Shown here piece by piece: positions 1-64,000 of a DNA stretch of 64,000 nt. The DNA comes from Paenibacillus sp. 19GGS1-52 (GTDB taxonomy: Bacteria; Bacillota; Bacilli; Paenibacillales; Paenibacillaceae). A program made the position numbers and the translations under genes. Position 1 is the first letter of the stretch; each line of letters starts with the position of its first letter. The notes below the pieces were generated by a model. It saw only the letters and a program-made list of their open reading frames with translations, did no database searches and was not told where the DNA came from. The stretch is taken from positions 6,200,001 through 6,264,000 of the forward strand of contig NZ_CP059724.1 in assembly GCF_022369515.1 (NCBI RefSeq). Direction: 5' to 3'.

Positions 1-409
1 CGTACACTATATTAGTCAGGACCAAGGATACAAATGCAGCTGAGAGCTTAGCAGTAACAATGGTTGTACGTGTGACTGGTTTGGTTAAGAGGAAATCCGC
101 CGTTTTTTCCCGAACCTCTTTAGAGACAATCGAAACCCCTATATTCATCGCCTGAATGGCTCCGATCAGCATAATAAATGTTAAACCATACGAGTAGAAC
201 CCCAGCAGTGTAAATAAATTATCCAAGTTCATGCCTAATGCTGTTCTTAGGGACTCCGGATAGCCTTCCAGCAGTTTCGTGAAGTCCGCCGCATCCTTAG
301 CAAATGTGGGGAAGATAGACATAAATAACACCATAATCGCGATTAGTGATATTGACCAAGTGATCGTGGACTTACGGTAGGCTTTTAACTCATGCCAAAA
401 GATATTCAT
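1..409 (-). CDS. ABC-2 type transporter permease (partial, N-terminal part)
   Basis: Membrane subunit of an ABC transporter. The ATG is at 409 and the frame is open to the window edge, so only about 136 N-terminal residues are visible. They begin MNIFWHELKAYRKSTITWSI, an amphipathic start followed by a first membrane segment. An exporter-type extracytoplasmic stretch follows, then a second hydrophobic segment near YSYGLTFIMLIGAIQAMNIG, and a cytoplasmic motif KEVREKTADFLLTKPVTR that is typical of ABC-2 permeases. It starts 6 bases after the stop of the ATPase gene, so the two are surely co-transcribed. Substrate unknown; TetR-linked pairs of this kind usually export drugs or ions. Confidence 0.85.
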   Translation of the reverse strand, partial: MNIFWHELKAYRKSTITWSISLIAIMVLFMSIFPTFAKDAADFTKLLEGYPESLRTALGMNLDNLFTLLGFYSYGLTFIMLIGAIQAMNIGVSIVSKEVREKTADFLLTKPVTRTTIVTAKLSAAFVSLVLTNIVY

Positions 410-415
410 AACGTT

Positions 416-1300
416 CTAGGCCTCCTTTACATAGTAGTGCATAAAGATCTCCTCCAGGTCCGGCTCTTCGATCCATACGTTGGCGATTTCCGTTTCAGCA
501 ATTTTTTTCAACACGATATTGAGGTTGCCTTTAAATAGGAAGCTGACGCTGTTACCCTCCACCTCTAATTTACTCACACCCGCTACATCAAAGTAACTCT
601 TATCCAGGTTAGATTTCGTGTGAATCTTGAATTTCTTATAGTTGTTTTCTTGCAGGGTACTAATCTTCTCCACCGTAACGATCTGACCTTCTTTAATGAT
701 TGCGACCCGACTGCATAACCGCTGAACTTCACTTAAGATATGGGAGGAAAATAATACCGTCGCGCCTTTTTGATGCTCGATCTCCAGCAATTCAAAAAAT
801 TTCTGCTGCATCAGCGGATCTAAGCCGCTCGTGGGTTCATCCAGAATAATAAGCTTCGGCTCATGGAGCAACCCTTGGACAATCCCTACCTTCTTTTTAT
901 TTCCCAAGGATAAATCATCAATTTTCTTCGTGAGATCCAGATCCATGATTTCCGCAAGTTCCTTGATTCGTTTCGTACAGTCCTTTTTATAGAAGCTGGC
1001 TGAATATTTCAACAGGTCGATCACCTTCATATTGTCGTAATAGAACACTTCAGATGGCAAATAGCCGATCTGCTTCTTGATTTCCGGAGCGAATTCAATA
1101 CAATCCTTACCAAAGATCTTCGCATTTCCGCTGGTTGGATAAATTAATGACAATAAGGTTCTGATGGTCGTCGATTTCCCGGCACCGTTGGGGCCAATGA
1201 AACCAAAGATCTCGCCCTCTTCGACATTAAAGCTGATGTCTGTAATCCCTCTGGACTTGCCATAAGTTTTGGTCAGGTTATTAATTTCGATTACATTCAT
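416..1300 (-). CDS. ABC transporter ATP-binding protein
   Basis: ATPase of 294 aa that powers the permease downstream. Visible motifs are Walker A GPNGAGKST near residue 37, a signature-like LSLGNKKKVGIVQGL near 130, Walker B KLIILDEPTSGLDP near 148, and the switch histidine in SSHILSEV near 186. The signature reads LSLGN rather than LSGGQ, as in other ABC-2/Nat-type ATPases. The last roughly 90 residues form the C-terminal extension common to this subgroup. It is the second gene of a TetR-ATPase-permease operon, 21 bases from the regulator. Confidence 0.92.
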   Translation of the reverse strand: MNVIEINNLTKTYGKSRGITDISFNVEEGEIFGFIGPNGAGKSTTIRTLLSLIYPTSGNAKIFGKDCIEFAPEIKKQIGYLPSEVFYYDNMKVIDLLKYSASFYKKDCTKRIKELAEIMDLDLTKKIDDLSLGNKKKVGIVQGLLHEPKLIILDEPTSGLDPLMQQKFFELLEIEHQKGATVLFSSHILSEVQRLCSRVAIIKEGQIVTVEKISTLQENNYKKFKIHTKSNLDKSYFDVAGVSKLEVEGNSVSFLFKGNLNIVLKKIAETEIANVWIEEPDLEEIFMHYYVKEA

Positions 1301-1321
1301 GATCTGTTCCTCCCTTGATTC

Positions 1322-1945
1322 CTATTTATAAAAAGCATTTCTCAAAATCTCGCTATAACTATCCATTTCCGCTGTGATTTCCTCTATCTTCATTTGATCC
1401 AGTGGAATAGTTGCCACTTTATCCTGCAGATGATAGGCGAAGCCCTCCATGGTCCAAAAAATAATCTGCATCGTCATCGTGATGTCGATTCCCTCTTTGA
1501 ATTTAGAATAATCAATATCTGCAAAAAATTCTTTGTAGCCCTGATCCAATAATTCTTTTTTCCTGCGCTCTAAATCCACTTTGACTTCACTGGCATCTTC
1601 GGGATAGGCCGCCTTGATAAAATCGAAGGCATCGGGATATTTTTGAAAAAGACCAAACTTAAGGATGGCCACCTGCCTGTAGCGAATGAAAATGTCATTT
1701 TCACTCCAATCGATCTTGGCTTGTATTTCTTCGAGCAGCATTTCCATAAAATGATCGTACAGAAATAAGTACAGGTCCTTCTTATTATTAAAGTAGTGAA
1801 ATAATAACCCCTTTGATATTTCAGCTTCCTTCACAATTTCATTTGTAGATGCATTTTGATACCCCTTTTTGGTGAACTCCTTCAGGGCTGCATTTAATAT
1901 TCGATCCTGCTTCTCCGGGTGTAGATTTAGAAATTTCGCAAACAA
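1322..1945 (-). CDS. TetR/AcrR-family transcriptional regulator
   Basis: One-component repressor of 207 aa. The N-terminal helix-turn-helix reads ILNAALKEFTKKGYQNASTNEIVKEAEISKG...FHYFNNKKDLYLFLY, the standard TetR DNA-binding domain. The C-terminal helical half is the ligand and dimer domain and gives no clue to the ligand. I prefer a TTG start at 1945 because GCGAGGTG ends 6 bases before it. A GTG at 1954 is in frame but lies inside that ribosome site. Two matching inverted repeats sit on its own promoter, so it very probably represses itself and the ABC genes that follow. Confidence 0.9.
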   Translation of the reverse strand: MFAKFLNLHPEKQDRILNAALKEFTKKGYQNASTNEIVKEAEISKGLLFHYFNNKKDLYLFLYDHFMEMLLEEIQAKIDWSENDIFIRYRQVAILKFGLFQKYPDAFDFIKAAYPEDASEVKVDLERRKKELLDQGYKEFFADIDYSKFKEGIDITMTMQIIFWTMEGFAYHLQDKVATIPLDQMKIEEITAEMDSYSEILRNAFYK

Positions 1946-1966
1946 TGGATTCACCTCGCGATAGTA

Positions 1967-2016
1967 TTGACTACTCTGGTCAAAAACATTGTAAATCGAT
2001 TGACCCTAGTGGTCAA
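1967..2016 (-). promoter_or_regulatory. TetR operon promoter with two operators
   Basis: On the minus strand a -35 TTGACC (2011-2016), a 17-bp spacer and a -10 TACAAT (1988-1993) form a good sigma-A promoter for the TetR/ABC operon. Two inverted repeats of the form TTGACY-N5-GGTCAA lie at 2000-2016 (covering the -35) and 1967-1983 (covering the start region). Their centres are 33 bp apart, about three helical turns. This is classic auto-repression geometry. Confidence 0.75.
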
Positions 2017-2077
2017 TAGCTAAAATGGGGTTGTCAAAAGTGACGCTCGAAGTCGGGTGGCTTTCACTGGCCCATAA

Positions 2078-2131
2078 CCTGTTATACCTGTTATATTTGT
2101 TATATCTGTCATCCCTGTCATCCCTGTTCAA
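2078..2131. repeat. Six-copy 9-bp tandem repeat
   Basis: Six adjacent 9-bp units run CCTGTTATA (twice), TTTGTTATA, TCTGTCATC, CCTGTCATC, CCTGTTCAA. They lie in the 1946-2272 gap, downstream of nothing coding on either strand. Apart from the TetR promoter and the terminator at 2210, I see nothing else in this gap. Confidence 0.7.
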
Positions 2132-2209
2132 CCCGCAACTCCCCCGTTGATACAGCTCTCAGACGGATTACACCATCTTCCTGTACATAATGAGATACTC
2201 ATTTAACTG

Positions 2210-2262
2210 CACATAAAAGCCGTACGGAACCACAGTGTGGCGTTCCGTACGGCTTTTATGTG
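2210..2262 (-). terminator. Rho-independent terminator of the SLH metallophosphatase gene
   Basis: A near-perfect 21-bp inverted repeat (arms 2210-2230 and 2242-2262, centred on ACATAAAAGCCGTACGGAAC) with an 11-base loop. The arms end in AAAA/TTTT, so it could stop transcription in both directions. It begins 11 bases after the stop of the metallophosphatase gene. Confidence 0.85.
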
Positions 2263-2272
2263 GGTTGAACCT

Positions 2273-5122
2273 TTATTCCATATATTTCTTCATAAGATTA
2301 TAAATAATAACGGCCGCTTCCGCCCGAGTGGCGCTTTGTTTAGGATTTAACATCCCATTTCCGCTGCCAGTGATAATTTCTTCGCGGAGGATCGCTGCAA
2401 TGGATGCTTTGGCGTATGCTGATACTTTGGAAGCATCCTTAAATTCATCCAACTCATGGACTGATAGTGTAATCTTTATTTTGCCTGATTTCTGCAAGGC
2501 TCTCGCCACCATAACCATTAAATCTTCGCGTGTGATTTCTGCGCTCGGTAGGAACTGATTGTTGCCCATTCCAGAGATGATATCGTTCCCCTTCGCAATC
2601 GCTATGGCTTCACTATAATAAGCATTAGCTGCTACATCGGTGAAATTGCTATTGGCTTGTCCCTGCAGCTCCAAACCCTTAACCAACAATAGAATGAAAT
2701 CTGCTCTTCTTATTGCTTTCCCCGGTCCAAAAGATGTTGCCGAAATTCCTTTGATAATCCCCTTGCTGGCCAACTCCTCAATGGCTTGCTGCGCCCAATC
2801 ATATTTACCGGCAACGTCACTAAAGGATGGGTTTGCTGGTGCAGGAGTTATAGTCGGCGTTACTATTGGTGCTGCTGTAGAAGATACTGCCGGTGATGGT
2901 ATTGGCGTTTTTGTGGGTACTGTTGTGGATACCACTATCGGTTCTGGTATTGGTGCTACTGTTGGTGTTGGTGTTGTTGCTGAAACGACATCCGAAGCTA
3001 CTGATTCTCCCGCTCCATTCACTGCAGTGACTTTATAACTATACGTAGTTGAGGCGGATAGATTGTCATCCAGGTAAGATAGCTCAGTCACGGGTACGGT
3101 GTTGCACAGTACAAAATCCTCGCTGCCGGCCTTGGATCGGTAAATATTATAACCTGTTGACTCAGCAGTAGCATTCCAAGTCAGTGTGATACCGCTTGAC
3201 TTTCCGGCACTAGCCTTAAGTCCGGTCGGGGCAGCGGGAACGGCTGCGTTAGAAGTGCCTTTGCGAATTGTGTAAGAATCTACCTCCGTCATAACGTCCG
3301 TCGCTGGATCAATCTTATAGGTACTGATGGACAAACTTTGGTTTGTAACGCTGACATGGGAAAAGCTTGGTGCATAAAACTGTTCACGCTTAGCAGAGTA
3401 TGGTTCTGGAACTGCTTTTAAATCATAATATTTACTGCCGCTGGCCGAGTTCACCGTAACATACAAGGTTCCGGTTGGGTTAACTACATCCCCGTTCTCA
3501 TTCAGCTGCTGGTCCTTTTTCGGTACATCATTCTCCATTTGATAAGTCCGAACATAGCTATGGTCGTGGCCCATCAGAACAACATCAATGTCGAGTTCAT
3601 CAAAAACTTTAGTCAGCGAAGCTCTCAAATCAGTTATATAGCCTTCTGTTGAATGATTAGCAGCGCTGTAGATCGAATGGTGGAACATAACTACTTTCCA
3701 GGTAGCATTAGGAGTGGCCGCTATCGCTTCCTGCATAAAAGCTTTGTGACCAGTTCCCACGTTATTGTTGGTATTCAACATCATATAAAGGGTATTCCCG
3801 TGGGTAAAGTAATAATCACCGCCTGCATCAGTAATTCCATAGTCCGTTGACTCATTGGGCTGGTTATAATGTTTCATATAATTAATGTTGTTATCGTGAT
3901 TTCCTGAAACTGTAGCCAGGGGATACCGTTTCAGCTCAGCAGGTGAGAAAAACCCGGAATATTGGACCTCGTTGTCAGCTACATTAACCTGATCTCCTAC
4001 AGACATCAAAAAGCTTGCGTTAGGGTATTTGTAGATGGATTTAGTTAACGTATCTTGCCAGCCCGTTGTGTCTCCGGCGACATTCTCACTGCTGCTCGCC
4101 CCGATTTGCGGGTCTCCATACAGCAGGAAATCATAGGCAGCGGATTCATGCGTGGTGAAGCTATAAACCGAACTCCATTCCTCCCCGTCACTAACACGGT
4201 ATACATATTCTGTAGATTCCTGCAGGCCTGTTACGGTTACTTTATTGGAGGCAAGAGCGTCCGTCCCAACCGCTAAAGTACCGGTAAAAGTCTCATGCAT
4301 ATCTGGGAATGCCGCTGTGGTCATGTCATTCTTCTTCGCAATTTGCACTCTGCTCGCGCTTGTTGAAGATGTATTCGTTGGTACCCAGGTAAAGTTTAAT
4401 TCCGTAGCATCTCGCCCCGGAGTCATGACCAAATCAGCGACAGAATTGACAATGACCAAAGCCAGTGTGGCGGTAACGCCTTGGTAAGCAGCGGTCAAAG
4501 TCACACTTCCCACGGAAGTCTCTGGGGCCACCAATAACATACCATCTACTACTTTTACATCCAATGGTTTGGAACTTGTCCACTCTACATCATCTGTTAA
4601 ATCGACCTTGCTGCCATCAGCTTTATAGCGAAATGCCTCCACCACTGAATTTTGTCCTGGACGTAGCTGCTTCTGCTCTGCGTTAAGCTTCAGAAAATAA
4701 ACCGCGGAGTTGCCTCCGATAGTCGGACTGCCATTCAATGGATCTGCATAATCTCCTCCTGACCAAGCAGCTTGCGGAACAAACTTATATTGGACCACAC
4801 CTCCAGTATGATTGAGGTCTTCCGTTGTCAACTTGTAAGAAAACACGTTCTGTTCAACATCATCTACATAAACAGAGCCCGTTGCAGTCATCGGGCGAAA
4901 TGCCTTCCAATCCGCGAAATTACCATTAATGTACATCTCACTTTTCGTAGAGACGGTTTGTACTGTAACCGTCCCATCTTCTTCAAACACTGGACTACTT
5001 ACAGCTGTGCTCTCCTCTGCCGCCTGAACCGATAATACTCCACCTTGTGTAAACAGACCTGCAAATAAAATCACGATCAGTGCCATTGCGAATAACTTGT
5101 GAATCTGAAACTTAGTAACCAA
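2273..5122 (-). CDS. Secreted SLH-anchored metallophosphatase (purple acid phosphatase-like)
   Basis: Cell-surface phosphoesterase of about 949 aa. Order of parts: signal peptide (FQIHKLFAMALIVILFAGLFTQ...VQAAEE), Ig-like BIG2 domain (about 155-230), phosphatase-associated Fn3-like domain, calcineurin-like catalytic domain (about 327-560), Fn3 (627-707), Thr/Pro linker (711-764), and three SLH repeats (767-949). Metal-site motifs are GDPQIG, SVGDQVN, SGNHDN, MFHHS and MGHDHSYVR; note D-x-Q where many relatives have D-x-H or GDxG. I choose a TTG start at 5122 because GGGAG ends 8 bases upstream. ATGs at 5140 and 5194 lack a ribosome site. The SLH repeats predict binding to pyruvylated secondary wall polymer. 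Substrate unknown. The gene is a distant paralogue of the phosphatase at 58624-62073. Confidence 0.88.
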   Translation of the reverse strand: MVTKFQIHKLFAMALIVILFAGLFTQGGVLSVQAAEESTAVSSPVFEEDGTVTVQTVSTKSEMYINGNFADWKAFRPMTATGSVYVDDVEQNVFSYKLTTEDLNHTGGVVQYKFVPQAAWSGGDYADPLNGSPTIGGNSAVYFLKLNAEQKQLRPGQNSVVEAFRYKADGSKVDLTDDVEWTSSKPLDVKVVDGMLLVAPETSVGSVTLTAAYQGVTATLALVIVNSVADLVMTPGRDATELNFTWVPTNTSSTSASRVQIAKKNDMTTAAFPDMHETFTGTLAVGTDALASNKVTVTGLQESTEYVYRVSDGEEWSSVYSFTTHESAAYDFLLYGDPQIGASSSENVAGDTTGWQDTLTKSIYKYPNASFLMSVGDQVNVADNEVQYSGFFSPAELKRYPLATVSGNHDNNINYMKHYNQPNESTDYGITDAGGDYYFTHGNTLYMMLNTNNNVGTGHKAFMQEAIAATPNATWKVVMFHHSIYSAANHSTEGYITDLRASLTKVFDELDIDVVLMGHDHSYVRTYQMENDVPKKDQQLNENGDVVNPTGTLYVTVNSASGSKYYDLKAVPEPYSAKREQFYAPSFSHVSVTNQSLSISTYKIDPATDVMTEVDSYTIRKGTSNAAVPAAPTGLKASAGKSSGITLTWNATAESTGYNIYRSKAGSEDFVLCNTVPVTELSYLDDNLSASTTYSYKVTAVNGAGESVASDVVSATTPTPTVAPIPEPIVVSTTVPTKTPIPSPAVSSTAAPIVTPTITPAPANPSFSDVAGKYDWAQQAIEELASKGIIKGISATSFGPGKAIRRADFILLLVKGLELQGQANSNFTDVAANAYYSEAIAIAKGNDIISGMGNNQFLPSAEITREDLMVMVARALQKSGKIKITLSVHELDEFKDASKVSAYAKASIAAILREEIITGSGNGMLNPKQSATRAEAAVIIYNLMKKYME

Positions 5123-5237
5123 ATCCTCATCTCCCGCCATTCCATATTTTTGATCTATAAAGCTGACTTTGCAGTGGCATAACGTTAATCCCATGCTCTG
5201 TTGCGTTCATGAAGATCATCTTATGTATCGCTTTAGG

Positions 5238-5249
5238 GCAAACGTTTGC
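5238..5249. promoter_or_regulatory. GCAAACGTTTGC palindrome, LacI-type operator candidate
   Basis: A perfect 12-bp palindrome in the 395-bp gap between the divergent metallophosphatase and YibE/F genes. Its centre AAACGTTT resembles the core recognised by LacI-family regulators (PurR, CcpA). It lies about 116 bases upstream of the phosphatase start. The rest of 5123-5517 is AT-rich and I found no other clear signal in it. Confidence 0.4.
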
Positions 5250-5517
5250 ATTAAAAGACATGCTCCTTGATTTAGATTAATTCGTATTTATTCGCTACAT
5301 GTTAAACATTTGTCAGTTTTGAGTAAATGTGTTCTAAAATTCACATTCCATTCTCATCTTAATGCTCTATTTGTTAACTATTGAAATCTAAATCTCCTGA
5401 TCAAACGTAAGGCACAGAACGTGATTTAATATTCATTTTACAAAAAAATGAATTAGCACTTACATATCCTGCCTATAGTAGACAAGTCTTGATTTGATAA
5501 CAGGAGTGAATTTATTT

Positions 5518-6681
5518 ATGACGAAGTCTAAATGGCTACCGCGAGGTATCATCGTAGGTTTGTTGCTGGTATTCTCTGTATTTCTATATATGCTCAATGC
5601 AAATGGACCTCAATCTTACTTACAACAAAGCGGCAGCTCCTACCTTAAATATGAGAAAGCCACAATCATAAAGGTCGCTAGCGAAACAGTTGAGCAGGAT
5701 GAAGTTTTGGGTGGCTTATATCGGGGGTCACAAATGTTGGAGGTCCGAATCCTCACGGGTGAGCATAAAGGTGAACTTCACACCATCAAGAACTTTCTAA
5801 GTGACCGCTACAATGTATACGGCAAAGCAGGAATGAAAATAGTGGTATGTGTAGAAACAGCCAACCCCAGCATGTATGAGGTACGCGTGTACAGTTACTA
5901 CCGTGCGCCTACGCTATATTTCTTCGCGTTTCTGTTCATTGCCATCATGTGGGCCATTGGTGGAAAAAAAGGGTTGAAATCCGTCGTCGGACTAGCGTAT
6001 ACGATGATTTGCATCATTTTCTTTTTCATTCCACTGCTGCATCACGGATTCTCACCTATTCTGGCCTCTGTAATCATGGTGATTATTACGACCTGCGCGA
6101 ACCTCTTCTTGATTCATGGCTGGAATTCGAAATCTGTATCGGCCGTCATTGGAACTACAATAGGGGTTGTATTTGCTGGTTTGGTCTCCAGCGTGGCCGG
6201 AGCTTTCGCTCATATATCCGGATTAAATTCGGAGGAGGCTGAAACGTTAATTGTCATTGCCCGCGATACCCATATGCAGGTCAAGGATCTCTTGTTCGCC
6301 GGAATCTTAATTGCTTCGCTGGGAGCGATCGTAGACGTAAGCATTTCCGTTTCTTCTTCCATCCATGAGGTGTATACGGTAAATCATTCGCTACGGAAGA
6401 AAGAATTGTTCAGATCAGGAATTAATGTCGGCCGTGATATGATGGGAACGATGTCGGACACCCTTATACTTGCTTTTACAGGCAGCTCCTTACAGGCATT
6501 GATACTGATCTATTCCTATCGTGTCCCTTTTACGCAACTGACTAATATGGAGATGATCGCGATTGAAGTCATTCAGGGGTTGTCCGGAAGTATTGCCGTA
6601 GTATTGACTGTCCCTATCGTCGCATTTATTTCATCCCGGCTTATTCCTCTGATGAACAAAACGTTGTCTACGACAAAATAA
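5518..6681 (+). CDS. YibE/F-like membrane protein
   Basis: Integral membrane protein of 387 aa. It has one N-terminal membrane segment (IIVGLLLVFSVFLYML), an extracytoplasmic beta-rich domain of about 100 residues, then about seven membrane helices from residue 125 to the end. The extracytoplasmic GGLYRGSQMLEVRILTGEHK and the membrane motif DVSISVSSSIHEV are typical of the YibE/F family, whose biochemical role is unknown. I use ATG 5518 because AGGAGTGA precedes it by 8 bases. An upstream TTG at 5494 has no such site. It stands alone. Confidence 0.85.
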   Translation: MTKSKWLPRGIIVGLLLVFSVFLYMLNANGPQSYLQQSGSSYLKYEKATIIKVASETVEQDEVLGGLYRGSQMLEVRILTGEHKGELHTIKNFLSDRYNVYGKAGMKIVVCVETANPSMYEVRVYSYYRAPTLYFFAFLFIAIMWAIGGKKGLKSVVGLAYTMICIIFFFIPLLHHGFSPILASVIMVIITTCANLFLIHGWNSKSVSAVIGTTIGVVFAGLVSSVAGAFAHISGLNSEEAETLIVIARDTHMQVKDLLFAGILIASLGAIVDVSISVSSSIHEVYTVNHSLRKKELFRSGINVGRDMMGTMSDTLILAFTGSSLQALILIYSYRVPFTQLTNMEMIAIEVIQGLSGSIAVVLTVPIVAFISSRLIPLMNKTLSTTK

Positions 6682-6682
6682 G

Positions 6683-7712
6683 AAGAAACTCTGGTTCGTT
6701 TCTGCCTGATCGTTCAAGAGCGAGCCGATTGGCAAGTCCGGTTAACGGATCATTGTTTTCGAACTATCATATTGGGTATTTTCGTTGATCAGCATCCATA
6801 CATCTTCTCCATTAGTATGCCGGAAGCGACACTCCATTTCAAAGGAAGGCCGTATGCCTGTTCAGCTGTTATTTGACAATGGCTCGTGCCTTTGCCAAGT
6901 CATCGGGATGGACGATGTTCTTTATTAGGCGAAGAAATTAGCCAGTTAAAAAGTTGTATTAAAAGCATTCAGTTCCGTAGATACATCCCCGAACCCAAGA
7001 AGGAAGGATCACTCCATACCTTGGAAGGCGGAAAAGAAGCGGGGATCACTGGCTCCATACTCCGTTTTTTTCCAGTATCCGAGCTGCTCTCCAGATTGAA
7101 TTGATAACCTTGATAGGTATCCTTCGATTTCAAAGGGTATAATCAATCCTACGATCAATCTTCGGAAAGGAGTGTTAAACAGCCAATTCATCTCTGTCGT
7201 CTCATTATTTTTATAGGATTGCATGAGAACGTCAAGATTGAAATTTGGAGACATCATATTACCCAAATATTGAATAATCTGCGTCGGATCATCCATGTCC
7301 AATACATTTCGGTATACTAGAATGGCTGACAGCTGGATTGGCATTGCCCGCTCATTAGCAAGGATATGCAGCAGCAATTCCACCGCTTGAGACCCTAGAT
7401 CGTATACTGGCAATTGAAATGTCGTCAAAGAGAGACGAATCGATCTCCTTGGATACATCATCGATGCCTATGACGGCTGCATCCTCAGGAACCCTGACAT
7501 GCAACACCTTAAAATGATTGATCAATTCGATCGCCATCAGATCATTTACCGCGATCACGGCTGAATACGGGAGTCCCTGTTGCACCATGGACACTGCAAT
7601 CTCATACGTGTTCATTTGCAGGACATCATGGAACCCGTCTTGGTCGTTCCCTAACTTATACTTTTGGAGCGCTTGGCCAACATGATGTTCCTTCGCCTTT
7701 TGAGAGATACTC
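6683..7712 (-). pseudogene. Remnant of a PBP-like/PAS/GGDEF sensor (diguanylate cyclase type)
   Basis: Broken on both ends and frameshifted inside. Reading down the minus strand, 7712-7430 encodes a LacI-type periplasmic-binding fold (AKEHHVGQALQKYKLGNDQD, then YSAVIAVNDLMAIELI and AAVIGIDDVSKE). A frameshift near 7440-7460 moves to the next frame (LTTFQLPVYDLGSQAVELLL), which runs to a stop at 7009. Further frame changes are needed for PAS-like words around 6900-6780 (HPDDLAKARAIV, and HTNGEDVWMLIN-like). The last piece, near 6740-6685, reads NDPLTGLANRLALER, the opening of a GGDEF domain, and is cut off at the end of the YibE/F gene. The start codon and the GGDEF core are missing. Confidence 0.75.
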
Positions 7713-7755
7713 TTTCATTCATATTCACCCACTAATGTTGTATGCATGATTGGAA

Positions 7756-7817
7756 TTGACAATTTTCTGTTAGCGATGTTACGCTCACAGTACGTTCGAG
7801 CGTTCTTTAAACAGAAC
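7756..7817 (+). promoter_or_regulatory. Weak promoter plus dyad operator of the nucleotidyltransferase gene
   Basis: TTGACA at 7756-7761 is a good -35. The only -10 at a suitable distance is TACGCT (7780-7785, 18-bp spacer), which is weak. Downstream, 7802-7817 reads GTTCTTTAAACAGAAC, a dyad matching 12 of 16 bases of the palindrome at the lasso operon promoter (15248-15263). It lies just after the expected start of transcription, where a repressor would sit. Confidence 0.45.
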
Positions 7818-7856
7818 GAATTCTATCTTGTTTGGATACTAAGAAGGAGAGTTCCT

Positions 7857-9038
7857 ATGACTGACCGGTATGCTCTTGATAAAGGGCGCTTATCTTCGGA
7901 ATTATTGCTTCTACTTACGCTTCTTGCCACGGACAACATCGACGAGACAGCGGGTCAAGAGCCGGAACTGTTCGCAGATATAGACTGGGAGCTGTTTATT
8001 CAACTAACCTTGCATCATCGCGTATATCCATTCTTATATCCCAAGCTTAGCCGTATGCGTGAAGAGTGTGTGCCTACCCTGGTTATCCAGCGGTTGAAGA
8101 ACGAATACCGCCGCAATACCGTGCAGATGCTTCAGCTTAGTGGCGAAATGGGGCGAATTGGCGATGAGCTGGCTCGCTTGAATATACGCTCTTTGTTTCT
8201 GAAAGGGCCCGTACTTGCTCTAGATTTATATGGAGACATCTCACTCCGCACCTCGCGTGACCTCGATTTCATCGTGCCCTTGGAACAACTAGCCGAAACG
8301 GAAGCACTGCTGGTCCAGCTCGGGTATGTAAAGGAAGAGGAATTCGAGACTATCTTAGGAGATTGGAAATGGAGACAGCATCATACGACCTTCAATCACT
8401 CCGTAACTACTATCAAAGTTGAAGTCCACTGGAGATTGAACCCAGCGCCTTCCAGAGAGCCTGATTTCGATGAGCTATGGACACGCGCGAGGGCAAGCAG
8501 TCTCGGGCGGAATGTCTATTATCTAGGCAAAGAGGATCTGTTCCTGTTCCTGAGCGCTCACGGAGCCAGACACGGCTGGTCAAGACTGCGCTGGCTGCTA
8601 GATATTAAGCAGTTGTTAGCGCAACAGCCAGAGCCTGGCGCGTTGATCCAGCTCCTTCAGCGGTATCATTATAGCAATATGGGGGGTCAGGCTCTGCTAT
8701 TGGCGGCCGCTTTACTAAAGGCACCGATAGATCCCGCCTTGTCAGGCTTGACAGATAGCCCTAAGGCCCATCGGTTGGCAGAGCTTTCCATGTTCTACAT
8801 TGAGCGTTTGGTCAACCTGAATAATCCTCCGTTGGCGCCGGAAGTGGAGCGGCATTACAAATATTATCAGCCAGCGATTCTAACGCGTCCGCAGCAGCTC
8901 CTGTACGTACTGGGATTTCTGTATCCCTATGCGGCGGACGCAAAGACACTGCCACTGCCTCAGCCGCTGCATTTTTTGTATTTCCCGTTGCGCCCCTTTT
9001 TATGGGGCTGGAGAAAAGCGATTGGTGAGGACAAGTAA
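7857..9038 (+). CDS. Nucleotidyltransferase-fold protein, lasso-cluster associated
   Basis: Protein of 393 aa of the NTP_transf_5 type. The catalytic-fold motif is FLKGPVLALDLYGDISLRTS followed by RDLDFIV (about residues 118-141), giving the metal-binding D-x-D. A helical C-terminal half follows. ATG 7857 is chosen because AAGGAGAG precedes it by 6 bases; longer in-frame readings back to 7746 have no ribosome site. Proteins of this family recur beside Firmicutes lasso peptide genes. Here the gene converges on the exporter gene across a two-way terminator and carries a lasso-like operator. It may add a nucleotide-derived group to the peptide; that is inference. Confidence 0.8.
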   Translation: MTDRYALDKGRLSSELLLLLTLLATDNIDETAGQEPELFADIDWELFIQLTLHHRVYPFLYPKLSRMREECVPTLVIQRLKNEYRRNTVQMLQLSGEMGRIGDELARLNIRSLFLKGPVLALDLYGDISLRTSRDLDFIVPLEQLAETEALLVQLGYVKEEEFETILGDWKWRQHHTTFNHSVTTIKVEVHWRLNPAPSREPDFDELWTRARASSLGRNVYYLGKEDLFLFLSAHGARHGWSRLRWLLDIKQLLAQQPEPGALIQLLQRYHYSNMGGQALLLAAALLKAPIDPALSGLTDSPKAHRLAELSMFYIERLVNLNNPPLAPEVERHYKYYQPAILTRPQQLLYVLGFLYPYAADAKTLPLPQPLHFLYFPLRPFLWGWRKAIGEDK

Positions 9039-9129
9039 AGCTTGCTCCACTATCCATGGATAAGTTCGATCAGAATCGTCCGGACTGAAAAGCCCCTATT
9101 CACTCGGAATCAGGCGATTTGAGAGTTTG

Positions 9130-9259
9130 GCGGACTCGAGGGACGCTATTGATTCAGTTTCTTCCCAAAAGAACCTGTTTTTGATTCAATAGCGTTTCCT
9201 GAGTCCGCTTCCTGTTTCGTTCACCCCCTCAAAAGGGAAATAGCGGCTCTACAGTCCGC
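9130..9259. repeat. Three copies of an AATAGCG-N6-SAGTCCGC intergenic repeat
   Basis: The motif AATAGCG, six variable bases, then G/CAGTCCGC occurs at 9188-9208 and 9239-9259 on the plus strand and at 9130-9150 on the minus strand. The first two face each other and form an imperfect long stem-loop with a loop near 9151-9187. This resembles the REP-like intergenic repeats of Paenibacillus genomes. It fills most of the 9039-9467 gap together with the terminator at 9369. Confidence 0.6.
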
Positions 9260-9368
9260 CTGGGTCGAACTGCAAAACTTTTTTTATAAGATATTGTCTC
9301 AACGCGGTGAGAAACAGAAGTTTTCGCCATATCAAGAAGAAAACGAGTGAAATTCTTATCTTTCAAGT

Positions 9369-9419
9369 AAAAAGGCCCCTTCTCTTTTCGGATGAATCCG
9401 TAAGAGAAGGAGCCTTTTT
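9369..9419. terminator. Bidirectional terminator between nucleotidyltransferase and lasso exporter genes
   Basis: AAAAAGGC-CCTTCTCTT pairs with AAGAGAAGG-GCCTTTTT around a 15-base loop. T-runs exist on both strands, and both flanking genes (9038 plus, 9468 minus) end here. Confidence 0.85.
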
Positions 9420-9467
9420 GCTGCTCGGATATGTGTTTTTCATTAGATAAATTAGAGTTTCGCCCTT

Positions 9468-11264
9468 CTACATAGCCTCATTTTGACTGCTTAACAATCG
9501 GCTAAACATCCCGCCCTTTTCTAAAGCTAGTCCTGAATACAGACCCTGCTGTACAACATGACCATCGTCAATAACCAAAATCTGATCCGCTCCCCGGATT
9601 GTAGATAGACGGTGGGCAATCACGATAATCGTTACGGAGTGCTTCAACCGATCCAAGGCTTCCTGAATTTTCTTCTCGTTCTCCGTGTCCAGCGCACTCG
9701 TCGCCTCATCCAGAACCAATATGGAAGGCTTGCGGATAATCGCCCGCGCGAGTACGAGACGCTGCCGTTCCCCACCAGACAGGCGAATACCCCGGTCCCC
9801 AATTAGCGTATCTAGTCCCTGCGGCAGTGCACGAACAAATTCAGCAGAAGAAGCGAACTCCAAGGCTTCCCATAGCTCTTCCTCGCTCGCATCTGGTTTA
9901 ATCATGGTGAGGTTCTCCCGAATGGTAGCATTATAAAGGAATGGGTCCTGTGCTACATAGCCAATTGACCGTCTGTAAGACAGAAGCCGCTCTCCCGAGA
10001 TCGGTTTGCCGTCGGCCAGAATCTCCCCTGATTCCGGCTGCATAAGTCCCATAAGCAGATCAACAAGCGTGCTCTTCCCTGCTCCCGAACGTCCAACTAC
10101 AGCCGTCATGCGATTGGCGGGAATAAAGACATTTACCTGCTGCAGCGAATAATGCGGCTCCTGCGGATGATAACGGAAATCGACATCCCGCGCTTCCAGA
10201 CCCCGCTTCAGCGTCAAAGGGACAATGTGCTGCTTGCTTTCCTCCTCACTACGTTCAGCGGCCTGCTGGCATTCTTCCTGCAATTGCTGCAACTGTTTAA
10301 ACGAAGGAAGAACCGAAGACAGCTGCTCCATCAAGGACTGCAGCGTAGCGAAAGTCGGCCACAGCCGGGCAAAGATCAGGATGACCAGCAACAGATGTGG
10401 ACCCTCTGCATGCATAAACCGGAAAGACACGAAGATAAACACGGCGATCAGCAGTGTAGATGACATTTTGTACAACAGCTGGGAATTGGAGCGCATCCGT
10501 GTATAATCAAGCTGCTCCTGCTTGACCTCCCCAGTGAAATCATGAAGCCAATTCAGTCGGGAAAGCTCCAGATTGTTGCTTTTGATATCTTTGATACCGT
10601 TCAATTGGTCCGTGATTCCACCCAAATAAACTTTACCGAGTAAGGAACTGCGGCTGCCCAGCTTTCTGGCCTTACGGATAAATCGGCGGGAGAATACGGA
10701 TAGCAGGACCGCACAAACCAGAACGGAGAGGGTCATCTTGGGGGACAGCCAAAAGGCGAAGCCAATTTGGACTAGGGTGAACAGAAGCGAAGTAATAAAC
10801 TGCAAGAAACTGCTTATGCCTGCGAGCACTCTCGCCAGTTCCGTTGTCATCATATTGATCAGGTCCGAAGTCCGTTTTTTGAGAAAAAAAGACCACTCGG
10901 CCCGCAATAGTGCGCTGTATACTTCATACCGCAGCTTCCGGCCATAATTCTGCTGAATTTCTACGTTGCGGATCGCGACTGACCGTGAGATCACATTCTG
11001 GCAAAGGGCGATCAGAATGTAGACTCCAAGCACAAGCAGAAGCGCCGTGGACTGTGGCAGCTCTGTGATAAAATCAAACATAGGTAAATTATAACCCGCT
11101 CCTGTACCGCCAAGCTGAATGCCCGCCATTGCCAGCATGGGCACGAGCAGCAGAATGGCCGAACTTTCCAGCAGTCCGCTGATGAGCATGCCTAACATAT
11201 TAAGGTACAGTTTAACTCCAGACAAAGCAAACAGCTGGCGGATGTAATAGATTATTACTTGCAT
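9468..11264 (-). CDS. Lasso peptide ABC exporter (membrane and ATPase fused)
   Basis: Type I ABC exporter half-transporter of 598 aa, the 'D' protein of lasso clusters. It exports the mature peptide and usually gives self-protection. About six membrane helices fill residues 1-320. The nucleotide-binding domain shows Walker A GRSGAGKSTLVDLL (about 392), signature LSGGERQRLVLARAI, Walker B ILVLDEATSALD and the H-loop AHRLSTIRGA. No C39 peptidase domain is present, as expected where a separate leader peptidase exists. ATG 11264 follows GAGGTG by 6 bases; upstream in-frame codons overlap the peptidase gene. Last gene of the lasso operon. Confidence 0.9.
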   Translation of the reverse strand: MQVIIYYIRQLFALSGVKLYLNMLGMLISGLLESSAILLLVPMLAMAGIQLGGTGAGYNLPMFDFITELPQSTALLLVLGVYILIALCQNVISRSVAIRNVEIQQNYGRKLRYEVYSALLRAEWSFFLKKRTSDLINMMTTELARVLAGISSFLQFITSLLFTLVQIGFAFWLSPKMTLSVLVCAVLLSVFSRRFIRKARKLGSRSSLLGKVYLGGITDQLNGIKDIKSNNLELSRLNWLHDFTGEVKQEQLDYTRMRSNSQLLYKMSSTLLIAVFIFVSFRFMHAEGPHLLLVILIFARLWPTFATLQSLMEQLSSVLPSFKQLQQLQEECQQAAERSEEESKQHIVPLTLKRGLEARDVDFRYHPQEPHYSLQQVNVFIPANRMTAVVGRSGAGKSTLVDLLMGLMQPESGEILADGKPISGERLLSYRRSIGYVAQDPFLYNATIRENLTMIKPDASEEELWEALEFASSAEFVRALPQGLDTLIGDRGIRLSGGERQRLVLARAIIRKPSILVLDEATSALDTENEKKIQEALDRLKHSVTIIVIAHRLSTIRGADQILVIDDGHVVQQGLYSGLALEKGGMFSRLLSSQNEAM

Positions 11265-11277
11265 GGGCACACCTCGA

Positions 11278-11736
11278 TTACTCGGCTTGTAAGACTTTTG
11301 CAAACTTCTCCACAACGACAAAACCCTGCATCATATCGTCGCCAGAGACATAATAAGCCCCACTGCGCAGCCAAGCATGCGCAATCATTTGGCCTTTTAC
11401 GTCTCTCGCAACCCCCAGATACAGTGTGCTTTCTATTCCGCGCTTCTCTAGCATGTCCAGTCCGGCCACCGCTCTGACCATACAAGTACTCTTCCAAGGC
11501 GTATATCTGCTGATTATTCGAATAGCGCTAGTAATATGCTTAATACTAGTAATATCGCTGTCTTTGGAGACCGAAGAGGTCTCATTAGACTTTAGACCGA
11601 GCCTCGTCGCGGTCTTGGAGAACGGAAACAATAGCTGAATTCTCGCCAAGGTCAATCTCAACAAGGCTTCTGGAATCAGCGCCAACACAGCTTTGTCATA
11701 AGTTAACAGCCGACGAATGCGCCGAAGCGTACTCAT
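11278..11736 (-). CDS. Lasso leader peptidase (B2, transglutaminase-like cysteine protease)
   Basis: 152 aa; cleaves the leader from the lasso precursor with help from the RRE protein encoded just before it. The B2-type fold of the transglutaminase-like superfamily is seen in WKSTCMVRAVAGLDMLEKRG (catalytic Cys85), IAHAWLRSG (His120) and YYVSGDD (an Asp near 133). Its ATG overlaps the TGA of the upstream B1 gene as ATGA, so the two are translationally coupled. In some lasso clusters B1 and B2 are one protein; here they are split, as is usual in Firmicutes. Confidence 0.9.
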   Translation of the reverse strand: MSTLRRIRRLLTYDKAVLALIPEALLRLTLARIQLLFPFSKTATRLGLKSNETSSVSKDSDITSIKHITSAIRIISRYTPWKSTCMVRAVAGLDMLEKRGIESTLYLGVARDVKGQMIAHAWLRSGAYYVSGDDMMQGFVVVEKFAKVLQAE

Positions 11737-12032
11737 GGCCGGCTGACGAATTCGATAAGATCCTCTTCCAGCAAATGCTGCAGGAAGGAAAACACATCCC
11801 GCTCAGCAAGTTCGGCCGAAACTTCAAAATTGTCCTTAATGGTCTCTACCACGAGGCTAACAGGAGCAGGGGATGCCAGCGCATTCCAGATCTCTCCGCC
11901 AACCTCTCCAAGGTTATAGTACTTTCCGTTCTTCACATTCAGCATAACCTTCTCACCGTCCATGTCGCTGGCAATATTGCCAGCCTGTTGCACAAGAACA
12001 GATTCGAGGGACAACATATTTGTATTGTTCAT
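11733..12032 (-). CDS. Lasso precursor recognition element (B1, PqqD/RRE protein)
   Basis: 99 aa of the PqqD-like RiPP recognition fold, which binds the leader peptide and delivers it to the peptidase and cyclase. Seen: the three-strand part KVMLNVKNGKYYNLGEVGGEIWNAL followed by helices with VSLVVETIKDNFEV and FLQHLLEEDLIEFV. ATG 12032 follows GGAGGAGAG by about 8 bases; an in-frame start at 12077 lies inside the kinase gene. It starts 4 bases after the kinase stop. Confidence 0.9.
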   Translation of the reverse strand: MNNTNMLSLESVLVQQAGNIASDMDGEKVMLNVKNGKYYNLGEVGGEIWNALASPAPVSLVVETIKDNFEVSAELAERDVFSFLQHLLEEDLIEFVSRP

Positions 12033-12036
12033 TGAT

Positions 12037-12969
12037 TTATCTCTCCTCCACTTGATTATGGATCGTTTCAAGAACAAGCGCAGCTTGCTCCGGAGCGCTA
12101 AAGCCCTGCTCTGGCCGGGTAAGCCGATAAATCGGCAATCGGTTGACGAATGAGGCGATCAGGCTGAAATGCCATTCCATGATACCGAGGTGACTCACGA
12201 CATGCTTCTGATACGTATGATTAAATATCGTATGGAATCGTTCCATTCCTTGGATAGGCTGTACAGTTATTGGACTGTCAGACGAAACCGCTAATTCGAA
12301 TACACCGGCGAGCGGCAACGGTTCGGCGTGAAAGCGGTCATGTACCGGAACTGCGAATTTAGCTTCTCTTTGGAAAAGCGGGCGATAAGAGGACGAACTC
12401 ATTCCCAAATAGTCCAAGCTTTGCTGCCATAACTTCTGCTGCGGATAGCCTGGAACTGCTAACGGATGTCCATTTTGCACCATAACGGGAATAACGTCGT
12501 CGCTGATAAGCCGGTAGTTCTGATCCATTAAATAGGAAGCGAGTGTCGATTTGCCTGCTCCGGAACGGCCCACCAGCGCGTAGGCTTTTTTATCGATGAC
12601 AAGCGCACTACCGTGAAGGGGGAGAACTCGTCTTTGCATAAGCAGAATCCCCATACAGCTTCCCAGAATAAACAAACGAATACAATCCTCGTCAGCATGG
12701 GCAGCGGGTGATACCACTATTGTATTGCCGTCTTGAACAGAAAAAATAGCTGTATCCTTGATCTCGAACATGACTTCGTTACCCAGCAACCCTAGACTGA
12801 GGGAAACCTTAGGTATGTTTGCCCATCGCTCAGCCAAGTCCGCTTGAATGACTGATATGCTGCCGATGAGTCCTGGTTGATCGGTTAAAGGAAGTTCCGG
12901 CAATGGTAATTCACTATAAATTTGTAGACCAAAGGCTTTATAGGCAAGGCGCTGAACTGTATTGACCAT
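12037..12969 (-). CDS. HPr kinase-like lasso peptide tailoring kinase
   Basis: 310 aa related to HPr kinase/phosphorylase. In paeninodin-type clusters this enzyme phosphorylates the C-terminal Ser of the precursor. P-loop LVGRSGAGKSTL (residues about 132-143), the preceding HGSALVI with a conserved His (about 119), and ISDDVIPV after it are the HPr-kinase core. The precursor encoded next to it does end in Ser, which fits this role. ATG 12969 follows GGAGTG by 6 bases; the GTG at 12978 has no room for a ribosome site. Confidence 0.85.
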   Translation of the reverse strand: MVNTVQRLAYKAFGLQIYSELPLPELPLTDQPGLIGSISVIQADLAERWANIPKVSLSLGLLGNEVMFEIKDTAIFSVQDGNTIVVSPAAHADEDCIRLFILGSCMGILLMQRRVLPLHGSALVIDKKAYALVGRSGAGKSTLASYLMDQNYRLISDDVIPVMVQNGHPLAVPGYPQQKLWQQSLDYLGMSSSSYRPLFQREAKFAVPVHDRFHAEPLPLAGVFELAVSSDSPITVQPIQGMERFHTIFNHTYQKHVVSHLGIMEWHFSLIASFVNRLPIYRLTRPEQGFSAPEQAALVLETIHNQVEER

Positions 12970-13020
12970 ACTGTTCACTCCATATTGTCAATTTCACCCG
13001 CTATCTTCCACGGATGATGT

Positions 13021-13065
13021 ATAAAAAGAAAACCCCCATCCCCCTCCCAACATGCTTAGGGGGAT
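13021..13065 (-). terminator. Attenuator-like terminator between lasso precursor and kinase genes
   Basis: Minus-strand transcript ATCCCCCT (13065-13058) pairs with AGGGGGAT (13045-13038) around a 12-base loop, then a GGGGGTTTTCTTTTT tail. It lies 28 bases after the precursor stop and just before the kinase gene. A partial terminator here would let precursor mRNA outnumber enzyme mRNA. Confidence 0.7.
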
Positions 13066-13092
13066 AAGGGCGGGGCCGGACTAACGGCCATT

Positions 13093-13218
13093 TTACGAGT
13101 AGTGTACAACTTCAGTTGGATCAGCCTGGAAAGAGTCAGCAATTCTTTCTCCTGGTCCAGCCATAGTCATTTTGATATCAAGAACTTCCAAAGAAGGCGT
13201 GTTATATTCTTTTTTCAT
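13093..13218 (-). CDS. Lasso peptide precursor, paeninodin-like
   Basis: A 41-aa peptide. The leader is MKKEYNTPSLEVLDIKMTM, with the Y-x-x-P motif bound by the RRE and the conserved Thr at position -2. The core is 22 residues: it opens AGPGERIAD and ends EVVHYS. By analogy with paeninodin, whose core also begins AGPG, the amine of Ala1 should be joined to the side chain of Asp9, giving a nine-residue ring and a 13-residue tail. The C-terminal Ser is the expected target of the adjacent kinase. A strong GGGAGGTG site lies 6 bases upstream of the ATG. The gene sits 29 bases after the cyclase stop. Confidence 0.93.
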   Translation of the reverse strand: MKKEYNTPSLEVLDIKMTMAGPGERIADSFQADPTEVVHYS

Positions 13219-13247
13219 TATTTTCACCTCCCTTCAAGTGTGATCTG

Positions 13248-15173
13248 TCAGGACATACGCTTCAGAAAACGATAAAATACAAGTCCTCGTGATAGAAGGC
13301 GGAAGTCTGTACTATAAATCATAGTGGGATCAGGCTTGCTGCCAAGCCGTTCTAGACATCTAGCAAGATCTACATGGTTCAAATAGGACGATGCACGGGG
13401 ATCTCTAATCATTTCTTTTAGCTCCCTAAGGAAAGAGGGCCACTCCGGCATCATGCGGTGAATCCCATCCGCCCCCTGCAACCCGCGCCGCTTACGATTC
13501 ATTCTGACCTTGTCCGGAAGTCGTCCCTTCATTGCCCTGCGAACTAAGGAACGGTCTACTCCGTTCTGAACATATTGTTCTTCTGGCACAGACAGACAGA
13601 AACGGATCACACGCAAATCATTGGTGGGATCGCGATCCCATACTCGATACTTCAACGACAGCTTGGTGGCGACGGTTCCGTTCACATTCCAAATATGCGG
13701 CTGCTCAAAATGATCTTTTCGAATACCATAGATCGTCTGCGAATTCTCACTATCCATGTTAAATTCCCTTAGTCGTTGATTCACGTCCGTTCGCTTAGCG
13801 AAGTCGGGATGAATTAGTTTGGGCAACGGATTGGGCCTCTTAGACAACAGCCGAGTAAGAGATGGAAAAACTTTCCCGCCGACAATCTGCAGTACCTTTT
13901 TTCTGTCCGCATTCATGGACTGATTATATTGCCTGTACTCCTGATAAAAGGAGGGCCAATGTAGCTCACGAATCAGCTTGGCTTGATAATCTAGCGCAGT
14001 GCCCCAGGAAATGCTCCAATTCCCTCTTTGTCCGCTAAGCAGAACACCGATCCCCTTCATTTGCGCCTGCTCGAAGATCCCTTTAAGCCAATAGGAGTTC
14101 TCAATGAATTTGTAAGGCATCTCCATGATATCCAACCATTCATCAATCTCGGAATAAGGGCTTAGCTTGGGAAAGTTCAGAAAGTTCGACTCAATATTCC
14201 CCACATGATCGATGGTCTCTTGGATAAAGGGCCGTTCATCGGCCACTCGATTGGATAGATTGAAATCGGTGAAAGTGTCTACTGGATAGTAACTGAATGT
14301 ATGTAATGGTTTCCTGCGACGATGAAGCTCTTCGGCAGCGAAGCTGACGACCGAACCAGAGTCCAGTCCACCACTTAAATTGGCACCAACTGCAAGGTGA
14401 GTACGAAGCCTATCTCGCACGGCTTGCCCAAGAACTTCACGGAAAGCCTCCTCGTATTCACCGTTAGAACTTAGACGAAGTTTTTGCGTATGCAGTGTGT
14501 AATATTGCGAGAAAACAATCTTCTCATTGGTGATAGAAACCCAATGCCCCGCAGGAAGCTGTTCGATCGATTGATAAACGCTCGAGAAGCAATTCAGGGT
14601 ATCAATTCGACCTTCGATCGCTAGAAACTCGGATGCCCACTCTTCGTTAAGCTGTTTGCTTACACCCTGCAGGGTCAGTAAAGGATGAATGACCGTACAG
14701 AACGAGAACAATCCGGCGGAACGGTGAAAATAGAGCGTCCGGCTGCCGGAGAAATCTCTGGCCCCGAAGAGAGCACCCTTTCTTTCATCCCAGATCATAA
14801 AGGCAAAGTCCCCAACCAAATGAACCGGTGTCTGATCTCCCCATTTCTCATAGGCCAACAGGATCAGTAAGCTGTCTGGTATCGTTCTCCTATCTTCATA
14901 GGGTACCTGAAGCTGCTCGAACAATTCGTCTCGGTTATCGATGATAGCGTCAGCTGTAATGGCCAGCCCCCGTTCGGCATCGTAAAAGGGTAGCGACTCG
15001 TCCAGAGACTGCGGTGTGATCCACTGGGCATGGCAGCCGAAGAAGATACCTTTCTTCTGCCAGACACTTGTCTCATCGGCCGGATAACGCTTCAACTCTT
15101 GCATGAGCTGCAGCCCTTGTTCGGGATCAAGGATATGCTGCTGTAGATGATAGATACCCGCGATTGCGCTCAT
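13248..15173 (-). CDS. Lasso macrolactam synthetase (asparagine synthetase-like cyclase)
   Basis: 641 aa; uses ATP to activate the ring Asp and close the macrolactam. The N-terminal half has the glutamine-amidotransferase fold but residue 2 is Ser, not the catalytic Cys (MSAIAGIYHL), so no ammonia is made, as in known lasso cyclases. The C-terminal half has the PP-loop SGGLDSGS at 267-274. AAGGTGGGG lies before the ATG. It is the first gene of the operon, ahead of the precursor; in many related clusters the precursor comes first. Confidence 0.9.
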   Translation of the reverse strand: MSAIAGIYHLQQHILDPEQGLQLMQELKRYPADETSVWQKKGIFFGCHAQWITPQSLDESLPFYDAERGLAITADAIIDNRDELFEQLQVPYEDRRTIPDSLLILLAYEKWGDQTPVHLVGDFAFMIWDERKGALFGARDFSGSRTLYFHRSAGLFSFCTVIHPLLTLQGVSKQLNEEWASEFLAIEGRIDTLNCFSSVYQSIEQLPAGHWVSITNEKIVFSQYYTLHTQKLRLSSNGEYEEAFREVLGQAVRDRLRTHLAVGANLSGGLDSGSVVSFAAEELHRRRKPLHTFSYYPVDTFTDFNLSNRVADERPFIQETIDHVGNIESNFLNFPKLSPYSEIDEWLDIMEMPYKFIENSYWLKGIFEQAQMKGIGVLLSGQRGNWSISWGTALDYQAKLIRELHWPSFYQEYRQYNQSMNADRKKVLQIVGGKVFPSLTRLLSKRPNPLPKLIHPDFAKRTDVNQRLREFNMDSENSQTIYGIRKDHFEQPHIWNVNGTVATKLSLKYRVWDRDPTNDLRVIRFCLSVPEEQYVQNGVDRSLVRRAMKGRLPDKVRMNRKRRGLQGADGIHRMMPEWPSFLRELKEMIRDPRASSYLNHVDLARCLERLGSKPDPTMIYSTDFRLLSRGLVFYRFLKRMS

Positions 15174-15247
15174 TTCAGATCCCCACCTTATATGGAAAGC
15201 TGCCTTTCGACAGCTTCTTTGAAAAGACCCCGATGGGGACTTCCTTA

Positions 15248-15320
15248 GTTCTTAATTAAGAACACTACTTACTATATAAGATAACGTTCTTACTAATAAA
15301 TGTGAATTCTACCTAAGAAT
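15248..15320 (-). promoter_or_regulatory. Lasso operon promoter region with GTTCTT/AAGAAC operator
   Basis: A perfect 16-bp palindrome GTTCTTAATTAAGAAC lies at 15248-15263. Extra half-sites GTTCTTA (15286-15292) and TAAGAAT (15314-15320) flank it. On the minus strand TATAGT (15276-15271) is the best -10, with only a weak -35 (TTATTA) 17 bp upstream. The palindrome would then cover the first transcribed bases, a repressor position. A similar dyad is at 7802-7817. Confidence 0.5.
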
Positions 15321-15490
15321 ACTTTTATGTATCCTTTAGCGTATTGCCATGAATGTGCAAATGTGTTATGCAACTTTTTGATGATCCGGTTTGTATCACA
15401 GTGTCTGAATAATAACTCGGTTGAATAGATATAATTCAGGCGAAATTCTACTGGCAGACTAGAAATCTATTCGTTAAAGGAGGAATTATT

Positions 15491-16150
15491 ATACACGCAG
15501 CCCATACCTATGCCGCAACCGTCGATGCCCAAACCTTTACAACGTTCCTGGCGCTTGTCGAAGCGATCGTTCCAAACACAGCGATGCCTTGCGATTACGG
15601 GGAAGAGCGATCGGCAGGTGCAGTTGATTTGTGCATTCATGAATATATGATCTGGGAACTCGATCACAGTCTTTCGCTTACATTAGGATTGTATCTGACC
15701 GTCGTCCCCCTATCCACTTCTACCGCTATGATGCTCAATGCAGGTGCAGCTGAATTCGTTGCCTCGGGACAGGCGCAGGATACTCTTAACTACTCGATTT
15801 GGGGGTGCAGTCCGTTCTCCTCGCTTTCCCCGGCTGATCGGATTCGGGTTCTCGCCATGCTGGAACAATTGAAGGTCGATCTTGGAACCTTACCTCCTCC
15901 ATACCGGGATGACGGAGGTCTTGTCAGGTATATGATTGATTTTCTCAACAGGCAGACGATGTTCGGGAATTACTCGGAGTGGTCGGCTTACGGGACGACC
16001 CGGCTTAGGACGCCGACCGAAAGAAGGCTGGAATATTTCCCGCTCAGTTGGAGACAGGTGGGCTACCCTGGAGTTGTTCCCGGCTATCGCGCCCTTCTCG
16101 GTTATTTGTTGACTATCGAGCGAAAAGGAGGGGAATCTACCATTGGATAA
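15491..16150 (+). CDS. GMC-oxidoreductase partner (gluconate 2-dehydrogenase subunit 3-like)
   Basis: About 219 aa; small subunit that usually accompanies GMC-family dehydrogenases. Features are THTYAATVDAQTFTTFLALVEAIVP near the start and GYPGVVPGYRALLGYL near the end. The start is unusual. A strong AAAGGAGG (15476-15483) is followed 7 bases later by ATA, with ATT just before it, and the frame is open from there. The first ATG (15584) is 31 codons in, has no ribosome site, and would remove conserved sequence. Either ATA/ATT is used or an original ATG has been lost. The stop overlaps the TTG start of the GMC gene by 8 bases. Confidence 0.7.
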   Translation: MHAAHTYAATVDAQTFTTFLALVEAIVPNTAMPCDYGEERSAGAVDLCIHEYMIWELDHSLSLTLGLYLTVVPLSTSTAMMLNAGAAEFVASGQAQDTLNYSIWGCSPFSSLSPADRIRVLAMLEQLKVDLGTLPPPYRDDGGLVRYMIDFLNRQTMFGNYSEWSAYGTTRLRTPTERRLEYFPLSWRQVGYPGVVPGYRALLGYLLTIERKGGESTIG

Positions 16151-17867
16151 TTCAGAGTGTATGTTCGATGCTGACGTAATCGTCATCGGGTCCGGCGGCG
16201 GTGGCGCTGTTGCGGCCAAGGAACTCGGAGAAGCAGGATTGAAGGTACTGGTACTGGAAGCCGGACCTTGGTACGGCAACAAACAATGGCAGAATCCGAA
16301 TCGTGAGCGTGGCGGGGAATGGAGCTCCGATTATAACGATTTGGATGTGGGGATCTACAAGAAGATCTACAATGCGTATGAGAACAACATGAACGATGGG
16401 GTGTCCGGCGTTTTCCGCTTTGGGCCTGCCGATCGCCGCCGTACGCCTTGGCACCGGGTCATGCGCCAGAAGGGTGACATCTGGCAGGTATCCGGAGTAG
16501 GAGGAACGACCCAACATTATTGGACGCAGTCGCCACGCGCTTTTCCCGTTGCGATCGACAATATTTGGCCGATCAGCTACCGGGAGCTGATCCCCTATTA
16601 TGAGAAAGCCGAAGCCACGCTGCCCGTTCAGTTCTCGCCTACAACGCCCAAAGAAGAACTTTTTTATTACGGTGCTCAGAAAGCAGGTTGGCAGCTGAAT
16701 CCAACACTTAATGTCACAACTCCGGGTTATCGTCCCAATCCGAATGCCATCCTACCTACTAACGAACATCTGATGGATCCCCAATACTCGTTAGAGCAGC
16801 TATCCAATATGGAAGGATGTACCTTGAAGGGCAATTGCGTCAACGGATGCTCCGTCGGTCCTTCGGTGGACAAAATTGCCAAACGGAGTACCTTAGTCAG
16901 CTACGTTCCACTCGCTCTCAAAACTGGAAATGTCGCGATTCGCCCCAATTCCTTTGTGATCAAAATCTTAACGGCGCAAGATCCCAAAGAAGGACTTCGC
17001 GCGACAGGCGTACAGTTTCGGGATACGTGGACGGGAGAAATCGGTGAGTTAACAGCCAGAACAGTCGTCATGGCCGCCGGCTGCATCGAATCGCCACGCC
17101 TGTGGCTGAACTCGGGGTTACCCCATAATGAATGGGTGGGGAGAGGTCTGACCAATCATTGCTTCGACTGGGTTGCGGGCGTTTTCGCTGAAAAGGATCT
17201 TATGAGTATTATGGGCATGCCGTCTGTCTATCCATATGTAGGTCATACTTCAGGAGCCAGAGTCGATATTCCCGGAATCGGAATCTTCCAAGTCTCTTGC
17301 CTAAGCCCAGGTTTAATGTCCTATTTGACCTACGGTTTCAGCGAAGCGGGATATGACGCCCTTAACCCGCCCGAACCGGGGGCGCCGTGGAATATTCGCG
17401 GACGGGTCGTCGGTCCTCAGCTGAAAGAGCTGATGAGGAATTATACCCGAACGATGAGCATGCTGCTTCTTACGGATGACGAAACACTCTACCGCAACAG
17501 GGTAGAGGTCGATCCACTCCTGAAAGATGAGAACGGTCCGATTCCGGTCATTTATTATACCCCTAGCCCCAAGACGCTGCAAAGGCGCGATCAACTGGCC
17601 AGATATGCTTCTCAAACGCTGCAGCAAGCCGGTGCCAAACAGATTATTCGTTCGGATACACCCTTCAGCTTCATGCTCCATCTTGAAAGCACGATGCGCA
17701 TGGGGTATGTCACTGATACAAACTGCGAGGCTCTTCAAGTTAAACGATTGTTCATTGCCGACAACAGCGTTCACTTTAACGGAATCGGCGGTCCGAATCC
17801 GACGCTGACGACGCAGGCGCTGGCCACTCGAACGGCAGAGAAAATCGCCACCAAGTATTTTGCTTAA
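16143..17867 (+). CDS. GMC-family FAD oxidoreductase
   Basis: 574 aa flavin-dependent alcohol/sugar dehydrogenase. The N-terminal Rossmann site reads ADVIVIGSGGGGAVAAKELG, ending in the ribose-binding Glu of VLVLEAGP. The C-terminal GMC signature includes MLHLESTMRMG and ADNSVHFNGIGGPNPTLTTQ with catalytic His/Asn positions. No signal peptide of its own is seen; relatives may ride with the partner subunit. TTG 16143 follows GGAGGGG by about 8 bases. Substrate unknown. Divergent from the lasso operon and probably unrelated to it. Confidence 0.88.
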   Translation: MDNSECMFDADVIVIGSGGGGAVAAKELGEAGLKVLVLEAGPWYGNKQWQNPNRERGGEWSSDYNDLDVGIYKKIYNAYENNMNDGVSGVFRFGPADRRRTPWHRVMRQKGDIWQVSGVGGTTQHYWTQSPRAFPVAIDNIWPISYRELIPYYEKAEATLPVQFSPTTPKEELFYYGAQKAGWQLNPTLNVTTPGYRPNPNAILPTNEHLMDPQYSLEQLSNMEGCTLKGNCVNGCSVGPSVDKIAKRSTLVSYVPLALKTGNVAIRPNSFVIKILTAQDPKEGLRATGVQFRDTWTGEIGELTARTVVMAAGCIESPRLWLNSGLPHNEWVGRGLTNHCFDWVAGVFAEKDLMSIMGMPSVYPYVGHTSGARVDIPGIGIFQVSCLSPGLMSYLTYGFSEAGYDALNPPEPGAPWNIRGRVVGPQLKELMRNYTRTMSMLLLTDDETLYRNRVEVDPLLKDENGPIPVIYYTPSPKTLQRRDQLARYASQTLQQAGAKQIIRSDTPFSFMLHLESTMRMGYVTDTNCEALQVKRLFIADNSVHFNGIGGPNPTLTTQALATRTAEKIATKYFA

Positions 17868-18092
17868 CTGCCCGTCGAGACAGCATAATATAGGATTGAT
17901 CCTGATAAAGCGACTATAAATAAGAAGACGATGGCCTTTCCCACAACTCTCATGCTACACTCTCTTTTCGCAATCATGTGTTTTGTTATGCAAGAAGTAT
18001 GCTCGGCGTCCATAAAAATATACCCTTTGACCCACCTCTCTCCGAATAATCCAATAGTGGATGGGAAAGGTTAAATTGGAAAGGGGTGGCGT

Positions 18093-19610
18093 ATGAAATC
18101 GAAAAAAGGAGTATCGGGGCCATTTGAAAAAAAACTGAAGGAACTTAATTATACAATCGAATCGAAGATTGGCGACAATTTGGATGACAACGAATTAACT
18201 ATCAAGCAATTGTTCGCCAATTGTTCCGATCTTGTCGTGCGTAGGCTGCATGTATTTGGCTCAATCCCTGGCATGGCGGTTTATCTCGAAGTCTTGGTCG
18301 ATAATCAGCTTTGGGACGTCGGTTTCTTGGAGCCTTTGATGCTGCATGAACCTGTTTCCATTGATAGCCCTCTTAAGCTCTATGAACAGCTGAAGTATAA
18401 GTTAGCTTCTATCGTACAGCCCCGTATCGCCATGAATATGAATGAAATTGTGCAACGCATCGTCAGAGGAGAAGTCGTCTTATTCGTTGAATCCTTCACG
18501 GAAGCATTCTCCTTTGGACTCAAAGACAAGCTGCATCGCCAGCTGGAGGAACCGGCTTCTGAGGCGGTCATTCGGGGACCGCGATATGGATTTATCGAGA
18601 AGCTCGACATCAATCTTGCCCTCATTCGCCATCGAATCCGGACACCCCTACTGAAGACGGAAAAGCTCTACGTAGGAGGACTTTCCCAGACTGACGTGGC
18701 GATTGTCTACATTGAGCGTATCGCCCCACAGAGCATAGTCGAAGAGGTGAAGAAACGATTATCTAGCATCGATATGGATAGTGTACTGGAATCCGGCTAT
18801 ATCGAGGAATTGATCAGCGACCATCCCAATTCGCCCTTTCCCGTCATGCAGTCGACCCAACGGCCGGATTTGGTTTCGGGTTCCCTGGTGGAAGGTAAAG
18901 TAGTGCTTCTCGTAGACGGTTCGCCGATGGTTCTCATTCTGCCCATTACGTTCTGGTTCGGGTTTCAGACGGCCGAGGACTATTATATGAACTTCATATT
19001 CGCTACGATGCTGCGCTGGCTGAGATATCTATTCGCTTTTTTTGCGCTTGCGCTCCCTTCCTTATATATTGCGGTTACGACCTTCCATCAGGAAATGATT
19101 CCGACAAGTTTGGCCTTGAGCCTTGCAGCGGCGCGGGAAGTCGTGCCATTTCCGGCAATCGTGGAGGCTTTGATCATGGAAACTACCTTTGAAGCGCTCC
19201 GCGAGGCAGGAGTCCGTCTTCCCCGTCCCGTCGGCCAGACCATTAGTATCGTGGGTGCGCTTGTCATCGGACAGGCTGCCGTTCAGGCAGGCATTATTTC
19301 CGCTCCCCAAATCATCATCGTATCCATTACGGGAATCGCCTCTTTTCTCATTCCCAACCCTGGCATGAGCCAGGCAATTAGCCTTATAAGGTTTCCGCTT
19401 ATGCTGTTCGCGGCAACTTTTGGCTTATACGGCGTTGTAGTCGCCTTAATTGCCGTCTTGATCCATCTGGTGAATCTGGAATCCTTTGGCGTCCCCTACA
19501 TGACGCCGATCGCACCGTTTAGCTTCTCGGGATTGACGGATTCATTGTTCCGAGCCCCCTGGCGGATGCTGTTAAAGCGTCAGCATCATACAAAGCAACG
19601 ACTGGAGTGA
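18093..19610 (+). CDS. Spore germination protein, GerA/KA family
   Basis: A subunit (505 aa) of a nutrient germinant receptor in the inner spore membrane. The first 280 residues are the soluble N-terminal domain. About five membrane helices follow from FGFQTAEDYYMNF onward, with the conserved EMIPTSLALSLAAAREVVPFP and PRPVGQTISIVGALVIGQAAV. GGAAAGGGGTGG precedes the ATG. The 225-bp gap before it shows no terminator and no convincing sigma-G promoter that I can defend. First of three genes in A-C-B order. Confidence 0.93.
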   Translation: MKSKKGVSGPFEKKLKELNYTIESKIGDNLDDNELTIKQLFANCSDLVVRRLHVFGSIPGMAVYLEVLVDNQLWDVGFLEPLMLHEPVSIDSPLKLYEQLKYKLASIVQPRIAMNMNEIVQRIVRGEVVLFVESFTEAFSFGLKDKLHRQLEEPASEAVIRGPRYGFIEKLDINLALIRHRIRTPLLKTEKLYVGGLSQTDVAIVYIERIAPQSIVEEVKKRLSSIDMDSVLESGYIEELISDHPNSPFPVMQSTQRPDLVSGSLVEGKVVLLVDGSPMVLILPITFWFGFQTAEDYYMNFIFATMLRWLRYLFAFFALALPSLYIAVTTFHQEMIPTSLALSLAAAREVVPFPAIVEALIMETTFEALREAGVRLPRPVGQTISIVGALVIGQAAVQAGIISAPQIIIVSITGIASFLIPNPGMSQAISLIRFPLMLFAATFGLYGVVVALIAVLIHLVNLESFGVPYMTPIAPFSFSGLTDSLFRAPWRMLLKRQHHTKQRLE

Positions 19611-19619
19611 GCAAAGAAA

Positions 19620-20798
19620 ATGACCAGAGCTTTAATGGCCTGTAAATGCTTGGCTATTCTCGTCTTTCTTGGGTTGATAACCGGCTGCTGGGACCGCAAA
19701 GAAATGGACGATCTTGCTTTGATCATGGCCAGCGGATTCGATATTACGGATGATGGACAGATCGAAGTTACCTTGCAGATCGCTCTTCCTACGGGAATTC
19801 CGAGCGCCGTGCAGACCGGGGGGAGCGGCAAAAAATCAGTCGTCGTTCTCTCAGCCAAAGGCAGTAGCGCGTCGGAAGCTGCGGGGCGATTGCAGCAACA
19901 ATTGTCTCGGATCCTCTATTTCGGACATAGGGGAGTCATCGTGTTCGGAGAAGAATACGCTCGACATGGCCTAAATCAGGTACTGGATGCGTTTAGCCGG
20001 TTACCCGAGAGCCGCTACAATGGTTACGTGGTGACGTCTTATGGCAGCACAGCCAAAGAAATTTTGAACCAACCCTATCAGCTAGAGCTCATTCCGAGTA
20101 TCGGCATCAACAAAATGCAATCAAGCAAAATGGGATTCTCCGTCAAAATCGACCAATTTCTAGATGCCTTGTCCTCGCAAGGAAGATCGCCGGTTACCTC
20201 CGCCATTAGGATCCTTCATAAAGACAGCGATAAGGAAACGTTCTCGATTGACCGAGCTGCCGTTTACCTGGGTAACAAATTATCCGGATTTCTGGAACCC
20301 GATGAATTGAAACTATTGCGTTGGTGGATAGGGGAAACCCAGCAGGTGAAGTTCACTATACAATTGGAACCGGAAGAAGCAGATTACAAGGGGACATTAG
20401 GTGTCGAATTACTACAAAGCGGCATAAAGATACGGACTGCTGTGAAGAATCCAATTCCCGAAGTATGGGTCTCATTCCATGCTTTGGTTCGAGCGATCGA
20501 TAATGATACGAAACTAGACCTGAGCAGTAGCAATATTATGAAACGAGTAGAAACACAATTGTCGAAACAAATTCAAACCGAAATCGAGAGCATGTTAGTA
20601 CATGTACAAAAAAATTTGAAATCGGATATCTTCGGCATTGGAGAGGAAATTCATATTGAGCATCCTTATGCTTGGAAAAAAATAAGAAGTAAATGGACCG
20701 ACATTTATCCCCTCGTTCCCGTGACCGTCGATGTTAACATCGACATCGAACGAACGGGCAAAACGCAAACACCCGTGCATATAAAAAAAACGGATTGA
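19620..20798 (+). CDS. Germinant receptor lipoprotein, Ger(x)C family
   Basis: 392 aa lipoprotein subunit of the germinant receptor. Signal peptide with lipobox LITGC (lipid Cys at residue 23), directly followed by the family hallmark WDRKEMDDLALI. Three alpha/beta domains are expected; QLSRILYFGHRGVIVFGEEYA and KNPIPEVWVSFHA match the family. The upstream ribosome site is weak and the gene starts 9 bases after the A gene, so it may depend on coupling. Confidence 0.92.
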   Translation: MTRALMACKCLAILVFLGLITGCWDRKEMDDLALIMASGFDITDDGQIEVTLQIALPTGIPSAVQTGGSGKKSVVVLSAKGSSASEAAGRLQQQLSRILYFGHRGVIVFGEEYARHGLNQVLDAFSRLPESRYNGYVVTSYGSTAKEILNQPYQLELIPSIGINKMQSSKMGFSVKIDQFLDALSSQGRSPVTSAIRILHKDSDKETFSIDRAAVYLGNKLSGFLEPDELKLLRWWIGETQQVKFTIQLEPEEADYKGTLGVELLQSGIKIRTAVKNPIPEVWVSFHALVRAIDNDTKLDLSSSNIMKRVETQLSKQIQTEIESMLVHVQKNLKSDIFGIGEEIHIEHPYAWKKIRSKWTDIYPLVPVTVDVNIDIERTGKTQTPVHIKKTD

Positions 20799-20825
20799 CC
20801 ATCAACCGGAGGAGGGCTGTTCACG

Positions 20826-21929
20826 ATGAAGATGAAATTGACGGGTATACAGGTTTTCTGGATGATCATGATCATGGACTTGGGTATGACATTGGTCATG
20901 ACGCTCACTCCAAGCCTGCAGGCCGCGAAACAGGACGCGTGGCTTTCTATTATCGTTGCTGGATGCATCGCGTTGCTGGTCGCGTTGCTGGCAACACAGG
21001 CTGCACACCTCTACCCCGGACAGACTTTAATCGAATACAGTCAGAAGATTCTCGGCACGTGGCTCGGCAAAGCTGTGATTGTAATTTATTTGGTTCAATG
21101 GTATACGATCATCCCGATTGTTCTCCGCCAATTCTCCGATTTAGTCCAAATCAAGCTGCTTCAAGGGACGCCCAAAGAGGCGATCCTACTCCTGATGGTC
21201 TTGTTGATCGTCTACGCGACTCATGGAGGGATCGAAGGCATCGGCCGCTGCAGCGAGTTTCTGGGGCCGATCATACTGTTCATGGTCTGTCTTGCCCTGG
21301 TCGCGAGCACCAACAACATTCACTGGAAAAATATCCTCCCAGTCTATGCGGACAGCGGAATGATGGGAATAATGGGCGGTGCGCTGGCTCCAGCCTCTTA
21401 CCTCGGCCATTCCGTCGAATATCTCATGTTCGCATCATTTATGAGTCAGCCGCGCAAAGGAGCACCTTACGCATTCGGGGCGGTCATGACCGCGACTTTC
21501 TTTGTAGTGATAACCACGATGATGGTCATCTTCACTATAGGAGTTAATCTTACTCCTTCGATGTGGTACCCTTTTTTCGAAATGACTCAAAAAATCTCAT
21601 TGTTCGGTTTTATCGATAATTTCGACGCGGTTCCAGTCGTGATATGGATCGCCAGCGTGTTCATCAAATTGTCCGTGTATCTCTTCATTGCAAGCTATGG
21701 AACCGCGCAATTCTTGCACGTCCGCAACTGGAGGAGCATGCTCTGGTTCATTGCCCCAGTTATTTTTGTATTTGCGTTAATCCCCCAAAATGTTACGGAG
21801 GCAACAACGCATTATTTAAATCATTACTGGGTGCCATTTGTGCTGCCTGTTAATATGATCATTCTGCCCTTGCTTTTGGTTATCGTTGGAAAATGGAGAC
21901 AGCCAAACAGATCAACTCCGGCATCTTAA
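20826..21929 (+). CDS. Germinant receptor permease-like subunit, GerB/KB family
   Basis: 367 aa with about ten membrane helices of the amino-acid/polyamine permease fold; the subunit that binds the germinant. Family features include TGIQVFWMIMIMDLGMT at the start, the VVIYLVQWYTIIPIVLRQFSDL helix, and DAVPVVIWIASVFIKLSVYLF. GGAGGAGGG precedes the ATG. Its TAA overlaps the stop of the convergent hydrolase gene by 4 bases, and no terminator separates them. Confidence 0.92.
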   Translation: MKMKLTGIQVFWMIMIMDLGMTLVMTLTPSLQAAKQDAWLSIIVAGCIALLVALLATQAAHLYPGQTLIEYSQKILGTWLGKAVIVIYLVQWYTIIPIVLRQFSDLVQIKLLQGTPKEAILLLMVLLIVYATHGGIEGIGRCSEFLGPIILFMVCLALVASTNNIHWKNILPVYADSGMMGIMGGALAPASYLGHSVEYLMFASFMSQPRKGAPYAFGAVMTATFFVVITTMMVIFTIGVNLTPSMWYPFFEMTQKISLFGFIDNFDAVPVVIWIASVFIKLSVYLFIASYGTAQFLHVRNWRSMLWFIAPVIFVFALIPQNVTEATTHYLNHYWVPFVLPVNMIILPLLLVIVGKWRQPNRSTPAS

Positions 21930-22753
21930 ATATGCAGGGTCAGCCCATCATAAGCTGTAATGAAACCCAACCTCGCAGCGTGCGGAGCAAGGTCATCATG
22001 TATCACTTTTCCATTATGAGAGAAATGATTAATCACAAACTGGGTCTGTTGATCCACACATCCCTGTCTGAGCATTTTCTCTTTGATTTCTATAATATTA
22101 GGAAGTCCCAAATGCCCGTGTTCCCAAGGCGTTAATCCAAATGTACAATCCAAACTCACCAAATTAAAAAAGGTTTGCTCCAGATAATCAGCAGTTTGTG
22201 GCGGAAACATACCTGTATCATGCCCATAGAGCAGCCTCTTCCCATCCTTCTCTATGCAATAGATGTAACAGTCTTCATTGGGCATGTGGTCGGCCAGTAG
22301 CGGAGTTATCGTATACGCTCCTATAGTAAAGGGTACAAAGAGTTTCACCTGTACAGGCGTAATATAATCCTCAATATGATCTATACCACTTCCATCCATG
22401 GCCTGCTGCAGCATGCTACTGATTGTGCTGTTGCCATATACGCAAATGTTGGGCACCTCCCCAAAATAGGCATAAGGCTCAGCTTTCAAGATCATATCCG
22501 CCGGATAGAAATGATCTTCATGAGAATGAGTAATCAGGATATGCCCAATCGCTGAGAAATCGAGATTATATTGCAACGTATGATAGTAGGTGTCCGGTGG
22601 CATATCAATGAGTAGGCAGTCATCAATTATACTTTGTGAGCGAGACCGGATATTCTTGCCCCCATATTTTCTGGCCTTCTCACAGGCTGCACACTTGCAA
22701 AAGAGAGCAGGCCATCCATCAGCAGCGGCAGTGCCTAAATATTGTATTTTCAT
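21926..22753 (-). CDS. PhnP-like metallo-beta-lactamase-fold hydrolase
   Basis: 275 aa. It has the metal site HSHEDHF (H-x-H-x-D-H), LLADHMPNEDC and YGHDTGMFP, plus an N-terminal FCKCAACEKAR (C-x-C-x2-C) zinc loop. That loop is the mark of the PhnP type, which opens cyclic ribose phosphodiesters. ATG 22753 follows AGGAGG by 6 bases. It is the last gene of a seven-gene minus-strand operon; the nearby organophosphate-type carrier supports a phosphate-ester substrate. No other phosphonate genes are present. Confidence 0.85.
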   Translation of the reverse strand: MKIQYLGTAAADGWPALFCKCAACEKARKYGGKNIRSRSQSIIDDCLLIDMPPDTYYHTLQYNLDFSAIGHILITHSHEDHFYPADMILKAEPYAYFGEVPNICVYGNSTISSMLQQAMDGSGIDHIEDYITPVQVKLFVPFTIGAYTITPLLADHMPNEDCYIYCIEKDGKRLLYGHDTGMFPPQTADYLEQTFFNLVSLDCTFGLTPWEHGHLGLPNIIEIKEKMLRQGCVDQQTQFVINHFSHNGKVIHDDLAPHAARLGFITAYDGLTLHI

Positions 22754-22782
22754 AAGAATCCTCCTTCTATGGGCTATTCCCA

Positions 22783-24057
22783 TCAACTTTGTTTAGTGAA
22801 ATTCCGCCACTTATTACTGGAGATCATACAGATCACTGCCCCTACTGTGGCCATAATACACCACGATGATCGGGTAATCCCCCAACCGAATTGCTGAGCG
22901 ATTGCACCGACCCCATAACTCGAAATAGCACTTCCCAAATAGGTTGTCGAATTCAGCATCCCTGAGATCGTGGACACTCTTCTGCTTTCACTAAAATATA
23001 AGGGGACCAAACTGACTAGCATTGAGTTTACACCGAGCATCGCTGAGGTGACTATTCCGAGCATAATCAGTGAAATCAGCAAATTGTCCTGCCCATAAAT
23101 GATCAACATCAGCAGAGCCAGTACTGTTACAACAAAAAGAAAGGCTGCAGTGACTAATTCATTCATAAATATTTTTCTATTGAAATAATTAGATATATAG
23201 ACACCAGCAAGATTAATAATGGGCAGAACCATGGTTAACCTTATTGCAAGACTCGAACTCGTGTTAAACCCTTCTGCAAGGTAGGTTGGCAGCCACGTCA
23301 TAATCCCATCCTTCAAAATGCCATGAAGCATCGCCCCGATGGAAATCATCAGTAACCCTGAGGCCAGAAATACGGTGTGAAACGACGTCTTATGAACAAG
23401 AGTGTTTCTCCCGACTGCTGATTGGAAATCATCTTCCTCTGCGAACCCATCGCTCTCCGCCTTATATTCGAGCTTTGATATGACTACATACCATATAACT
23501 GCTACGGGAAACATAAGGATAGCAGCCAGGATAAATACCATCCGCCAGTTAGAATATTCAATGAGCATTGAACACATAAAGTAGGTTAATAAAGTTCCCG
23601 CGGGTACGGTAGTGGAGAGGTTAACAAAAGCTTTAAAGCACTCCTTGCGGGGCAATCGATCGGAGATCAGTCTGGCAATAGGAGACCAGGTTAAGGACTG
23701 CATAAGTCCGTTCAGGGACCATAACACAATCATAGCTTCATAGGATGAACTGACCCCCATGGCTAAATTTAATATGGAGGATGTTGATACACCTATAAAA
23801 ACGAGTTGCTTCGGTGCTACCTTATCACCTAGAATTCCGCTGATAAACTGGCCGATCCCATAGGCAAAGAAAAATACTGCTCCCACTAAGCCTAGCTCGG
23901 ACTTAGTGAAATTCCCGGCGATAATCATCTCGCCCATACTTGCAGAGAAATTTAACCGACCTACATAAGTCGAGACGTAAGTAACCCAACTAATGAAGAA
24001 CAACATTCTTATGCTTCTAGCATCAGCAAGCTTTTTAGGATTGTAGGCGGCAACCAT
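22783..24057 (-). CDS. MFS transporter, organophosphate antiporter (OPA)-like
   Basis: About 424 aa with 12 predicted membrane helices. The first pair of helices reads MLFFISWVTYVSTYVGRLNF..., with a conserved Tyr and Arg like the GlpT/UhpT group, followed by LGLVGAVFFFAYGIGQFISG and a GDKVAPK loop. I favour ATG 24057 (GGAG six bases upstream); an in-frame ATG at 24084 begins 3 bases after the SMP-30 stop but lacks a ribosome site. Likely imports an organic phosphate or acid sugar handled by the operon. Confidence 0.82.
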   Translation of the reverse strand: MVAAYNPKKLADARSIRMLFFISWVTYVSTYVGRLNFSASMGEMIIAGNFTKSELGLVGAVFFFAYGIGQFISGILGDKVAPKQLVFIGVSTSSILNLAMGVSSSYEAMIVLWSLNGLMQSLTWSPIARLISDRLPRKECFKAFVNLSTTVPAGTLLTYFMCSMLIEYSNWRMVFILAAILMFPVAVIWYVVISKLEYKAESDGFAEEDDFQSAVGRNTLVHKTSFHTVFLASGLLMISIGAMLHGILKDGIMTWLPTYLAEGFNTSSSLAIRLTMVLPIINLAGVYISNYFNRKIFMNELVTAAFLFVVTVLALLMLIIYGQDNLLISLIMLGIVTSAMLGVNSMLVSLVPLYFSESRRVSTISGMLNSTTYLGSAISSYGVGAIAQQFGWGITRSSWCIMATVGAVICMISSNKWRNFTKQS

Positions 24058-24087
24058 AGCGTTCTCCATTCCATCGCCCGTCATTAA

Positions 24088-24966
24088 CTATAATTTGTAG
24101 ACATGCGCAGGCATTCCACTTACACCGGGAGTATATCTGAATATGCCGCCTGCAAGCGGCTCTCTCAGCAACTGCTCCTCACTGAGGTTAACTCTTGCTG
24201 ATGTAATATAAAGCTCCTCCCACTGATCTCCTCCGAAACAGCATGAAGTCACCTGAGAGACAGGCAGCAAGACCCTCTCCAGACACTCACCTAGGACGGG
24301 GTTCCAGCGGCTGACACAACTTCCTCCCCAATGAGCCACCCACAGCATTCCCTCTCTATCCATAGTCATCCCATCAGGGAAACCTTGCCCGGGCGGGATA
24401 TGAAAAGCTGTACGGCGGTTCTCGATATTTCCGCTGTGGACATCATAATCGAAATGATCTACGCGGCCGGTTACGGTATCAATATAATACATGGATGTTG
24501 CTTCTGCATTCCAGGCTAGGCCATTGGAGCAACCGACCTCTGTAAGCATCCTGAGGACCTTTCCCTCTCTGTCCAAACGGTAAAGAGCACCGAGAAGATC
24601 ATCACCTTCTATTGGCATGGTCCCGGCCCAGAAGCGTCCAGCCGGATCACACTTCCCATCATTAAAACGGTTCTCTGGCCGGTCCGATTCAGGATCGGCA
24701 ATAAACTCGAGCTCCTCACTCTCCAAATCCAAGAAGTAGAGACCGTTCTGCAGAGCACAAATCAGTCGCCCATCCTCCGCAGGCACAATAACACCAATTC
24801 GGTCGCCGACCTGAATCACCCGACTTACTCCCGTACCGGGAGTGAACAGATGAATACATAGTCCCTCGATATCTACCCACACAATCTGCTTGCTGTCCGG
24901 CAGCCACAGTGGGCCTTCACCCAGCAGCGCCAGTTCCTCCACCAGCAATTCCGGTTGATTAGCCAA
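24088..24966 (-). CDS. SMP-30/gluconolactonase (LRE)-family protein
   Basis: 292 aa six-bladed propeller enzyme, typically a lactonase for sugar lactones. The N-terminal LLGEGPLWLPDSKQIVWVDIE supplies the metal-binding Glu. RFNDGKCDPAGRFWAGTM, CSNGLAWNAEATSMYYIDT and FPDGMTMDREGMLWVAHWGG carry the other metal ligands (Asn, Asp). Start TTG 24966 follows GAGGGGA by 7 bases. With the SDR and PLP genes upstream it suggests oxidation of a sugar to a lactone and then opening. Confidence 0.9.
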   Translation of the reverse strand: MANQPELLVEELALLGEGPLWLPDSKQIVWVDIEGLCIHLFTPGTGVSRVIQVGDRIGVIVPAEDGRLICALQNGLYFLDLESEELEFIADPESDRPENRFNDGKCDPAGRFWAGTMPIEGDDLLGALYRLDREGKVLRMLTEVGCSNGLAWNAEATSMYYIDTVTGRVDHFDYDVHSGNIENRRTAFHIPPGQGFPDGMTMDREGMLWVAHWGGSCVSRWNPVLGECLERVLLPVSQVTSCCFGGDQWEELYITSARVNLSEEQLLREPLAGGIFRYTPGVSGMPAHVYKL

Positions 24967-24984
24967 GCATAAGTCCCCTCTCTC

Positions 24985-26085
24985 TTACTTTACTTTCCCT
25001 CTTGCCGCAATCGGCCATATTTCCTGAACCAGATCATCCTGTACAATGTTTAATTCATCCAACATATTAACTACAGCACAGCAATGAACGGGAATGATCT
25101 CCAGCTTGTCTCCAACCTTGAGCCCCTGTTCCGAAGGCGGCAATACCAGTACCCCATGTTCTTCGTTGAACCAGGATACGTTAATCTCTGGGTGTCCAAT
25201 GACGTAACCACGTCCTGTTCCTAAGACGGAGTCTTCTCCGTCCATCGTGAACACTTTGGTTCCTCCATCGATGACCGCCCGATCGGGAGCAGGCCGGCTG
25301 ATCACGGTTGCCAGGACGCTCAAAGCACATTGCTCTATCTCAAGCGCCCCAGCTTGGACCTGTGTTAAATCTCCGAAAACATAAGTGCCGGGGCGAATTT
25401 CTGTGACCCCCTGCATCAATGAAGCGAAACGGCTCACCGGGGTCGATCCCCCGCTGACCGTTTCAATAGGAAACCCGCAGCCACGCAAGGTATCTGCCGA
25501 AGAGGACGCGACCGCAGCTTCATGTACCGCGATGCTCTTCCGTTCCTCATCCGTTTGTGCATCATAAGAATGACCGGCGAACTCCAGCACTCCGGTCACC
25601 ACAATCCCTTGGAGCGGGGCAAGAGCACCAGCCAGCCGTTCCAGGCTTTCTCCCGGCTGTACTCCCACTCTGCCATAGCCGGGATCAATCTCGATCCATA
25701 TATTAATCACCATGCCCGCTTTCAAAGCAGCTTCCGATATGGCTGAGGCCACTTCATAGCTATCGCATGCCACGGTGAGCTTCACACGTTTAGCAAGCTG
25801 GACTAACCGTTCCAGCTTGGATTGGCCGACAATAGGATACGCAATTACAATATTGTTAATCCCACCGTCCGCCATCACCTCGGCTTCTCCAAGCTTGGCC
25901 ACAGTTACACCTACTGCCCCAGCCTCTACTTGCAGGCGGGCAATTTGTGGAGTTTTATGTGTTTTGACATGCGGACGCAGTGTAATTCCGGCCTCGTCCG
26001 CAATGGCTTGGTAACGGTTGATATTAGCAAGCAATTTCGTACGATCAACAATAATACAAGGTGTGTCCAATTCGTATTTATTCAC
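24985..26085 (-). CDS. Fold-III PLP enzyme, D-threonine aldolase / D-serine dehydratase-like
   Basis: 366 aa. The N-terminal alanine-racemase-fold barrel has the PLP lysine in LRPHVKTHKTPQIARLQ. The C-terminal domain ends in IIPVHCCAVVNM, matching the metal-binding His/Cys pair of the DSD1/D-threonine aldolase group. GTG 26085 follows AAGGAGAG by about 8 bases. A RidA gene two genes upstream fits an enzyme that releases reactive enamine or imine products. Exact substrate unknown: a D-beta-hydroxy amino acid is the natural guess. Confidence 0.87.
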   Translation of the reverse strand: MNKYELDTPCIIVDRTKLLANINRYQAIADEAGITLRPHVKTHKTPQIARLQVEAGAVGVTVAKLGEAEVMADGGINNIVIAYPIVGQSKLERLVQLAKRVKLTVACDSYEVASAISEAALKAGMVINIWIEIDPGYGRVGVQPGESLERLAGALAPLQGIVVTGVLEFAGHSYDAQTDEERKSIAVHEAAVASSSADTLRGCGFPIETVSGGSTPVSRFASLMQGVTEIRPGTYVFGDLTQVQAGALEIEQCALSVLATVISRPAPDRAVIDGGTKVFTMDGEDSVLGTGRGYVIGHPEINVSWFNEEHGVLVLPPSEQGLKVGDKLEIIPVHCCAVVNMLDELNIVQDDLVQEIWPIAARGKVK

Positions 26086-26105
26086 AGCTTTTCTCCTCTC
26101 CTTCC

Positions 26106-26858
26106 TCAGAATGCCAGCTGTCCGCCGTCCACGACAATACATTCACCATGAATGAAAGCTGCATCGTCCGAAGCAAGAAAGGCGAATACTCCGGAGATGT
26201 CTTTCGGTTCACCAACACGGCCTAGTGGAATATGGCTGTGGATATAATTACTAACGAACTCAGGGTCGTCAATCGCCTCTGACATCGGTGTCTGAATGTA
26301 ACCCGGACATACGGCATTCACTCGAATTCCCGCAGCTCCCAATTCTACCGCCATCGTCTTGGTCAGCAGAATAATCCCACCCTTCGAAGCATTGTAATGC
26401 GCATATTTGGCTTCACCAACTAGACCATTCGTGGAGGACATATTAATAATGACACCCTTGCCCCGCTCTTTCATCCGGCGAGAGACACGCTGTGCGACAT
26501 AGAACATACCGCTCAGATTGACATCAATCATTCTCCGCCAATTGTCATCCCTGATATCTAGGAAAGACTCTTCCCAAGCAACACCAGCATTATTGGCAAG
26601 AATATCAATGACGCCACGCTCCTGAACGATACGCTCAACAACATCTTCTACCTGATCAGGCTGAGAGACATCAAGCACTTGGTACGAAACAGAATAGCCT
26701 AATGCTTTGAATTGTTCCTCCGTCTTGAGCAGCAGCGATTCCTGAATATCCGCTAGGACGACATGCGCGCCTTCTGCCGCGAAGCGCTCGGCAATCGCAA
26801 GTCCGATACCCTGGCCTGCACCTGTCACAAGCGCTGTATGATTTACAAATCGTTTCAT
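26106..26858 (-). CDS. Short-chain dehydrogenase/reductase
   Basis: 250 aa classical SDR. NAD-site TGAGQGIG (residues 13-20), NNAG near 89, catalytic Ser in INMSSTNG, Y-x-x-x-K as YNASKGG, and the typical RVNAVCPGYIQTPM and SDDAAFIHGECIVVDGG end. ADI after the second strand suggests NAD over NADP. GGAGG precedes the ATG. It lies between the RidA and PLP-enzyme genes. Confidence 0.92.
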   Translation of the reverse strand: MKRFVNHTALVTGAGQGIGLAIAERFAAEGAHVVLADIQESLLLKTEEQFKALGYSVSYQVLDVSQPDQVEDVVERIVQERGVIDILANNAGVAWEESFLDIRDDNWRRMIDVNLSGMFYVAQRVSRRMKERGKGVIINMSSTNGLVGEAKYAHYNASKGGIILLTKTMAVELGAAGIRVNAVCPGYIQTPMSEAIDDPEFVSNYIHSHIPLGRVGEPKDISGVFAFLASDDAAFIHGECIVVDGGQLAF

Positions 26859-26884
26859 TAAAAACCTCCACCTTCCCGTTACCG

Positions 26885-27259
26885 TTACTCCGCCTTGTAT
26901 GCAATAGCGTCAATTTCGACCTTAATTCCGTCCAAGCCGGCTTCCACACAAGTGCGCGCTGGGAAAGGCGTCTTGAAGTAGGTTCGATAAACCGCATTAA
27001 ACCGCTCGAAGTCAGCAAGGCTGGCTAAATAGACACTTACTTTAACGATATCATCCATCGTGTAGCCACCCGCTTCTACAATCGCTTGTATATTATCCAG
27101 CGTCAGCTTCGTTTCATCTTCAATGTTGCCACTCCTGATGCTTCCCTCTATATCCAGTGGCCCTTGCCCCGAAACAAACAGCATATTTCCAGCAGCGATT
27201 CCTTGGGAATACGGACCACTTCCGACAGATGCCCCTTTTGTACTAATCGCTTTTCTCAT
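26885..27259 (-). CDS. RidA (YjgF/YER057c) family enamine/imine deaminase
   Basis: 124 aa, full family length. Conserved YSQGIAAGNMLFVSGQGP at the start and FPARTCVEAG near residue 105 with the substrate-binding Arg. AGGAGAG precedes the ATG. RidA proteins hydrolyse 2-aminoacrylate and similar intermediates from PLP enzymes, which matches the fold-III PLP gene in the same operon. Confidence 0.93.
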   Translation of the reverse strand: MRKAISTKGASVGSGPYSQGIAAGNMLFVSGQGPLDIEGSIRSGNIEDETKLTLDNIQAIVEAGGYTMDDIVKVSVYLASLADFERFNAVYRTYFKTPFPARTCVEAGLDGIKVEIDAIAYKAE

Positions 27260-27300
27260 GGCTTTTCTCTCCTAACCGTTGATTAATATTAATAATCCGT

Positions 27301-29181
27301 TTACTGTGAAATCCGGCTTGGCGTCGGCATATGTTTATATAAATAACAATCGACGAGGCCTTCCTGGCCCTGATGCAAAAGCCGCTTCTCTTCGAGTTCC
27401 TCCAAACGGTCGACAGTACCCGCAAGATAAGCGGATATCCGCGCAATAGCAGTGTTCAGACTCATAAACAGGCCACCATAACGCAAATCGATAATATCCC
27501 AACCAAACGCCTTGTTCACCACATGCCAGCGTTCCAAATGATATGAACGGAGCCGCTCAACCCTTGCCCGAATTTCCGGAAGCAACTCCCGCACAATAAC
27601 CTCAAGTTCCTGCTTATTTCCGCTTAGGTAAGCGTCCGTAATTCGAATGCCCGCGTCTGCCTTCAGAGCAAGCACACTACACAGCCGTTCGAGCACTTCA
27701 AACACAAAGCCGTACTTGCCGTTACGAGTAGCATACAGGGCCATCTGCTCCTGAAGACTTGTATAATGTCCGGCCATATCCAGTCCACGTAAATTCTCAT
27801 CGAACAAACCCATCATTACATTCTGCCAGAGCATATAACGAGAAGGGTTATACGTCTCGTGATTGCCTAGCTTGATTCCCGGCGGTTCATCTACGTTCTT
27901 GATTGCCATGAAGTCTTCCATTCTGGCTCCGGTGCAATAATAAAAACGTCGACTTAACTTGGCTTCATCGAAATCTTTAGCATATCCATGTTCAGCGAAC
28001 AGCTGGAGACCGAGCAGCGCAGAGAACCAATCACACTCTGTTCCATCATCTCCCCACAGGGTGGCGATCACCTCTGTTACCCCTTCACGTTTGCACACAT
28101 TCAGCGCTGCATGGGTTGAATCAAAGGTAGCTCCGTAATTCAGCACATACCCCTTCCAGTTCCAGATGCCTCCAGCGAAAATCGGCGTCGATCCAAATCG
28201 TTTATGCCGGCGAATCCATTCCGTATAGAAATCCTCGTCATAATGGTAATAATCCCAATAAACAAATTGGACGTTATCGGGCATCCCTTCAATAACCTCG
28301 TCGGAGATGATACAATCCTTATCATAATAGTCCCCCTTAACCGAACCGGCACGGAAATACATGTCACTCCACATCATAGGGACCAATCCCAGCCGTTCAA
28401 CAATCTCCATAACCTTGTTCAGATGAACATTCATAATGTCAAATTTGGAATGCAGCCCGTTCTGAACCAGATACTCGCCAAGACCCAGTTTCCAGGCCTC
28501 GTCCATTCCGATATGAATACGCTTGGAGCGAACCGAATCCGATGCAGCAAGAAGCATCTGCTCAATAAATTCATAAGTACCTTCATGGCCGACCAGCAGG
28601 GTCTCATGATCATCGCGGATATCAGCAAATGCATTCCACTTCAACACATCCGCCAAATGGCTGAGCGTTTGAATACATGGAATCATTTCGATGCCGAATT
28701 GATAGGCATAATCATCCATCTCCTTGATCTCATCCTGTGTATACCGTCCTCTCATATACCCGAAGTACGGCTGCTCCTTTAAATCAAAGCTATCCTCGGT
28801 ATACAGCATGATCATATCAAGACCCATTAGTGCCATTCGCCGTAAAAAATCTTTTACCGATTCGCTGCGAATGACCGCCCCTCCCTGAGAGACATCAAAC
28901 ATCGGTCCGTTCATTTCAAATTGCGGCTCTTCCTCAATGTGGAATATACTTTCGCTCCGCAGGGCTTCCACAAGCAAACCAAGAGCCCGGAAGAAATGAA
29001 TTTTTCTATTAAAATAAATGCGTAGGCCGTTCCTATCGGCTTGAACGATAATCCGCGAGTCTGCATGGCGAATGACTTCTACTACACGGCCTTCACTTGT
29101 GAGCTCAATACCTGCTTCAGTGGCCAACTCCTCCAACCCTTCAGCTAATCCGTCCAAATCACCGGCAAACCATAATTTCAA
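27301..29181 (-). CDS. GH20-type beta-N-acetylhexosaminidase, cytoplasmic
   Basis: 626 aa. The N-terminal GH20b-like domain (to about 88) is followed by a TIM barrel opening FEMNGPMFDVSQGG. The catalytic Asp-Glu pair is in RIHIGMDEAW (Asp227-Glu228). A helical C-terminal domain of about 190 residues resembles that of small GH20 enzymes of Firmicutes. No signal peptide, so it acts on imported sugars. TTG 29181 follows AAAGGAGG by 8 bases. First gene of the minus-strand catabolic operon, with its own promoter and the shared regulatory element upstream. Confidence 0.87.
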   Translation of the reverse strand: MKLWFAGDLDGLAEGLEELATEAGIELTSEGRVVEVIRHADSRIIVQADRNGLRIYFNRKIHFFRALGLLVEALRSESIFHIEEEPQFEMNGPMFDVSQGGAVIRSESVKDFLRRMALMGLDMIMLYTEDSFDLKEQPYFGYMRGRYTQDEIKEMDDYAYQFGIEMIPCIQTLSHLADVLKWNAFADIRDDHETLLVGHEGTYEFIEQMLLAASDSVRSKRIHIGMDEAWKLGLGEYLVQNGLHSKFDIMNVHLNKVMEIVERLGLVPMMWSDMYFRAGSVKGDYYDKDCIISDEVIEGMPDNVQFVYWDYYHYDEDFYTEWIRRHKRFGSTPIFAGGIWNWKGYVLNYGATFDSTHAALNVCKREGVTEVIATLWGDDGTECDWFSALLGLQLFAEHGYAKDFDEAKLSRRFYYCTGARMEDFMAIKNVDEPPGIKLGNHETYNPSRYMLWQNVMMGLFDENLRGLDMAGHYTSLQEQMALYATRNGKYGFVFEVLERLCSVLALKADAGIRITDAYLSGNKQELEVIVRELLPEIRARVERLRSYHLERWHVVNKAFGWDIIDLRYGGLFMSLNTAIARISAYLAGTVDRLEELEEKRLLHQGQEGLVDCYLYKHMPTPSRISQ

Positions 29182-29239
29182 TTTAGAAACCTCCTTTTTC
29201 TATATACTGAAAATTAATTTTGCTCATTGAATACAAAAT

Positions 29240-29269
29240 AATATAGCACCCAAAACTTAAGGATGTCAA
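29240..29269 (-). promoter_or_regulatory. Promoter of the GH20 operon
   Basis: Minus strand TTGACA (29269-29264), 18-bp spacer ending GGGTGC, then TATATT (29245-29240). The spacer end, -10 and distance are the same as in the promoter of the S-layer beta-helix gene at 51249-51278. Confidence 0.8.
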
Positions 29270-29285
29270 CGCATAAACAGGCATT

Positions 29286-29308
29286 ATTGTTCCAAACCTG
29301 TACCAAAT
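29286..29308. promoter_or_regulatory. Regulatory element copy A (CCAAACCTGTACCAAAT)
   Basis: The 23 bases match 51285-51307 at all but one position. CCAAA is repeated 11 bp apart. It lies 16 bp upstream of the GH20 -35 and would cover the -35 region of the divergent regulator gene, whose TATAAT is at 29322-29327. A smaller dyad, GACAA/TTGTC, is at 29339-29354. Confidence 0.7.
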
Positions 29309-29376
29309 ACCGCAGACATAATATAATATGACTATCTAGACAACATTTTTTGTCCACTGAAATTGGAGGGGTATGG

Positions 29377-30783
29377 TTGATTAATAAAGAATTCCGATAT
29401 ATTGAACTGGCAGGAATTTTACGAATGGAGATTCTGTCCGGCTTTTTGAAGCCCGGTCAATTTCTTCTGCCCGAGAAAGAGCTCTGTCAGGTATACAGCA
29501 TCAGCAGAAACTCATTGCGTCAAGCCTTGGATTTATTAACAAATGAAGGGATTCTTATTAAAATGGTCGGCCGGGGCACGATGGTAGCCAAAGACCTGGA
29601 CATCACGAAACATGAAACTAATGTTCTCAATATCATCTGTCCTCAGCATTCCTCATACGTTATAAAGGCCCTTCCCATCTTAATCGAGATGTTTAAGGAA
29701 CATTATCCCAATGTTGAGTTTCGGCAGTTCCAAACAGAGTTGCGCAATGAACAGCTGTTAAAGGATTTATCCGGTTTCGGAATCCGCGCCGACCTTGTCA
29801 TTATGAGTGATAATGATATGCAGCGAGTCCCGCTGGATGAGTTTCTGCCGTTGGAGGACATCATGCCAGAGCAGGACTTTAACAATGATCATTTGGTGAA
29901 TGTATTCCGCCATCGAGAACGGTTGTACGCCGTGCCCCTCACTTACTCCCCGATCTTCCTGGCCTGCAACCCAAAGCTGTTTGCGGATAATGGTTTGGAA
30001 ATGCCGACAAAGGATTGGAGCTGGGAGCAGTTCGCCGAAGCAGCAAAGCGTATGACCCGAGACTCTAATGGGGACGGATTAAATGATATATATGGTTTAG
30101 GGTTATCCTCATCCTTGTACCGCTGGCCTGTGCTGGCCAGAAAGCATAGCTACTTGATGAAACAGGAAGCCTCTGGCCAGCTAAATACGGATGGACTCGC
30201 GGAATTCCTCGAATTTATTAGGAATTTGATTTATAAAGACGAAATTTCCCCGAACATCGCTATGAATGATTGGGAGTTGCTAGCTCAGCTGTTTGATGAG
30301 GGGCGTTTAGGGATGTTCCTGACTACGACACTCACCACAAGTATGCGCAACGAGAACTTTCCGGTAACCGTTATTCCGCTGCCCAAGAGTCCACTAGCAG
30401 TTAAGGGCAACCTCACGATTGCGAACGGGATGATGATTCCGCAGACTAGTGGTAATCCAAATTTAGCTAAGCTGTTTGTACAATTTTCGATGCGATTGGA
30501 CTTTCAGGTGCGCATGGCTAGAGAAGCCAAATTCCTCTCCATCTACCCTCAAGTGAACGAAGAAGTATGGACAGAATTGGAACTTAGAGCACTGGGTCTG
30601 AACGAAGATAACCCGGAGCAGCTTTTCTTTATGAATGAAATCCTGCCTGATTCGACAGTAGAAGTTATTTCCCAAGAGATGGTTAAATTCTGGGCAGGCT
30701 TTGAGACGCCCGTTGAATTGACTGCAAGATTGAGAGATATATTCATAACGAGTGATATCGTTTCCAAAGAAACCGCGAAGTAA
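29377..30783 (+). CDS. Hybrid GntR regulator with a solute-binding-protein domain
   Basis: 468 aa. Residues 1-80 are a GntR winged helix (IELAGILRMEILSGFLKPGQ, then the recognition part YSISRNSLRQALDLL and GRGTMVAKD). From about 90 to the end it resembles family 1 extracellular sugar-binding proteins: IRADLVIMSDNDMQ, YAVPLTYSPIFLACNPKLF, WSWEQFAEAAKRMTRDSNGDGLNDIYGL and PQTSGNPNLAKLFVQF. There is no signal peptide, so the binding domain acts as an intracellular sugar sensor. TTG 29377 follows GGAGGGG by 6 bases. Best candidate for the factor that binds the CCAAACCTRTACCAAAT elements. Confidence 0.88.
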   Translation: MINKEFRYIELAGILRMEILSGFLKPGQFLLPEKELCQVYSISRNSLRQALDLLTNEGILIKMVGRGTMVAKDLDITKHETNVLNIICPQHSSYVIKALPILIEMFKEHYPNVEFRQFQTELRNEQLLKDLSGFGIRADLVIMSDNDMQRVPLDEFLPLEDIMPEQDFNNDHLVNVFRHRERLYAVPLTYSPIFLACNPKLFADNGLEMPTKDWSWEQFAEAAKRMTRDSNGDGLNDIYGLGLSSSLYRWPVLARKHSYLMKQEASGQLNTDGLAEFLEFIRNLIYKDEISPNIAMNDWELLAQLFDEGRLGMFLTTTLTTSMRNENFPVTVIPLPKSPLAVKGNLTIANGMMIPQTSGNPNLAKLFVQFSMRLDFQVRMAREAKFLSIYPQVNEEVWTELELRALGLNEDNPEQLFFMNEILPDSTVEVISQEMVKFWAGFETPVELTARLRDIFITSDIVSKETAK

Positions 30784-30803
30784 CAATGCGGTTTCTTTTT
30801 TTA
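30767..30803 (+). terminator. Terminator of the GntR/SBP regulator gene
   Basis: AAGAAACCGC and GCGGTTTCTT pair around an 11-base loop that holds the stop codon region, followed by a run of T. Confidence 0.85.
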
Positions 30804-30833
30804 TTTAAATGTAAATTTAATTAACATTGATTA

Positions 30834-30890
30834 TTGACTTTTAGCAATATTATCGTGATATAATGGAACCTGTACTAAACCTATACCATT
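30834..30890 (+). promoter_or_regulatory. Promoter and regulatory element copy B for the deacetylase/ABC operon
   Basis: TTGACT (30834-30839), 19-bp spacer, TATAAT (30859-30864), then CTAAACCTATACCATT at 30875-30890, ten bases after the -10. The same layout with the same distances occurs at 51343-51399. The element lies where a repressor would block initiation. Confidence 0.7.
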
Positions 30891-30962
30891 AGATTCCTTT
30901 ATTATGTTATATTATCTATCACATGAATTGCAGTTGTTGTAATCGCGAAGGAGTGACCTCAG

Positions 30963-32693
30963 ATGAACATTAGCAAATTAGCAATTGTAAATGAGCGGTC
31001 CGTTCGCTTGCGAAGATGGCAGTATGGCGTTAATGCATTCGAAGGGTATACAGCGGAGATCCTGCAGCAGCTTCGAATTCCCTTCCATAGCTTTGAGTCG
31101 CTGGATGAAGCCTTGGCTTATCGACCAGACCTGCTAATCGCCGCCATTTGCGAAGAAAGTGCAGAGAACGGCAGGAAGTTGAAATCCTATGCAGAGAATG
31201 GAGGCACGGTTATTTCTTATGCGGGGTTAAACGGTCTGGCTAAGGAGCTGGGATATCATGAAGAACGCCCTCTCGGGGTAGGATATGCGTCACTTCCAGA
31301 GTTCAGCGATACCCCGTTGCGATCTCTGTCAGCCAAGCCTTGGAGCCCACACACCGGAGGTCAGCCCAACTTGAAACAGACGGGGCTTCTGCATAAGGAT
31401 AGCCCGGCGGGAGTTGAGTGTGGGCCTGCCCTGCTATCCATCCCCGTCGGCAAAGGATCGATTGAGCGCTGGTCAGTGAATATCCCCGCTTCAATCGTTG
31501 CCCTACAGCAGGGAACAGGACCTGTCTACGATGATGGTTCAGCAGCACCGGATGGAACGATTCCCATAAGAGAAGACATTCTAAAAGCGGATGACCGCTG
31601 TGCCATGGACTGGGAATATGACCGTCTGCAAACCCCGACGGGCATGAGCTACTATGCTTATCCCTATGCGGATTGGTGGCGACAAGTGCTGATCGGGCAT
31701 CTGATCTCCATCAGTGCCGCCAAAGGCACCTCCCTTCCGTTCCTTGATTATTGGCCTGATGGGATTCCAGCCGTATTGGCCATCTCCCATGATAGCGACT
31801 TGAATATAGACGTGCACGCCGAGACAACACTGAGATTACTCCGGCAAGAAGGCATCCGAACTACTTGGTGCATGCTGGAGCCCGGTTATTCACCGCATTA
31901 TTACGAAGAAGTGAAAGCCGATGGCCACGAGATTGCGCTTCATTACAATGCCTTGGAAATAGACGGCGGAATTTGGGGGGAGGAAGCCTTCTATAAGCAG
32001 AGTCAGTGGTTGAAGCGCTCCGCTCAGCTTCGAACAATTCCTTCCAATAAGAACCACTATACCTGCTTCGAGGGTTGGGGAGATTTATTCCACTGGTGCG
32101 AACGCAATGGGATTGAAGCGGATCAGACCAGGGGCCCGAGTAAAAAAGGAAACATTGGCCTGATTTTTGGTACCTGTCATCCCTACTTTCCGATCAGCGA
32201 TTTCACCGAAGGCAACCGTTTCTATGATGTACTGGAGATCGGCTTCCTCAGCCAAGACTTGAACCATCCAGATTTGTATGATTCCAGTGTTGTCGATCCG
32301 TTTCTGAATACCATCCAAGCAGCCGAAGGAGTTGCACACTTTCTCTTTCATCAAGCCCATATTCACAATTATGAATCGGTCAGACAGGCAGTACATGAAG
32401 TAGTGGATGGAGCCAAGAAACGCGGCTTCGCATTATGGACGATCAGCGAGATAAACAACTGGGAGCGAGCGCGTCGGAACTTGTGGATCGTCGGTATTGA
32501 TGATGCCGGATATCCCCTTCTAGAAGGAGCCGCATTACCGCAGCCAACGGCAGTTTATGTACCTGTGACCGTCAACGGTCCATCAGACGATGGAATCTAT
32601 GAGCGCAAATTCGGAGTTAAATGCAGAAAATATATAGTGGGCGAGAGGGGGATTGAAATTGCCGAAGAAAATGACCGCAGTCAGCCGGTTTAA
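30963..32693 (+). CDS. Cytoplasmic polysaccharide deacetylase-like protein with N-terminal ThuA-like part
   Basis: 576 aa. The first half resembles a class I glutamine-amidotransferase/ThuA-like fold (LLIAAICEESAENGRKLKSYAENGGTVIS is split by loops). The second half is NodB-like: IPAVLAISHDSDLNIDVHAETT opens the barrel and DGHEIALHYN supplies a His. The metal motif reads SHDSD rather than the usual FDDG, so chemistry may differ. No signal peptide. AAGGAGTG precedes the ATG. It overlaps the next permease gene by 35 bases. Function unproven; probably modifies an imported sugar. Confidence 0.7.
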   Translation: MNISKLAIVNERSVRLRRWQYGVNAFEGYTAEILQQLRIPFHSFESLDEALAYRPDLLIAAICEESAENGRKLKSYAENGGTVISYAGLNGLAKELGYHEERPLGVGYASLPEFSDTPLRSLSAKPWSPHTGGQPNLKQTGLLHKDSPAGVECGPALLSIPVGKGSIERWSVNIPASIVALQQGTGPVYDDGSAAPDGTIPIREDILKADDRCAMDWEYDRLQTPTGMSYYAYPYADWWRQVLIGHLISISAAKGTSLPFLDYWPDGIPAVLAISHDSDLNIDVHAETTLRLLRQEGIRTTWCMLEPGYSPHYYEEVKADGHEIALHYNALEIDGGIWGEEAFYKQSQWLKRSAQLRTIPSNKNHYTCFEGWGDLFHWCERNGIEADQTRGPSKKGNIGLIFGTCHPYFPISDFTEGNRFYDVLEIGFLSQDLNHPDLYDSSVVDPFLNTIQAAEGVAHFLFHQAHIHNYESVRQAVHEVVDGAKKRGFALWTISEINNWERARRNLWIVGIDDAGYPLLEGAALPQPTAVYVPVTVNGPSDDGIYERKFGVKCRKYIVGERGIEIAEENDRSQPV

Positions 32694-33609
32694 TTCAGAA
32701 CATTCCACCAAGTCGTTGCGAACGAAGCTTTGGAGTGAGCGGTATATTTTCCTGTTGCTCCTGCCCGGATTAATTTATTTTTTAACATTCAAAATCATCC
32801 CCATCTTCGGTAATGTGATTGCCTTCCAGGAGTTCAACCCCTTTAAGGGAATATGGGCAAGCGATTGGGTAGGATTCGCCAATTTCAGACGAATATTTGA
32901 AGACAGTGAAGTGCTTCGGGTGCTGCGCAATACATTATATATTTCCTTTATGCAGATCGTATTTGTCTTTCCGGCTCCGATTCTCCTGGCCATCCTGCTG
33001 AATGAGGTAGCTAATGAGAAAGTCAAAAAATTCATTCAATCTATCGTCTATTTACCCCACTTTTTTTCCTGGGTCGTTATTATCAGTATCTCCATGATCT
33101 TTCTGAAGCCCGAAGGCATTATCAATCAGGTGCTGCAAAGCTTCGGCTATGACTGGGTTTCGTTCATGACCAAACCACATCTATTCGTCCCGATTGTCAT
33201 TGTAGAGCTCATATGGAAGGAAACAGGCTGGTCAACAATTATTTTCTTGGCTGCACTTGCTTCAATTAATAATGAGCTTCTGGAGGCGGCCGTCATGGAT
33301 GGGGCTAACCGCTGGAAAAGAATCTGGAGCATCATCATCCCCTCGATCAGCGGAACCATTATCATTTTGATCATATTGCGATTGGGTACAGTACTTGATT
33401 CCGGCTTCGAGCAAATCTTCCTGATGCTTAACCCCTTCAATAAAGAGATTGGAAATGTACTTGATACCTTCGTCTACGAGAAAGGGATCAAGCAGAGCGA
33501 TTACAGCTTCAGTACTGCGGTAGGTCTGTTCAAGGGCGTTGTCGGACTCGTCTTAGTCTTGGGGGCTAATCGCATAGCCAAGAGATTCGGCCATGACGGA
33601 TTATTTTAA
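32659..33609 (+). CDS. Sugar ABC transporter permease (LplB/UgpA type)
   Basis: 316 aa with six membrane helices. The cytoplasmic EAA loop that docks the ATPase reads EAAVMDGANRWKRIWSIIIP. I choose TTG 32659: AGGGGG ends 7 bases upstream, whereas a TTG at 32653 is too close. An ATG at 32671 is possible. Starts inside the deacetylase-like gene, so it is co-translated. No ATPase gene is in the window; such systems often share MsmX. Confidence 0.9.
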   Translation: MPKKMTAVSRFNSEHSTKSLRTKLWSERYIFLLLLPGLIYFLTFKIIPIFGNVIAFQEFNPFKGIWASDWVGFANFRRIFEDSEVLRVLRNTLYISFMQIVFVFPAPILLAILLNEVANEKVKKFIQSIVYLPHFFSWVVIISISMIFLKPEGIINQVLQSFGYDWVSFMTKPHLFVPIVIVELIWKETGWSTIIFLAALASINNELLEAAVMDGANRWKRIWSIIIPSISGTIIILIILRLGTVLDSGFEQIFLMLNPFNKEIGNVLDTFVYEKGIKQSDYSFSTAVGLFKGVVGLVLVLGANRIAKRFGHDGLF

Positions 33610-33661
33610 AATATAAGAATTTATATGCTCCACGCAATAATTTATCCTTATATTTCTCGAA

Positions 33662-33699
33662 GAAACGGGTGCCGTCCATATAAATGACGAAGCCGTTTC
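33662..33699 (+). other. Inter-cistronic stem-loop between permease genes
   Basis: GAAACGG (33662-33668) pairs with CCGTTTC (33693-33699), with an inner CGTC/GACG stem. No T-run follows, so it is more likely an mRNA processing or stability element than a terminator. Confidence 0.45.
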
Positions 33700-33735
33700 A
33701 TCTTGACATCAACGCTGTGGAAGGGAGTGTCAACT

Positions 33736-34605
33736 ATGCATTATAAGACAAGGTCTGACAAATGGTTTGACGTGATTAATTATATTTTTCTGGGCTTAGT
33801 AGGACTATGTATGATCTTTCCCCTTTTGTATATTTTCTCAGTCTCCTTCTCTACTATGGAAGATTTTGTGCAGAGGGATATTATTTTATGGCCTTCCAAT
33901 TGGGACCTTGGCGCTTACAAGTATATCTTTGCTACGAAAACTTTTGGCCGAGCAATGCTCGTCAGCATTTGCCTTACCGCAGTGGTTACCTTCTTCAATC
34001 TGTGCATGACAAGCACGATGGCTTACGCCATCATACACCGCTTCACCGGTTCCAAACTGGTCCTCCGTATGGTTGTATTCACACTGTTATTCTCCCCTGG
34101 TCTGATCCCAAGCTATTTGATGGTACGCAACCTAGGACTAATCAATACGTACTGGGCGTTAATTCTTCCAGGAGCGATCAGCACCTTCAACCTCATTGTC
34201 ATCCGTCAATTTTTCCAGGGCCTGCCTAAGGAACTTTTCGAAGCAGCCAATATTGACGGGGCTAATGAATTGCAGATTTTCTGGCGAATCGCCTTGCCTT
34301 TATCCAAACCGGCATTAGCCGCCTTCACCTTATTCTATGCTGTGGATGCCTGGAACGCTTACTTCAATGTCATCTTGTATATGAATGACACGACAAAATG
34401 GACCATTCAGGTCGTGCTTCGGCAGTTGGTCATCGTCTCTCCACCAGACAACAATTTGTTATCCAGCCTGCTGCGGGATCCGCCTCCGTCGCAAACCATT
34501 CAAATGGCGGCTGTGTTGATAGCTACACTACCTATACTGGTGATTTATCCATTTCTACAAAAGCATTTTGCTAAAGGGGTGATGCTCGGATCAGTGAAAG
34601 GATAG
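33736..34605 (+). CDS. Sugar ABC transporter permease (YtcP/LplC type)
   Basis: 289 aa, six membrane helices. EAA loop EAANIDGANELQIFWRIALP. The extracytoplasmic VSFSTMEDFVQRDIILWPSNW is typical of the second permease of oligosaccharide importers. ATG 33736 follows GGAAGGGAG by 8 bases. Partner of the permease at 32659. Confidence 0.92.
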   Translation: MHYKTRSDKWFDVINYIFLGLVGLCMIFPLLYIFSVSFSTMEDFVQRDIILWPSNWDLGAYKYIFATKTFGRAMLVSICLTAVVTFFNLCMTSTMAYAIIHRFTGSKLVLRMVVFTLLFSPGLIPSYLMVRNLGLINTYWALILPGAISTFNLIVIRQFFQGLPKELFEAANIDGANELQIFWRIALPLSKPALAAFTLFYAVDAWNAYFNVILYMNDTTKWTIQVVLRQLVIVSPPDNNLLSSLLRDPPPSQTIQMAAVLIATLPILVIYPFLQKHFAKGVMLGSVKG

Positions 34606-34696
34606 GAAGTTGACGGGACGGCAGATGGATTGAACTGCAAGGCCATGCGTGGGGTTAAACACCCGATAGACACTTAAATACGGAGGGGATCTACTA

Positions 34697-36322
34697 ATGA
34701 AAAATCTACAAAAGATGATATTTCGTTCACTTACTCTGATTCTTGTATTGACTACGGCAGCATGTTCCTCAGGCAATAATTCGGAGAGTTCCCCTTCTAG
34801 CAATACTAACGCCACTGCCGTACCGGCAGGAGACTCCGCGAAATCTAACGAGAAGTACACCATCTCGATGATGGACATGACCTATGGTAAGATCCCGCCG
34901 AGTGATGGAGCCGCTGTGCAGCAAATCAATGAGAAGTTTAATATTGATTACAAACCGACAATTGTGCCTTATGACGGATATCTTGAGAAGATGTCTACTA
35001 CTATTGCCGGGGGTGACATGCCTGACATTCTCGGAATCGAGGAATATGTAGCTGCCGGTTCCCTGCAAAAGTGGGCGGATCAAGGCGCATTCCTGAAGCT
35101 GAACGATTATATCACCAAATATCCGACTCTTGCTTTAATCCCCCCTGAAATCTGGGCCGCAGTAACTAATAAGGATGGAACCATCTGGGGCATTCCCCGC
35201 TATTATCCTAACACTCCGACTCAGAGCTGGGCGATTCGCCAGGACTGGCTGGATAACCTCAAATTAAAGGTACCTACCAGCTATGAAGAACTGGCTGCCG
35301 TTGCCCTGGCCTTCACCAACGACGACCCGGATCAGAACGGTAAAGATGATACGTATGGGTTGGTCATGAATCCAGGAGGTCATCCGAACTATGGAATGGG
35401 TGCCTATTGGGATATAGATACCTGGTACCACAAGGATGCAGACGGCAACTTGATTCCAGGTTATATCGGCGAAGGCCGCAAGGAAAGTGTAGCTCTGTTT
35501 GCTGATCTGTATAAGCAAGGGGCGATTACCAAGGGTTTCGGCGCCAACGCAAGTATTGAGGTCGGACAGGCCGATTTCTATAACAACAAAGCCGGTATCT
35601 ACGTGGCCGGAATTCGTGGAATGGACGCCAATCTGGCCAACTCCTTGCTTTCCGTTGCCCCTACTGCCAAATTATCTGCAATCCCGCCATTTAAAGCGCC
35701 GGATGGTACACAGGGTTTCACCGCACAACGTGGATACTACCGGATTACCGTTCTGAATGGTAAGCTAGCCGGTGATGAAGGCAAGATCGACCGTATCCTT
35801 TCCTTGATAGACTTCGGGCGCACCTTTGTTCCGATAGATGAACAAAATCCTGATAATGAAATTTTTGATTTCCGCTCCGGTAAAGTCGGCACAGGCTATA
35901 CCAATGAGAATGGGGTGAACACCTTTACCGAGCCGGATCTAGGCTTGATGCCATCCACCTACCTTCCTGACTCCGTTATGTGGGCTCCAAGTGTGCTCGA
36001 TAACAAATATGCAGACACCCAAACCAACCCGCTTTTAAAGCCCATTGTCAAGGAACTCGAACAACAATACGTCGACTATGAACAGTATGTAGACCCAAGT
36101 TATTTCGGCTACTCCGCAACTCTTAACAGCGGTAAAGGTTCGGATGCGGTGAATAAAGTAATCGACACGCAAGTGAAAATGATGATGGGGGAAACACCGC
36201 TCTCAGACTGGGATAATATGGTCAATAAATTTCTGAGCAGTGGCGGCTCCGACATTATTAATGAAATGAACGAAAGCCTGAAAGGCAAAGAAATGATTGG
36301 CTATAAAAATATGAGCAAATAA
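34697..36322 (+). CDS. Sugar-binding lipoprotein (extracellular solute-binding protein)
   Basis: 541 aa. Lipobox LTTAAC with the lipid Cys at 23, then a Ser/Asn-rich tether. Binding fold marks include MSTTIAGGDMPDILGIEEYV, WGIPRYYPNTPTQSWAIRQDWLDNL split by loops, and TNDDPDQNGKDDTYGLVMN, a calcium-type loop common in this family. CGGAGGGG precedes the ATG. It delivers an oligosaccharide to the two permeases upstream. Confidence 0.93.
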   Translation: MKNLQKMIFRSLTLILVLTTAACSSGNNSESSPSSNTNATAVPAGDSAKSNEKYTISMMDMTYGKIPPSDGAAVQQINEKFNIDYKPTIVPYDGYLEKMSTTIAGGDMPDILGIEEYVAAGSLQKWADQGAFLKLNDYITKYPTLALIPPEIWAAVTNKDGTIWGIPRYYPNTPTQSWAIRQDWLDNLKLKVPTSYEELAAVALAFTNDDPDQNGKDDTYGLVMNPGGHPNYGMGAYWDIDTWYHKDADGNLIPGYIGEGRKESVALFADLYKQGAITKGFGANASIEVGQADFYNNKAGIYVAGIRGMDANLANSLLSVAPTAKLSAIPPFKAPDGTQGFTAQRGYYRITVLNGKLAGDEGKIDRILSLIDFGRTFVPIDEQNPDNEIFDFRSGKVGTGYTNENGVNTFTEPDLGLMPSTYLPDSVMWAPSVLDNKYADTQTNPLLKPIVKELEQQYVDYEQYVDPSYFGYSATLNSGKGSDAVNKVIDTQVKMMMGETPLSDWDNMVNKFLSSGGSDIINEMNESLKGKEMIGYKNMSK

Positions 36323-36365
36323 TCAAGGCGGAATCTTCTATTTCGCTGCCGCTTTAATGGACCGA

Positions 36366-36405
36366 CAACCCAAGGCCCTTTGTAGGCCTTGGGTTGTTCT
36401 TATTC
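36366..36405 (+). terminator. Terminator after the binding-lipoprotein gene
   Basis: AACCCAAGGCC and GGCCTTGGGTT form an 11-bp stem with a 7-base loop, followed by GTTCTTATTCC. The weak T-run suggests partial read-through into the propeller gene, which starts 23 bases later. Confidence 0.7.
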
Positions 36406-36427
36406 CTTTAAGACAAGGGGGCTTATC

Positions 36428-38224
36428 GTGAATCAACCCTTATACACACACGTAGGGCAGCCTTGCCACAATTTTAATATTCTGGCAACAACAGTTCTAA
36501 TAGACCCGCTGGACGGCCGGGAGAAGCTGGTGCTCTCCAATTACGCCATGGGCGAAATCGGGAATCTCATTCTTATCGATACGCTGACAGGTGAAAGCGA
36601 AAGCATCAGTCTCCCTGCCGGTCCAGGGGCCTGGGGCTTGGTAAACTGGCACAACGAGAAGCTGGTAGTTGGTACCTGTGTGGATCAGGCTTATTTGCAT
36701 GTTCTTGATTTGCATACGCGGAAATGGGCTCAGACCCTTGAGTCTCAGGGCGAGGCCTACTTCTGGACAATGACACTCGGCTCCGACGGGAAAGTCTACG
36801 GAGGTACCTACCCTGGATGTTCCTTGATGCAATACGATCCGCAGGACCATACTCTAGTTAACCTTGGCCACTTGACCGACAACGGAAATAATCAGTATAG
36901 CCGTCCCGTTTGGGGAGAAGCTCCCGGTTATATTCTCGTCAATTACGGATATGATACCTCCGGAATGAAAGCCTATGTGATCAGCGATGGACAATTTATC
37001 GATTTTGGCGCTCCGGGTGAGCAGATCAAATGGGTTACAAGCAGCCTTATTTGTACGGAGCTTGAAGACAAGCTTGCCTATTACGATGCAGGCAGTCTGC
37101 TTCTAGTACACGGAGCTGTCCCAGAACAGCAGATTCCCCGGCTGACCCTTACCTTATCCAATGGGCAAACTATTCCTATTAAACCATTAAGCGACAACCG
37201 CTTAGCTGGAGTACGAGGACAAGAATATTTCATCACTAAAGCTCCGGCATACTCTCATTCTCATGGTTATACCGAGCTTGAGGCGGTCGAATTAAAGCAT
37301 ATACCCGTGGATGCACCCTCTACAGCTATCTTCACGCTGCAATCCGATGGCCAGGGGCTGCTGTGGGGCTCCAGTGGATTTGGCCAGACGATCTTCAGTT
37401 TCAATCCCGCAACCGGCACCTTCTGGAATTCGCCATCTGTGTGCAATGCTGGGGGCGAGGTATATGGAATGAGGTTCATGAATAACCGATTGTTTCTAAG
37501 CGCATATGTAGGCGGTGACCATGTAATATATGATCCCTCCAAGCCTTGGGATCAACTGAATAACGTTAATCCCCGCACTCTGCAACCGGTAGCGCCGGAA
37601 CTTATTCGTCCTGAGGGAAGAAGTGTGCTCGGCCCCGACGGAGGATTCTGGACAGGCTGGTCTGCCCAATATGGTGTATATGGCGGCGGCCTGTCACGGG
37701 TTGACCCGGCTACACTTGAAGTCGAGACCTGGTATGATCCTGTACCAGGGCAGCAGGTTTCCGCTCTGGCGGCTGACGAGAAATATATCTATTTCACAAC
37801 CAATGGTGGGGCCAGCGGATTAGCCCCTCAGCAGGTGCACAGCCGTTTCGTGGTTTGGGTCCCAGGGAAAGGATCGGTCCATGAAGAGATATTCCGCGAG
37901 GATCAGGAAGCGGGCAACGCGATGGTTACTCTTGGTGGCAAGGTGGCTTGTGGCGCTGGAGAAGAGATCCTTATCTTCGATCGTCAACAACAGAAGTTCG
38001 TTATTACCCTATCGCTTAGAAAGAGATGCCAATGGCTCGTAGCCATTGATGATCGGACAGCAGGCGCTTTCTGTGACGAAGAATATTGGGAGATTGATGT
38101 GGAGACGGGCGCTCAGCACTTCGTATCCCGTCTTCCGGGCTCTGTAAGAGCTTCGTCCCTACACGACGGCCAACTTTATTTTGCTGTGGGCTCAGACTTG
38201 TATCTATTAAACAGATCATCCTAG
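36428..38224 (+). CDS. Cytoplasmic beta-propeller protein of unknown function
   Basis: 598 aa with repeated propeller-like blades, such as GSDGKVYGGTYPGCSLMQYDP, QSDGQGLLWGSSGFGQTIFSF and LSRVDPATLEVETWYDPVPG. No signal peptide or membrane segment. GTG 36428 follows AAGGGGG by 6 bases; reading from 36389 would start inside the terminator. Gene order suggests a sugar-related enzyme or binding protein, but I recognise no catalytic motif. Confidence 0.75.
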   Translation: MNQPLYTHVGQPCHNFNILATTVLIDPLDGREKLVLSNYAMGEIGNLILIDTLTGESESISLPAGPGAWGLVNWHNEKLVVGTCVDQAYLHVLDLHTRKWAQTLESQGEAYFWTMTLGSDGKVYGGTYPGCSLMQYDPQDHTLVNLGHLTDNGNNQYSRPVWGEAPGYILVNYGYDTSGMKAYVISDGQFIDFGAPGEQIKWVTSSLICTELEDKLAYYDAGSLLLVHGAVPEQQIPRLTLTLSNGQTIPIKPLSDNRLAGVRGQEYFITKAPAYSHSHGYTELEAVELKHIPVDAPSTAIFTLQSDGQGLLWGSSGFGQTIFSFNPATGTFWNSPSVCNAGGEVYGMRFMNNRLFLSAYVGGDHVIYDPSKPWDQLNNVNPRTLQPVAPELIRPEGRSVLGPDGGFWTGWSAQYGVYGGGLSRVDPATLEVETWYDPVPGQQVSALAADEKYIYFTTNGGASGLAPQQVHSRFVVWVPGKGSVHEEIFREDQEAGNAMVTLGGKVACGAGEEILIFDRQQQKFVITLSLRKRCQWLVAIDDRTAGAFCDEEYWEIDVETGAQHFVSRLPGSVRASSLHDGQLYFAVGSDLYLLNRSS

Positions 38225-38236
38225 GAGGGGTAAGAT

Positions 38237-39481
38237 ATGTTAGAAAATTTAGCGATCAACGGTGGACCACAAATCAAGACAACGCCATTTGGAACAGGTA
38301 ATCGGTTCGGAGATGCAGAGCTACAAGAGCTAAAAGAAGCACTGGAGCAAGGAACGCTGTTCTATCATTATGGTCATAAGGTCAAACAGTTTCTGCAGAA
38401 GTTTAACGAGATGTACGGCGTAAAATACAGCGTCGCGACTTCCTCGGGTACTGCGGCGATTCATGTTGCTCTAGGAGCGGCAGGAATTACTGCCGGAGAC
38501 GAGGTCATCACCAGCCCGATCACGGATCAGGGCACAGTCATCGGCATTCTGTACCAGAACGCGATTCCCGTATTCGCGGATGTTCTTCCGGATACGTATA
38601 ATTTGGACCCCATTTCGCTCGAGGCATGCATTACTGAACGCACCAAAGCGATTGTAGTCGTTCATCTGGCTGGTAATCCCTGTGATATGGATGCCATCAT
38701 GGCCATCGCAAACAAATATAACCTAAAGGTCATCGAAGATTGCGCACAAAGCTACCTTTGTTATTACAAGGGGAGGCTGACCGGAACCATTGGTGATTAC
38801 GGTTGCTTCAGCACGAATGATTTCAAGCATATCTCCACCGGAGATGGCGGAATGGTAACGGTAAATTCGGGACAGGAGGAAGACTATTCCATTACCCATG
38901 CCTTTGCCGACAAAAACTACCAGCGTTTCGATCACGCAGTGAGTCGGGATATTCATCATATCGCTCCCAACTATCGTATGACTGAGCTGCAAGGCGCTGT
39001 AGGCATCGCTCAGTTGGACAGGCTGGACTGGATTTGTACAACACGCAACACATACGGAACAATGCTGATAGACGGTCTTTCCGGACTTGCCGGCATTTAT
39101 CCGCCGAGAATCACTGAAGGCGGAGTAAGCTCCTTCTGGTTTTTTCTATTTCGTTTGGATACAGCTATGCTAAAAGGCTCCGTGGACGATTTTGTGGCAG
39201 CATTAAATGCGGAAGGCATTTCTTGTGTGCGAGGTTATATTCCCCAGCCCGTGTACCTCCAGCCTCTATTCCAAACAAAGGAAGCTTATCCGGGAACAAA
39301 TTATCCATTCAATCTCTCAGAGGTTTCCTACGAGGAGGGCATTTGCCCACAAGCCGAGAACGTTCTGCAATCTTCTGTCCGCATGGGGATCAGTGAATTT
39401 TATACCGTTTCCGATATCGAAGAGATGATTGCCGCCATTCGAAAAGTAGCGGCTCATTTTATAAAGGAAGGGTTCAACTAA
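38237..39481 (+). CDS. DegT/DnrJ/EryC1/StrS-family sugar aminotransferase
   Basis: 414 aa PLP enzyme. Marks: ATSSGTAAIHVALGAAGITAGDEV, VIEDCAQSYLCYYKGR, the PLP-lysine motif CFSTNDFKHISTGDGGM, and YRMTELQGAVGIAQLDRL. The family transfers an amino group to a keto-sugar or cyclitol. AGGAGGGG precedes the ATG. Follows the propeller gene by 12 bases. It converges on the DapA-like and epimerase genes, which would complete a small sugar-modifying set. Confidence 0.92.
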   Translation: MLENLAINGGPQIKTTPFGTGNRFGDAELQELKEALEQGTLFYHYGHKVKQFLQKFNEMYGVKYSVATSSGTAAIHVALGAAGITAGDEVITSPITDQGTVIGILYQNAIPVFADVLPDTYNLDPISLEACITERTKAIVVVHLAGNPCDMDAIMAIANKYNLKVIEDCAQSYLCYYKGRLTGTIGDYGCFSTNDFKHISTGDGGMVTVNSGQEEDYSITHAFADKNYQRFDHAVSRDIHHIAPNYRMTELQGAVGIAQLDRLDWICTTRNTYGTMLIDGLSGLAGIYPPRITEGGVSSFWFFLFRLDTAMLKGSVDDFVAALNAEGISCVRGYIPQPVYLQPLFQTKEAYPGTNYPFNLSEVSYEEGICPQAENVLQSSVRMGISEFYTVSDIEEMIAAIRKVAAHFIKEGFN

Positions 39482-39491
39482 AATATTTAAT

Positions 39492-39536
39492 AATCCGCCA
39501 AGTCTATTTCTCAATAGGACCTGGCGGATTTTCTTG
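39492..39536 (+). terminator. Terminator between aminotransferase and DapA-like genes
   Basis: AATCCGCCA...TGGCGGATT with inner GTC/GAC pairing, then TTTTCTTG. It ends the plus-strand operon and may also serve the convergent minus-strand genes. Confidence 0.8.
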
Positions 39537-39573
39537 TAAAGCGCGATATAAGTCTTAGATTACGCACCTGGGG

Positions 39574-40647
39574 TTAGTCCTGAGCGAGCCATTCCTTAAG
39601 GTGAGCGGTGACGAATTCGTCATCATGAAGATGCGGGTACTGGCTATAGACCCGATCAATTTCCTCTGCTTGCCCGGGTGATAGAATTTCATCAGGATTC
39701 AAGCACCATATGCCTTTTAACAAACCTTGTCTCCTTAGCACCTCATGAATACCGGGTATACAGCCTTCAAAATGATGTGCCGGATCAAAAAAAGCAGCAT
39801 TGGAATCTGTCACTTGAATGTTTCGGGTTAACCATTCCTTCGAGATGGCTTCATCGTTTCGTATCGCTTTGATTTCTTCTAATAACTCCACCGCTTTATT
39901 CGTCCATACCGCCCAATGACCAAGCAATCCCCCTACGATAGTTTTTGCTATGATCCTACCATTCACTTCAAACCGATAGGTGGTAAGCAGGTCCGTAATA
40001 ATGTTGTCATCATTCCCTGTATAGAGGGCAATTTCATTCCATCGGCTTGAATTGCACACGGCTCGCACCACATCGATGGTCTGATAGCGATTAAATGGCG
40101 CCATCTTGATCGCAACGACCCCCGGGATCTCCGCGAACCTGCACCAAAACTCATAGCTGAAGATTCGGCCTCCAACCGAAGGCTGCAGATAAAACCCGAT
40201 AACCGGCAACTTCTCTGCTACTTGCTCCGTCCGTTTGAGAATATCCTCCTCACTCCAATCGATCAGTCCACCCATGCTAAGTAGCGCCACGTCATAACCT
40301 AGCCCTATCGCAATATCCGTCTCCTTTAACGCTTGTTCCGTAGGTCCGCATATCCCCGCGACTTTGATAAAGGGACGCTGAAGTCCGGCCTTAGCCACCT
40401 CTTCCGCAGCCATTCGCAACACCGTCTCATACAGGTTGTGCTCCTTGTCGCGAATCTCGAATTGGGTCGAATGCACACCGATGGCTATTCCGCCGGCTCC
40501 TGATGCTATATAGTAGCGTGTTAACGCCCTTTGATGCCTTTCATCAAGCCTGCGGTTTTCGTCCAGAGCCAGAGGGTGAGCCGGAATAACAAGGCCCTCG
40601 TGCAGGGCACGCAATAATTCAGCAGATAATGTTGTTTCAACTTTCAT
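39574..40647 (-). CDS. DapA-family (dihydrodipicolinate synthase-like) aldolase
   Basis: 357 aa TIM-barrel aldolase. The Schiff-base lysine is in GVVAIKMAPFNRY and the active-site Tyr in VIGFYLQPSVGG. GVHSTQFEIRD replaces the usual GTTGE motif, so it is not a lysine-pathway DapA; sugar-acid or keto-acid aldolases are likelier. Its ATG overlaps the stop of the epimerase gene by one base (TAATG), so the two are coupled. Confidence 0.87.
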   Translation of the reverse strand: MKVETTLSAELLRALHEGLVIPAHPLALDENRRLDERHQRALTRYYIASGAGGIAIGVHSTQFEIRDKEHNLYETVLRMAAEEVAKAGLQRPFIKVAGICGPTEQALKETDIAIGLGYDVALLSMGGLIDWSEEDILKRTEQVAEKLPVIGFYLQPSVGGRIFSYEFWCRFAEIPGVVAIKMAPFNRYQTIDVVRAVCNSSRWNEIALYTGNDDNIITDLLTTYRFEVNGRIIAKTIVGGLLGHWAVWTNKAVELLEEIKAIRNDEAISKEWLTRNIQVTDSNAAFFDPAHHFEGCIPGIHEVLRRQGLLKGIWCLNPDEILSPGQAEEIDRVYSQYPHLHDDEFVTAHLKEWLAQD

Positions 40648-41682
40648 TAGAATTTCCCCTTTCGCTCTTGGAAATGTGTAGGCTTATTCAGGATTTTCCC
40701 GCCTTGTCGAATCCATTCCGCCGTCCAATCGATCATTTGCAGCAAAGAGACACTGGGATAGCCAAACAACTGGTGCGATTTAGCCGCATTGTTCAATAAC
40801 GCAGTCTCTGACTCTGTGCCTTCGAATATAGCGGCTTTGCCAAAACGCTTGGCAAATTCAGACCCTGCCCAGCGAATGGACATTGTCTCAGGCCCAGTAA
40901 TATTTATTAGGTTCGGCGGGCTAGTGCACTCTGTTAAACACCGAAGCGCCATAGCGTTGGCATCCCCTTGCCATATTACATTTGCAAAACCCATGGTCAA
41001 GTTTATCGGACGTCCTTCATAGACTGCCCGCGCTAGCTCTAATAGAACACCGTAACGCAAATCAATGGCATAGTTTAATCGATACATTACCATAGGAGTC
41101 CCATTCTTAAGGGCATGATATTCGAAGATCCGCTCCCGTCCTAGACAGGACTGGGCATATTCTCCAATCGGTTCGGGCATCACGGACTCATCCGCCCCGC
41201 CACTACCGATAGTAGTAAACGGATAAATATTCCCGGATGAGAACACAACGATGCGAGAGTCTTTATACTTTTCAGCGACCCTGCCCGGCAAATAAGTATT
41301 CATCGCCCAAGTAAAGCTTTCTTTACCTGTCGTACCAAATTTATTTCCCGCCATATAGATGACATTCTCAACATTCGGCAGACGCATCAAATCCTGATCA
41401 TTTAGCAGATCACATGCAATGGTCTCGATTCCAACATCCTCCAGCTCACGCCGCGCCAAGTCATCCGAAAATCTGGAAATTCCGATTACCCGCTTGGACA
41501 GGCCACCTTCCAGGATCGCATTCCTCGCGAGCTTGGCTAAGCTCGGCCCCATCTTGCCTCCCACACCCAATATGGCAATATCACCCTTTACCTTCGCCAA
41601 ATCATTGATCAAAGCGTTCGATGGTTCAGCCAGCTTTGCTTCCAATTCCGTAACTGTTATCACCCTTGTCACCCCTTCCATA
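40647..41682 (-). CDS. NAD-dependent epimerase/dehydratase-family protein
   Basis: About 345 aa extended-SDR fold. The N-terminal region has DIAILGVGGKMGPSLAKLAR as nucleotide-binding loop, later VIYMAGNKFG and SGNIYPFT. The canonical Y-x-x-x-K is not obvious at the expected place (YAQSCLGRERIFEYHA), so activity may differ. Start uncertain: ATG 41682 has AGGA six bases upstream; a nearby GTG follows GAAGGGG. First of two coupled genes with the aldolase. Confidence 0.82.
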
Positions 41683-41717
41683 TGTGTTCCTGTATCTATC
41701 ATACTGAAAGATTTCAT

Positions 41718-41747
41718 ATAAAGACAGGTCTTTATGTAGTCTTTAAA
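41718..41747. promoter_or_regulatory. ATAAAGACAGGTCTTTAT operator upstream of the epimerase gene
   Basis: Perfect 18-bp palindrome at 41718-41735, and a further half-site GTCTTTAAA at 41739-41747, 11 bp from the second arm. It lies between the regulator remnant and the epimerase start, so that regulator is the obvious candidate to bind it. Confidence 0.6.
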
Positions 41748-41771
41748 TAGATACAAAACGGGGTGACCCGT

Positions 41772-43087
41772 TCAGAGGGCAAGATCAACCAAAAAGGAAA
41801 ACCGAAAGATTTGACGGGGTCTTCCTTTAGGCGCTTTTTCCATTCCAGAGATTTCTACAAGGCCGTTATCAATCCAGAGCAGGAGCAGCCGATGCGCACT
41901 TCGTACTGTTATCTCTAACAGGAAGGCCAAATCATGAACCTTATATTCATATTTACCATAACGGGCCATTTGACTTAGAAGCTTGCTAAGGTAGGCACTC
42001 GTCATTCCCGCCTCTTCCGCTTTTCTCATGAGTTCTGCATCCACAGGGGGCAATACCTTGTGCATAGAATCCGCCATTTCGAGGGGTCCAATCAGCGTCT
42101 GGTCTTCCCTGACGATAAAGCAGGTATTTCCTCCGGCTTCCTTGGACTTGCGAAGCGCAACCCTTGCGTGCGTGCCGGCTTCATTTGCCGAAATTCCAAA
42201 TCCAATACCGATGCTTAAGGAGATCCCCAAAGATTTATTAGCTTCCTTGCCAAGAGGAATCGTCTTATACCCCCTGTTTCTCTCTCAAATATCCCCCGAG
42301 TAGTGAAGAAGAGGTACTCATCTCCTCCAATCGGCGTTAAATAACCATCCAGCGATTCAACGTACCCCAGCACCATTCTGTGGATATCCAGCTTCAACTT
42401 CTGAACCTCATGTTCACTGTTATGCTTCATGACCAGCCTGCCAAAATCATCCACATTAATCATGCCAACCACAATTTGCAATTCCTTCCCACGGCGCGAT
42501 TCAGTAGACAAAAGCGCCCGTTCTAAGGATACAACAATATCCTGATCCGACGGCATCAGCCATTCGTTCGCAACCTGAAGCTCTGTCAATTGCTGTGCCA
42601 CACGTTCTACTCCGGTTAAAGCCATAGAGAAACCTTCCCCTTCCGACTGCTTGCGGTGAAAAGCAAGAAGCTCTTCAGGCGCTGAATAAGCCGGCCCATC
42701 ATAAACAACCACTTGAATATGATCCAGCTCCAGATCACGCAGTGTAGAGGTAACCATAGTTTTGGTTAGCGTGTCTACGGATAGGCTGCCTTTCAGTTTC
42801 CCCAATGCCATGGAATGAAAAAGCGCCTTAAACAAAGCTGCCCCAGTAAGTGGAACATAATGTATAGGTATGGAAGTTGATACCGCTTCTTTCACTTTCC
42901 AATGCGCCAGCGCTCCTGACAAAAGGATCACCTCAACCTCCTTGCTCATCTGCTCGGCGAAGAGTGCCGCTTCTTCCTCATCGCTCACGATCTGCACAAT
43001 CGGATCGAAAGTCGGGAACGACTGGACCATACGCATTATTTTTCCAACCATGACTGGTGTACCGATAATTCCGATCTTAATTTGCAT
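41772..43087 (-). pseudogene. Frameshifted regulator with degenerate GGDEF-like domain and C-terminal helix-turn-helix
   Basis: Two overlapping frames (43087-42215 and 42230-41772) make one protein of about 437 aa. The first contains an N-terminal receiver-like region and a GGDEF-like domain: VVGMINVDDFGRL and LTPIGGDEYLFFTTR. The second continues with LSIGIGFGISANEAGTHARVAL and a C-terminal winged helix (YEYKVHDLAFLLEITVRSAH). A one-base shift in or near GAGAGAGAAACAGGGGG (about 42273-42290) rejoins them as RGYKTIPLGKEANKSLG. Promoter at 43134-43163. It may be inactive, or the shift may be a sequencing error. The archaeal GTP cyclohydrolase III group has a similar GGDEF-like layout. Confidence 0.75.
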
Positions 43088-43133
43088 TGATATGTATCAT
43101 TCCTCTGCCCTTCAGGCTTGAACTTCTATTTCC

Positions 43134-43163
43134 ATTATATCGAGCGATGCCGAACTAGTACAA
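43134..43163 (-). promoter_or_regulatory. Promoter of the frameshifted regulator gene
   Basis: Minus strand TTGTAC (43163-43158), 18-bp spacer, TATAAT (43139-43134). The -10 is perfect, the -35 moderate. Confidence 0.55.
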
Positions 43164-43173
43164 CTTGAGCAGT

Positions 43174-43218
43174 AACAAAAACAACAGCCAAGGAAACGTT
43201 CCCTCGACTGTTGTTGTA
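43174..43218 (-). terminator. Terminator of the S-layer beta-helix gene
   Basis: AACAACAG and CTGTTGTT arms with an inner imperfect CCAAGG/CCTCG pairing around AACGTT. The minus-strand transcript then runs TTTTTGTTAC. It starts about 20 bases after the stop at 43239. Confidence 0.7.
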
Positions 43219-43238
43219 TTGAATGCTTAATTTACATC

Positions 43239-46200
43239 TCACTTGTTGTAAACAGTGTATATAAGCACTGCGATTTCAGCCCTTGTAGCATTACCCAGCG
43301 GGTTGATGCGGTTGCCGCTTCCCTTTATGATGCCCTCATTTACAAGATTTGAAACGCTGGTTCTAGCATACGAAGCAATCTTTGCAGAGTCGCTGTATCC
43401 TGCGAGTACAGCGGTATCTCCTGTTACAGACAACTTACCTGCTACATTAAGGGCGTTATTAACCATAACCATCATGTCCTGCCTCGTGATAGAGGCTTTC
43501 GGATTAAACGTGTTGTCCCCCACTCCTTCTATTACCCCTAATTTTCTAGCGATCCCTACGGCTTCATAGTAATAATCCTTTGTGCTTATGTCATTGAAGT
43601 TGGCATCTACATTCGCGCTGAGTCCAAGTCCGTTGACAAGGAGCTTTATAAAGTCAGCTCTGGTTATGTTTGCTCCCGGTGCATAAGTTGTATCAGAAGT
43701 ACCCCTAATAATCCCCTTTGATGCAAGTACGGCTATTTGATTCTCAGCCCATTCATACTTAGCTGTGTCTTTGAATGTCTTGTGTACAAATGCTACTGCA
43801 TACGTGCTAAAGTGTGTAGTCGTAAATGTAATTTTGCCTGAAGCAGGGTCATACCTTCCACTTGGAACAGCTGATGTATGACCCAAATCATCCACATACC
43901 ACACCACAATATGCTCTGCATCTTTCAATTCTTGAGCCGTAGGGGTATAGTCCATAGATACGGTCACCGGAGCTTCAGAATTGTTCCAAGCCACCGTTTT
44001 CCCATCGACCAGGACTGTAAGTTCAATCACAGGTCTGTCTCCTATTACCGCCTGCAGTTCTTTGCTCATCTTCGACTTATCCGCATGTTCTATGCTGAGT
44101 TCTATATAAGCAGCATTTCCTATGGAATTCTGAGCCAGCATATTTGAAGGGACCGTTAGGGTGCCATTAGGCGTTTCTATTTTTATCCTTTTATCTGCTC
44201 TGGCTGCTGTAAGTGCATTTGCAGGCAACTTCAGCACATATTTTGCAGCTCCGTCTACCTTGCCAACCTTAATAGTTATAGTTCTTACACCGCCGTTATC
44301 CTCATTAACCTTATTAAATAGTTCAGCAAGCTGATCTGACGTAAATTCAACATTTACTGCACCGTTGGCATCTAAGTTACCTTTTTCAGCAACGGCAATA
44401 TTGTTATTGTTGTTGTTGTTGTTGCCATTGCCGTCGTCATCTGTACCATTTGGCGTATATTCATACGCACCTAAATCAGGTGCACCCACTCTGCTGCGCC
44501 CCAGGATATCAACAATCGGCGCATTTTCAATTACCCCTTTGTTAATACTGTCGCTGCCCGAAGTTACATCCAGAATATTAGCAAATATCCTCTGAGCCTG
44601 TTCATAATCATCTGTTGCGCCAGCGATTGAACCTTTAAAGGTTACATTTCCCGCGAACATATTGGTGTATCTGTTATTAGTCTCCGCTGCATTTTCGGCT
44701 GCCATAAATTCATTGATCGGCATTACGCTAGAACCGAACTGGGCATTAGCAGGAAATGTTGTGTAATCATACATGTTATTCTTGAATGTGTTATCAACTA
44801 CCATATGGGTTGTTGACTGATCGGAATTTGTTCTTATGGTGTTGTACTGATAACCGATAATCACCGGCTGTACATTCCCATCAACAGAGTTATATTCCTG
44901 TGTACGGTCATTATAGAAGATGTTGTTCTGGAATAGGTTATTCCGTACGTTCCAATCCATATACAAATCGTTCGCCCAGCTGTTGTAGAACGTATTGTTA
45001 GTCACTGTGAAGCCTTGGATACCCACAAGGATCAAGCCGTATTTAGATTCAGAGAACACACTGTTCTTAATTACAACATCAGTAGATTGAATATCGTAAT
45101 TGTCACCAGCATAGAACTGCATGCCGCCGCCAGGTGAATCCGAAACTTTAAGGCCATCAAATACAAGGTTGGAACTGTGGCCTATATAAGCACCATGGTC
45201 TGCCTGGCTCTTTCTGGTCTGGCCGATATCCCATATATTGATGTCTTTGAACTGAGAATTTGTAGTACCGTTAATCAATAAGCCCTGTACACCAGAAGTG
45301 ATCTCTTCCGGAGTATCAATATCCCAGATGTTCAGATTCTTCAATACAAGGTTGTCACTGTCCAGAGTCCAGATCCCGGCACCTTTGAAACCTGTAATAT
45401 AGAGTCCTTCAATTGTAATGTAAGAGCTGTTGGTAATCTTCGTCATGAGCTCATCTGTAGCTGCTTCATTACGATCTTCATAATTATCCTTGCTTGTAAA
45501 GATAGGGCCGGGAAGCGAGCCATTTATTAAATCAAGAGGGTCGTTTGGATCCGTACTGGCCTTGATGATAATAGGTGCATCAGCAACTCCATGTTTGTCA
45601 TTAATATCATACCGTCCGGTGTAAATCCCTTTATGAACAATGATGGTATCACCCGAATCGGCTGCGTTAATGGCTTGTGCAAATGTCCGGAACGGATGCT
45701 CTGCCGTACCGTCACCACTCAACGATCCAGCATTGTCGCCTGCCAGGTGGATGGTCTTTAGGCTGTATGGTGAATAATAAGCACCTACGTCCTGACCCAA
45801 AGTCGTGTAAGGCGTTCCTGCATAATCCATTGAAGGAGCCGGAATATCCTTGGTAGAACCATCTGCAAAGGTGTCGGAAATTGATTTCACACCGTTTCTC
45901 GCTGCAGGACTTCCCTTCGCAAGATTGAAATCACCAGTTACCGCATCTTTGAACATAGGATCTCCAATATGTCCTCCTGTTTCATCCCCGTTTGCAACAG
46001 TCTCCGTAAAGGTTTGATCTGCATCATAGAAATGGGTGATCTTCTCGTCTGCAGCAGCATCATACAAATTGTATTCAGAGATGAATCCCGAATTCTTATC
46101 GATGGCATTGAATGCCCCCTGACCTCTGGAGCTTCTGGAGAAGATATTGTTGATAATATCAAGATTAGCAGCATGCCCATCAGCTTGTGTTACATCAATG

Positions 46201-49200
46201 CTGTATCCGCTATTATTATAGAAGGTATTGTTAAAGATGAAGAAACTGGATTCACCTGTTCCCAGAACTCCCTTTGCCGAATTGGTGATCAGGCAGCTGT
46301 TAAGGTTCAGGGTAATTTGGTTGTTAGCTTCGATGGCACTGGCACTTGCATGATCAACCTTGGTCTGGGAAATAGTTACCGGGCTCACCTTATTAGCGCC
46401 ATCCAGAACTATGCCTTTTTCCACATGATTCAGCTTAACCTTGTTAATGGTCAGATCAGAACTATCCAAGGCGCGGATACCTGTTGTTACATTTGTAATC
46501 GTTAGATTGTTCAAAATAGCTTTCGGAGCCGCATTCAAAGTGACTGCTGTGTTTCCCTCTCCGGAATTTACTGTAAAACCCTCAATAGTAACTCCAGTTG
46601 CGGTGTCCAATATAATGTTACCATTCAGAATAACGGCTCCATCTGCTGAGATTACATACTCATTTACTTCCTGTCCCGATCGGTTGGCCAGCGCTATGTT
46701 CTCATTATAAGTGCCTGCTTTGACAATAACCCGTTCCCCATTCCTCAAAACATTCAGCGCTGCACCTATCGTCTGAAACGGTGCCTCCGCTATTCCTGAG
46801 TTTGCATCATCGCCGGTCGAAGCATCCACATAATAGCTCACCTCGACGGCTGTCGCTGCATAGGCACCAATGTCTGAAGGAATCTTCCTGGCAATTCCGT
46901 TGATATCCTTAGCCGGAGTAACAGCATCCGTAATCCCTGCACCTACAGCTGGACTCAGCTTATATATTCTGTAATCCCTTGCCCTGACGTTGATGAATTG
47001 AGCAGGTGCTTTAACTGCATGCGCCTCTGTAATTGCATTCAAGTCTGTTTGGGCTATAACATCCGCATTGTATAGATTATAATCAAACTCGTTATTTGCG
47101 TAGCTTTCTATCATTGTAGAGAATATATTATTTTTCAAACTATTGCCGGTGGAATCGGTACTGAAGTCAACGTCTTTCACATTTCCATACAGCGTATTAT
47201 TGTAAATCTTGTTAGTAGTAGATTCAGTGGTTAAATAAACAGCCGTCTGTCTATCTGTAATGACGTTGTTTGTAATGGAACTATTCACACTATTGTTTAA
47301 AAGAATAGCATCCGCAGCTTTCGGGGCAAAAATATTATTTGTGACCACTGCCCCATCTGTTTGTTTTAAAGTTAAAGCTCCATGAATATGGCTGCCGTCA
47401 ATGGTTACTTTCTGACCGGACAACGAAATATTACTGGCAAAGGTAAGATTGTTCATAGAGACGGCTTTATCCACCGAGCCTATAACATTCACAGTCCCCT
47501 TTAATATCACTTCGCCATTATACGGCGTTACATAAACATCTCCGTCTCCGGCTGATGCTGCCATATCAATGGTCTCGTTAGCCTCATAGCTACCCGCCAT
47601 AATCTGGATATTTTTAGCTCCTGCATTCACTGCAGAAGTAATAGAAGGATATGGATGTAAAGGTGAGCCGTCTACCGTTCCGGTATTCCCCCCTACAAAA
47701 GCAAAGGTTTGATCAAAGGCATAGGCTCCGGCTTCGTTCTGTGTCCTTGCATGCCCGGTTATGTCGGCTGTTGGTGCCGTAATACCAGAAATAATGCTTG
47801 CATCCGCCGCACCGATTGCAGGGTTCGCAGCAAATATAATTCGGGCATCATTTAACACATTTGCAAAAGTGACCTCACCGGACTTCCCGTTAACTTCAAG
47901 CGCTCTGCCCTGATTGGCCCATGCCGTTGCGCTCTGCAGTTCAGCCAGTGTAAGGACGGGGCCTTCTCCTCCACCAGCGTAAGTAACTCTTTCCGAACCG
48001 GCAATAGAGTAGACGTTGTTATCGAATACAACATTCTGGGAAGCGTCAACAATGGATTTCCCACCCTCAAGCTGTGTACGGATAGGTTTGGTAAATATAT
48101 TATTTTTGAATACTAAATCCGTTGAAATGTTAATTGGAGCAGCTACAGGATCGTATGTGCCCTGCACCGGGTAAATATCATACCTCCCGCTTCCACCACC
48201 AGCATCGTACCTATCCGCAAAAGTATTATTGTAGAATAGAAGATCCGTGCTTCTGCCCCATAAGTTAATGCTGCGAGCTGCTCCGTAAATTACATTGTTG
48301 AATATCTTCCCATAGCTGCCCGCTTGTTCCCTGACCTCCTGGAAATACAGTCCCCAGCCATCATTGGAAACTATGACATTATTGGAAAACTCTAAATTAC
48401 CAAAGCCGATATTCACCAAATCTCTTGTTGCAATGGCCGTGCCAGTGTTCTGGAAACGGTTGTGGGTAACTGTAATGTTAGAGCTGGCCTGTCTGCCTGC
48501 CGTATGGTTATCTATCCGCACAGCTGTACCGCGGGACCCATTCTGTGAGGCATTCGGGGCAAAGGTCAGACCTTCAATGTGGATATACTGGCTATGTCCC
48601 AGATATATAATATAATCCGGATTCTCCGACGTTAAGACTACCTTTTCATTCTGATAGCTCTTGAAGCTAATCGGTTTGTCCGCAGTACCTGCATAGGTCT
48701 GCAAAACAATAACACCGTTATACGTGCCTTCCCTAAAGTACACAGTATCCCCTGCTTTCAATTTAGCAATAAGGCTACTAGATACTGTTCGCTTAGGGCT
48801 GTCTATGGTTCCCAGATTAGAATCGCTTCCATTCGGAGAAATATAATAGTCATTCATAATAAAAGCCTCTGTACTAAAGCTCCATGATACATCCGCCGGG
48901 AGATAATTCCCGTTCGTACTCATCAGATTTTTCTTTACAGTAACGTTATAAGTAGCATCGAAATTCAGCAGAGTCTCTGGAGTAAAGGTAATCGCAGTAC
49001 CTGTTCCTTCATCTAGTATGTTGAAACTGCCAGGTACAGGTACCGTATTCCCGTCAACTACTGTTGTAACAGCAATATTATTGGAGAGATTGCCGTTATC
49101 CGCATTTACTCTTTCCGATAAGGTGATCTCTATAGCAGAGTTTACTGTTATACCACTCCCCTGCGGGGTCTGATTTACGATATAGAAAGCCGAAGAATCT

Positions 49201-51179
49201 CCTCTGTATTCGTACGCACCGATATCGGTTGTACCCAAGCGGCCTCTGCCATCACGATCAAATACTGGGGCGTTCACATCCGTTCCCATATTGATAGCGG
49301 CACTTCCTAATTGCAGGTGATAGTCTGTAGCACTCACAAACAAAGGATTGCCAACTATACTATTGGCCTCATTCACAGGTCCCCCCGTCCCTAAGCCGGT
49401 ACTGGTACTGTCATATAAGTTATAGTCAACCGTATTATTAGATTCGACATCAAAGAAGTAAACGGCCTCACCCACTGTTACAATTGCAGCAGGACCTTCC
49501 GCCCTGAAGATATTGTTTGCGATGGTATCGCCAGTATCTGTTCCATTCAGGATAATATTTGCTCCATCACTAGAATGGGAAACAAATACATTGTTCATGA
49601 TAAGCGTATTGGTAAAGCTACCATCCTCATTCAGGATGCCTTTGTTATTGTCGAATATATTATTGTAAATTCTATTATCTGTGGAATCCTTTAATAGAAT
49701 ACCTTTTTGATCAGGCTGAGTGAAGGTATTATTATAGAAACTTGATCCTTTGGTATTGCCGGAGATTTCCATTCCGTAGGTTGCTGTTGTAACCGTCGAA
49801 CCGGAGATGTCGCTATTGATCAGACCGTCTGCCAGAAGTGCGGAACTTCCGCTGCTCGCCAGCGATAACCCTTCAATTGTCACATTGGCAATATTTATTA
49901 GAGAAATGGCCGGACTTGGGCCACCATCGATGCTGACTACACCTGTACCCAGCTTTTGAATCGTAATGGATTTGGTGTCTGGTGCACCGGTTCCTGTAAT
50001 CGAGAGATTCCCCGCATAACTGCCCGGTTTAACAAGTAGTGTTACGCCCGGCACAATCGCTGCATCCGCATCTTCTAGGTTGTTAAATGCAGTGGACTCA
50101 CTTAAACCGTCCCCACTACCCGCAGCATTTGCATCTAAGTAAAAAACCTTGCCATACGTATACGCGCCAATGTCGGGAGGGCCTAATCGCTCATTTCCGT
50201 CACGGTCATTTTGCGGCATACCTGTAGGGGTGCCCGCATCAGCACTGGGGCTTCCTTCTTTTAGATGGTAATCCGAGGCAGCTACAAAAGTATCTGCAGC
50301 TGTGGCCACAACATCTGTGCCGGAAGTTTTAAGGCTATCACTTGTAACGCTGTTATACCCAACAGTATTACCCGCACCCAAAGCAATAGCTGGATTTCCC
50401 AAGAAGATATTATTAGTTATGATGCTATTTTCATAGGTTCCACCGTAAAAATGTTCGCCAGCGCCTGCAAACACATTATTGCTGATAATACTATTTGTTG
50501 AGGTACTTGATTCAAAATGTAGAGTCCACCACTCTGTAAATATGTTGTTCGTGATCGTTGTATTATTTATTCCATAGCCGTAAAAGGAATTATCAGAACC
50601 TTCAACATAGTTACTATCAATCACTAAATTTTCATTGTCAGTGTTAAGGTAAAAAGCAGCATAAGTAGTACTGTTGGCGCCAAAGTAACTATTTTGAACT
50701 TTAACATTTTTCACTCCGCTTATTCCTGCTACATAGCTATCACCTGACTCAGGTGTACCGCCAAAGGCAAAATTAATATTGCTAATATTTATATATTCGC
50801 TGTTCGTGACACTAAGTGTGAAGTTCTTCCAGAACGGAGCATTTACATAAGCACTACCCGTTATATTGGTCCCAACTTCTCCGCGAATCGTAATCGGAGC
50901 ATTTGTGTTTCCCGTTAAACCGTTCAGAACAAGTGCTTCTGTATATTCACCCGCTTTAATGACTAGCGTATCACCGGACTGTAATTGTGAAACACCTTTT
51001 GCTAACGTTAGGTAGGGTGCATCAATGCCTCCAGTGTTGGTATCCACTCCGTTATTGGAGACATAATACGTAGTACCCCCGCCTGTGTCTTCTGCAAGCA
51101 CAATCCCCTGTGGCATGACTGTAAATATAGACATGATAACCATCAAAACCGCAATTAACCCGTTGAAAGTTTTCCTCAT
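43239..51179 (-). CDS. Giant S-layer-anchored parallel beta-helix protein
   Basis: 2646 aa, secreted. Signal peptide MRKTFNGLIAVLMVIMSIFT...VLAED. Six beta-helix units follow, each opening with a YYVSNNGVDTNTG-like DUF1565 word and most ending DIGAYEY: about 38-338, 346-658, 776-1150, 1160-1440, 1448-1801, 1808-2238. A Big_5 Ig-like domain sits at 663-766. Then come eight Asn residues (about 2252-2259), an unassigned domain (2265-2470) and three SLH repeats (2470-2646). ATG 51179 follows TAGGAGG by 8 bases. Beta-helix arrays of this type bind or cut polysaccharides; I see no proven catalytic residue. Promoter and regulatory element match those of GH20. Confidence 0.88.
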   Translation of the reverse strand: MRKTFNGLIAVLMVIMSIFTVMPQGIVLAEDTGGGTTYYVSNNGVDTNTGGIDAPYLTLAKGVSQLQSGDTLVIKAGEYTEALVLNGLTGNTNAPITIRGEVGTNITGSAYVNAPFWKNFTLSVTNSEYINISNINFAFGGTPESGDSYVAGISGVKNVKVQNSYFGANSTTYAAFYLNTDNENLVIDSNYVEGSDNSFYGYGINNTTITNNIFTEWWTLHFESSTSTNSIISNNVFAGAGEHFYGGTYENSIITNNIFLGNPAIALGAGNTVGYNSVTSDSLKTSGTDVVATAADTFVAASDYHLKEGSPSADAGTPTGMPQNDRDGNERLGPPDIGAYTYGKVFYLDANAAGSGDGLSESTAFNNLEDADAAIVPGVTLLVKPGSYAGNLSITGTGAPDTKSITIQKLGTGVVSIDGGPSPAISLINIANVTIEGLSLASSGSSALLADGLINSDISGSTVTTATYGMEISGNTKGSSFYNNTFTQPDQKGILLKDSTDNRIYNNIFDNNKGILNEDGSFTNTLIMNNVFVSHSSDGANIILNGTDTGDTIANNIFRAEGPAAIVTVGEAVYFFDVESNNTVDYNLYDSTSTGLGTGGPVNEANSIVGNPLFVSATDYHLQLGSAAINMGTDVNAPVFDRDGRGRLGTTDIGAYEYRGDSSAFYIVNQTPQGSGITVNSAIEITLSERVNADNGNLSNNIAVTTVVDGNTVPVPGSFNILDEGTGTAITFTPETLLNFDATYNVTVKKNLMSTNGNYLPADVSWSFSTEAFIMNDYYISPNGSDSNLGTIDSPKRTVSSSLIAKLKAGDTVYFREGTYNGVIVLQTYAGTADKPISFKSYQNEKVVLTSENPDYIIYLGHSQYIHIEGLTFAPNASQNGSRGTAVRIDNHTAGRQASSNITVTHNRFQNTGTAIATRDLVNIGFGNLEFSNNVIVSNDGWGLYFQEVREQAGSYGKIFNNVIYGAARSINLWGRSTDLLFYNNTFADRYDAGGGSGRYDIYPVQGTYDPVAAPINISTDLVFKNNIFTKPIRTQLEGGKSIVDASQNVVFDNNVYSIAGSERVTYAGGGEGPVLTLAELQSATAWANQGRALEVNGKSGEVTFANVLNDARIIFAANPAIGAADASIISGITAPTADITGHARTQNEAGAYAFDQTFAFVGGNTGTVDGSPLHPYPSITSAVNAGAKNIQIMAGSYEANETIDMAASAGDGDVYVTPYNGEVILKGTVNVIGSVDKAVSMNNLTFASNISLSGQKVTIDGSHIHGALTLKQTDGAVVTNNIFAPKAADAILLNNSVNSSITNNVITDRQTAVYLTTESTTNKIYNNTLYGNVKDVDFSTDSTGNSLKNNIFSTMIESYANNEFDYNLYNADVIAQTDLNAITEAHAVKAPAQFINVRARDYRIYKLSPAVGAGITDAVTPAKDINGIARKIPSDIGAYAATAVEVSYYVDASTGDDANSGIAEAPFQTIGAALNVLRNGERVIVKAGTYNENIALANRSGQEVNEYVISADGAVILNGNIILDTATGVTIEGFTVNSGEGNTAVTLNAAPKAILNNLTITNVTTGIRALDSSDLTINKVKLNHVEKGIVLDGANKVSPVTISQTKVDHASASAIEANNQITLNLNSCLITNSAKGVLGTGESSFFIFNNTFYNNSGYSIDVTQADGHAANLDIINNIFSRSSRGQGAFNAIDKNSGFISEYNLYDAAADEKITHFYDADQTFTETVANGDETGGHIGDPMFKDAVTGDFNLAKGSPAARNGVKSISDTFADGSTKDIPAPSMDYAGTPYTTLGQDVGAYYSPYSLKTIHLAGDNAGSLSGDGTAEHPFRTFAQAINAADSGDTIIVHKGIYTGRYDINDKHGVADAPIIIKASTDPNDPLDLINGSLPGPIFTSKDNYEDRNEAATDELMTKITNSSYITIEGLYITGFKGAGIWTLDSDNLVLKNLNIWDIDTPEEITSGVQGLLINGTTNSQFKDINIWDIGQTRKSQADHGAYIGHSSNLVFDGLKVSDSPGGGMQFYAGDNYDIQSTDVVIKNSVFSESKYGLILVGIQGFTVTNNTFYNSWANDLYMDWNVRNNLFQNNIFYNDRTQEYNSVDGNVQPVIIGYQYNTIRTNSDQSTTHMVVDNTFKNNMYDYTTFPANAQFGSSVMPINEFMAAENAAETNNRYTNMFAGNVTFKGSIAGATDDYEQAQRIFANILDVTSGSDSINKGVIENAPIVDILGRSRVGAPDLGAYEYTPNGTDDDGNGNNNNNNNNIAVAEKGNLDANGAVNVEFTSDQLAELFNKVNEDNGGVRTITIKVGKVDGAAKYVLKLPANALTAARADKRIKIETPNGTLTVPSNMLAQNSIGNAAYIELSIEHADKSKMSKELQAVIGDRPVIELTVLVDGKTVAWNNSEAPVTVSMDYTPTAQELKDAEHIVVWYVDDLGHTSAVPSGRYDPASGKITFTTTHFSTYAVAFVHKTFKDTAKYEWAENQIAVLASKGIIRGTSDTTYAPGANITRADFIKLLVNGLGLSANVDANFNDISTKDYYYEAVGIARKLGVIEGVGDNTFNPKASITRQDMMVMVNNALNVAGKLSVTGDTAVLAGYSDSAKIASYARTSVSNLVNEGIIKGSGNRINPLGNATRAEIAVLIYTVYNK
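44399..44426. repeat. Trinucleotide repeat coding for poly-Asn
   Basis: TTGTTATTGTTG-type repeats give eight Asn codons between the last beta-helix unit and the next domain. Changes in copy number would keep the frame and alter linker length. Confidence 0.7.
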
Positions 51180-51248
51180 CTTAGAACCTCCTACTGTTAT
51201 TTTATTTTCTGCATGCTGAAAACTATTTCTCGACTTTGAATTGAAAGT

Positions 51249-51307
51249 AATATAGCACCCCGAACTAACCAGTGTCAACGAGGAATTGTTCCAAACCTAT
51301 ACCAAAT
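51249..51307 (-). promoter_or_regulatory. Promoter and regulatory element copy C for the beta-helix gene
   Basis: Minus strand TTGACA (51278-51273), 18-bp spacer ending GGGTGC, TATATT (51254-51249). CCAAACCTATACCAAAT lies at 51291-51307. The element is 10 bp nearer the -35 than in the GH20 promoter, about one helical turn, so it faces the same side of the helix. Confidence 0.75.
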
Positions 51308-51342
51308 TTGAGTCCGATTGTCATGAAACTTAACATTTATTA

Positions 51343-51399
51343 TTGACATATCTTAATATTATCATAATATATTGGTATTGGTACTAAACCTATTCTATT
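51343..51399 (+). promoter_or_regulatory. Orphan promoter and regulatory element copy D
   Basis: TTGACA (51343-51348), 19-bp spacer, TATATT (51368-51373), then CTAAACCTATTCTATT at 51384-51399. Layout and distances equal those of copy B. No convincing gene follows; transcription would meet the terminator at 51541, giving a transcript of about 190 bases. The rest of the 51180-51605 gap holds copy C and that terminator. Confidence 0.6.
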
Positions 51400-51540
51400 T
51401 ATTTAATTAATTTTTTATTTTATGTAACTATATCTGACATTATGATTCGTGAGAGTTTCATTTGAAAGGGAGTGGGGAACAAGTGAGCGATAACTGGAGG
51501 TTGGCTAAAAGAAGCGCTCGAATACGGTTGATGGGCACAC

Positions 51541-51582
51541 AAAAAAAGTCAGTCTCCTATAACTCGAAGACTGACTTTTTTC
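51541..51582. terminator. Bidirectional terminator downstream of the GH92 gene
   Basis: AAAAAAGTCAGTCT and AGACTGACTTTTTT form a 14-bp stem with a 12-base loop and T-runs both ways. It lies 24 bases after the GH92 stop and also ends any transcript from the orphan promoter. Confidence 0.85.
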
Positions 51583-51605
51583 TAGTGCTCATAGCTTTAA
51601 AGTGC

Positions 51606-54600
51606 TTAGTTCACCTTGGAAAATTTCATCTTATCCAAGTTACCTACATACATTAGGCTTGATGTAGTCGAACCCGTAAATACGACACAAATAGTTTGTT
51701 TACCGGTCAACAATTGACCAAGGGCTGCGGCGGCTGTTTTGTAGGTTCCCCAGCCGCTACCCGTATTCGGCAGGTTAACCGTACCGATGATATCACCATC
51801 TTTATTGTTCAACCTGATTTCTGCTACGACGTTTGCAGGTGCTTTTTGGGAAGGCGCGTCGTAGACAAACTCAACATGATTTTTACCTTGAGTTCCGAAA
51901 TCAACATCATTGTAAGTAATCCACATTCCAGTAAAAGTGTTCTTGACCACCGTTCCCCCGTTATTTGCTTCGGTGCCTAAAGGTTTGCTATTAAACGTGT
52001 TAACAGCCGCTGTCCATTCAGTCTTGTTCTCAAGCTCTACGGTCACATCAGGGTCCGGCACCTCTGCTCGTAATGAGAAGCTGGCGTTATCGAAGTTGCC
52101 GATGTATTTAAAAGTTGAGCTGGTCGTGCCAGTTAATACGAGATACACGTCTTGAACACCGGTAAGTGTCTCAGTCAAGTCACCGATGGCCGTTTTGTAG
52201 GTACCCCATCCACTGGCTGTCGGTGGTGTAGCAATCTTGCCGACTAACTTACCGTTTACGCCGCCGAGTCGAACTTCAACTGCCGAATCGACTGCACAGT
52301 TTCCGCTATTGCTTGCATATTCGATGGACAATTGATTAACACCCACGCTGCCGAAGTCCATCCCTTTGTAAGCAAGCCAAGCTCCGTTAAATGTATTCGC
52401 AACCTGTTTTCCACTCTTTCCGCCTTCCGTTTTCAGCGGAGTATTGCCGTTGTCCGTATTTAGATCGGTTGACCACTCATCGTAGGTTTCCAATTCCAAG
52501 GCTGCAAAGTCGTTTCTAATCTTTTGGTATCCGAATGTAAGACGATCGAAGTTGCCAATGTAAGGAAGCGCACTCGTCGTGCTGCCCTTCATGACCACAT
52601 ACAGTTTTTGGTTACCGGTTACTGTTCTATTCAATTGGGCTTCTGTGGTGATATACGTCCCCCAAGTGCCGCCCGTATTCGACAGGTTGACCGTACCCAC
52701 AAGTTCACCAGTGAGACTTCCCAATCTGATTTCGAGTGTGCTGCCTGCCGGCACTTTATTCGTAGGCGCATCATATTCAACCGTAATACGGTTTGCACCT
52801 GTAGTGCCGAAATCATAATTATCAAAGGCAAGCCATGCGCCATCAAACGTGTTCTTGACAACCGTTCCTCCGTTATTTGGTTCGCTGCCTAACGGATTGT
52901 TATTAAAAGTGTTGTTAGCCAATGACCACTCGCTTCGGTTCTCAAACTGCAGCGTCAGGCCGTCATCTACAGGCTGATCATCACCGGGTGCATCCGGTTT
53001 ATCTACCGGCAACGGCAGCGGCTCAGGCAGTTGTTCCGGATCTGGCTGTGGTTCTTCAACCGGTGGCTTCGGCGTTGGATCAAGCACGGGTTCCGGCTGC
53101 AATTCAATCGGTTCCGCCAGCCAGAGTGAATCATATATATTGCCGTTGTATGCATCCACCAAGTAGATATTCACCTGATATTTGCTGGCATTCACATTGT
53201 ATAGCTGTGCAAGCTGGAAGCTGCCAGTAGTGACAGGTACAGCCGTAGACATCACTGCACGTTTATTCCCATCCATAAATTGGAAGACCGCAACAGCTGA
53301 ATCCCCATACGCCCCTTTTAATGTGCCTGCAACATTGACTACCATATTCTCGCTTCGGTTAACCTCGCCTGCCTTGAGATCATAAACATCCCACTGTATG
53401 TCCGAAGTATAGGCAGCATTCGACACTAGCACTTGCCCAGCCAAAGTGTTCAAGGTCTTATTGGCCTTGACTCTCACCTGTACTTTGCCTGCCTCGTAAT
53501 TCAGCGGACCCACGGTCTGCGGAATCACGGTGGCTGGCTTCCAGTTCAGACCTCCATCTGTGCTGTATTCATAGTCGGCTGCTTGATCGAAGCCCTGCAC
53601 AGGCGTCCATCCGAAGGTATTGGCTTTATCATCCACTATAGGCTCAGTTGGGGCACCCGGAGTGGACATCTTCTTCACTGCTTCGAGGCTGAATTCGAAA
53701 GCGATATCCGAGCTGGTTGCATTCGCCTGATGAACCTCTGCAGACAAGACGTTAGTCCCTTTGACCAGATAGGCCGGATCAATTATATATCCATTCCGAT
53801 CCCGCTCATCATTAACGGTTGCACTCGCAAGAGTCTCATATTTCACTTCACCAGATGCCATGTTGCTGCGGATAATCTCATGACCGTTCAAGTACACTAC
53901 GGCTCCATCATCACGAATCAGATTGGCATCCAGTTCGAGAATACCCTCCACATCGTCTACCTCAAACGTTTTTCTGAAATAGGTGGTTGGGTACTTTTTA
54001 TTTCCATCTGGTCCATAGCTGACCTTTGTCTTCACCTTGCCCAGATTGTCATAACCCAGCATGGCAGGCCCGGAAGCCCAAGTGCTGTCATTATATTCCG
54101 CTGTTGTCCAGCCATTGCCTGCAGACAGGCCTTTGTCTAGATATTTCCAGTTCGATTGTTCGGCAATCAGTTCTTGATGGACCAGCTTGTTATCGATCTC
54201 TGCTGTGTAATCCTTTGTTGGCGGTGCCGCGCTTGGGGTTGCACCCCAACTGGTATTTGGCACTGCATCCATATCAAATTCCAAAGTACCGCCTGCCATA
54301 ATATCATCGTAATTGATCCAGGCTTGATTGAAGTCCTTGCCATTCAGCTGCGCAGATTGAATAAAACGATTGTCACTGGACACATGATCGGCCTTGATCG
54401 TAAAGGTCTTGCCGTTGTCCAAATGCAGCTTCATCTCCGAGAAAATAGGGGACCCGATCACGTAATAGGGACTTCCCGGGTTCCCAGGGAACAAGCCCAT
54501 GGCACTATACACAAACCAGGAGGACATTCCGCCTGCGTCGTCATCCATGGATTGCAGATATCCTTCCGGATCATCACGGTATACGCGGGATTCCATCGGA

Positions 54601-56927
54601 TAGGCATAAGGCCCATGGTTATGGTATTTCTGCGTTACGACTTCAGTCGTGTATTCCCGTGCATAATACTGGGTCAAATAAGGAAAGCCCAGATAATCGA
54701 ATAGATAAGGGGCATTCAAATCCGGTTCATTGATCGCCATATATTCGTCAATAGCGAAGAAATGCTGCAACTCTTTCGCCATTTCTCTCTTACCGCCCAT
54801 TAATTCAGCCAGTCCGTAAACATCCTGAGGCACTGACCAGCGATATGTCCACAGGTTCCCCTGATAGGCATACTTGTCGACCGCTGTAACATCTCCCTTG
54901 GCTACTGTAGTTGCATTGGGCGTGAAGAAACCTCGTTTGTCTCCGTTCTCGTCCACTTGATCTGGATTCCATAGATCTTTATAGGACAAGGTAAGATCCT
55001 TATATTTCTCATACGTTTCTTTATCCCCGATCATTTCGGCAAGCTTCATTGGAAAATAAGCACTATCTGCTTTTTCCAGCTTACCAGAAATATCTGTCTC
55101 ACTGATCGAGAAATTGTCTGCATCTACAGCCATTCCCTTAAGTGCTGCATACACATCAAAGTCGGTAAACCCTTTCGCATAAGCATCAAGAATTACTGCA
55201 CCATTGAACTCATTTCTCACAGTCGGACTCGGCCAGTAACCTGCCCCCCACTGCGTATACGAACCTCTGGTATCGTACAAGTCTACCAATGACTTCACCA
55301 TATTCTCATATTTCTGCGGCTCCAGCAGTGAGAACAAGGAATATTTACGGAAATCATCCCAGGTTGTCCAGCCATTGTAATACTCAAAATCATCACCTAG
55401 TTCTGAAGCTTGGCGAATCGTAGTCTCATCTCTTCCGGCCTTAAACGTACCATTGGAGCTGGTCACATTATTCGGGTGAAGGAAAGAATGATACAGCTGT
55501 GTATAAAAAACAGTCTTGTTCTCTTCATCCGCATCCGTAATCTCAACCTTGTTTAGCAACTGACTCCAAGTGTCTCTCGACTTATTATGCTGCGCGTCGA
55601 AATCCCAATCTTTAATATCGTTATTACGTTCGATTTTGGCCTGATCCACACTAATCGTCGAGAGACCGACTTTGGCTTGAATCACTTTATTGTCTTTCGT
55701 ATTGAAGTTTACCCACACTCCGCTGTTCGAGCCAGTACGGCTAGCTACCGTTCCTACCGCATCACCCTGCCAAGAGGAATAAGAGTCAAAGTCATGATCG
55801 AATTGAATGGAGTAATACATTGTGTAGTAGCCATTTCCGCACACATTTTTCGATTGGATCATGCCTGTAATTTCATTATTGCTCTCCACTTTCAGGTTGG
55901 CATCTACCATTCCCGCGTAAGAGTTGGACAGATCAATCAGCACAGATCCAGTATCCACCTCTGGGAACGTGTAGCGATGGAAGCCAATATTGGCTGATGA
56001 GGTAAGTTCAACCCCAATGCCGGATGCGAGCTTCACGCCATAATAACCTGGAGAGGCTTGTTCGGTGCTTTTGTCGTACTTCTGCTTATACTCATTGCTG
56101 TTCTTCGTAAAAGAGCGGGTTTCCGGCATCATCAGGATGTTGCCGCCTGCACCGCTACAGCCTACGCCGCTAAACCGCAGATGCGAGAATCCTTTTAAAT
56201 ATTTGTCTTGATAGTAGTATCCACTAAAGGCTCCCCCATCACTATCCGGACCAAGCGCTACCAAGCCGAACGGAGTTGTTGGCCCCGGATTCGTCTGACC
56301 GTTGTCGCCTAGCGTGTTAATGAATGGGTCTACATAATCCACAGGCTGCAGATTAGTTGCTGGATATGCAGGGGTCTGCGTAGATTCCACCCCGTACACT
56401 TCCAGTTCATACAAGCGAGCCGTATTATTGTCGTATGCTGCCTTATCGATATATAACCTGATGTACTGGGCAGAGAACACTGGCACATGCCGATCAACGA
56501 TCGTCTGCACATTATTTGTTACCACATCGACATCTACCCAGGTTTCACCATCCACACTCTTCTGCAGACGGAAATCCTTGGTATTCCAGAATGGGCTATT
56601 GCCCGATTCACCGATTGCAGCATTCTTCATAACCCATTCGTTAATATTAAAAACTTGGCCCAAATCCAGCACTAACCATTTCTTTTTAACACTGGTATTG
56701 TCGCTCCACTTCGTATCGTTCTTGCCATCGACAGCGAAGCTCGCAGCTTCATTATTGTTCGTCTGCCCCGAAGCTGTCACCTTCGCATTCAGAGCCACAT
56801 TTCGAGTTGCCACATCCTGTATAGAGGAGTCAGAAGCCGCCGAAACGGTATCCAAGGCTAACGGATTCAACATGCTGCTATATAGGAAGATTACTGTCAT
56901 CACTATTGAAATAAGCTGTTTCCTCAT
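51606..56927 (-). CDS. Secreted GH92 alpha-mannosidase with three C-terminal carbohydrate-binding-like repeats
   Basis: 1773 aa. Signal peptide; F5/8-type C domain (about 45-180); GH92 body opening YVDPFINTLGDNGQTNPGPT (196 on) with FFAIDEYMAINEPDLNAPYL (catalytic-acid Glu in NEP) and SMDDDAGGMSSWFVYSAMG (Asp pair) near 790-810. A jelly-roll-like domain follows (926-1079), then a two-domain module (1091-1277) shared with the phosphatase at 58624. A Pro-rich linker (1279-1316) leads to three related repeats of about 140 aa (1324-1462, 1476-1616, 1629-1773; NTFDGAWLAF... words). GH92 enzymes trim mannose, some from phosphomannan. No SLH of its own. AAGGAGG lies 11 bases before the ATG. Last gene of a three-gene operon. 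Confidence 0.9.
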   Translation of the reverse strand: MRKQLISIVMTVIFLYSSMLNPLALDTVSAASDSSIQDVATRNVALNAKVTASGQTNNNEAASFAVDGKNDTKWSDNTSVKKKWLVLDLGQVFNINEWVMKNAAIGESGNSPFWNTKDFRLQKSVDGETWVDVDVVTNNVQTIVDRHVPVFSAQYIRLYIDKAAYDNNTARLYELEVYGVESTQTPAYPATNLQPVDYVDPFINTLGDNGQTNPGPTTPFGLVALGPDSDGGAFSGYYYQDKYLKGFSHLRFSGVGCSGAGGNILMMPETRSFTKNSNEYKQKYDKSTEQASPGYYGVKLASGIGVELTSSANIGFHRYTFPEVDTGSVLIDLSNSYAGMVDANLKVESNNEITGMIQSKNVCGNGYYTMYYSIQFDHDFDSYSSWQGDAVGTVASRTGSNSGVWVNFNTKDNKVIQAKVGLSTISVDQAKIERNNDIKDWDFDAQHNKSRDTWSQLLNKVEITDADEENKTVFYTQLYHSFLHPNNVTSSNGTFKAGRDETTIRQASELGDDFEYYNGWTTWDDFRKYSLFSLLEPQKYENMVKSLVDLYDTRGSYTQWGAGYWPSPTVRNEFNGAVILDAYAKGFTDFDVYAALKGMAVDADNFSISETDISGKLEKADSAYFPMKLAEMIGDKETYEKYKDLTLSYKDLWNPDQVDENGDKRGFFTPNATTVAKGDVTAVDKYAYQGNLWTYRWSVPQDVYGLAELMGGKREMAKELQHFFAIDEYMAINEPDLNAPYLFDYLGFPYLTQYYAREYTTEVVTQKYHNHGPYAYPMESRVYRDDPEGYLQSMDDDAGGMSSWFVYSAMGLFPGNPGSPYYVIGSPIFSEMKLHLDNGKTFTIKADHVSSDNRFIQSAQLNGKDFNQAWINYDDIMAGGTLEFDMDAVPNTSWGATPSAAPPTKDYTAEIDNKLVHQELIAEQSNWKYLDKGLSAGNGWTTAEYNDSTWASGPAMLGYDNLGKVKTKVSYGPDGNKKYPTTYFRKTFEVDDVEGILELDANLIRDDGAVVYLNGHEIIRSNMASGEVKYETLASATVNDERDRNGYIIDPAYLVKGTNVLSAEVHQANATSSDIAFEFSLEAVKKMSTPGAPTEPIVDDKANTFGWTPVQGFDQAADYEYSTDGGLNWKPATVIPQTVGPLNYEAGKVQVRVKANKTLNTLAGQVLVSNAAYTSDIQWDVYDLKAGEVNRSENMVVNVAGTLKGAYGDSAVAVFQFMDGNKRAVMSTAVPVTTGSFQLAQLYNVNASKYQVNIYLVDAYNGNIYDSLWLAEPIELQPEPVLDPTPKPPVEEPQPDPEQLPEPLPLPVDKPDAPGDDQPVDDGLTLQFENRSEWSLANNTFNNNPLGSEPNNGGTVVKNTFDGAWLAFDNYDFGTTGANRITVEYDAPTNKVPAGSTLEIRLGSLTGELVGTVNLSNTGGTWGTYITTEAQLNRTVTGNQKLYVVMKGSTTSALPYIGNFDRLTFGYQKIRNDFAALELETYDEWSTDLNTDNGNTPLKTEGGKSGKQVANTFNGAWLAYKGMDFGSVGVNQLSIEYASNSGNCAVDSAVEVRLGGVNGKLVGKIATPPTASGWGTYKTAIGDLTETLTGVQDVYLVLTGTTSSTFKYIGNFDNASFSLRAEVPDPDVTVELENKTEWTAAVNTFNSKPLGTEANNGGTVVKNTFTGMWITYNDVDFGTQGKNHVEFVYDAPSQKAPANVVAEIRLNNKDGDIIGTVNLPNTGSGWGTYKTAAAALGQLLTGKQTICVVFTGSTTSSLMYVGNLDKMKFSKVN

Positions 56928-56953
56928 TACGATTGGGTCCTCCTTCTTATGTT

Positions 56954-58597
56954 TTATAAAGAACCGTTCGGCAACAGCCGATTGATCATGACCGCAACTT
57001 CAGCCCGGGTAAGCAATTTCTGCGGATTAAAATGAGTACCGTCTCCCTGAATCAATCCCTGCGACCAGGCTTTATTTACAGATGCTGCGGCCCAGGCAGC
57101 AATCTCTTTCACATCAGTAAATGAAGGCTCGCCTTTCCCTGACTCTGTAAGAGTAAAGTATTGTACTGCACGAACAAGCGCGACCACTGCTTCTTCACGT
57201 GTAATCTTATCATTCGGTCTGAATGTGCCGCCGTACCCAGAAACAATACCTAGTGATGCGGCTGCAGCTACCTGTTCGGTATAGTACTGATTAGCCGCCA
57301 CATCCGAGAATGGATTTACTGCGGCTTCAGTCGAAACCTTCCCCGTCCAGCCGATGGTCCGCATAAGCATGGTGGTGAATTCGGCACGGGTTATACTCCG
57401 ATTCGGCTCATAATGCTGCTCATCCACACCGTTCGCGATATGTTTGGCCGCCAGAGACTTCACAGACTTTTCTGCCCAATGTCCCGCTAAATCTATAAAG
57501 GTCTTATTAAATTCAAGAATCGTATAATAGGAAAAGTGCTCCGCTGTGAAAGTAAAAGTACCACTGTTAAGGGTGCCTCCTACATACTCAACTTTATTAC
57601 CATCCGCATAATAGACACCAGCAAGATCAGTAGAGAGTAATTTACCCTGTTCTTCCGTCAATTTCATAGTAACTATTGCGGGCTTGACCAAATTATGAAT
57701 ATCGAGGGTCTTGTTACCAGAGATAACTTGGATAACAACAGAGAGGATCACTCCAGTTGAAGAATAATCAGAGTTCGACTGAAGTGATTGTTGAACAACA
57801 CTTTTCGCTTCATCCGTCCAGGCTGTGTTCAGAACAAGGCGAATCCGTGATTGCAGTTCGTCCGTTGCAGAGATGGAGCCTGCCGGGAAACGAACCGTAC
57901 GATCTCCGGATGCGATGATTAAATCTAAATTCTTATCCTTAAGCTCTACTAATGATTTCGTTGGGAATTCCAGTACACTACCAGAGTTGCTGGCAGCTAC
58001 TGGCAGCTCGATGGTTACTGAAATGCTTGCCTGCAGTATGGCTTTAGCCATTGTTTCGCTGCCGATGAGATAACGTCCATCTTTGGCTAGTTCTGGCTGA
58101 AGGATAGTGTCGACAGCTTTACCGGCATCGGAAGGAATTGCTGCGCTCGCAGGAACAGTTACGCTTCCGTCATTCGAACCCGTTGCCGGCGGAGTTGACG
58201 TTGGTGTTGGAGTCGGTGTTGCCGGCGGATCTACCGGTACCTCTCCATTAGGGTTTACTACCGAGAACTGTTTGGTTTGCGTTGAGTTGCCGCTGCCAAC
58301 AACTACCTCATACACCCCAAACGGAGCAAAGTCCTCATTTGTCGGAATAGCTACACTAGTAGCATAGCTATTATTTGAAGGTGTTATGGCATCAATATAA
58401 AGAAGTGTCTTATTGGGCCTTACAATCTTAATTACAACATCGTTGGCATCGCTCGCAACCGTCCCGGAAATCTGCATTGCATCGCCGCGAACGACTTCCT
58501 TCGCACTCAAATTGAGCGTGAAGGAAGCTGCTGCGTAGCCGGAAACTGGTGAGAGCATGAACAACAACGCCAGAATGGCTGCTACATATTTTTTCAC
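56954..58597 (-). CDS. SLH-domain surface adaptor protein
   Basis: 547 aa, secreted. Signal peptide MKKYVAAILALLFMLSPVSGYAA, an Ig-like N-terminal domain (about 25-115), Thr/Pro linker near 125-140, an unassigned middle domain with SLVELKDKNLDLIIASGDRTV, and three SLH repeats (about 370-547). No enzyme motif. It lies 26 bases from genes on both sides, so it probably anchors or spaces the neighbouring secreted phosphatase and GH92, neither of which has SLH domains. GTG start follows AGAGGA. Confidence 0.85.
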   Translation of the reverse strand: MKKYVAAILALLFMLSPVSGYAAASFTLNLSAKEVVRGDAMQISGTVASDANDVVIKIVRPNKTLLYIDAITPSNNSYATSVAIPTNEDFAPFGVYEVVVGSGNSTQTKQFSVVNPNGEVPVDPPATPTPTPTSTPPATGSNDGSVTVPASAAIPSDAGKAVDTILQPELAKDGRYLIGSETMAKAILQASISVTIELPVAASNSGSVLEFPTKSLVELKDKNLDLIIASGDRTVRFPAGSISATDELQSRIRLVLNTAWTDEAKSVVQQSLQSNSDYSSTGVILSVVIQVISGNKTLDIHNLVKPAIVTMKLTEEQGKLLSTDLAGVYYADGNKVEYVGGTLNSGTFTFTAEHFSYYTILEFNKTFIDLAGHWAEKSVKSLAAKHIANGVDEQHYEPNRSITRAEFTTMLMRTIGWTGKVSTEAAVNPFSDVAANQYYTEQVAAAASLGIVSGYGGTFRPNDKITREEAVVALVRAVQYFTLTESGKGEPSFTDVKEIAAWAAASVNKAWSQGLIQGDGTHFNPQKLLTRAEVAVMINRLLPNGSL

Positions 58598-58623
58598 CGT
58601 ATTCAGTCCTCTCTTTCTTTCCG

Positions 58624-61600
58624 CTATTGCAGCAGAATAGATTTCGCCAGTTGGAGCGGTGTGTTTAGATCATTATTAAATTGATCAAGTACAAACACTT
58701 TCACTTTATATTCCGTTCCTGTTTCATTGAAATATTGAGAGATTGTGATCTTGCTTTGCTTAAGCGGAACTGCATTCATGAGAATAGGCGTATCTCCCTT
58801 TAACAGTTCAAACACCACATAAGCGGCACCACTATATTCGGCCAACTGCTCGGCCGTAACGTCTACTTGTATTTGATCAGTTCTCTTTATTTGGCCTGTA
58901 ATTGAATAGGTGGTGTGAATATTGTTCACGGTGAACGGCTTATCCGAAACCAGCGGTGAACCGGCGGCAATTCCAGAAGCTTCATCTGCTATAACGCGTA
59001 CCCTTACCGCGCCCACTGGATAGTCCTTATCTTCTAGCAGCTGTGGATTCTTAGTTGCAGGCAGCCATTCCACTCCACCGTCTACACTGTACTCGTAATC
59101 GGATAGCTTGGAATATCCAGGGACATTCGTCCAACCGAACGTGTTATGTCCATCGTCCACTACGGGTCCAGTCGGTGCCATCGGTACCGTTCCTACGATG
59201 CTGGCAGTCGAATTGTCCCGCTTATCAACGGCTTTGACGGCAAACTCGTAGTTCTCAGCCACAGTAGTCTCGACCGTATAGTTGTATTTCTCTTGGCCCT
59301 CTGCTGCCGGAACATATACGCTCCAGTTCATACCCATTTTCCCGTTGACTTCATAAATTCTAAACCCTCTAACTCCGTCCTCTGCATTAAGGTCCTGCGG
59401 TTTGTTCCAGGATAGAACGGTCTTGCCATCATTGGCCTTGTTCGCTACCAACTGCTCAACAGGCTGCGGCTTATCATCATTTCTGACAATCGTATAGGTA
59501 TCAAACGGCGTAGCCTGACCCGATTTATATGAATCAATGGTGAAGCTGTTTTCCGTCATCCGAACGCCCGAGTAGATCGGAACTTTCGGTTGCTCATATA
59601 CCGCCGCATAATATCTGTCTACTCCGTCTTTGAGATCGTAGTACTTGGTACCTGCTGAATTGTTAATCATATAGAGCGTACCGTCAGGATTGAGCGCATT
59701 GCCCTTCTCATCTGTCTTTACATCCGCCACTGGCTTGTTGTCATACATCTGATAAGACCTCATAAAGGTATGGTCATGCCCCTGCAGCACTACATCGATC
59801 CCCAGTTCATCAAAAACAGGGTAAAGGGTTTGTCTCATCGCCAGAATGTCGCTGTCCAGCGCATGATTGCCGAGTGAATAGATCGCTTTATGGAAAGCGA
59901 CAACCTTCCACTTCTTATCCGTTTGAGCTACTTCCTTCTTCAACCATTCAATTTGTTGTCTAAACGACTCCTTCTGACGATCATCCCAGCCAATATCCAT
60001 GGTATTCAGCACCATAATATGGGCATCGCCGTAGTCATACGAATATACGCTGCCCGGTGGTAACGGATTCTTGATGGAATCATTTGGATAATTGAAATGG
60101 TAGTAATAGTTATCGTTGTAAGGTCCTTCGTGATTGCCTACGGCCGCCATCAATGGCAGCTTCATCAGCAAATCTTGCGGTTTCCCGAAGTAATCAAGCC
60201 ATTGCGATTCAAGCGAACCGGCATCCACCTGATCACCTGTCATCACTAGAAACTTGGAATCCGGGTAATGCTCCAGCCCTTGCTTAAGGGTATTGGCCCA
60301 GACTACATAGTCCTGTGTGTTGGAACCTTGTGAATCTGTCATATAGAGGAATTCATAATTCTTCTCATTCTCTGCTTCCGTCGTAAAGCTACCAGCCTTA
60401 CTCCAGTTCCCCTCGTTGCCCACTCGGTATTTATAAGCGGTACCCGGGGTCAATCCATCCACCAATACCTTATGGCTGATAAATGATCCCTTGGTTGAAC
60501 TCGTGATGTTGAGATTTAATACCTTGGTTTCTTCCGGCTTTCCTGTGAAACGGATCGTTCCTGAGGAACCGAATTCCTGATCTGCTGGCACAACCTCTAC
60601 AATGCTTTCTATGATATTGGTTGGTGCACTTTCCGGCTTCTCATAGGCTGTATACCAGGCAAATGAACGATTCGTTTTCGCACTTCCATTGAATGACATC
60701 GCAATGGCGATCGGCGAATAATCCGCTACATCATTAACCGGATTAAGTCTGAAGCTGTCTATAGCTTTCTCATTGGCAAATTGCAGTCCGGCTTGTCCAT
60801 CATACGAGACATGCACATTTTGACTCGATGTGATCGGAGTTGCCAAATTCATTATAAGAACAGATGGATCTACACCCAGCTCCACACTCAGAACCTGAAT
60901 GGGCTGATTATCTGCTGTAACGGTCAGGTGATCCGACAAAGTGGCTGGCAATTCCTTCAATGCAGAAGCCATGGCCAGCATTATGCTCGTTCCTTTTTGC
61001 AGAACACTGCCTGCAACGGGTCCTGTATACTCCTTGGGCAAGTAGAAAGCTGCGCTTGGCACGATTTCTTTAGTCATACTTGGCGTAGACCAGCGCAGAT
61101 ATAGATTGGAACCCCCCATATCTTCAAAATATTCAATTTTGAAGTTGTATTTCTTCCCACCCTCCAGTGAGATGGAGTTACTCGCCAACTCCTTATCCCA
61201 ATCATTCACCCAGTGGTCAATGACGAGCTTATCATCAATCCACAGACGAAACCCGTTGTCACCAATGATGTGAAAGGTATATGCATCTGTCTGTGGCGGC
61301 ATAATCTGTCCGGTCCAACGGGCATTAGCATGATCTTGTGAACCCGTCCAGCTCTGCAGCACCGGGTCCAGATTAGTAAAATTAATTTGTGGGTCTATCG
61401 TCGTCGCTTTATAGTCACCAAATCCAAAATCACTATTCCCAGTGTAATATTCACCAAGCAAGCCCTGTCCTTGCACCGCTAGATCTGTATTCTCAGGCTC
61501 TGAGTATCCATAAGCCTGAAATTCGTAGATATTGGCAGCATACAAACCAGTCGAAACATCCACAGCTCCTGGATTCGTGATATTGAGTTTGAAATATCTT

Positions 61601-62073
61601 GCTGTAACCGGTGCTTCCAGATCATGAGTTGTTGTGCCATAAGTATTATTGGTAACCGTAACTACAGGTGTCCATGACACATCATCATCGCTGGTTTCTA
61701 TGGTGAAATCCCGGGTGTTGTTACTGTCCGGTTCTCCCGCCGCACCCGCATGAGCTAGTACAAACTGGTGTACCGTAGCTTCAGCACCTGTATCAATCTT
61801 CAACCAATAGGGGTTCTCTTCAGTAGGTAAATTTGAATTCCCTTCGTAACCCCATTTACCGCTTGCTATATTTCCGTCAATGGCTCGAGATGGGGCATAT
61901 GCTTCAGACACGTAACCATTCGCGGTTGCAGTTACTCCAGCCGCAGCAAAGACGTTCGTATACACAGTCTCTGCATTAGCCGGCTGGACCGGAACATAAC
62001 CTGCAGAAAACAACGAAGTCAAAAGCACGACGGTTGCAAGCACACGGGTTGTCAGTGCGTTACTCCTTTTCAC
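58624..62073 (-). CDS. Secreted multidomain metallophosphatase (purple acid phosphatase-like)
   Basis: 1149 aa. Signal peptide to about 35; F5/8-type C domain (40-190); PA14 sugar-binding-like domain (198-344: GLLGEYYTGNSDFGFGDY, DNGFRLWIDDKLVIDHW); phosphatase-associated Fn3 (about 475-565); calcineurin-like domain (571-800) with MTDSQGS, MTGDQVDAG, AVGNHEGP, AFHKAIYS and QGHDHTFMRSYQ; Fn3; and a C-terminal two-domain module (965-1149) like that in GH92. As in the 2273-5122 paralogue, D-x-Q stands at the first metal site. GTG 62073 follows GGAGGAA by 9 bases. First gene of the operon; likely removes phosphate from a glycan. Confidence 0.88.
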   Translation of the reverse strand: MKRSNALTTRVLATVVLLTSLFSAGYVPVQPANAETVYTNVFAAAGVTATANGYVSEAYAPSRAIDGNIASGKWGYEGNSNLPTEENPYWLKIDTGAEATVHQFVLAHAGAAGEPDSNNTRDFTIETSDDDVSWTPVVTVTNNTYGTTTHDLEAPVTARYFKLNITNPGAVDVSTGLYAANIYEFQAYGYSEPENTDLAVQGQGLLGEYYTGNSDFGFGDYKATTIDPQINFTNLDPVLQSWTGSQDHANARWTGQIMPPQTDAYTFHIIGDNGFRLWIDDKLVIDHWVNDWDKELASNSISLEGGKKYNFKIEYFEDMGGSNLYLRWSTPSMTKEIVPSAAFYLPKEYTGPVAGSVLQKGTSIMLAMASALKELPATLSDHLTVTADNQPIQVLSVELGVDPSVLIMNLATPITSSQNVHVSYDGQAGLQFANEKAIDSFRLNPVNDVADYSPIAIAMSFNGSAKTNRSFAWYTAYEKPESAPTNIIESIVEVVPADQEFGSSGTIRFTGKPEETKVLNLNITSSTKGSFISHKVLVDGLTPGTAYKYRVGNEGNWSKAGSFTTEAENEKNYEFLYMTDSQGSNTQDYVVWANTLKQGLEHYPDSKFLVMTGDQVDAGSLESQWLDYFGKPQDLLMKLPLMAAVGNHEGPYNDNYYYHFNYPNDSIKNPLPPGSVYSYDYGDAHIMVLNTMDIGWDDRQKESFRQQIEWLKKEVAQTDKKWKVVAFHKAIYSLGNHALDSDILAMRQTLYPVFDELGIDVVLQGHDHTFMRSYQMYDNKPVADVKTDEKGNALNPDGTLYMINNSAGTKYYDLKDGVDRYYAAVYEQPKVPIYSGVRMTENSFTIDSYKSGQATPFDTYTIVRNDDKPQPVEQLVANKANDGKTVLSWNKPQDLNAEDGVRGFRIYEVNGKMGMNWSVYVPAAEGQEKYNYTVETTVAENYEFAVKAVDKRDNSTASIVGTVPMAPTGPVVDDGHNTFGWTNVPGYSKLSDYEYSVDGGVEWLPATKNPQLLEDKDYPVGAVRVRVIADEASGIAAGSPLVSDKPFTVNNIHTTYSITGQIKRTDQIQVDVTAEQLAEYSGAAYVVFELLKGDTPILMNAVPLKQSKITISQYFNETGTEYKVKVFVLDQFNNDLNTPLQLAKSILLQ

Positions 62074-62114
62074 TTCTTTATTCCTCCTAATGAATGTATT
62101 GATTTCATTAGAAC

Positions 62115-62143
62115 AATATAGGGTCTAAACTAGATTCATTCAA
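62115..62143 (-). promoter_or_regulatory. Promoter of the phosphatase-SLH-GH92 operon
   Basis: Minus strand TTGAAT (62143-62138), 17-bp spacer, TATATT (62120-62115), then GGAGG at about 62085-62090. No CCAAACCTRTACCAAAT element is seen here. The rest of the 62074-62579 gap is AT-rich and holds only the terminator at 62506. Confidence 0.6.
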
Positions 62144-62505
62144 TTCATGCATTGTAAATTCAAATCAATTCTATGTTAATTCGCGAGGGGAATTCTCGTC
62201 TTCGCTGTAGATTTCATTTAGTTAACGGCACCTTCAAATCTCGTTACTGATTATATATGTAATAAAATGTATAATTTTAGGGGGAGGCTGTTGCCTTGTA
62301 GTAGCTCTGGAATATTCAATAAAAAGCAGTCCTGCCAACAATAAAATCGCTGAATCAAAATTCCCGAATGAAAAGCTGCCCACAAAAATAGAGCCTAGTC
62401 CAATTGTTAGCTCAGTGTATAAATTCGACGTTTATTCCCTATTAATGGATGAATAAATATTCAATAAAATGAAGATATTTTTGTATTTTTATCCTTCCAC
62501 AACGT

Positions 62506-62566
62506 AAAAAAAGAGCAATAAGAACCGGAAGCTACTTAAGCTCCTGATTTTCTCATGCTCTTTTTT
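62506..62566 (-). terminator. Terminator of the chemoreceptor gene
   Basis: AAAAAAGAGCA and TGCTCTTTTTT pair; inside, GGAAGCT/AGCTCC forms a second stem. It lies 14 bases after the stop at 62580. T-runs occur on both strands. Confidence 0.75.
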
Positions 62567-62579
62567 GTTGAATATTCCC

Positions 62580-64000
62580 TTAAACTTTAAATCGTTCCAC
62601 CAAAAGATTTAGTTCACCCGACATTTTCTCCAACAATTCCACAAATGTCGAAATGCCTTTCATATCTTGAACCTGATCCTCAGCCGCCATAGATACAACC
62701 TGCACTCGTTCTGTAGTCTGTATAGAAATGAGTGCCGACTCCGCTACCGAAGCCTCAACCTGCTCCGAACCTGCTGCCACTTCCTGCGATACGGCTGAAA
62801 CCTCCTGCGCCTGTTCGCTCACTTTTTTCACTTCATTTATTATCCGCAGGAAAGATTCTCTTGTGTCACGGACAATCGATACGCCATGTTCAATTTCCTT
62901 ACGTTCCTGCTCCATCGCTTGAATAACCGAGCCCATTTCTTGTTCTATCTCATCTGATACTGTAGAAATAGTATTTACCGAAACTTGAGACTCCACAGAC
63001 AATTTGCGGATTTGATCCGCTACTACTGAGAACCCTCTTCCATATTCACCAGCCCGAGCGGCTTCAATGGCTGCATTTAGGGCAAGTAAATTCGTCTGTT
63101 CGGCAATATTCCGGATAACACTAACCATCTCTCGCACTTCATCCGTACTAACGGATAATGCCTGCAGTTTTCCAGAGGTCTGATTGGAGTATGAGGTGAT
63201 CTCTTGCATCTGTTGGATAATATGCGTTATATAGGCTTCACCTTCTTCGGCAGCGACCGCAGTGATCTGAGTAGAATCGGCCACTATTGCTGTTGAATAG
63301 GCTATTTTCTGAATTCCATCACTTACCTCCTGCATGGAACGTTCCACTTCATTTCCTCTAGCTACCTGCACTTCAGCTTGGGAGGCTGTTTCCTTCATTT
63401 GTTCTGAAATCTGGATGCTGGCCGCGCTCACCGACTCCGTGGATAAACCGATTTGCTTGGAGGCTGTATAAATATCTTTCGAAGTATGACGGATCACCCC
63501 GATCATGATATTTAATTCGCTAACCATTTGGCCAAAAGAGACGGATAATCGTCCAACCTCATCCTTTTGCTTCACTTCCAATTGCACGGTGAGATCACCG
63601 TCCCTTACTTTTTGCATATTTTCGGTTAATTCTTTAATAGGCTGAGTGATATATCGTGAGAATAAATACGTTAGGGCAGAGGTACCTAGGATGAACAGTA
63701 CAATAATCCAGACAGTCCGACTCCGATTGTGCTGCATGAGTTCATAAATACTGGACGCATCAAAGTCTGCACCAAGAATGCCAATCATATTTCCAGCTGA
63801 ATCTTTAATAGGTAAATAAGCGGAGAGGAGTTCACCATACGTCGCATCTTGGTAAAGATCGCCGATCTGTGTTTGTTGGTTATCAAAGGCTTTGACCAAC
63901 AGCTCTGAAGGCTCAGGTTCGTTTTGTCCCAATGGGGAAAAATCAGCAGCGGCAGAATCCAGCGGCATTCCATCTACTATGTATGTATATTGAGTTTTTC
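62580..64000 (-). CDS. Methyl-accepting chemotaxis protein (partial)
   Basis: The frame is open to the window edge, so the N-terminus is missing; 473 residues are visible. A Cache-type sensory remnant ([28 protein letters not shown] split by loops) is followed by one membrane segment ([18 protein letters not shown]), HAMP ([20 protein letters not shown]), and the long signalling coiled coil with hairpin tip [21 protein letters not shown]. Transmembrane chemoreceptor that signals to CheA. May sense products of the neighbouring surface enzymes, but nothing shows this. Confidence 0.92.

Follow-up and report, generated by a model that had tools for sequence, protein, structure and literature searches.

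The window analysed here (the whole 64,000-nucleotide stretch, bases 6,200,001-6,264,000 of the complete 6.83-Mb genome of the soil-type Paenibacillus sp. 19GGS1-52) contains the gene for BH, a very large surface protein whose coordinates (43239-51179), strand (minus) and length (2646 aa) had been given correctly in an earlier, sequence-only reading of this DNA. The gene was assigned from its open reading frame, Pfam and NCBIfam profiles and orthologues; it starts with an ATG at 51179, preceded by an AGGAGG-type ribosome-binding site, and stops at 43239. Its parts, in window positions, are listed below with the evidence for each.

43239..51179, minus strand: BH, giant SLH-anchored beta-helix array, 2646 aa
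50064..51086, minus strand: U1, beta-helix, residues 32-372 (structural matches, the best being GH136 lacto-N-biosidases)
49212..50063, minus strand: U2, beta-helix, residues 373-656 (model and structural matches)
48855..49211, minus strand: Big_5 Ig-like domain, residues 657-775 (Pfam E 5e-11, match at residues 662-770)
47712..48854, minus strand: U3, residues 776-1156 (conservation; low-confidence model)
46839..47711, minus strand: U4, beta-helix, residues 1157-1447 (model and conservation)
45768..46838, minus strand: U5, beta-helix, residues 1448-1804 (fold nearest PL9 Pel9A; conservation)
44460..45767, minus strand: U6, proposed catalytic beta-helix, residues 1805-2240 (structural matches and alignments)
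44955..45230, minus strand: conserved-residue core of U6 (residues unchanged in both alignments used; strand order taken from the model)
43239..43787, minus strand: three SLH domains, cell-wall anchor (Pfam; structure match)

Six right-handed beta-helix units make up BH, together with a single Big_5 domain and a triplet of SLH domains, and the earlier claim of beta-helix units with a Big_5 domain and an SLH anchor was confirmed by Pfam and NCBIfam and by six copies of a D[IVL]GAY-type end motif (residues 340, 656, 1153, 1440, 1801 and 2239). Pfam recognised Beta_helix in eight stretches, NosD in six, DUF1565 in four, Big_5, and SLH three times; the scores passed the cut-offs for Beta_helix (140.3 against 25.9), for DUF1565 (25.2 against 20.3) and, in NCBIfam, for the choice-of-anchor Q profile NF041518 (82.2 bits against 25). 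The three SLH domains (Pfam E 4.7e-31) match Sap SLH structures, and the genome encodes two PS_pyruv_trans (CsaB-type) proteins, in keeping with attachment to a pyruvylated wall polymer; secretion of BH and its retention in the wall by these domains are supported at this level.

Elsewhere in the window, two overlapping same-strand ORFs at 41772-43087, GGDEF-like then HTH-like, look frameshift-split from one regulator. Two large secreted purple-acid-phosphatase proteins are encoded at 2273-5194 and 58624-62073, one SLH-anchored and one with PA14 and F5/8C domains. At 7746-15173, NTP_transf_5, ABC transporter, Transglut_core3, HPr-kinase-like and Asn_synthase genes stand in a row, presumably a paeninodin-like lasso-peptide cluster.

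The control region of BH was compared with that of a GH20/ABC-importer locus in the same window, and the relevant features of both are as follows.

51249..51278, minus strand: BH promoter, TTGACA-18-TATATT, TG-extended, identical in layout to the GH20 promoter
51288..51303, minus strand: proximal GntR-type predicted operator, GGTATAGGTTTGGAAC, 9 nt upstream of the -35
51381..51396, minus strand: distal predicted operator, AGAATAGGTTTAGTAC(CAATACC), two mismatches to the pattern
51205..51222, minus strand: IclR-type palindrome, TTTTCAGCATGCAGAAAA, downstream of the BH -10
43180..43215, minus strand: BH terminator, hairpin and T-run, -22.4 kcal/mol, z -5.4
51541..51582, minus strand: hairpin terminator separating the GH92 gene from the BH promoter, -23 kcal/mol, z -6.0
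27301..29181, minus strand: GH20 (GH20C-type) beta-N-acetylhexosaminidase
29196..29213, minus strand: IclR-type palindrome before GH20
29289..29304, minus strand: predicted operator in the GH20/GntR intergenic region, GGTACAGGTTTGGAAC
29350..30783, plus strand: GntR DNA-binding domain fused to SBP_bac_1 (GntR-SBP), proposed regulator
30872..30887, minus strand: predicted operator just 3' of the ABC-operon -10
30963..39481, plus strand: ABC-importer operon (deacetylase-like protein, two permeases, SBP, 611-aa protein, DegT aminotransferase)
21926..26858, minus strand: associated catabolic genes (MBL-fold, MFS, SMP-30/gluconolactonase, D-serine-dehydratase-like PLP enzyme, SDR), kept near GH20 in relatives

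BH is probably monocistronic, because strong hairpin terminators lie on both sides of it. The adjacent GH92/SLH/phosphatase genes (51606-62073) were weighed as possible partners of BH and left out on account of the strong terminator in between, and also because orthologous BH genes occur without these neighbours. The sequence-only reading had held that the BH promoter carries the element of the GH20 operon, and this proved correct: about 115 bp, spanning the upstream operator, the -35, the -10 and the downstream palindrome, align between the two promoters with a local score of 70; the highest score among 1000 dinucleotide shuffles was 30, and the other upstream regions of the window gave 21 or less. 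Furthermore, the 6.83-Mb genome holds exactly three perfect matches to GGTAYAGGTTTRGNAC, all within the window and all on the minus strand (29304, 30887 and 51303), and these precede GH20, the ABC-importer operon and BH. Regulon members were sought in the genome by pattern matching only. The signal is carried by the perfect sites only, because the genome count of two-mismatch sites fell below that of a reversed-pattern control and is thus at or below background. The palindrome TTTTCAGYATRYAGAAAA has only two perfect genomic matches, before GH20 and before BH, and its next-best sites belong to a second GH20/IclR locus at 2.95 Mb. On sequence, there is strong support for a GntR-type operator and an IclR-type palindrome shared between BH and the GH20 gene, and equally for the recurrence of the GntR-type operator at the ABC-importer operon. 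The BH promoter (51180-51450) has a mosaic appearance, its proximal half resembling the GH20 promoter and its distal half the inverted ABC-operon promoter.

The GntR-SBP gene is divergent from GH20, with a predicted operator between the two, and the position of this fusion and its co-occurrence with BH suggest that it binds the shared operator. Its SBP part is of the extracellular type and there is no signal peptide, so that the protein is apparently an intracellular sugar sensor. The palindrome would be recognised by an IclR protein, whose gene adjoins GH20 in relatives and lies at 2.95 Mb in the query genome. Literature searches on GntR-SBP fusions and on choice-of-anchor Q returned nothing relevant.

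Orthologues of BH with 69-80% identity were found in P. sinensis (of the query's GTDB genus), Cohnella spp. and P. contaminans, and another in G090, a second genome of the query's genus. Among the 295 family genomes, BH is present in only six, the query included; the other five (G090, G247, G290, G305 and G333) carry it at 65% identity or more, and exactly these five carry GntR-SBP at 70% identity or more. Four genomes with BH are counted as the Cohnella group: C. fermenti, C. rhizosphaerae, C. faecalis and G247, the last because it shares their GTDB genus. The predicted operator precedes BH in 4/4 of these, directly 3' of the -10 hexamer, where a repressor would be expected to block transcription. 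Its conservation is not a by-product of linkage, because the operator still precedes BH in G247 and G290, where BH lies 0.95 Mb and 0.93 Mb, respectively, from the regulator. Although the Cohnella operator sits in a different promoter context, it keeps its core and its palindromic arm (ATAGGT-N5-ACCTAT). The BH genes of P. sinensis and G090 are preceded by a degenerate GntR site, though by a perfect palindrome. A paralogous six-unit array, BH2, which lies in a second GntR-SBP/ABC importer/deacetylase-like cluster in G247 and C. rhizosphaerae, also has the predicted operator. C. rhizosphaerae and C. faecalis have BH broken into two or three frames, with the breaks at different places, through either assembly error or real decay.

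P. contaminans serves, at the sequence level, as a natural negative control for the pairing of regulator and operator: its BH is 69% identical and sits outside any recognised glycan locus, no GntR-SBP above 35% identity was found in the genome, and no operator was found in its BH promoter. Matches to the GntR-SBP protein in P. contaminans number 34, some of them partial and covering one domain only. A general rule that a GntR-SBP locus implies a beta-helix array failed, as 18 more distant GntR-SBP loci lack one. Taken together, footprinting, regulator co-occurrence and the negative control strongly support co-regulation of BH with the GH20/ABC-importer locus, and membership of BH in a glycan regulon is well supported by these comparisons. 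What the sequence-only reading had called sugar-type control is read from sequence, and its basis has grown from one shared element to a regulon traced by footprinting.

Shallow alignments were used for the AlphaFold models of the units, whose confidence is moderate or low: the mean pLDDT is 58 for U1-U3 and 70 for U4-U6. Separate right-handed beta-helices were modelled for U1, U2, U4, U5 and U6; U3 was poorly modelled. The modelled units match carbohydrate-active beta-helices at Z 20-30. U1 is nearest to GH136 lacto-N-biosidases (7v6m and 6kqs, Z 21-22, identity 15-20%, a fold-level likeness), the top match giving Z 22.4 and an rmsd of 3.0 A over 271 residues at 20% identity, little higher than unrelated entries at Z 18-20; the reference catalytic Asp pair of GH136 is D568/D575 in ErLnb136, and the sequence match of U1 to GH136 is limited to the N-cap. 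U2 matches the beta-helix glycoside hydrolase BT_1002 (Z 23.3) and the alginate lyase PsAly (Z 23.2), whose type we take to be PL31. The best structural neighbour of U5 is PL9 Pel9A (1ru4; Z 29.5, rmsd 2.8 A, 308 residues), again a fold-level likeness at low identity (15-20%); PL9 pectate lyases are marked by a catalytic Lys and a cluster of Ca2+-binding Asp residues. U6 aligns with BT_1002 (5mqp) at Z 29.1 over 282 residues with an rmsd of 2.2 A and 15% identity, BT_1002 being larger (599 residues) and compared by fold only, and with PsAly (PDB 6kfn; PMC6796002) at Z 28.9 over 256/298 residues at 2.0 A, a common beta-helix fold at 20% identity. PsAly has a Tyr184/Lys221 catalytic pair and an E/E/D cation site (PMC6796002), and inspection of U6 by eye showed none of its spacings (H154-x-R156, E181-xx-Y184, E216-xx-D219-x-K221 and D250-x-K252). 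Such Z values are common to many beta-helices, including structures of the PfbA adhesin, which match U6 at Z 26; in these models they give the fold and not the function.

Conservation sets the units apart. Across six orthologues the invariant fraction is 0.69 in U3, 0.66 in U6, 0.57 in U1, 0.48 in U2, 0.46 in U4, 0.37 in U5 and 0.32 in the SLH region; U3 and U6 are thus the most conserved units and U5 the least, and the SLH and pre-SLH parts are the least conserved of the protein. When BH was compared with its BH2 paralogue, dense charged and aromatic core-rung residues were kept in U6 only, and the conserved residues of the other units lay for the most part in the cap or at the anchor-Q end; between U5 and its paralogue b5, Y1654 is the only core charged or aromatic residue kept. 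The sequences therefore point to active-site-like conservation in U6 only, and perhaps U3, with U4 and U5 appearing to drift like spacers. The earlier picture of six like units accordingly holds as to their number, but the units are not equal.

The conserved core of U6 comprises R1989, D1994, H1995, Y1998, Q2021, Y2023, K2046, D2071 and Y2073, with D2075 additionally kept in the array proteins, and three lineages at 30-36% identity share these core residues. All nine are kept by a stand-alone secreted U6 homologue of 592 aa from another genus, whose gene adjoins ABC permeases, a BcrAD/BadF-family gene and a Hepar_II_III (heparinase-like) gene. In the strand register of the model, HGAYI, MQF, YGLIL and NDLYM fall on consecutive rungs, so that the conserved residues could line one cleft, and their conservation suggests an active site. 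No named CAZy family fits U6 clearly. PL6/chondroitinase B was rejected for the BH units (PF14592, 20.2 bits against a cut-off of 24, with only the N-terminal cap scoring), as was a Pel9A profile match of BH2 and the stand-alone U6 protein, which covered only the N-cap. A broader U6 profile also gave mostly N-cap matches, with the full domain at only nine places, and no U6 relatives were found in phages.

The target is likely a HexNAc-containing glycan, possibly containing uronate or galactose. Conserved neighbours in the locus are GH20, the ABC importer, the deacetylase-like protein, DegT, SDR, the gluconolactonase-type protein and the D-serine-dehydratase-like PLP enzyme; the loci of relatives additionally have a DHDPS-family aldolase and a cyclase, and in G247 only 43 bp separate BH from a GH35 gene downstream. 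Marine chitin oxidation by the Ong pathway, which handles oxidised GlcNAc, has a GH20 and a PLP deaminase at its core (PMC9537276). The query locus likewise pairs GH20 with a fold-type III PLP enzyme resembling D-amino-acid deaminases and, compared by family only, adds an SDR and a lactonase, and in relatives the DHDPS-family aldolase; unlike the Ong pathway, no LPMO or RidA was recognised in it. The query's second GH20/IclR/ABC/GntR-SBP locus (contig C1, 2,940,000-3,000,000 of the query assembly, G000) bears two SLH giants, the first of 2403 aa with a Hepar_II_III domain and the second of 2747 aa with a GH53 domain.

Paenibacillus sp. JDR-2 has systems that combine SLH-anchored multimodular depolymerases with ABC importers (PMC4765114). 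As there, a giant surface protein with an SLH anchor appears to be under common control with an ABC importer and a glycosidase inside the cell; at the sequence level, BH shares its regulatory element with the latter two. Unlike JDR-2, BH has no recognised GH or PL catalytic module and its surface arm consists of six beta-helices, a GntR-SBP fusion is proposed as regulator, and the substrate likely contains HexNAc. The BH system would work like the JDR-2 type, of which it is a candidate member, since no catalytic family was recognised in it. BH is also like ChiW of Paenibacillus FPU-7 in being a surface SLH protein that joins a beta-helix with Ig-like domains; however, ChiW combines GH18 catalytic barrels with one beta-helix, whereas beta-helices are the only modules of BH other than Big_5 and SLH.

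On balance, with slightly better than even confidence, we favour BH as the cell-surface arm of a regulon for the use of an N-acetylhexosamine-containing polysaccharide, with units that grip and cut the glycan. BH would be transcribed alone from a promoter with the GntR-type operator and the IclR-type palindrome; the GntR-SBP fusion would sense the imported oligosaccharide and release, or from an upstream site activate, the BH, GH20 and ABC promoters. The beta-helix units would present, grip and cut the glycan, the membrane-proximal U6 being the main catalytic unit with an active site of stacked D/H/Y/K/Q/R residues on consecutive rungs, U1, U2, U4 and U5 serving mainly for reach or as binding spacers and U3 as a possible second site, and the products would be imported and then trimmed by GH20. 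The glycan-platform claim of the sequence-only reading fits the co-regulation and the SLH anchor; a cutting role centred on U6 is plausible from the fold and the conserved U6 residues. Weighing against the favoured reading are the degenerate GntR site in P. sinensis and G090, the position of BH in P. contaminans away from any recognised glycan locus, the 18 GntR-SBP loci that lack an array, the lack of an obvious PsAly-type motif in U6 and the limited confidence of the models.

The main rival explanation, for which we see a smaller though substantial chance, is a co-regulated scaffold or adhesin that only binds, holding a glycan or surface in the manner of CBM54 or PfbA while other secreted enzymes cut. 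A fold match is insufficient for catalysis, because CBM54, the lyase-like beta-helix of ChiW, binds several polysaccharides and does not cut them (PMC5132251); the likeness of U6 to PfbA, the poor conservation of U4 and U5 and the failure to find any named catalytic signature in BH point the same way. However, the dense D/H/K/Y/Q/R core cluster that the U6 paralogues and the stand-alone homologue keep looks more like an active site than a binding spacer. The shared promoter could instead reflect a recent duplication or recombination without regulatory meaning, of which its mosaic structure would be a product; this is improbable, since the Cohnella operator keeps its core and arm in another promoter context even where BH is unlinked, and no operator was found where the regulator is absent. 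A constitutive structural S-layer protein, part of the wall lattice, would account for the SLH domains and the great size of BH, but this reading is disfavoured and very improbable, given the rarity of BH in the family, a promoter in common with a catabolic gene and conservation that is highest in U3 and U6 and lowest around the anchor; moreover, SLH proteins of this group are often enzymes (PMC4765114).

If BH does cut glycan, U6 may found a new beta-helix lyase/hydrolase family and BH may be a GntR-SBP-controlled all-beta-helix, multi-site surface depolymerase, a proposal that we put forward only tentatively; such a layout is not described in the literature searched on Gram-positive glycan use. 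In this light an anonymous 'choice-of-anchor Q / DUF1565' giant becomes a testable member of a defined glycan regulon, and the 436 residues of U6, with their nine core residues, become the focus for a possible new carbohydrate-active family. The GntR-SBP operator may likewise offer a transcriptional handle to the substrates of other giant SLH beta-helix proteins to which no function is assigned.
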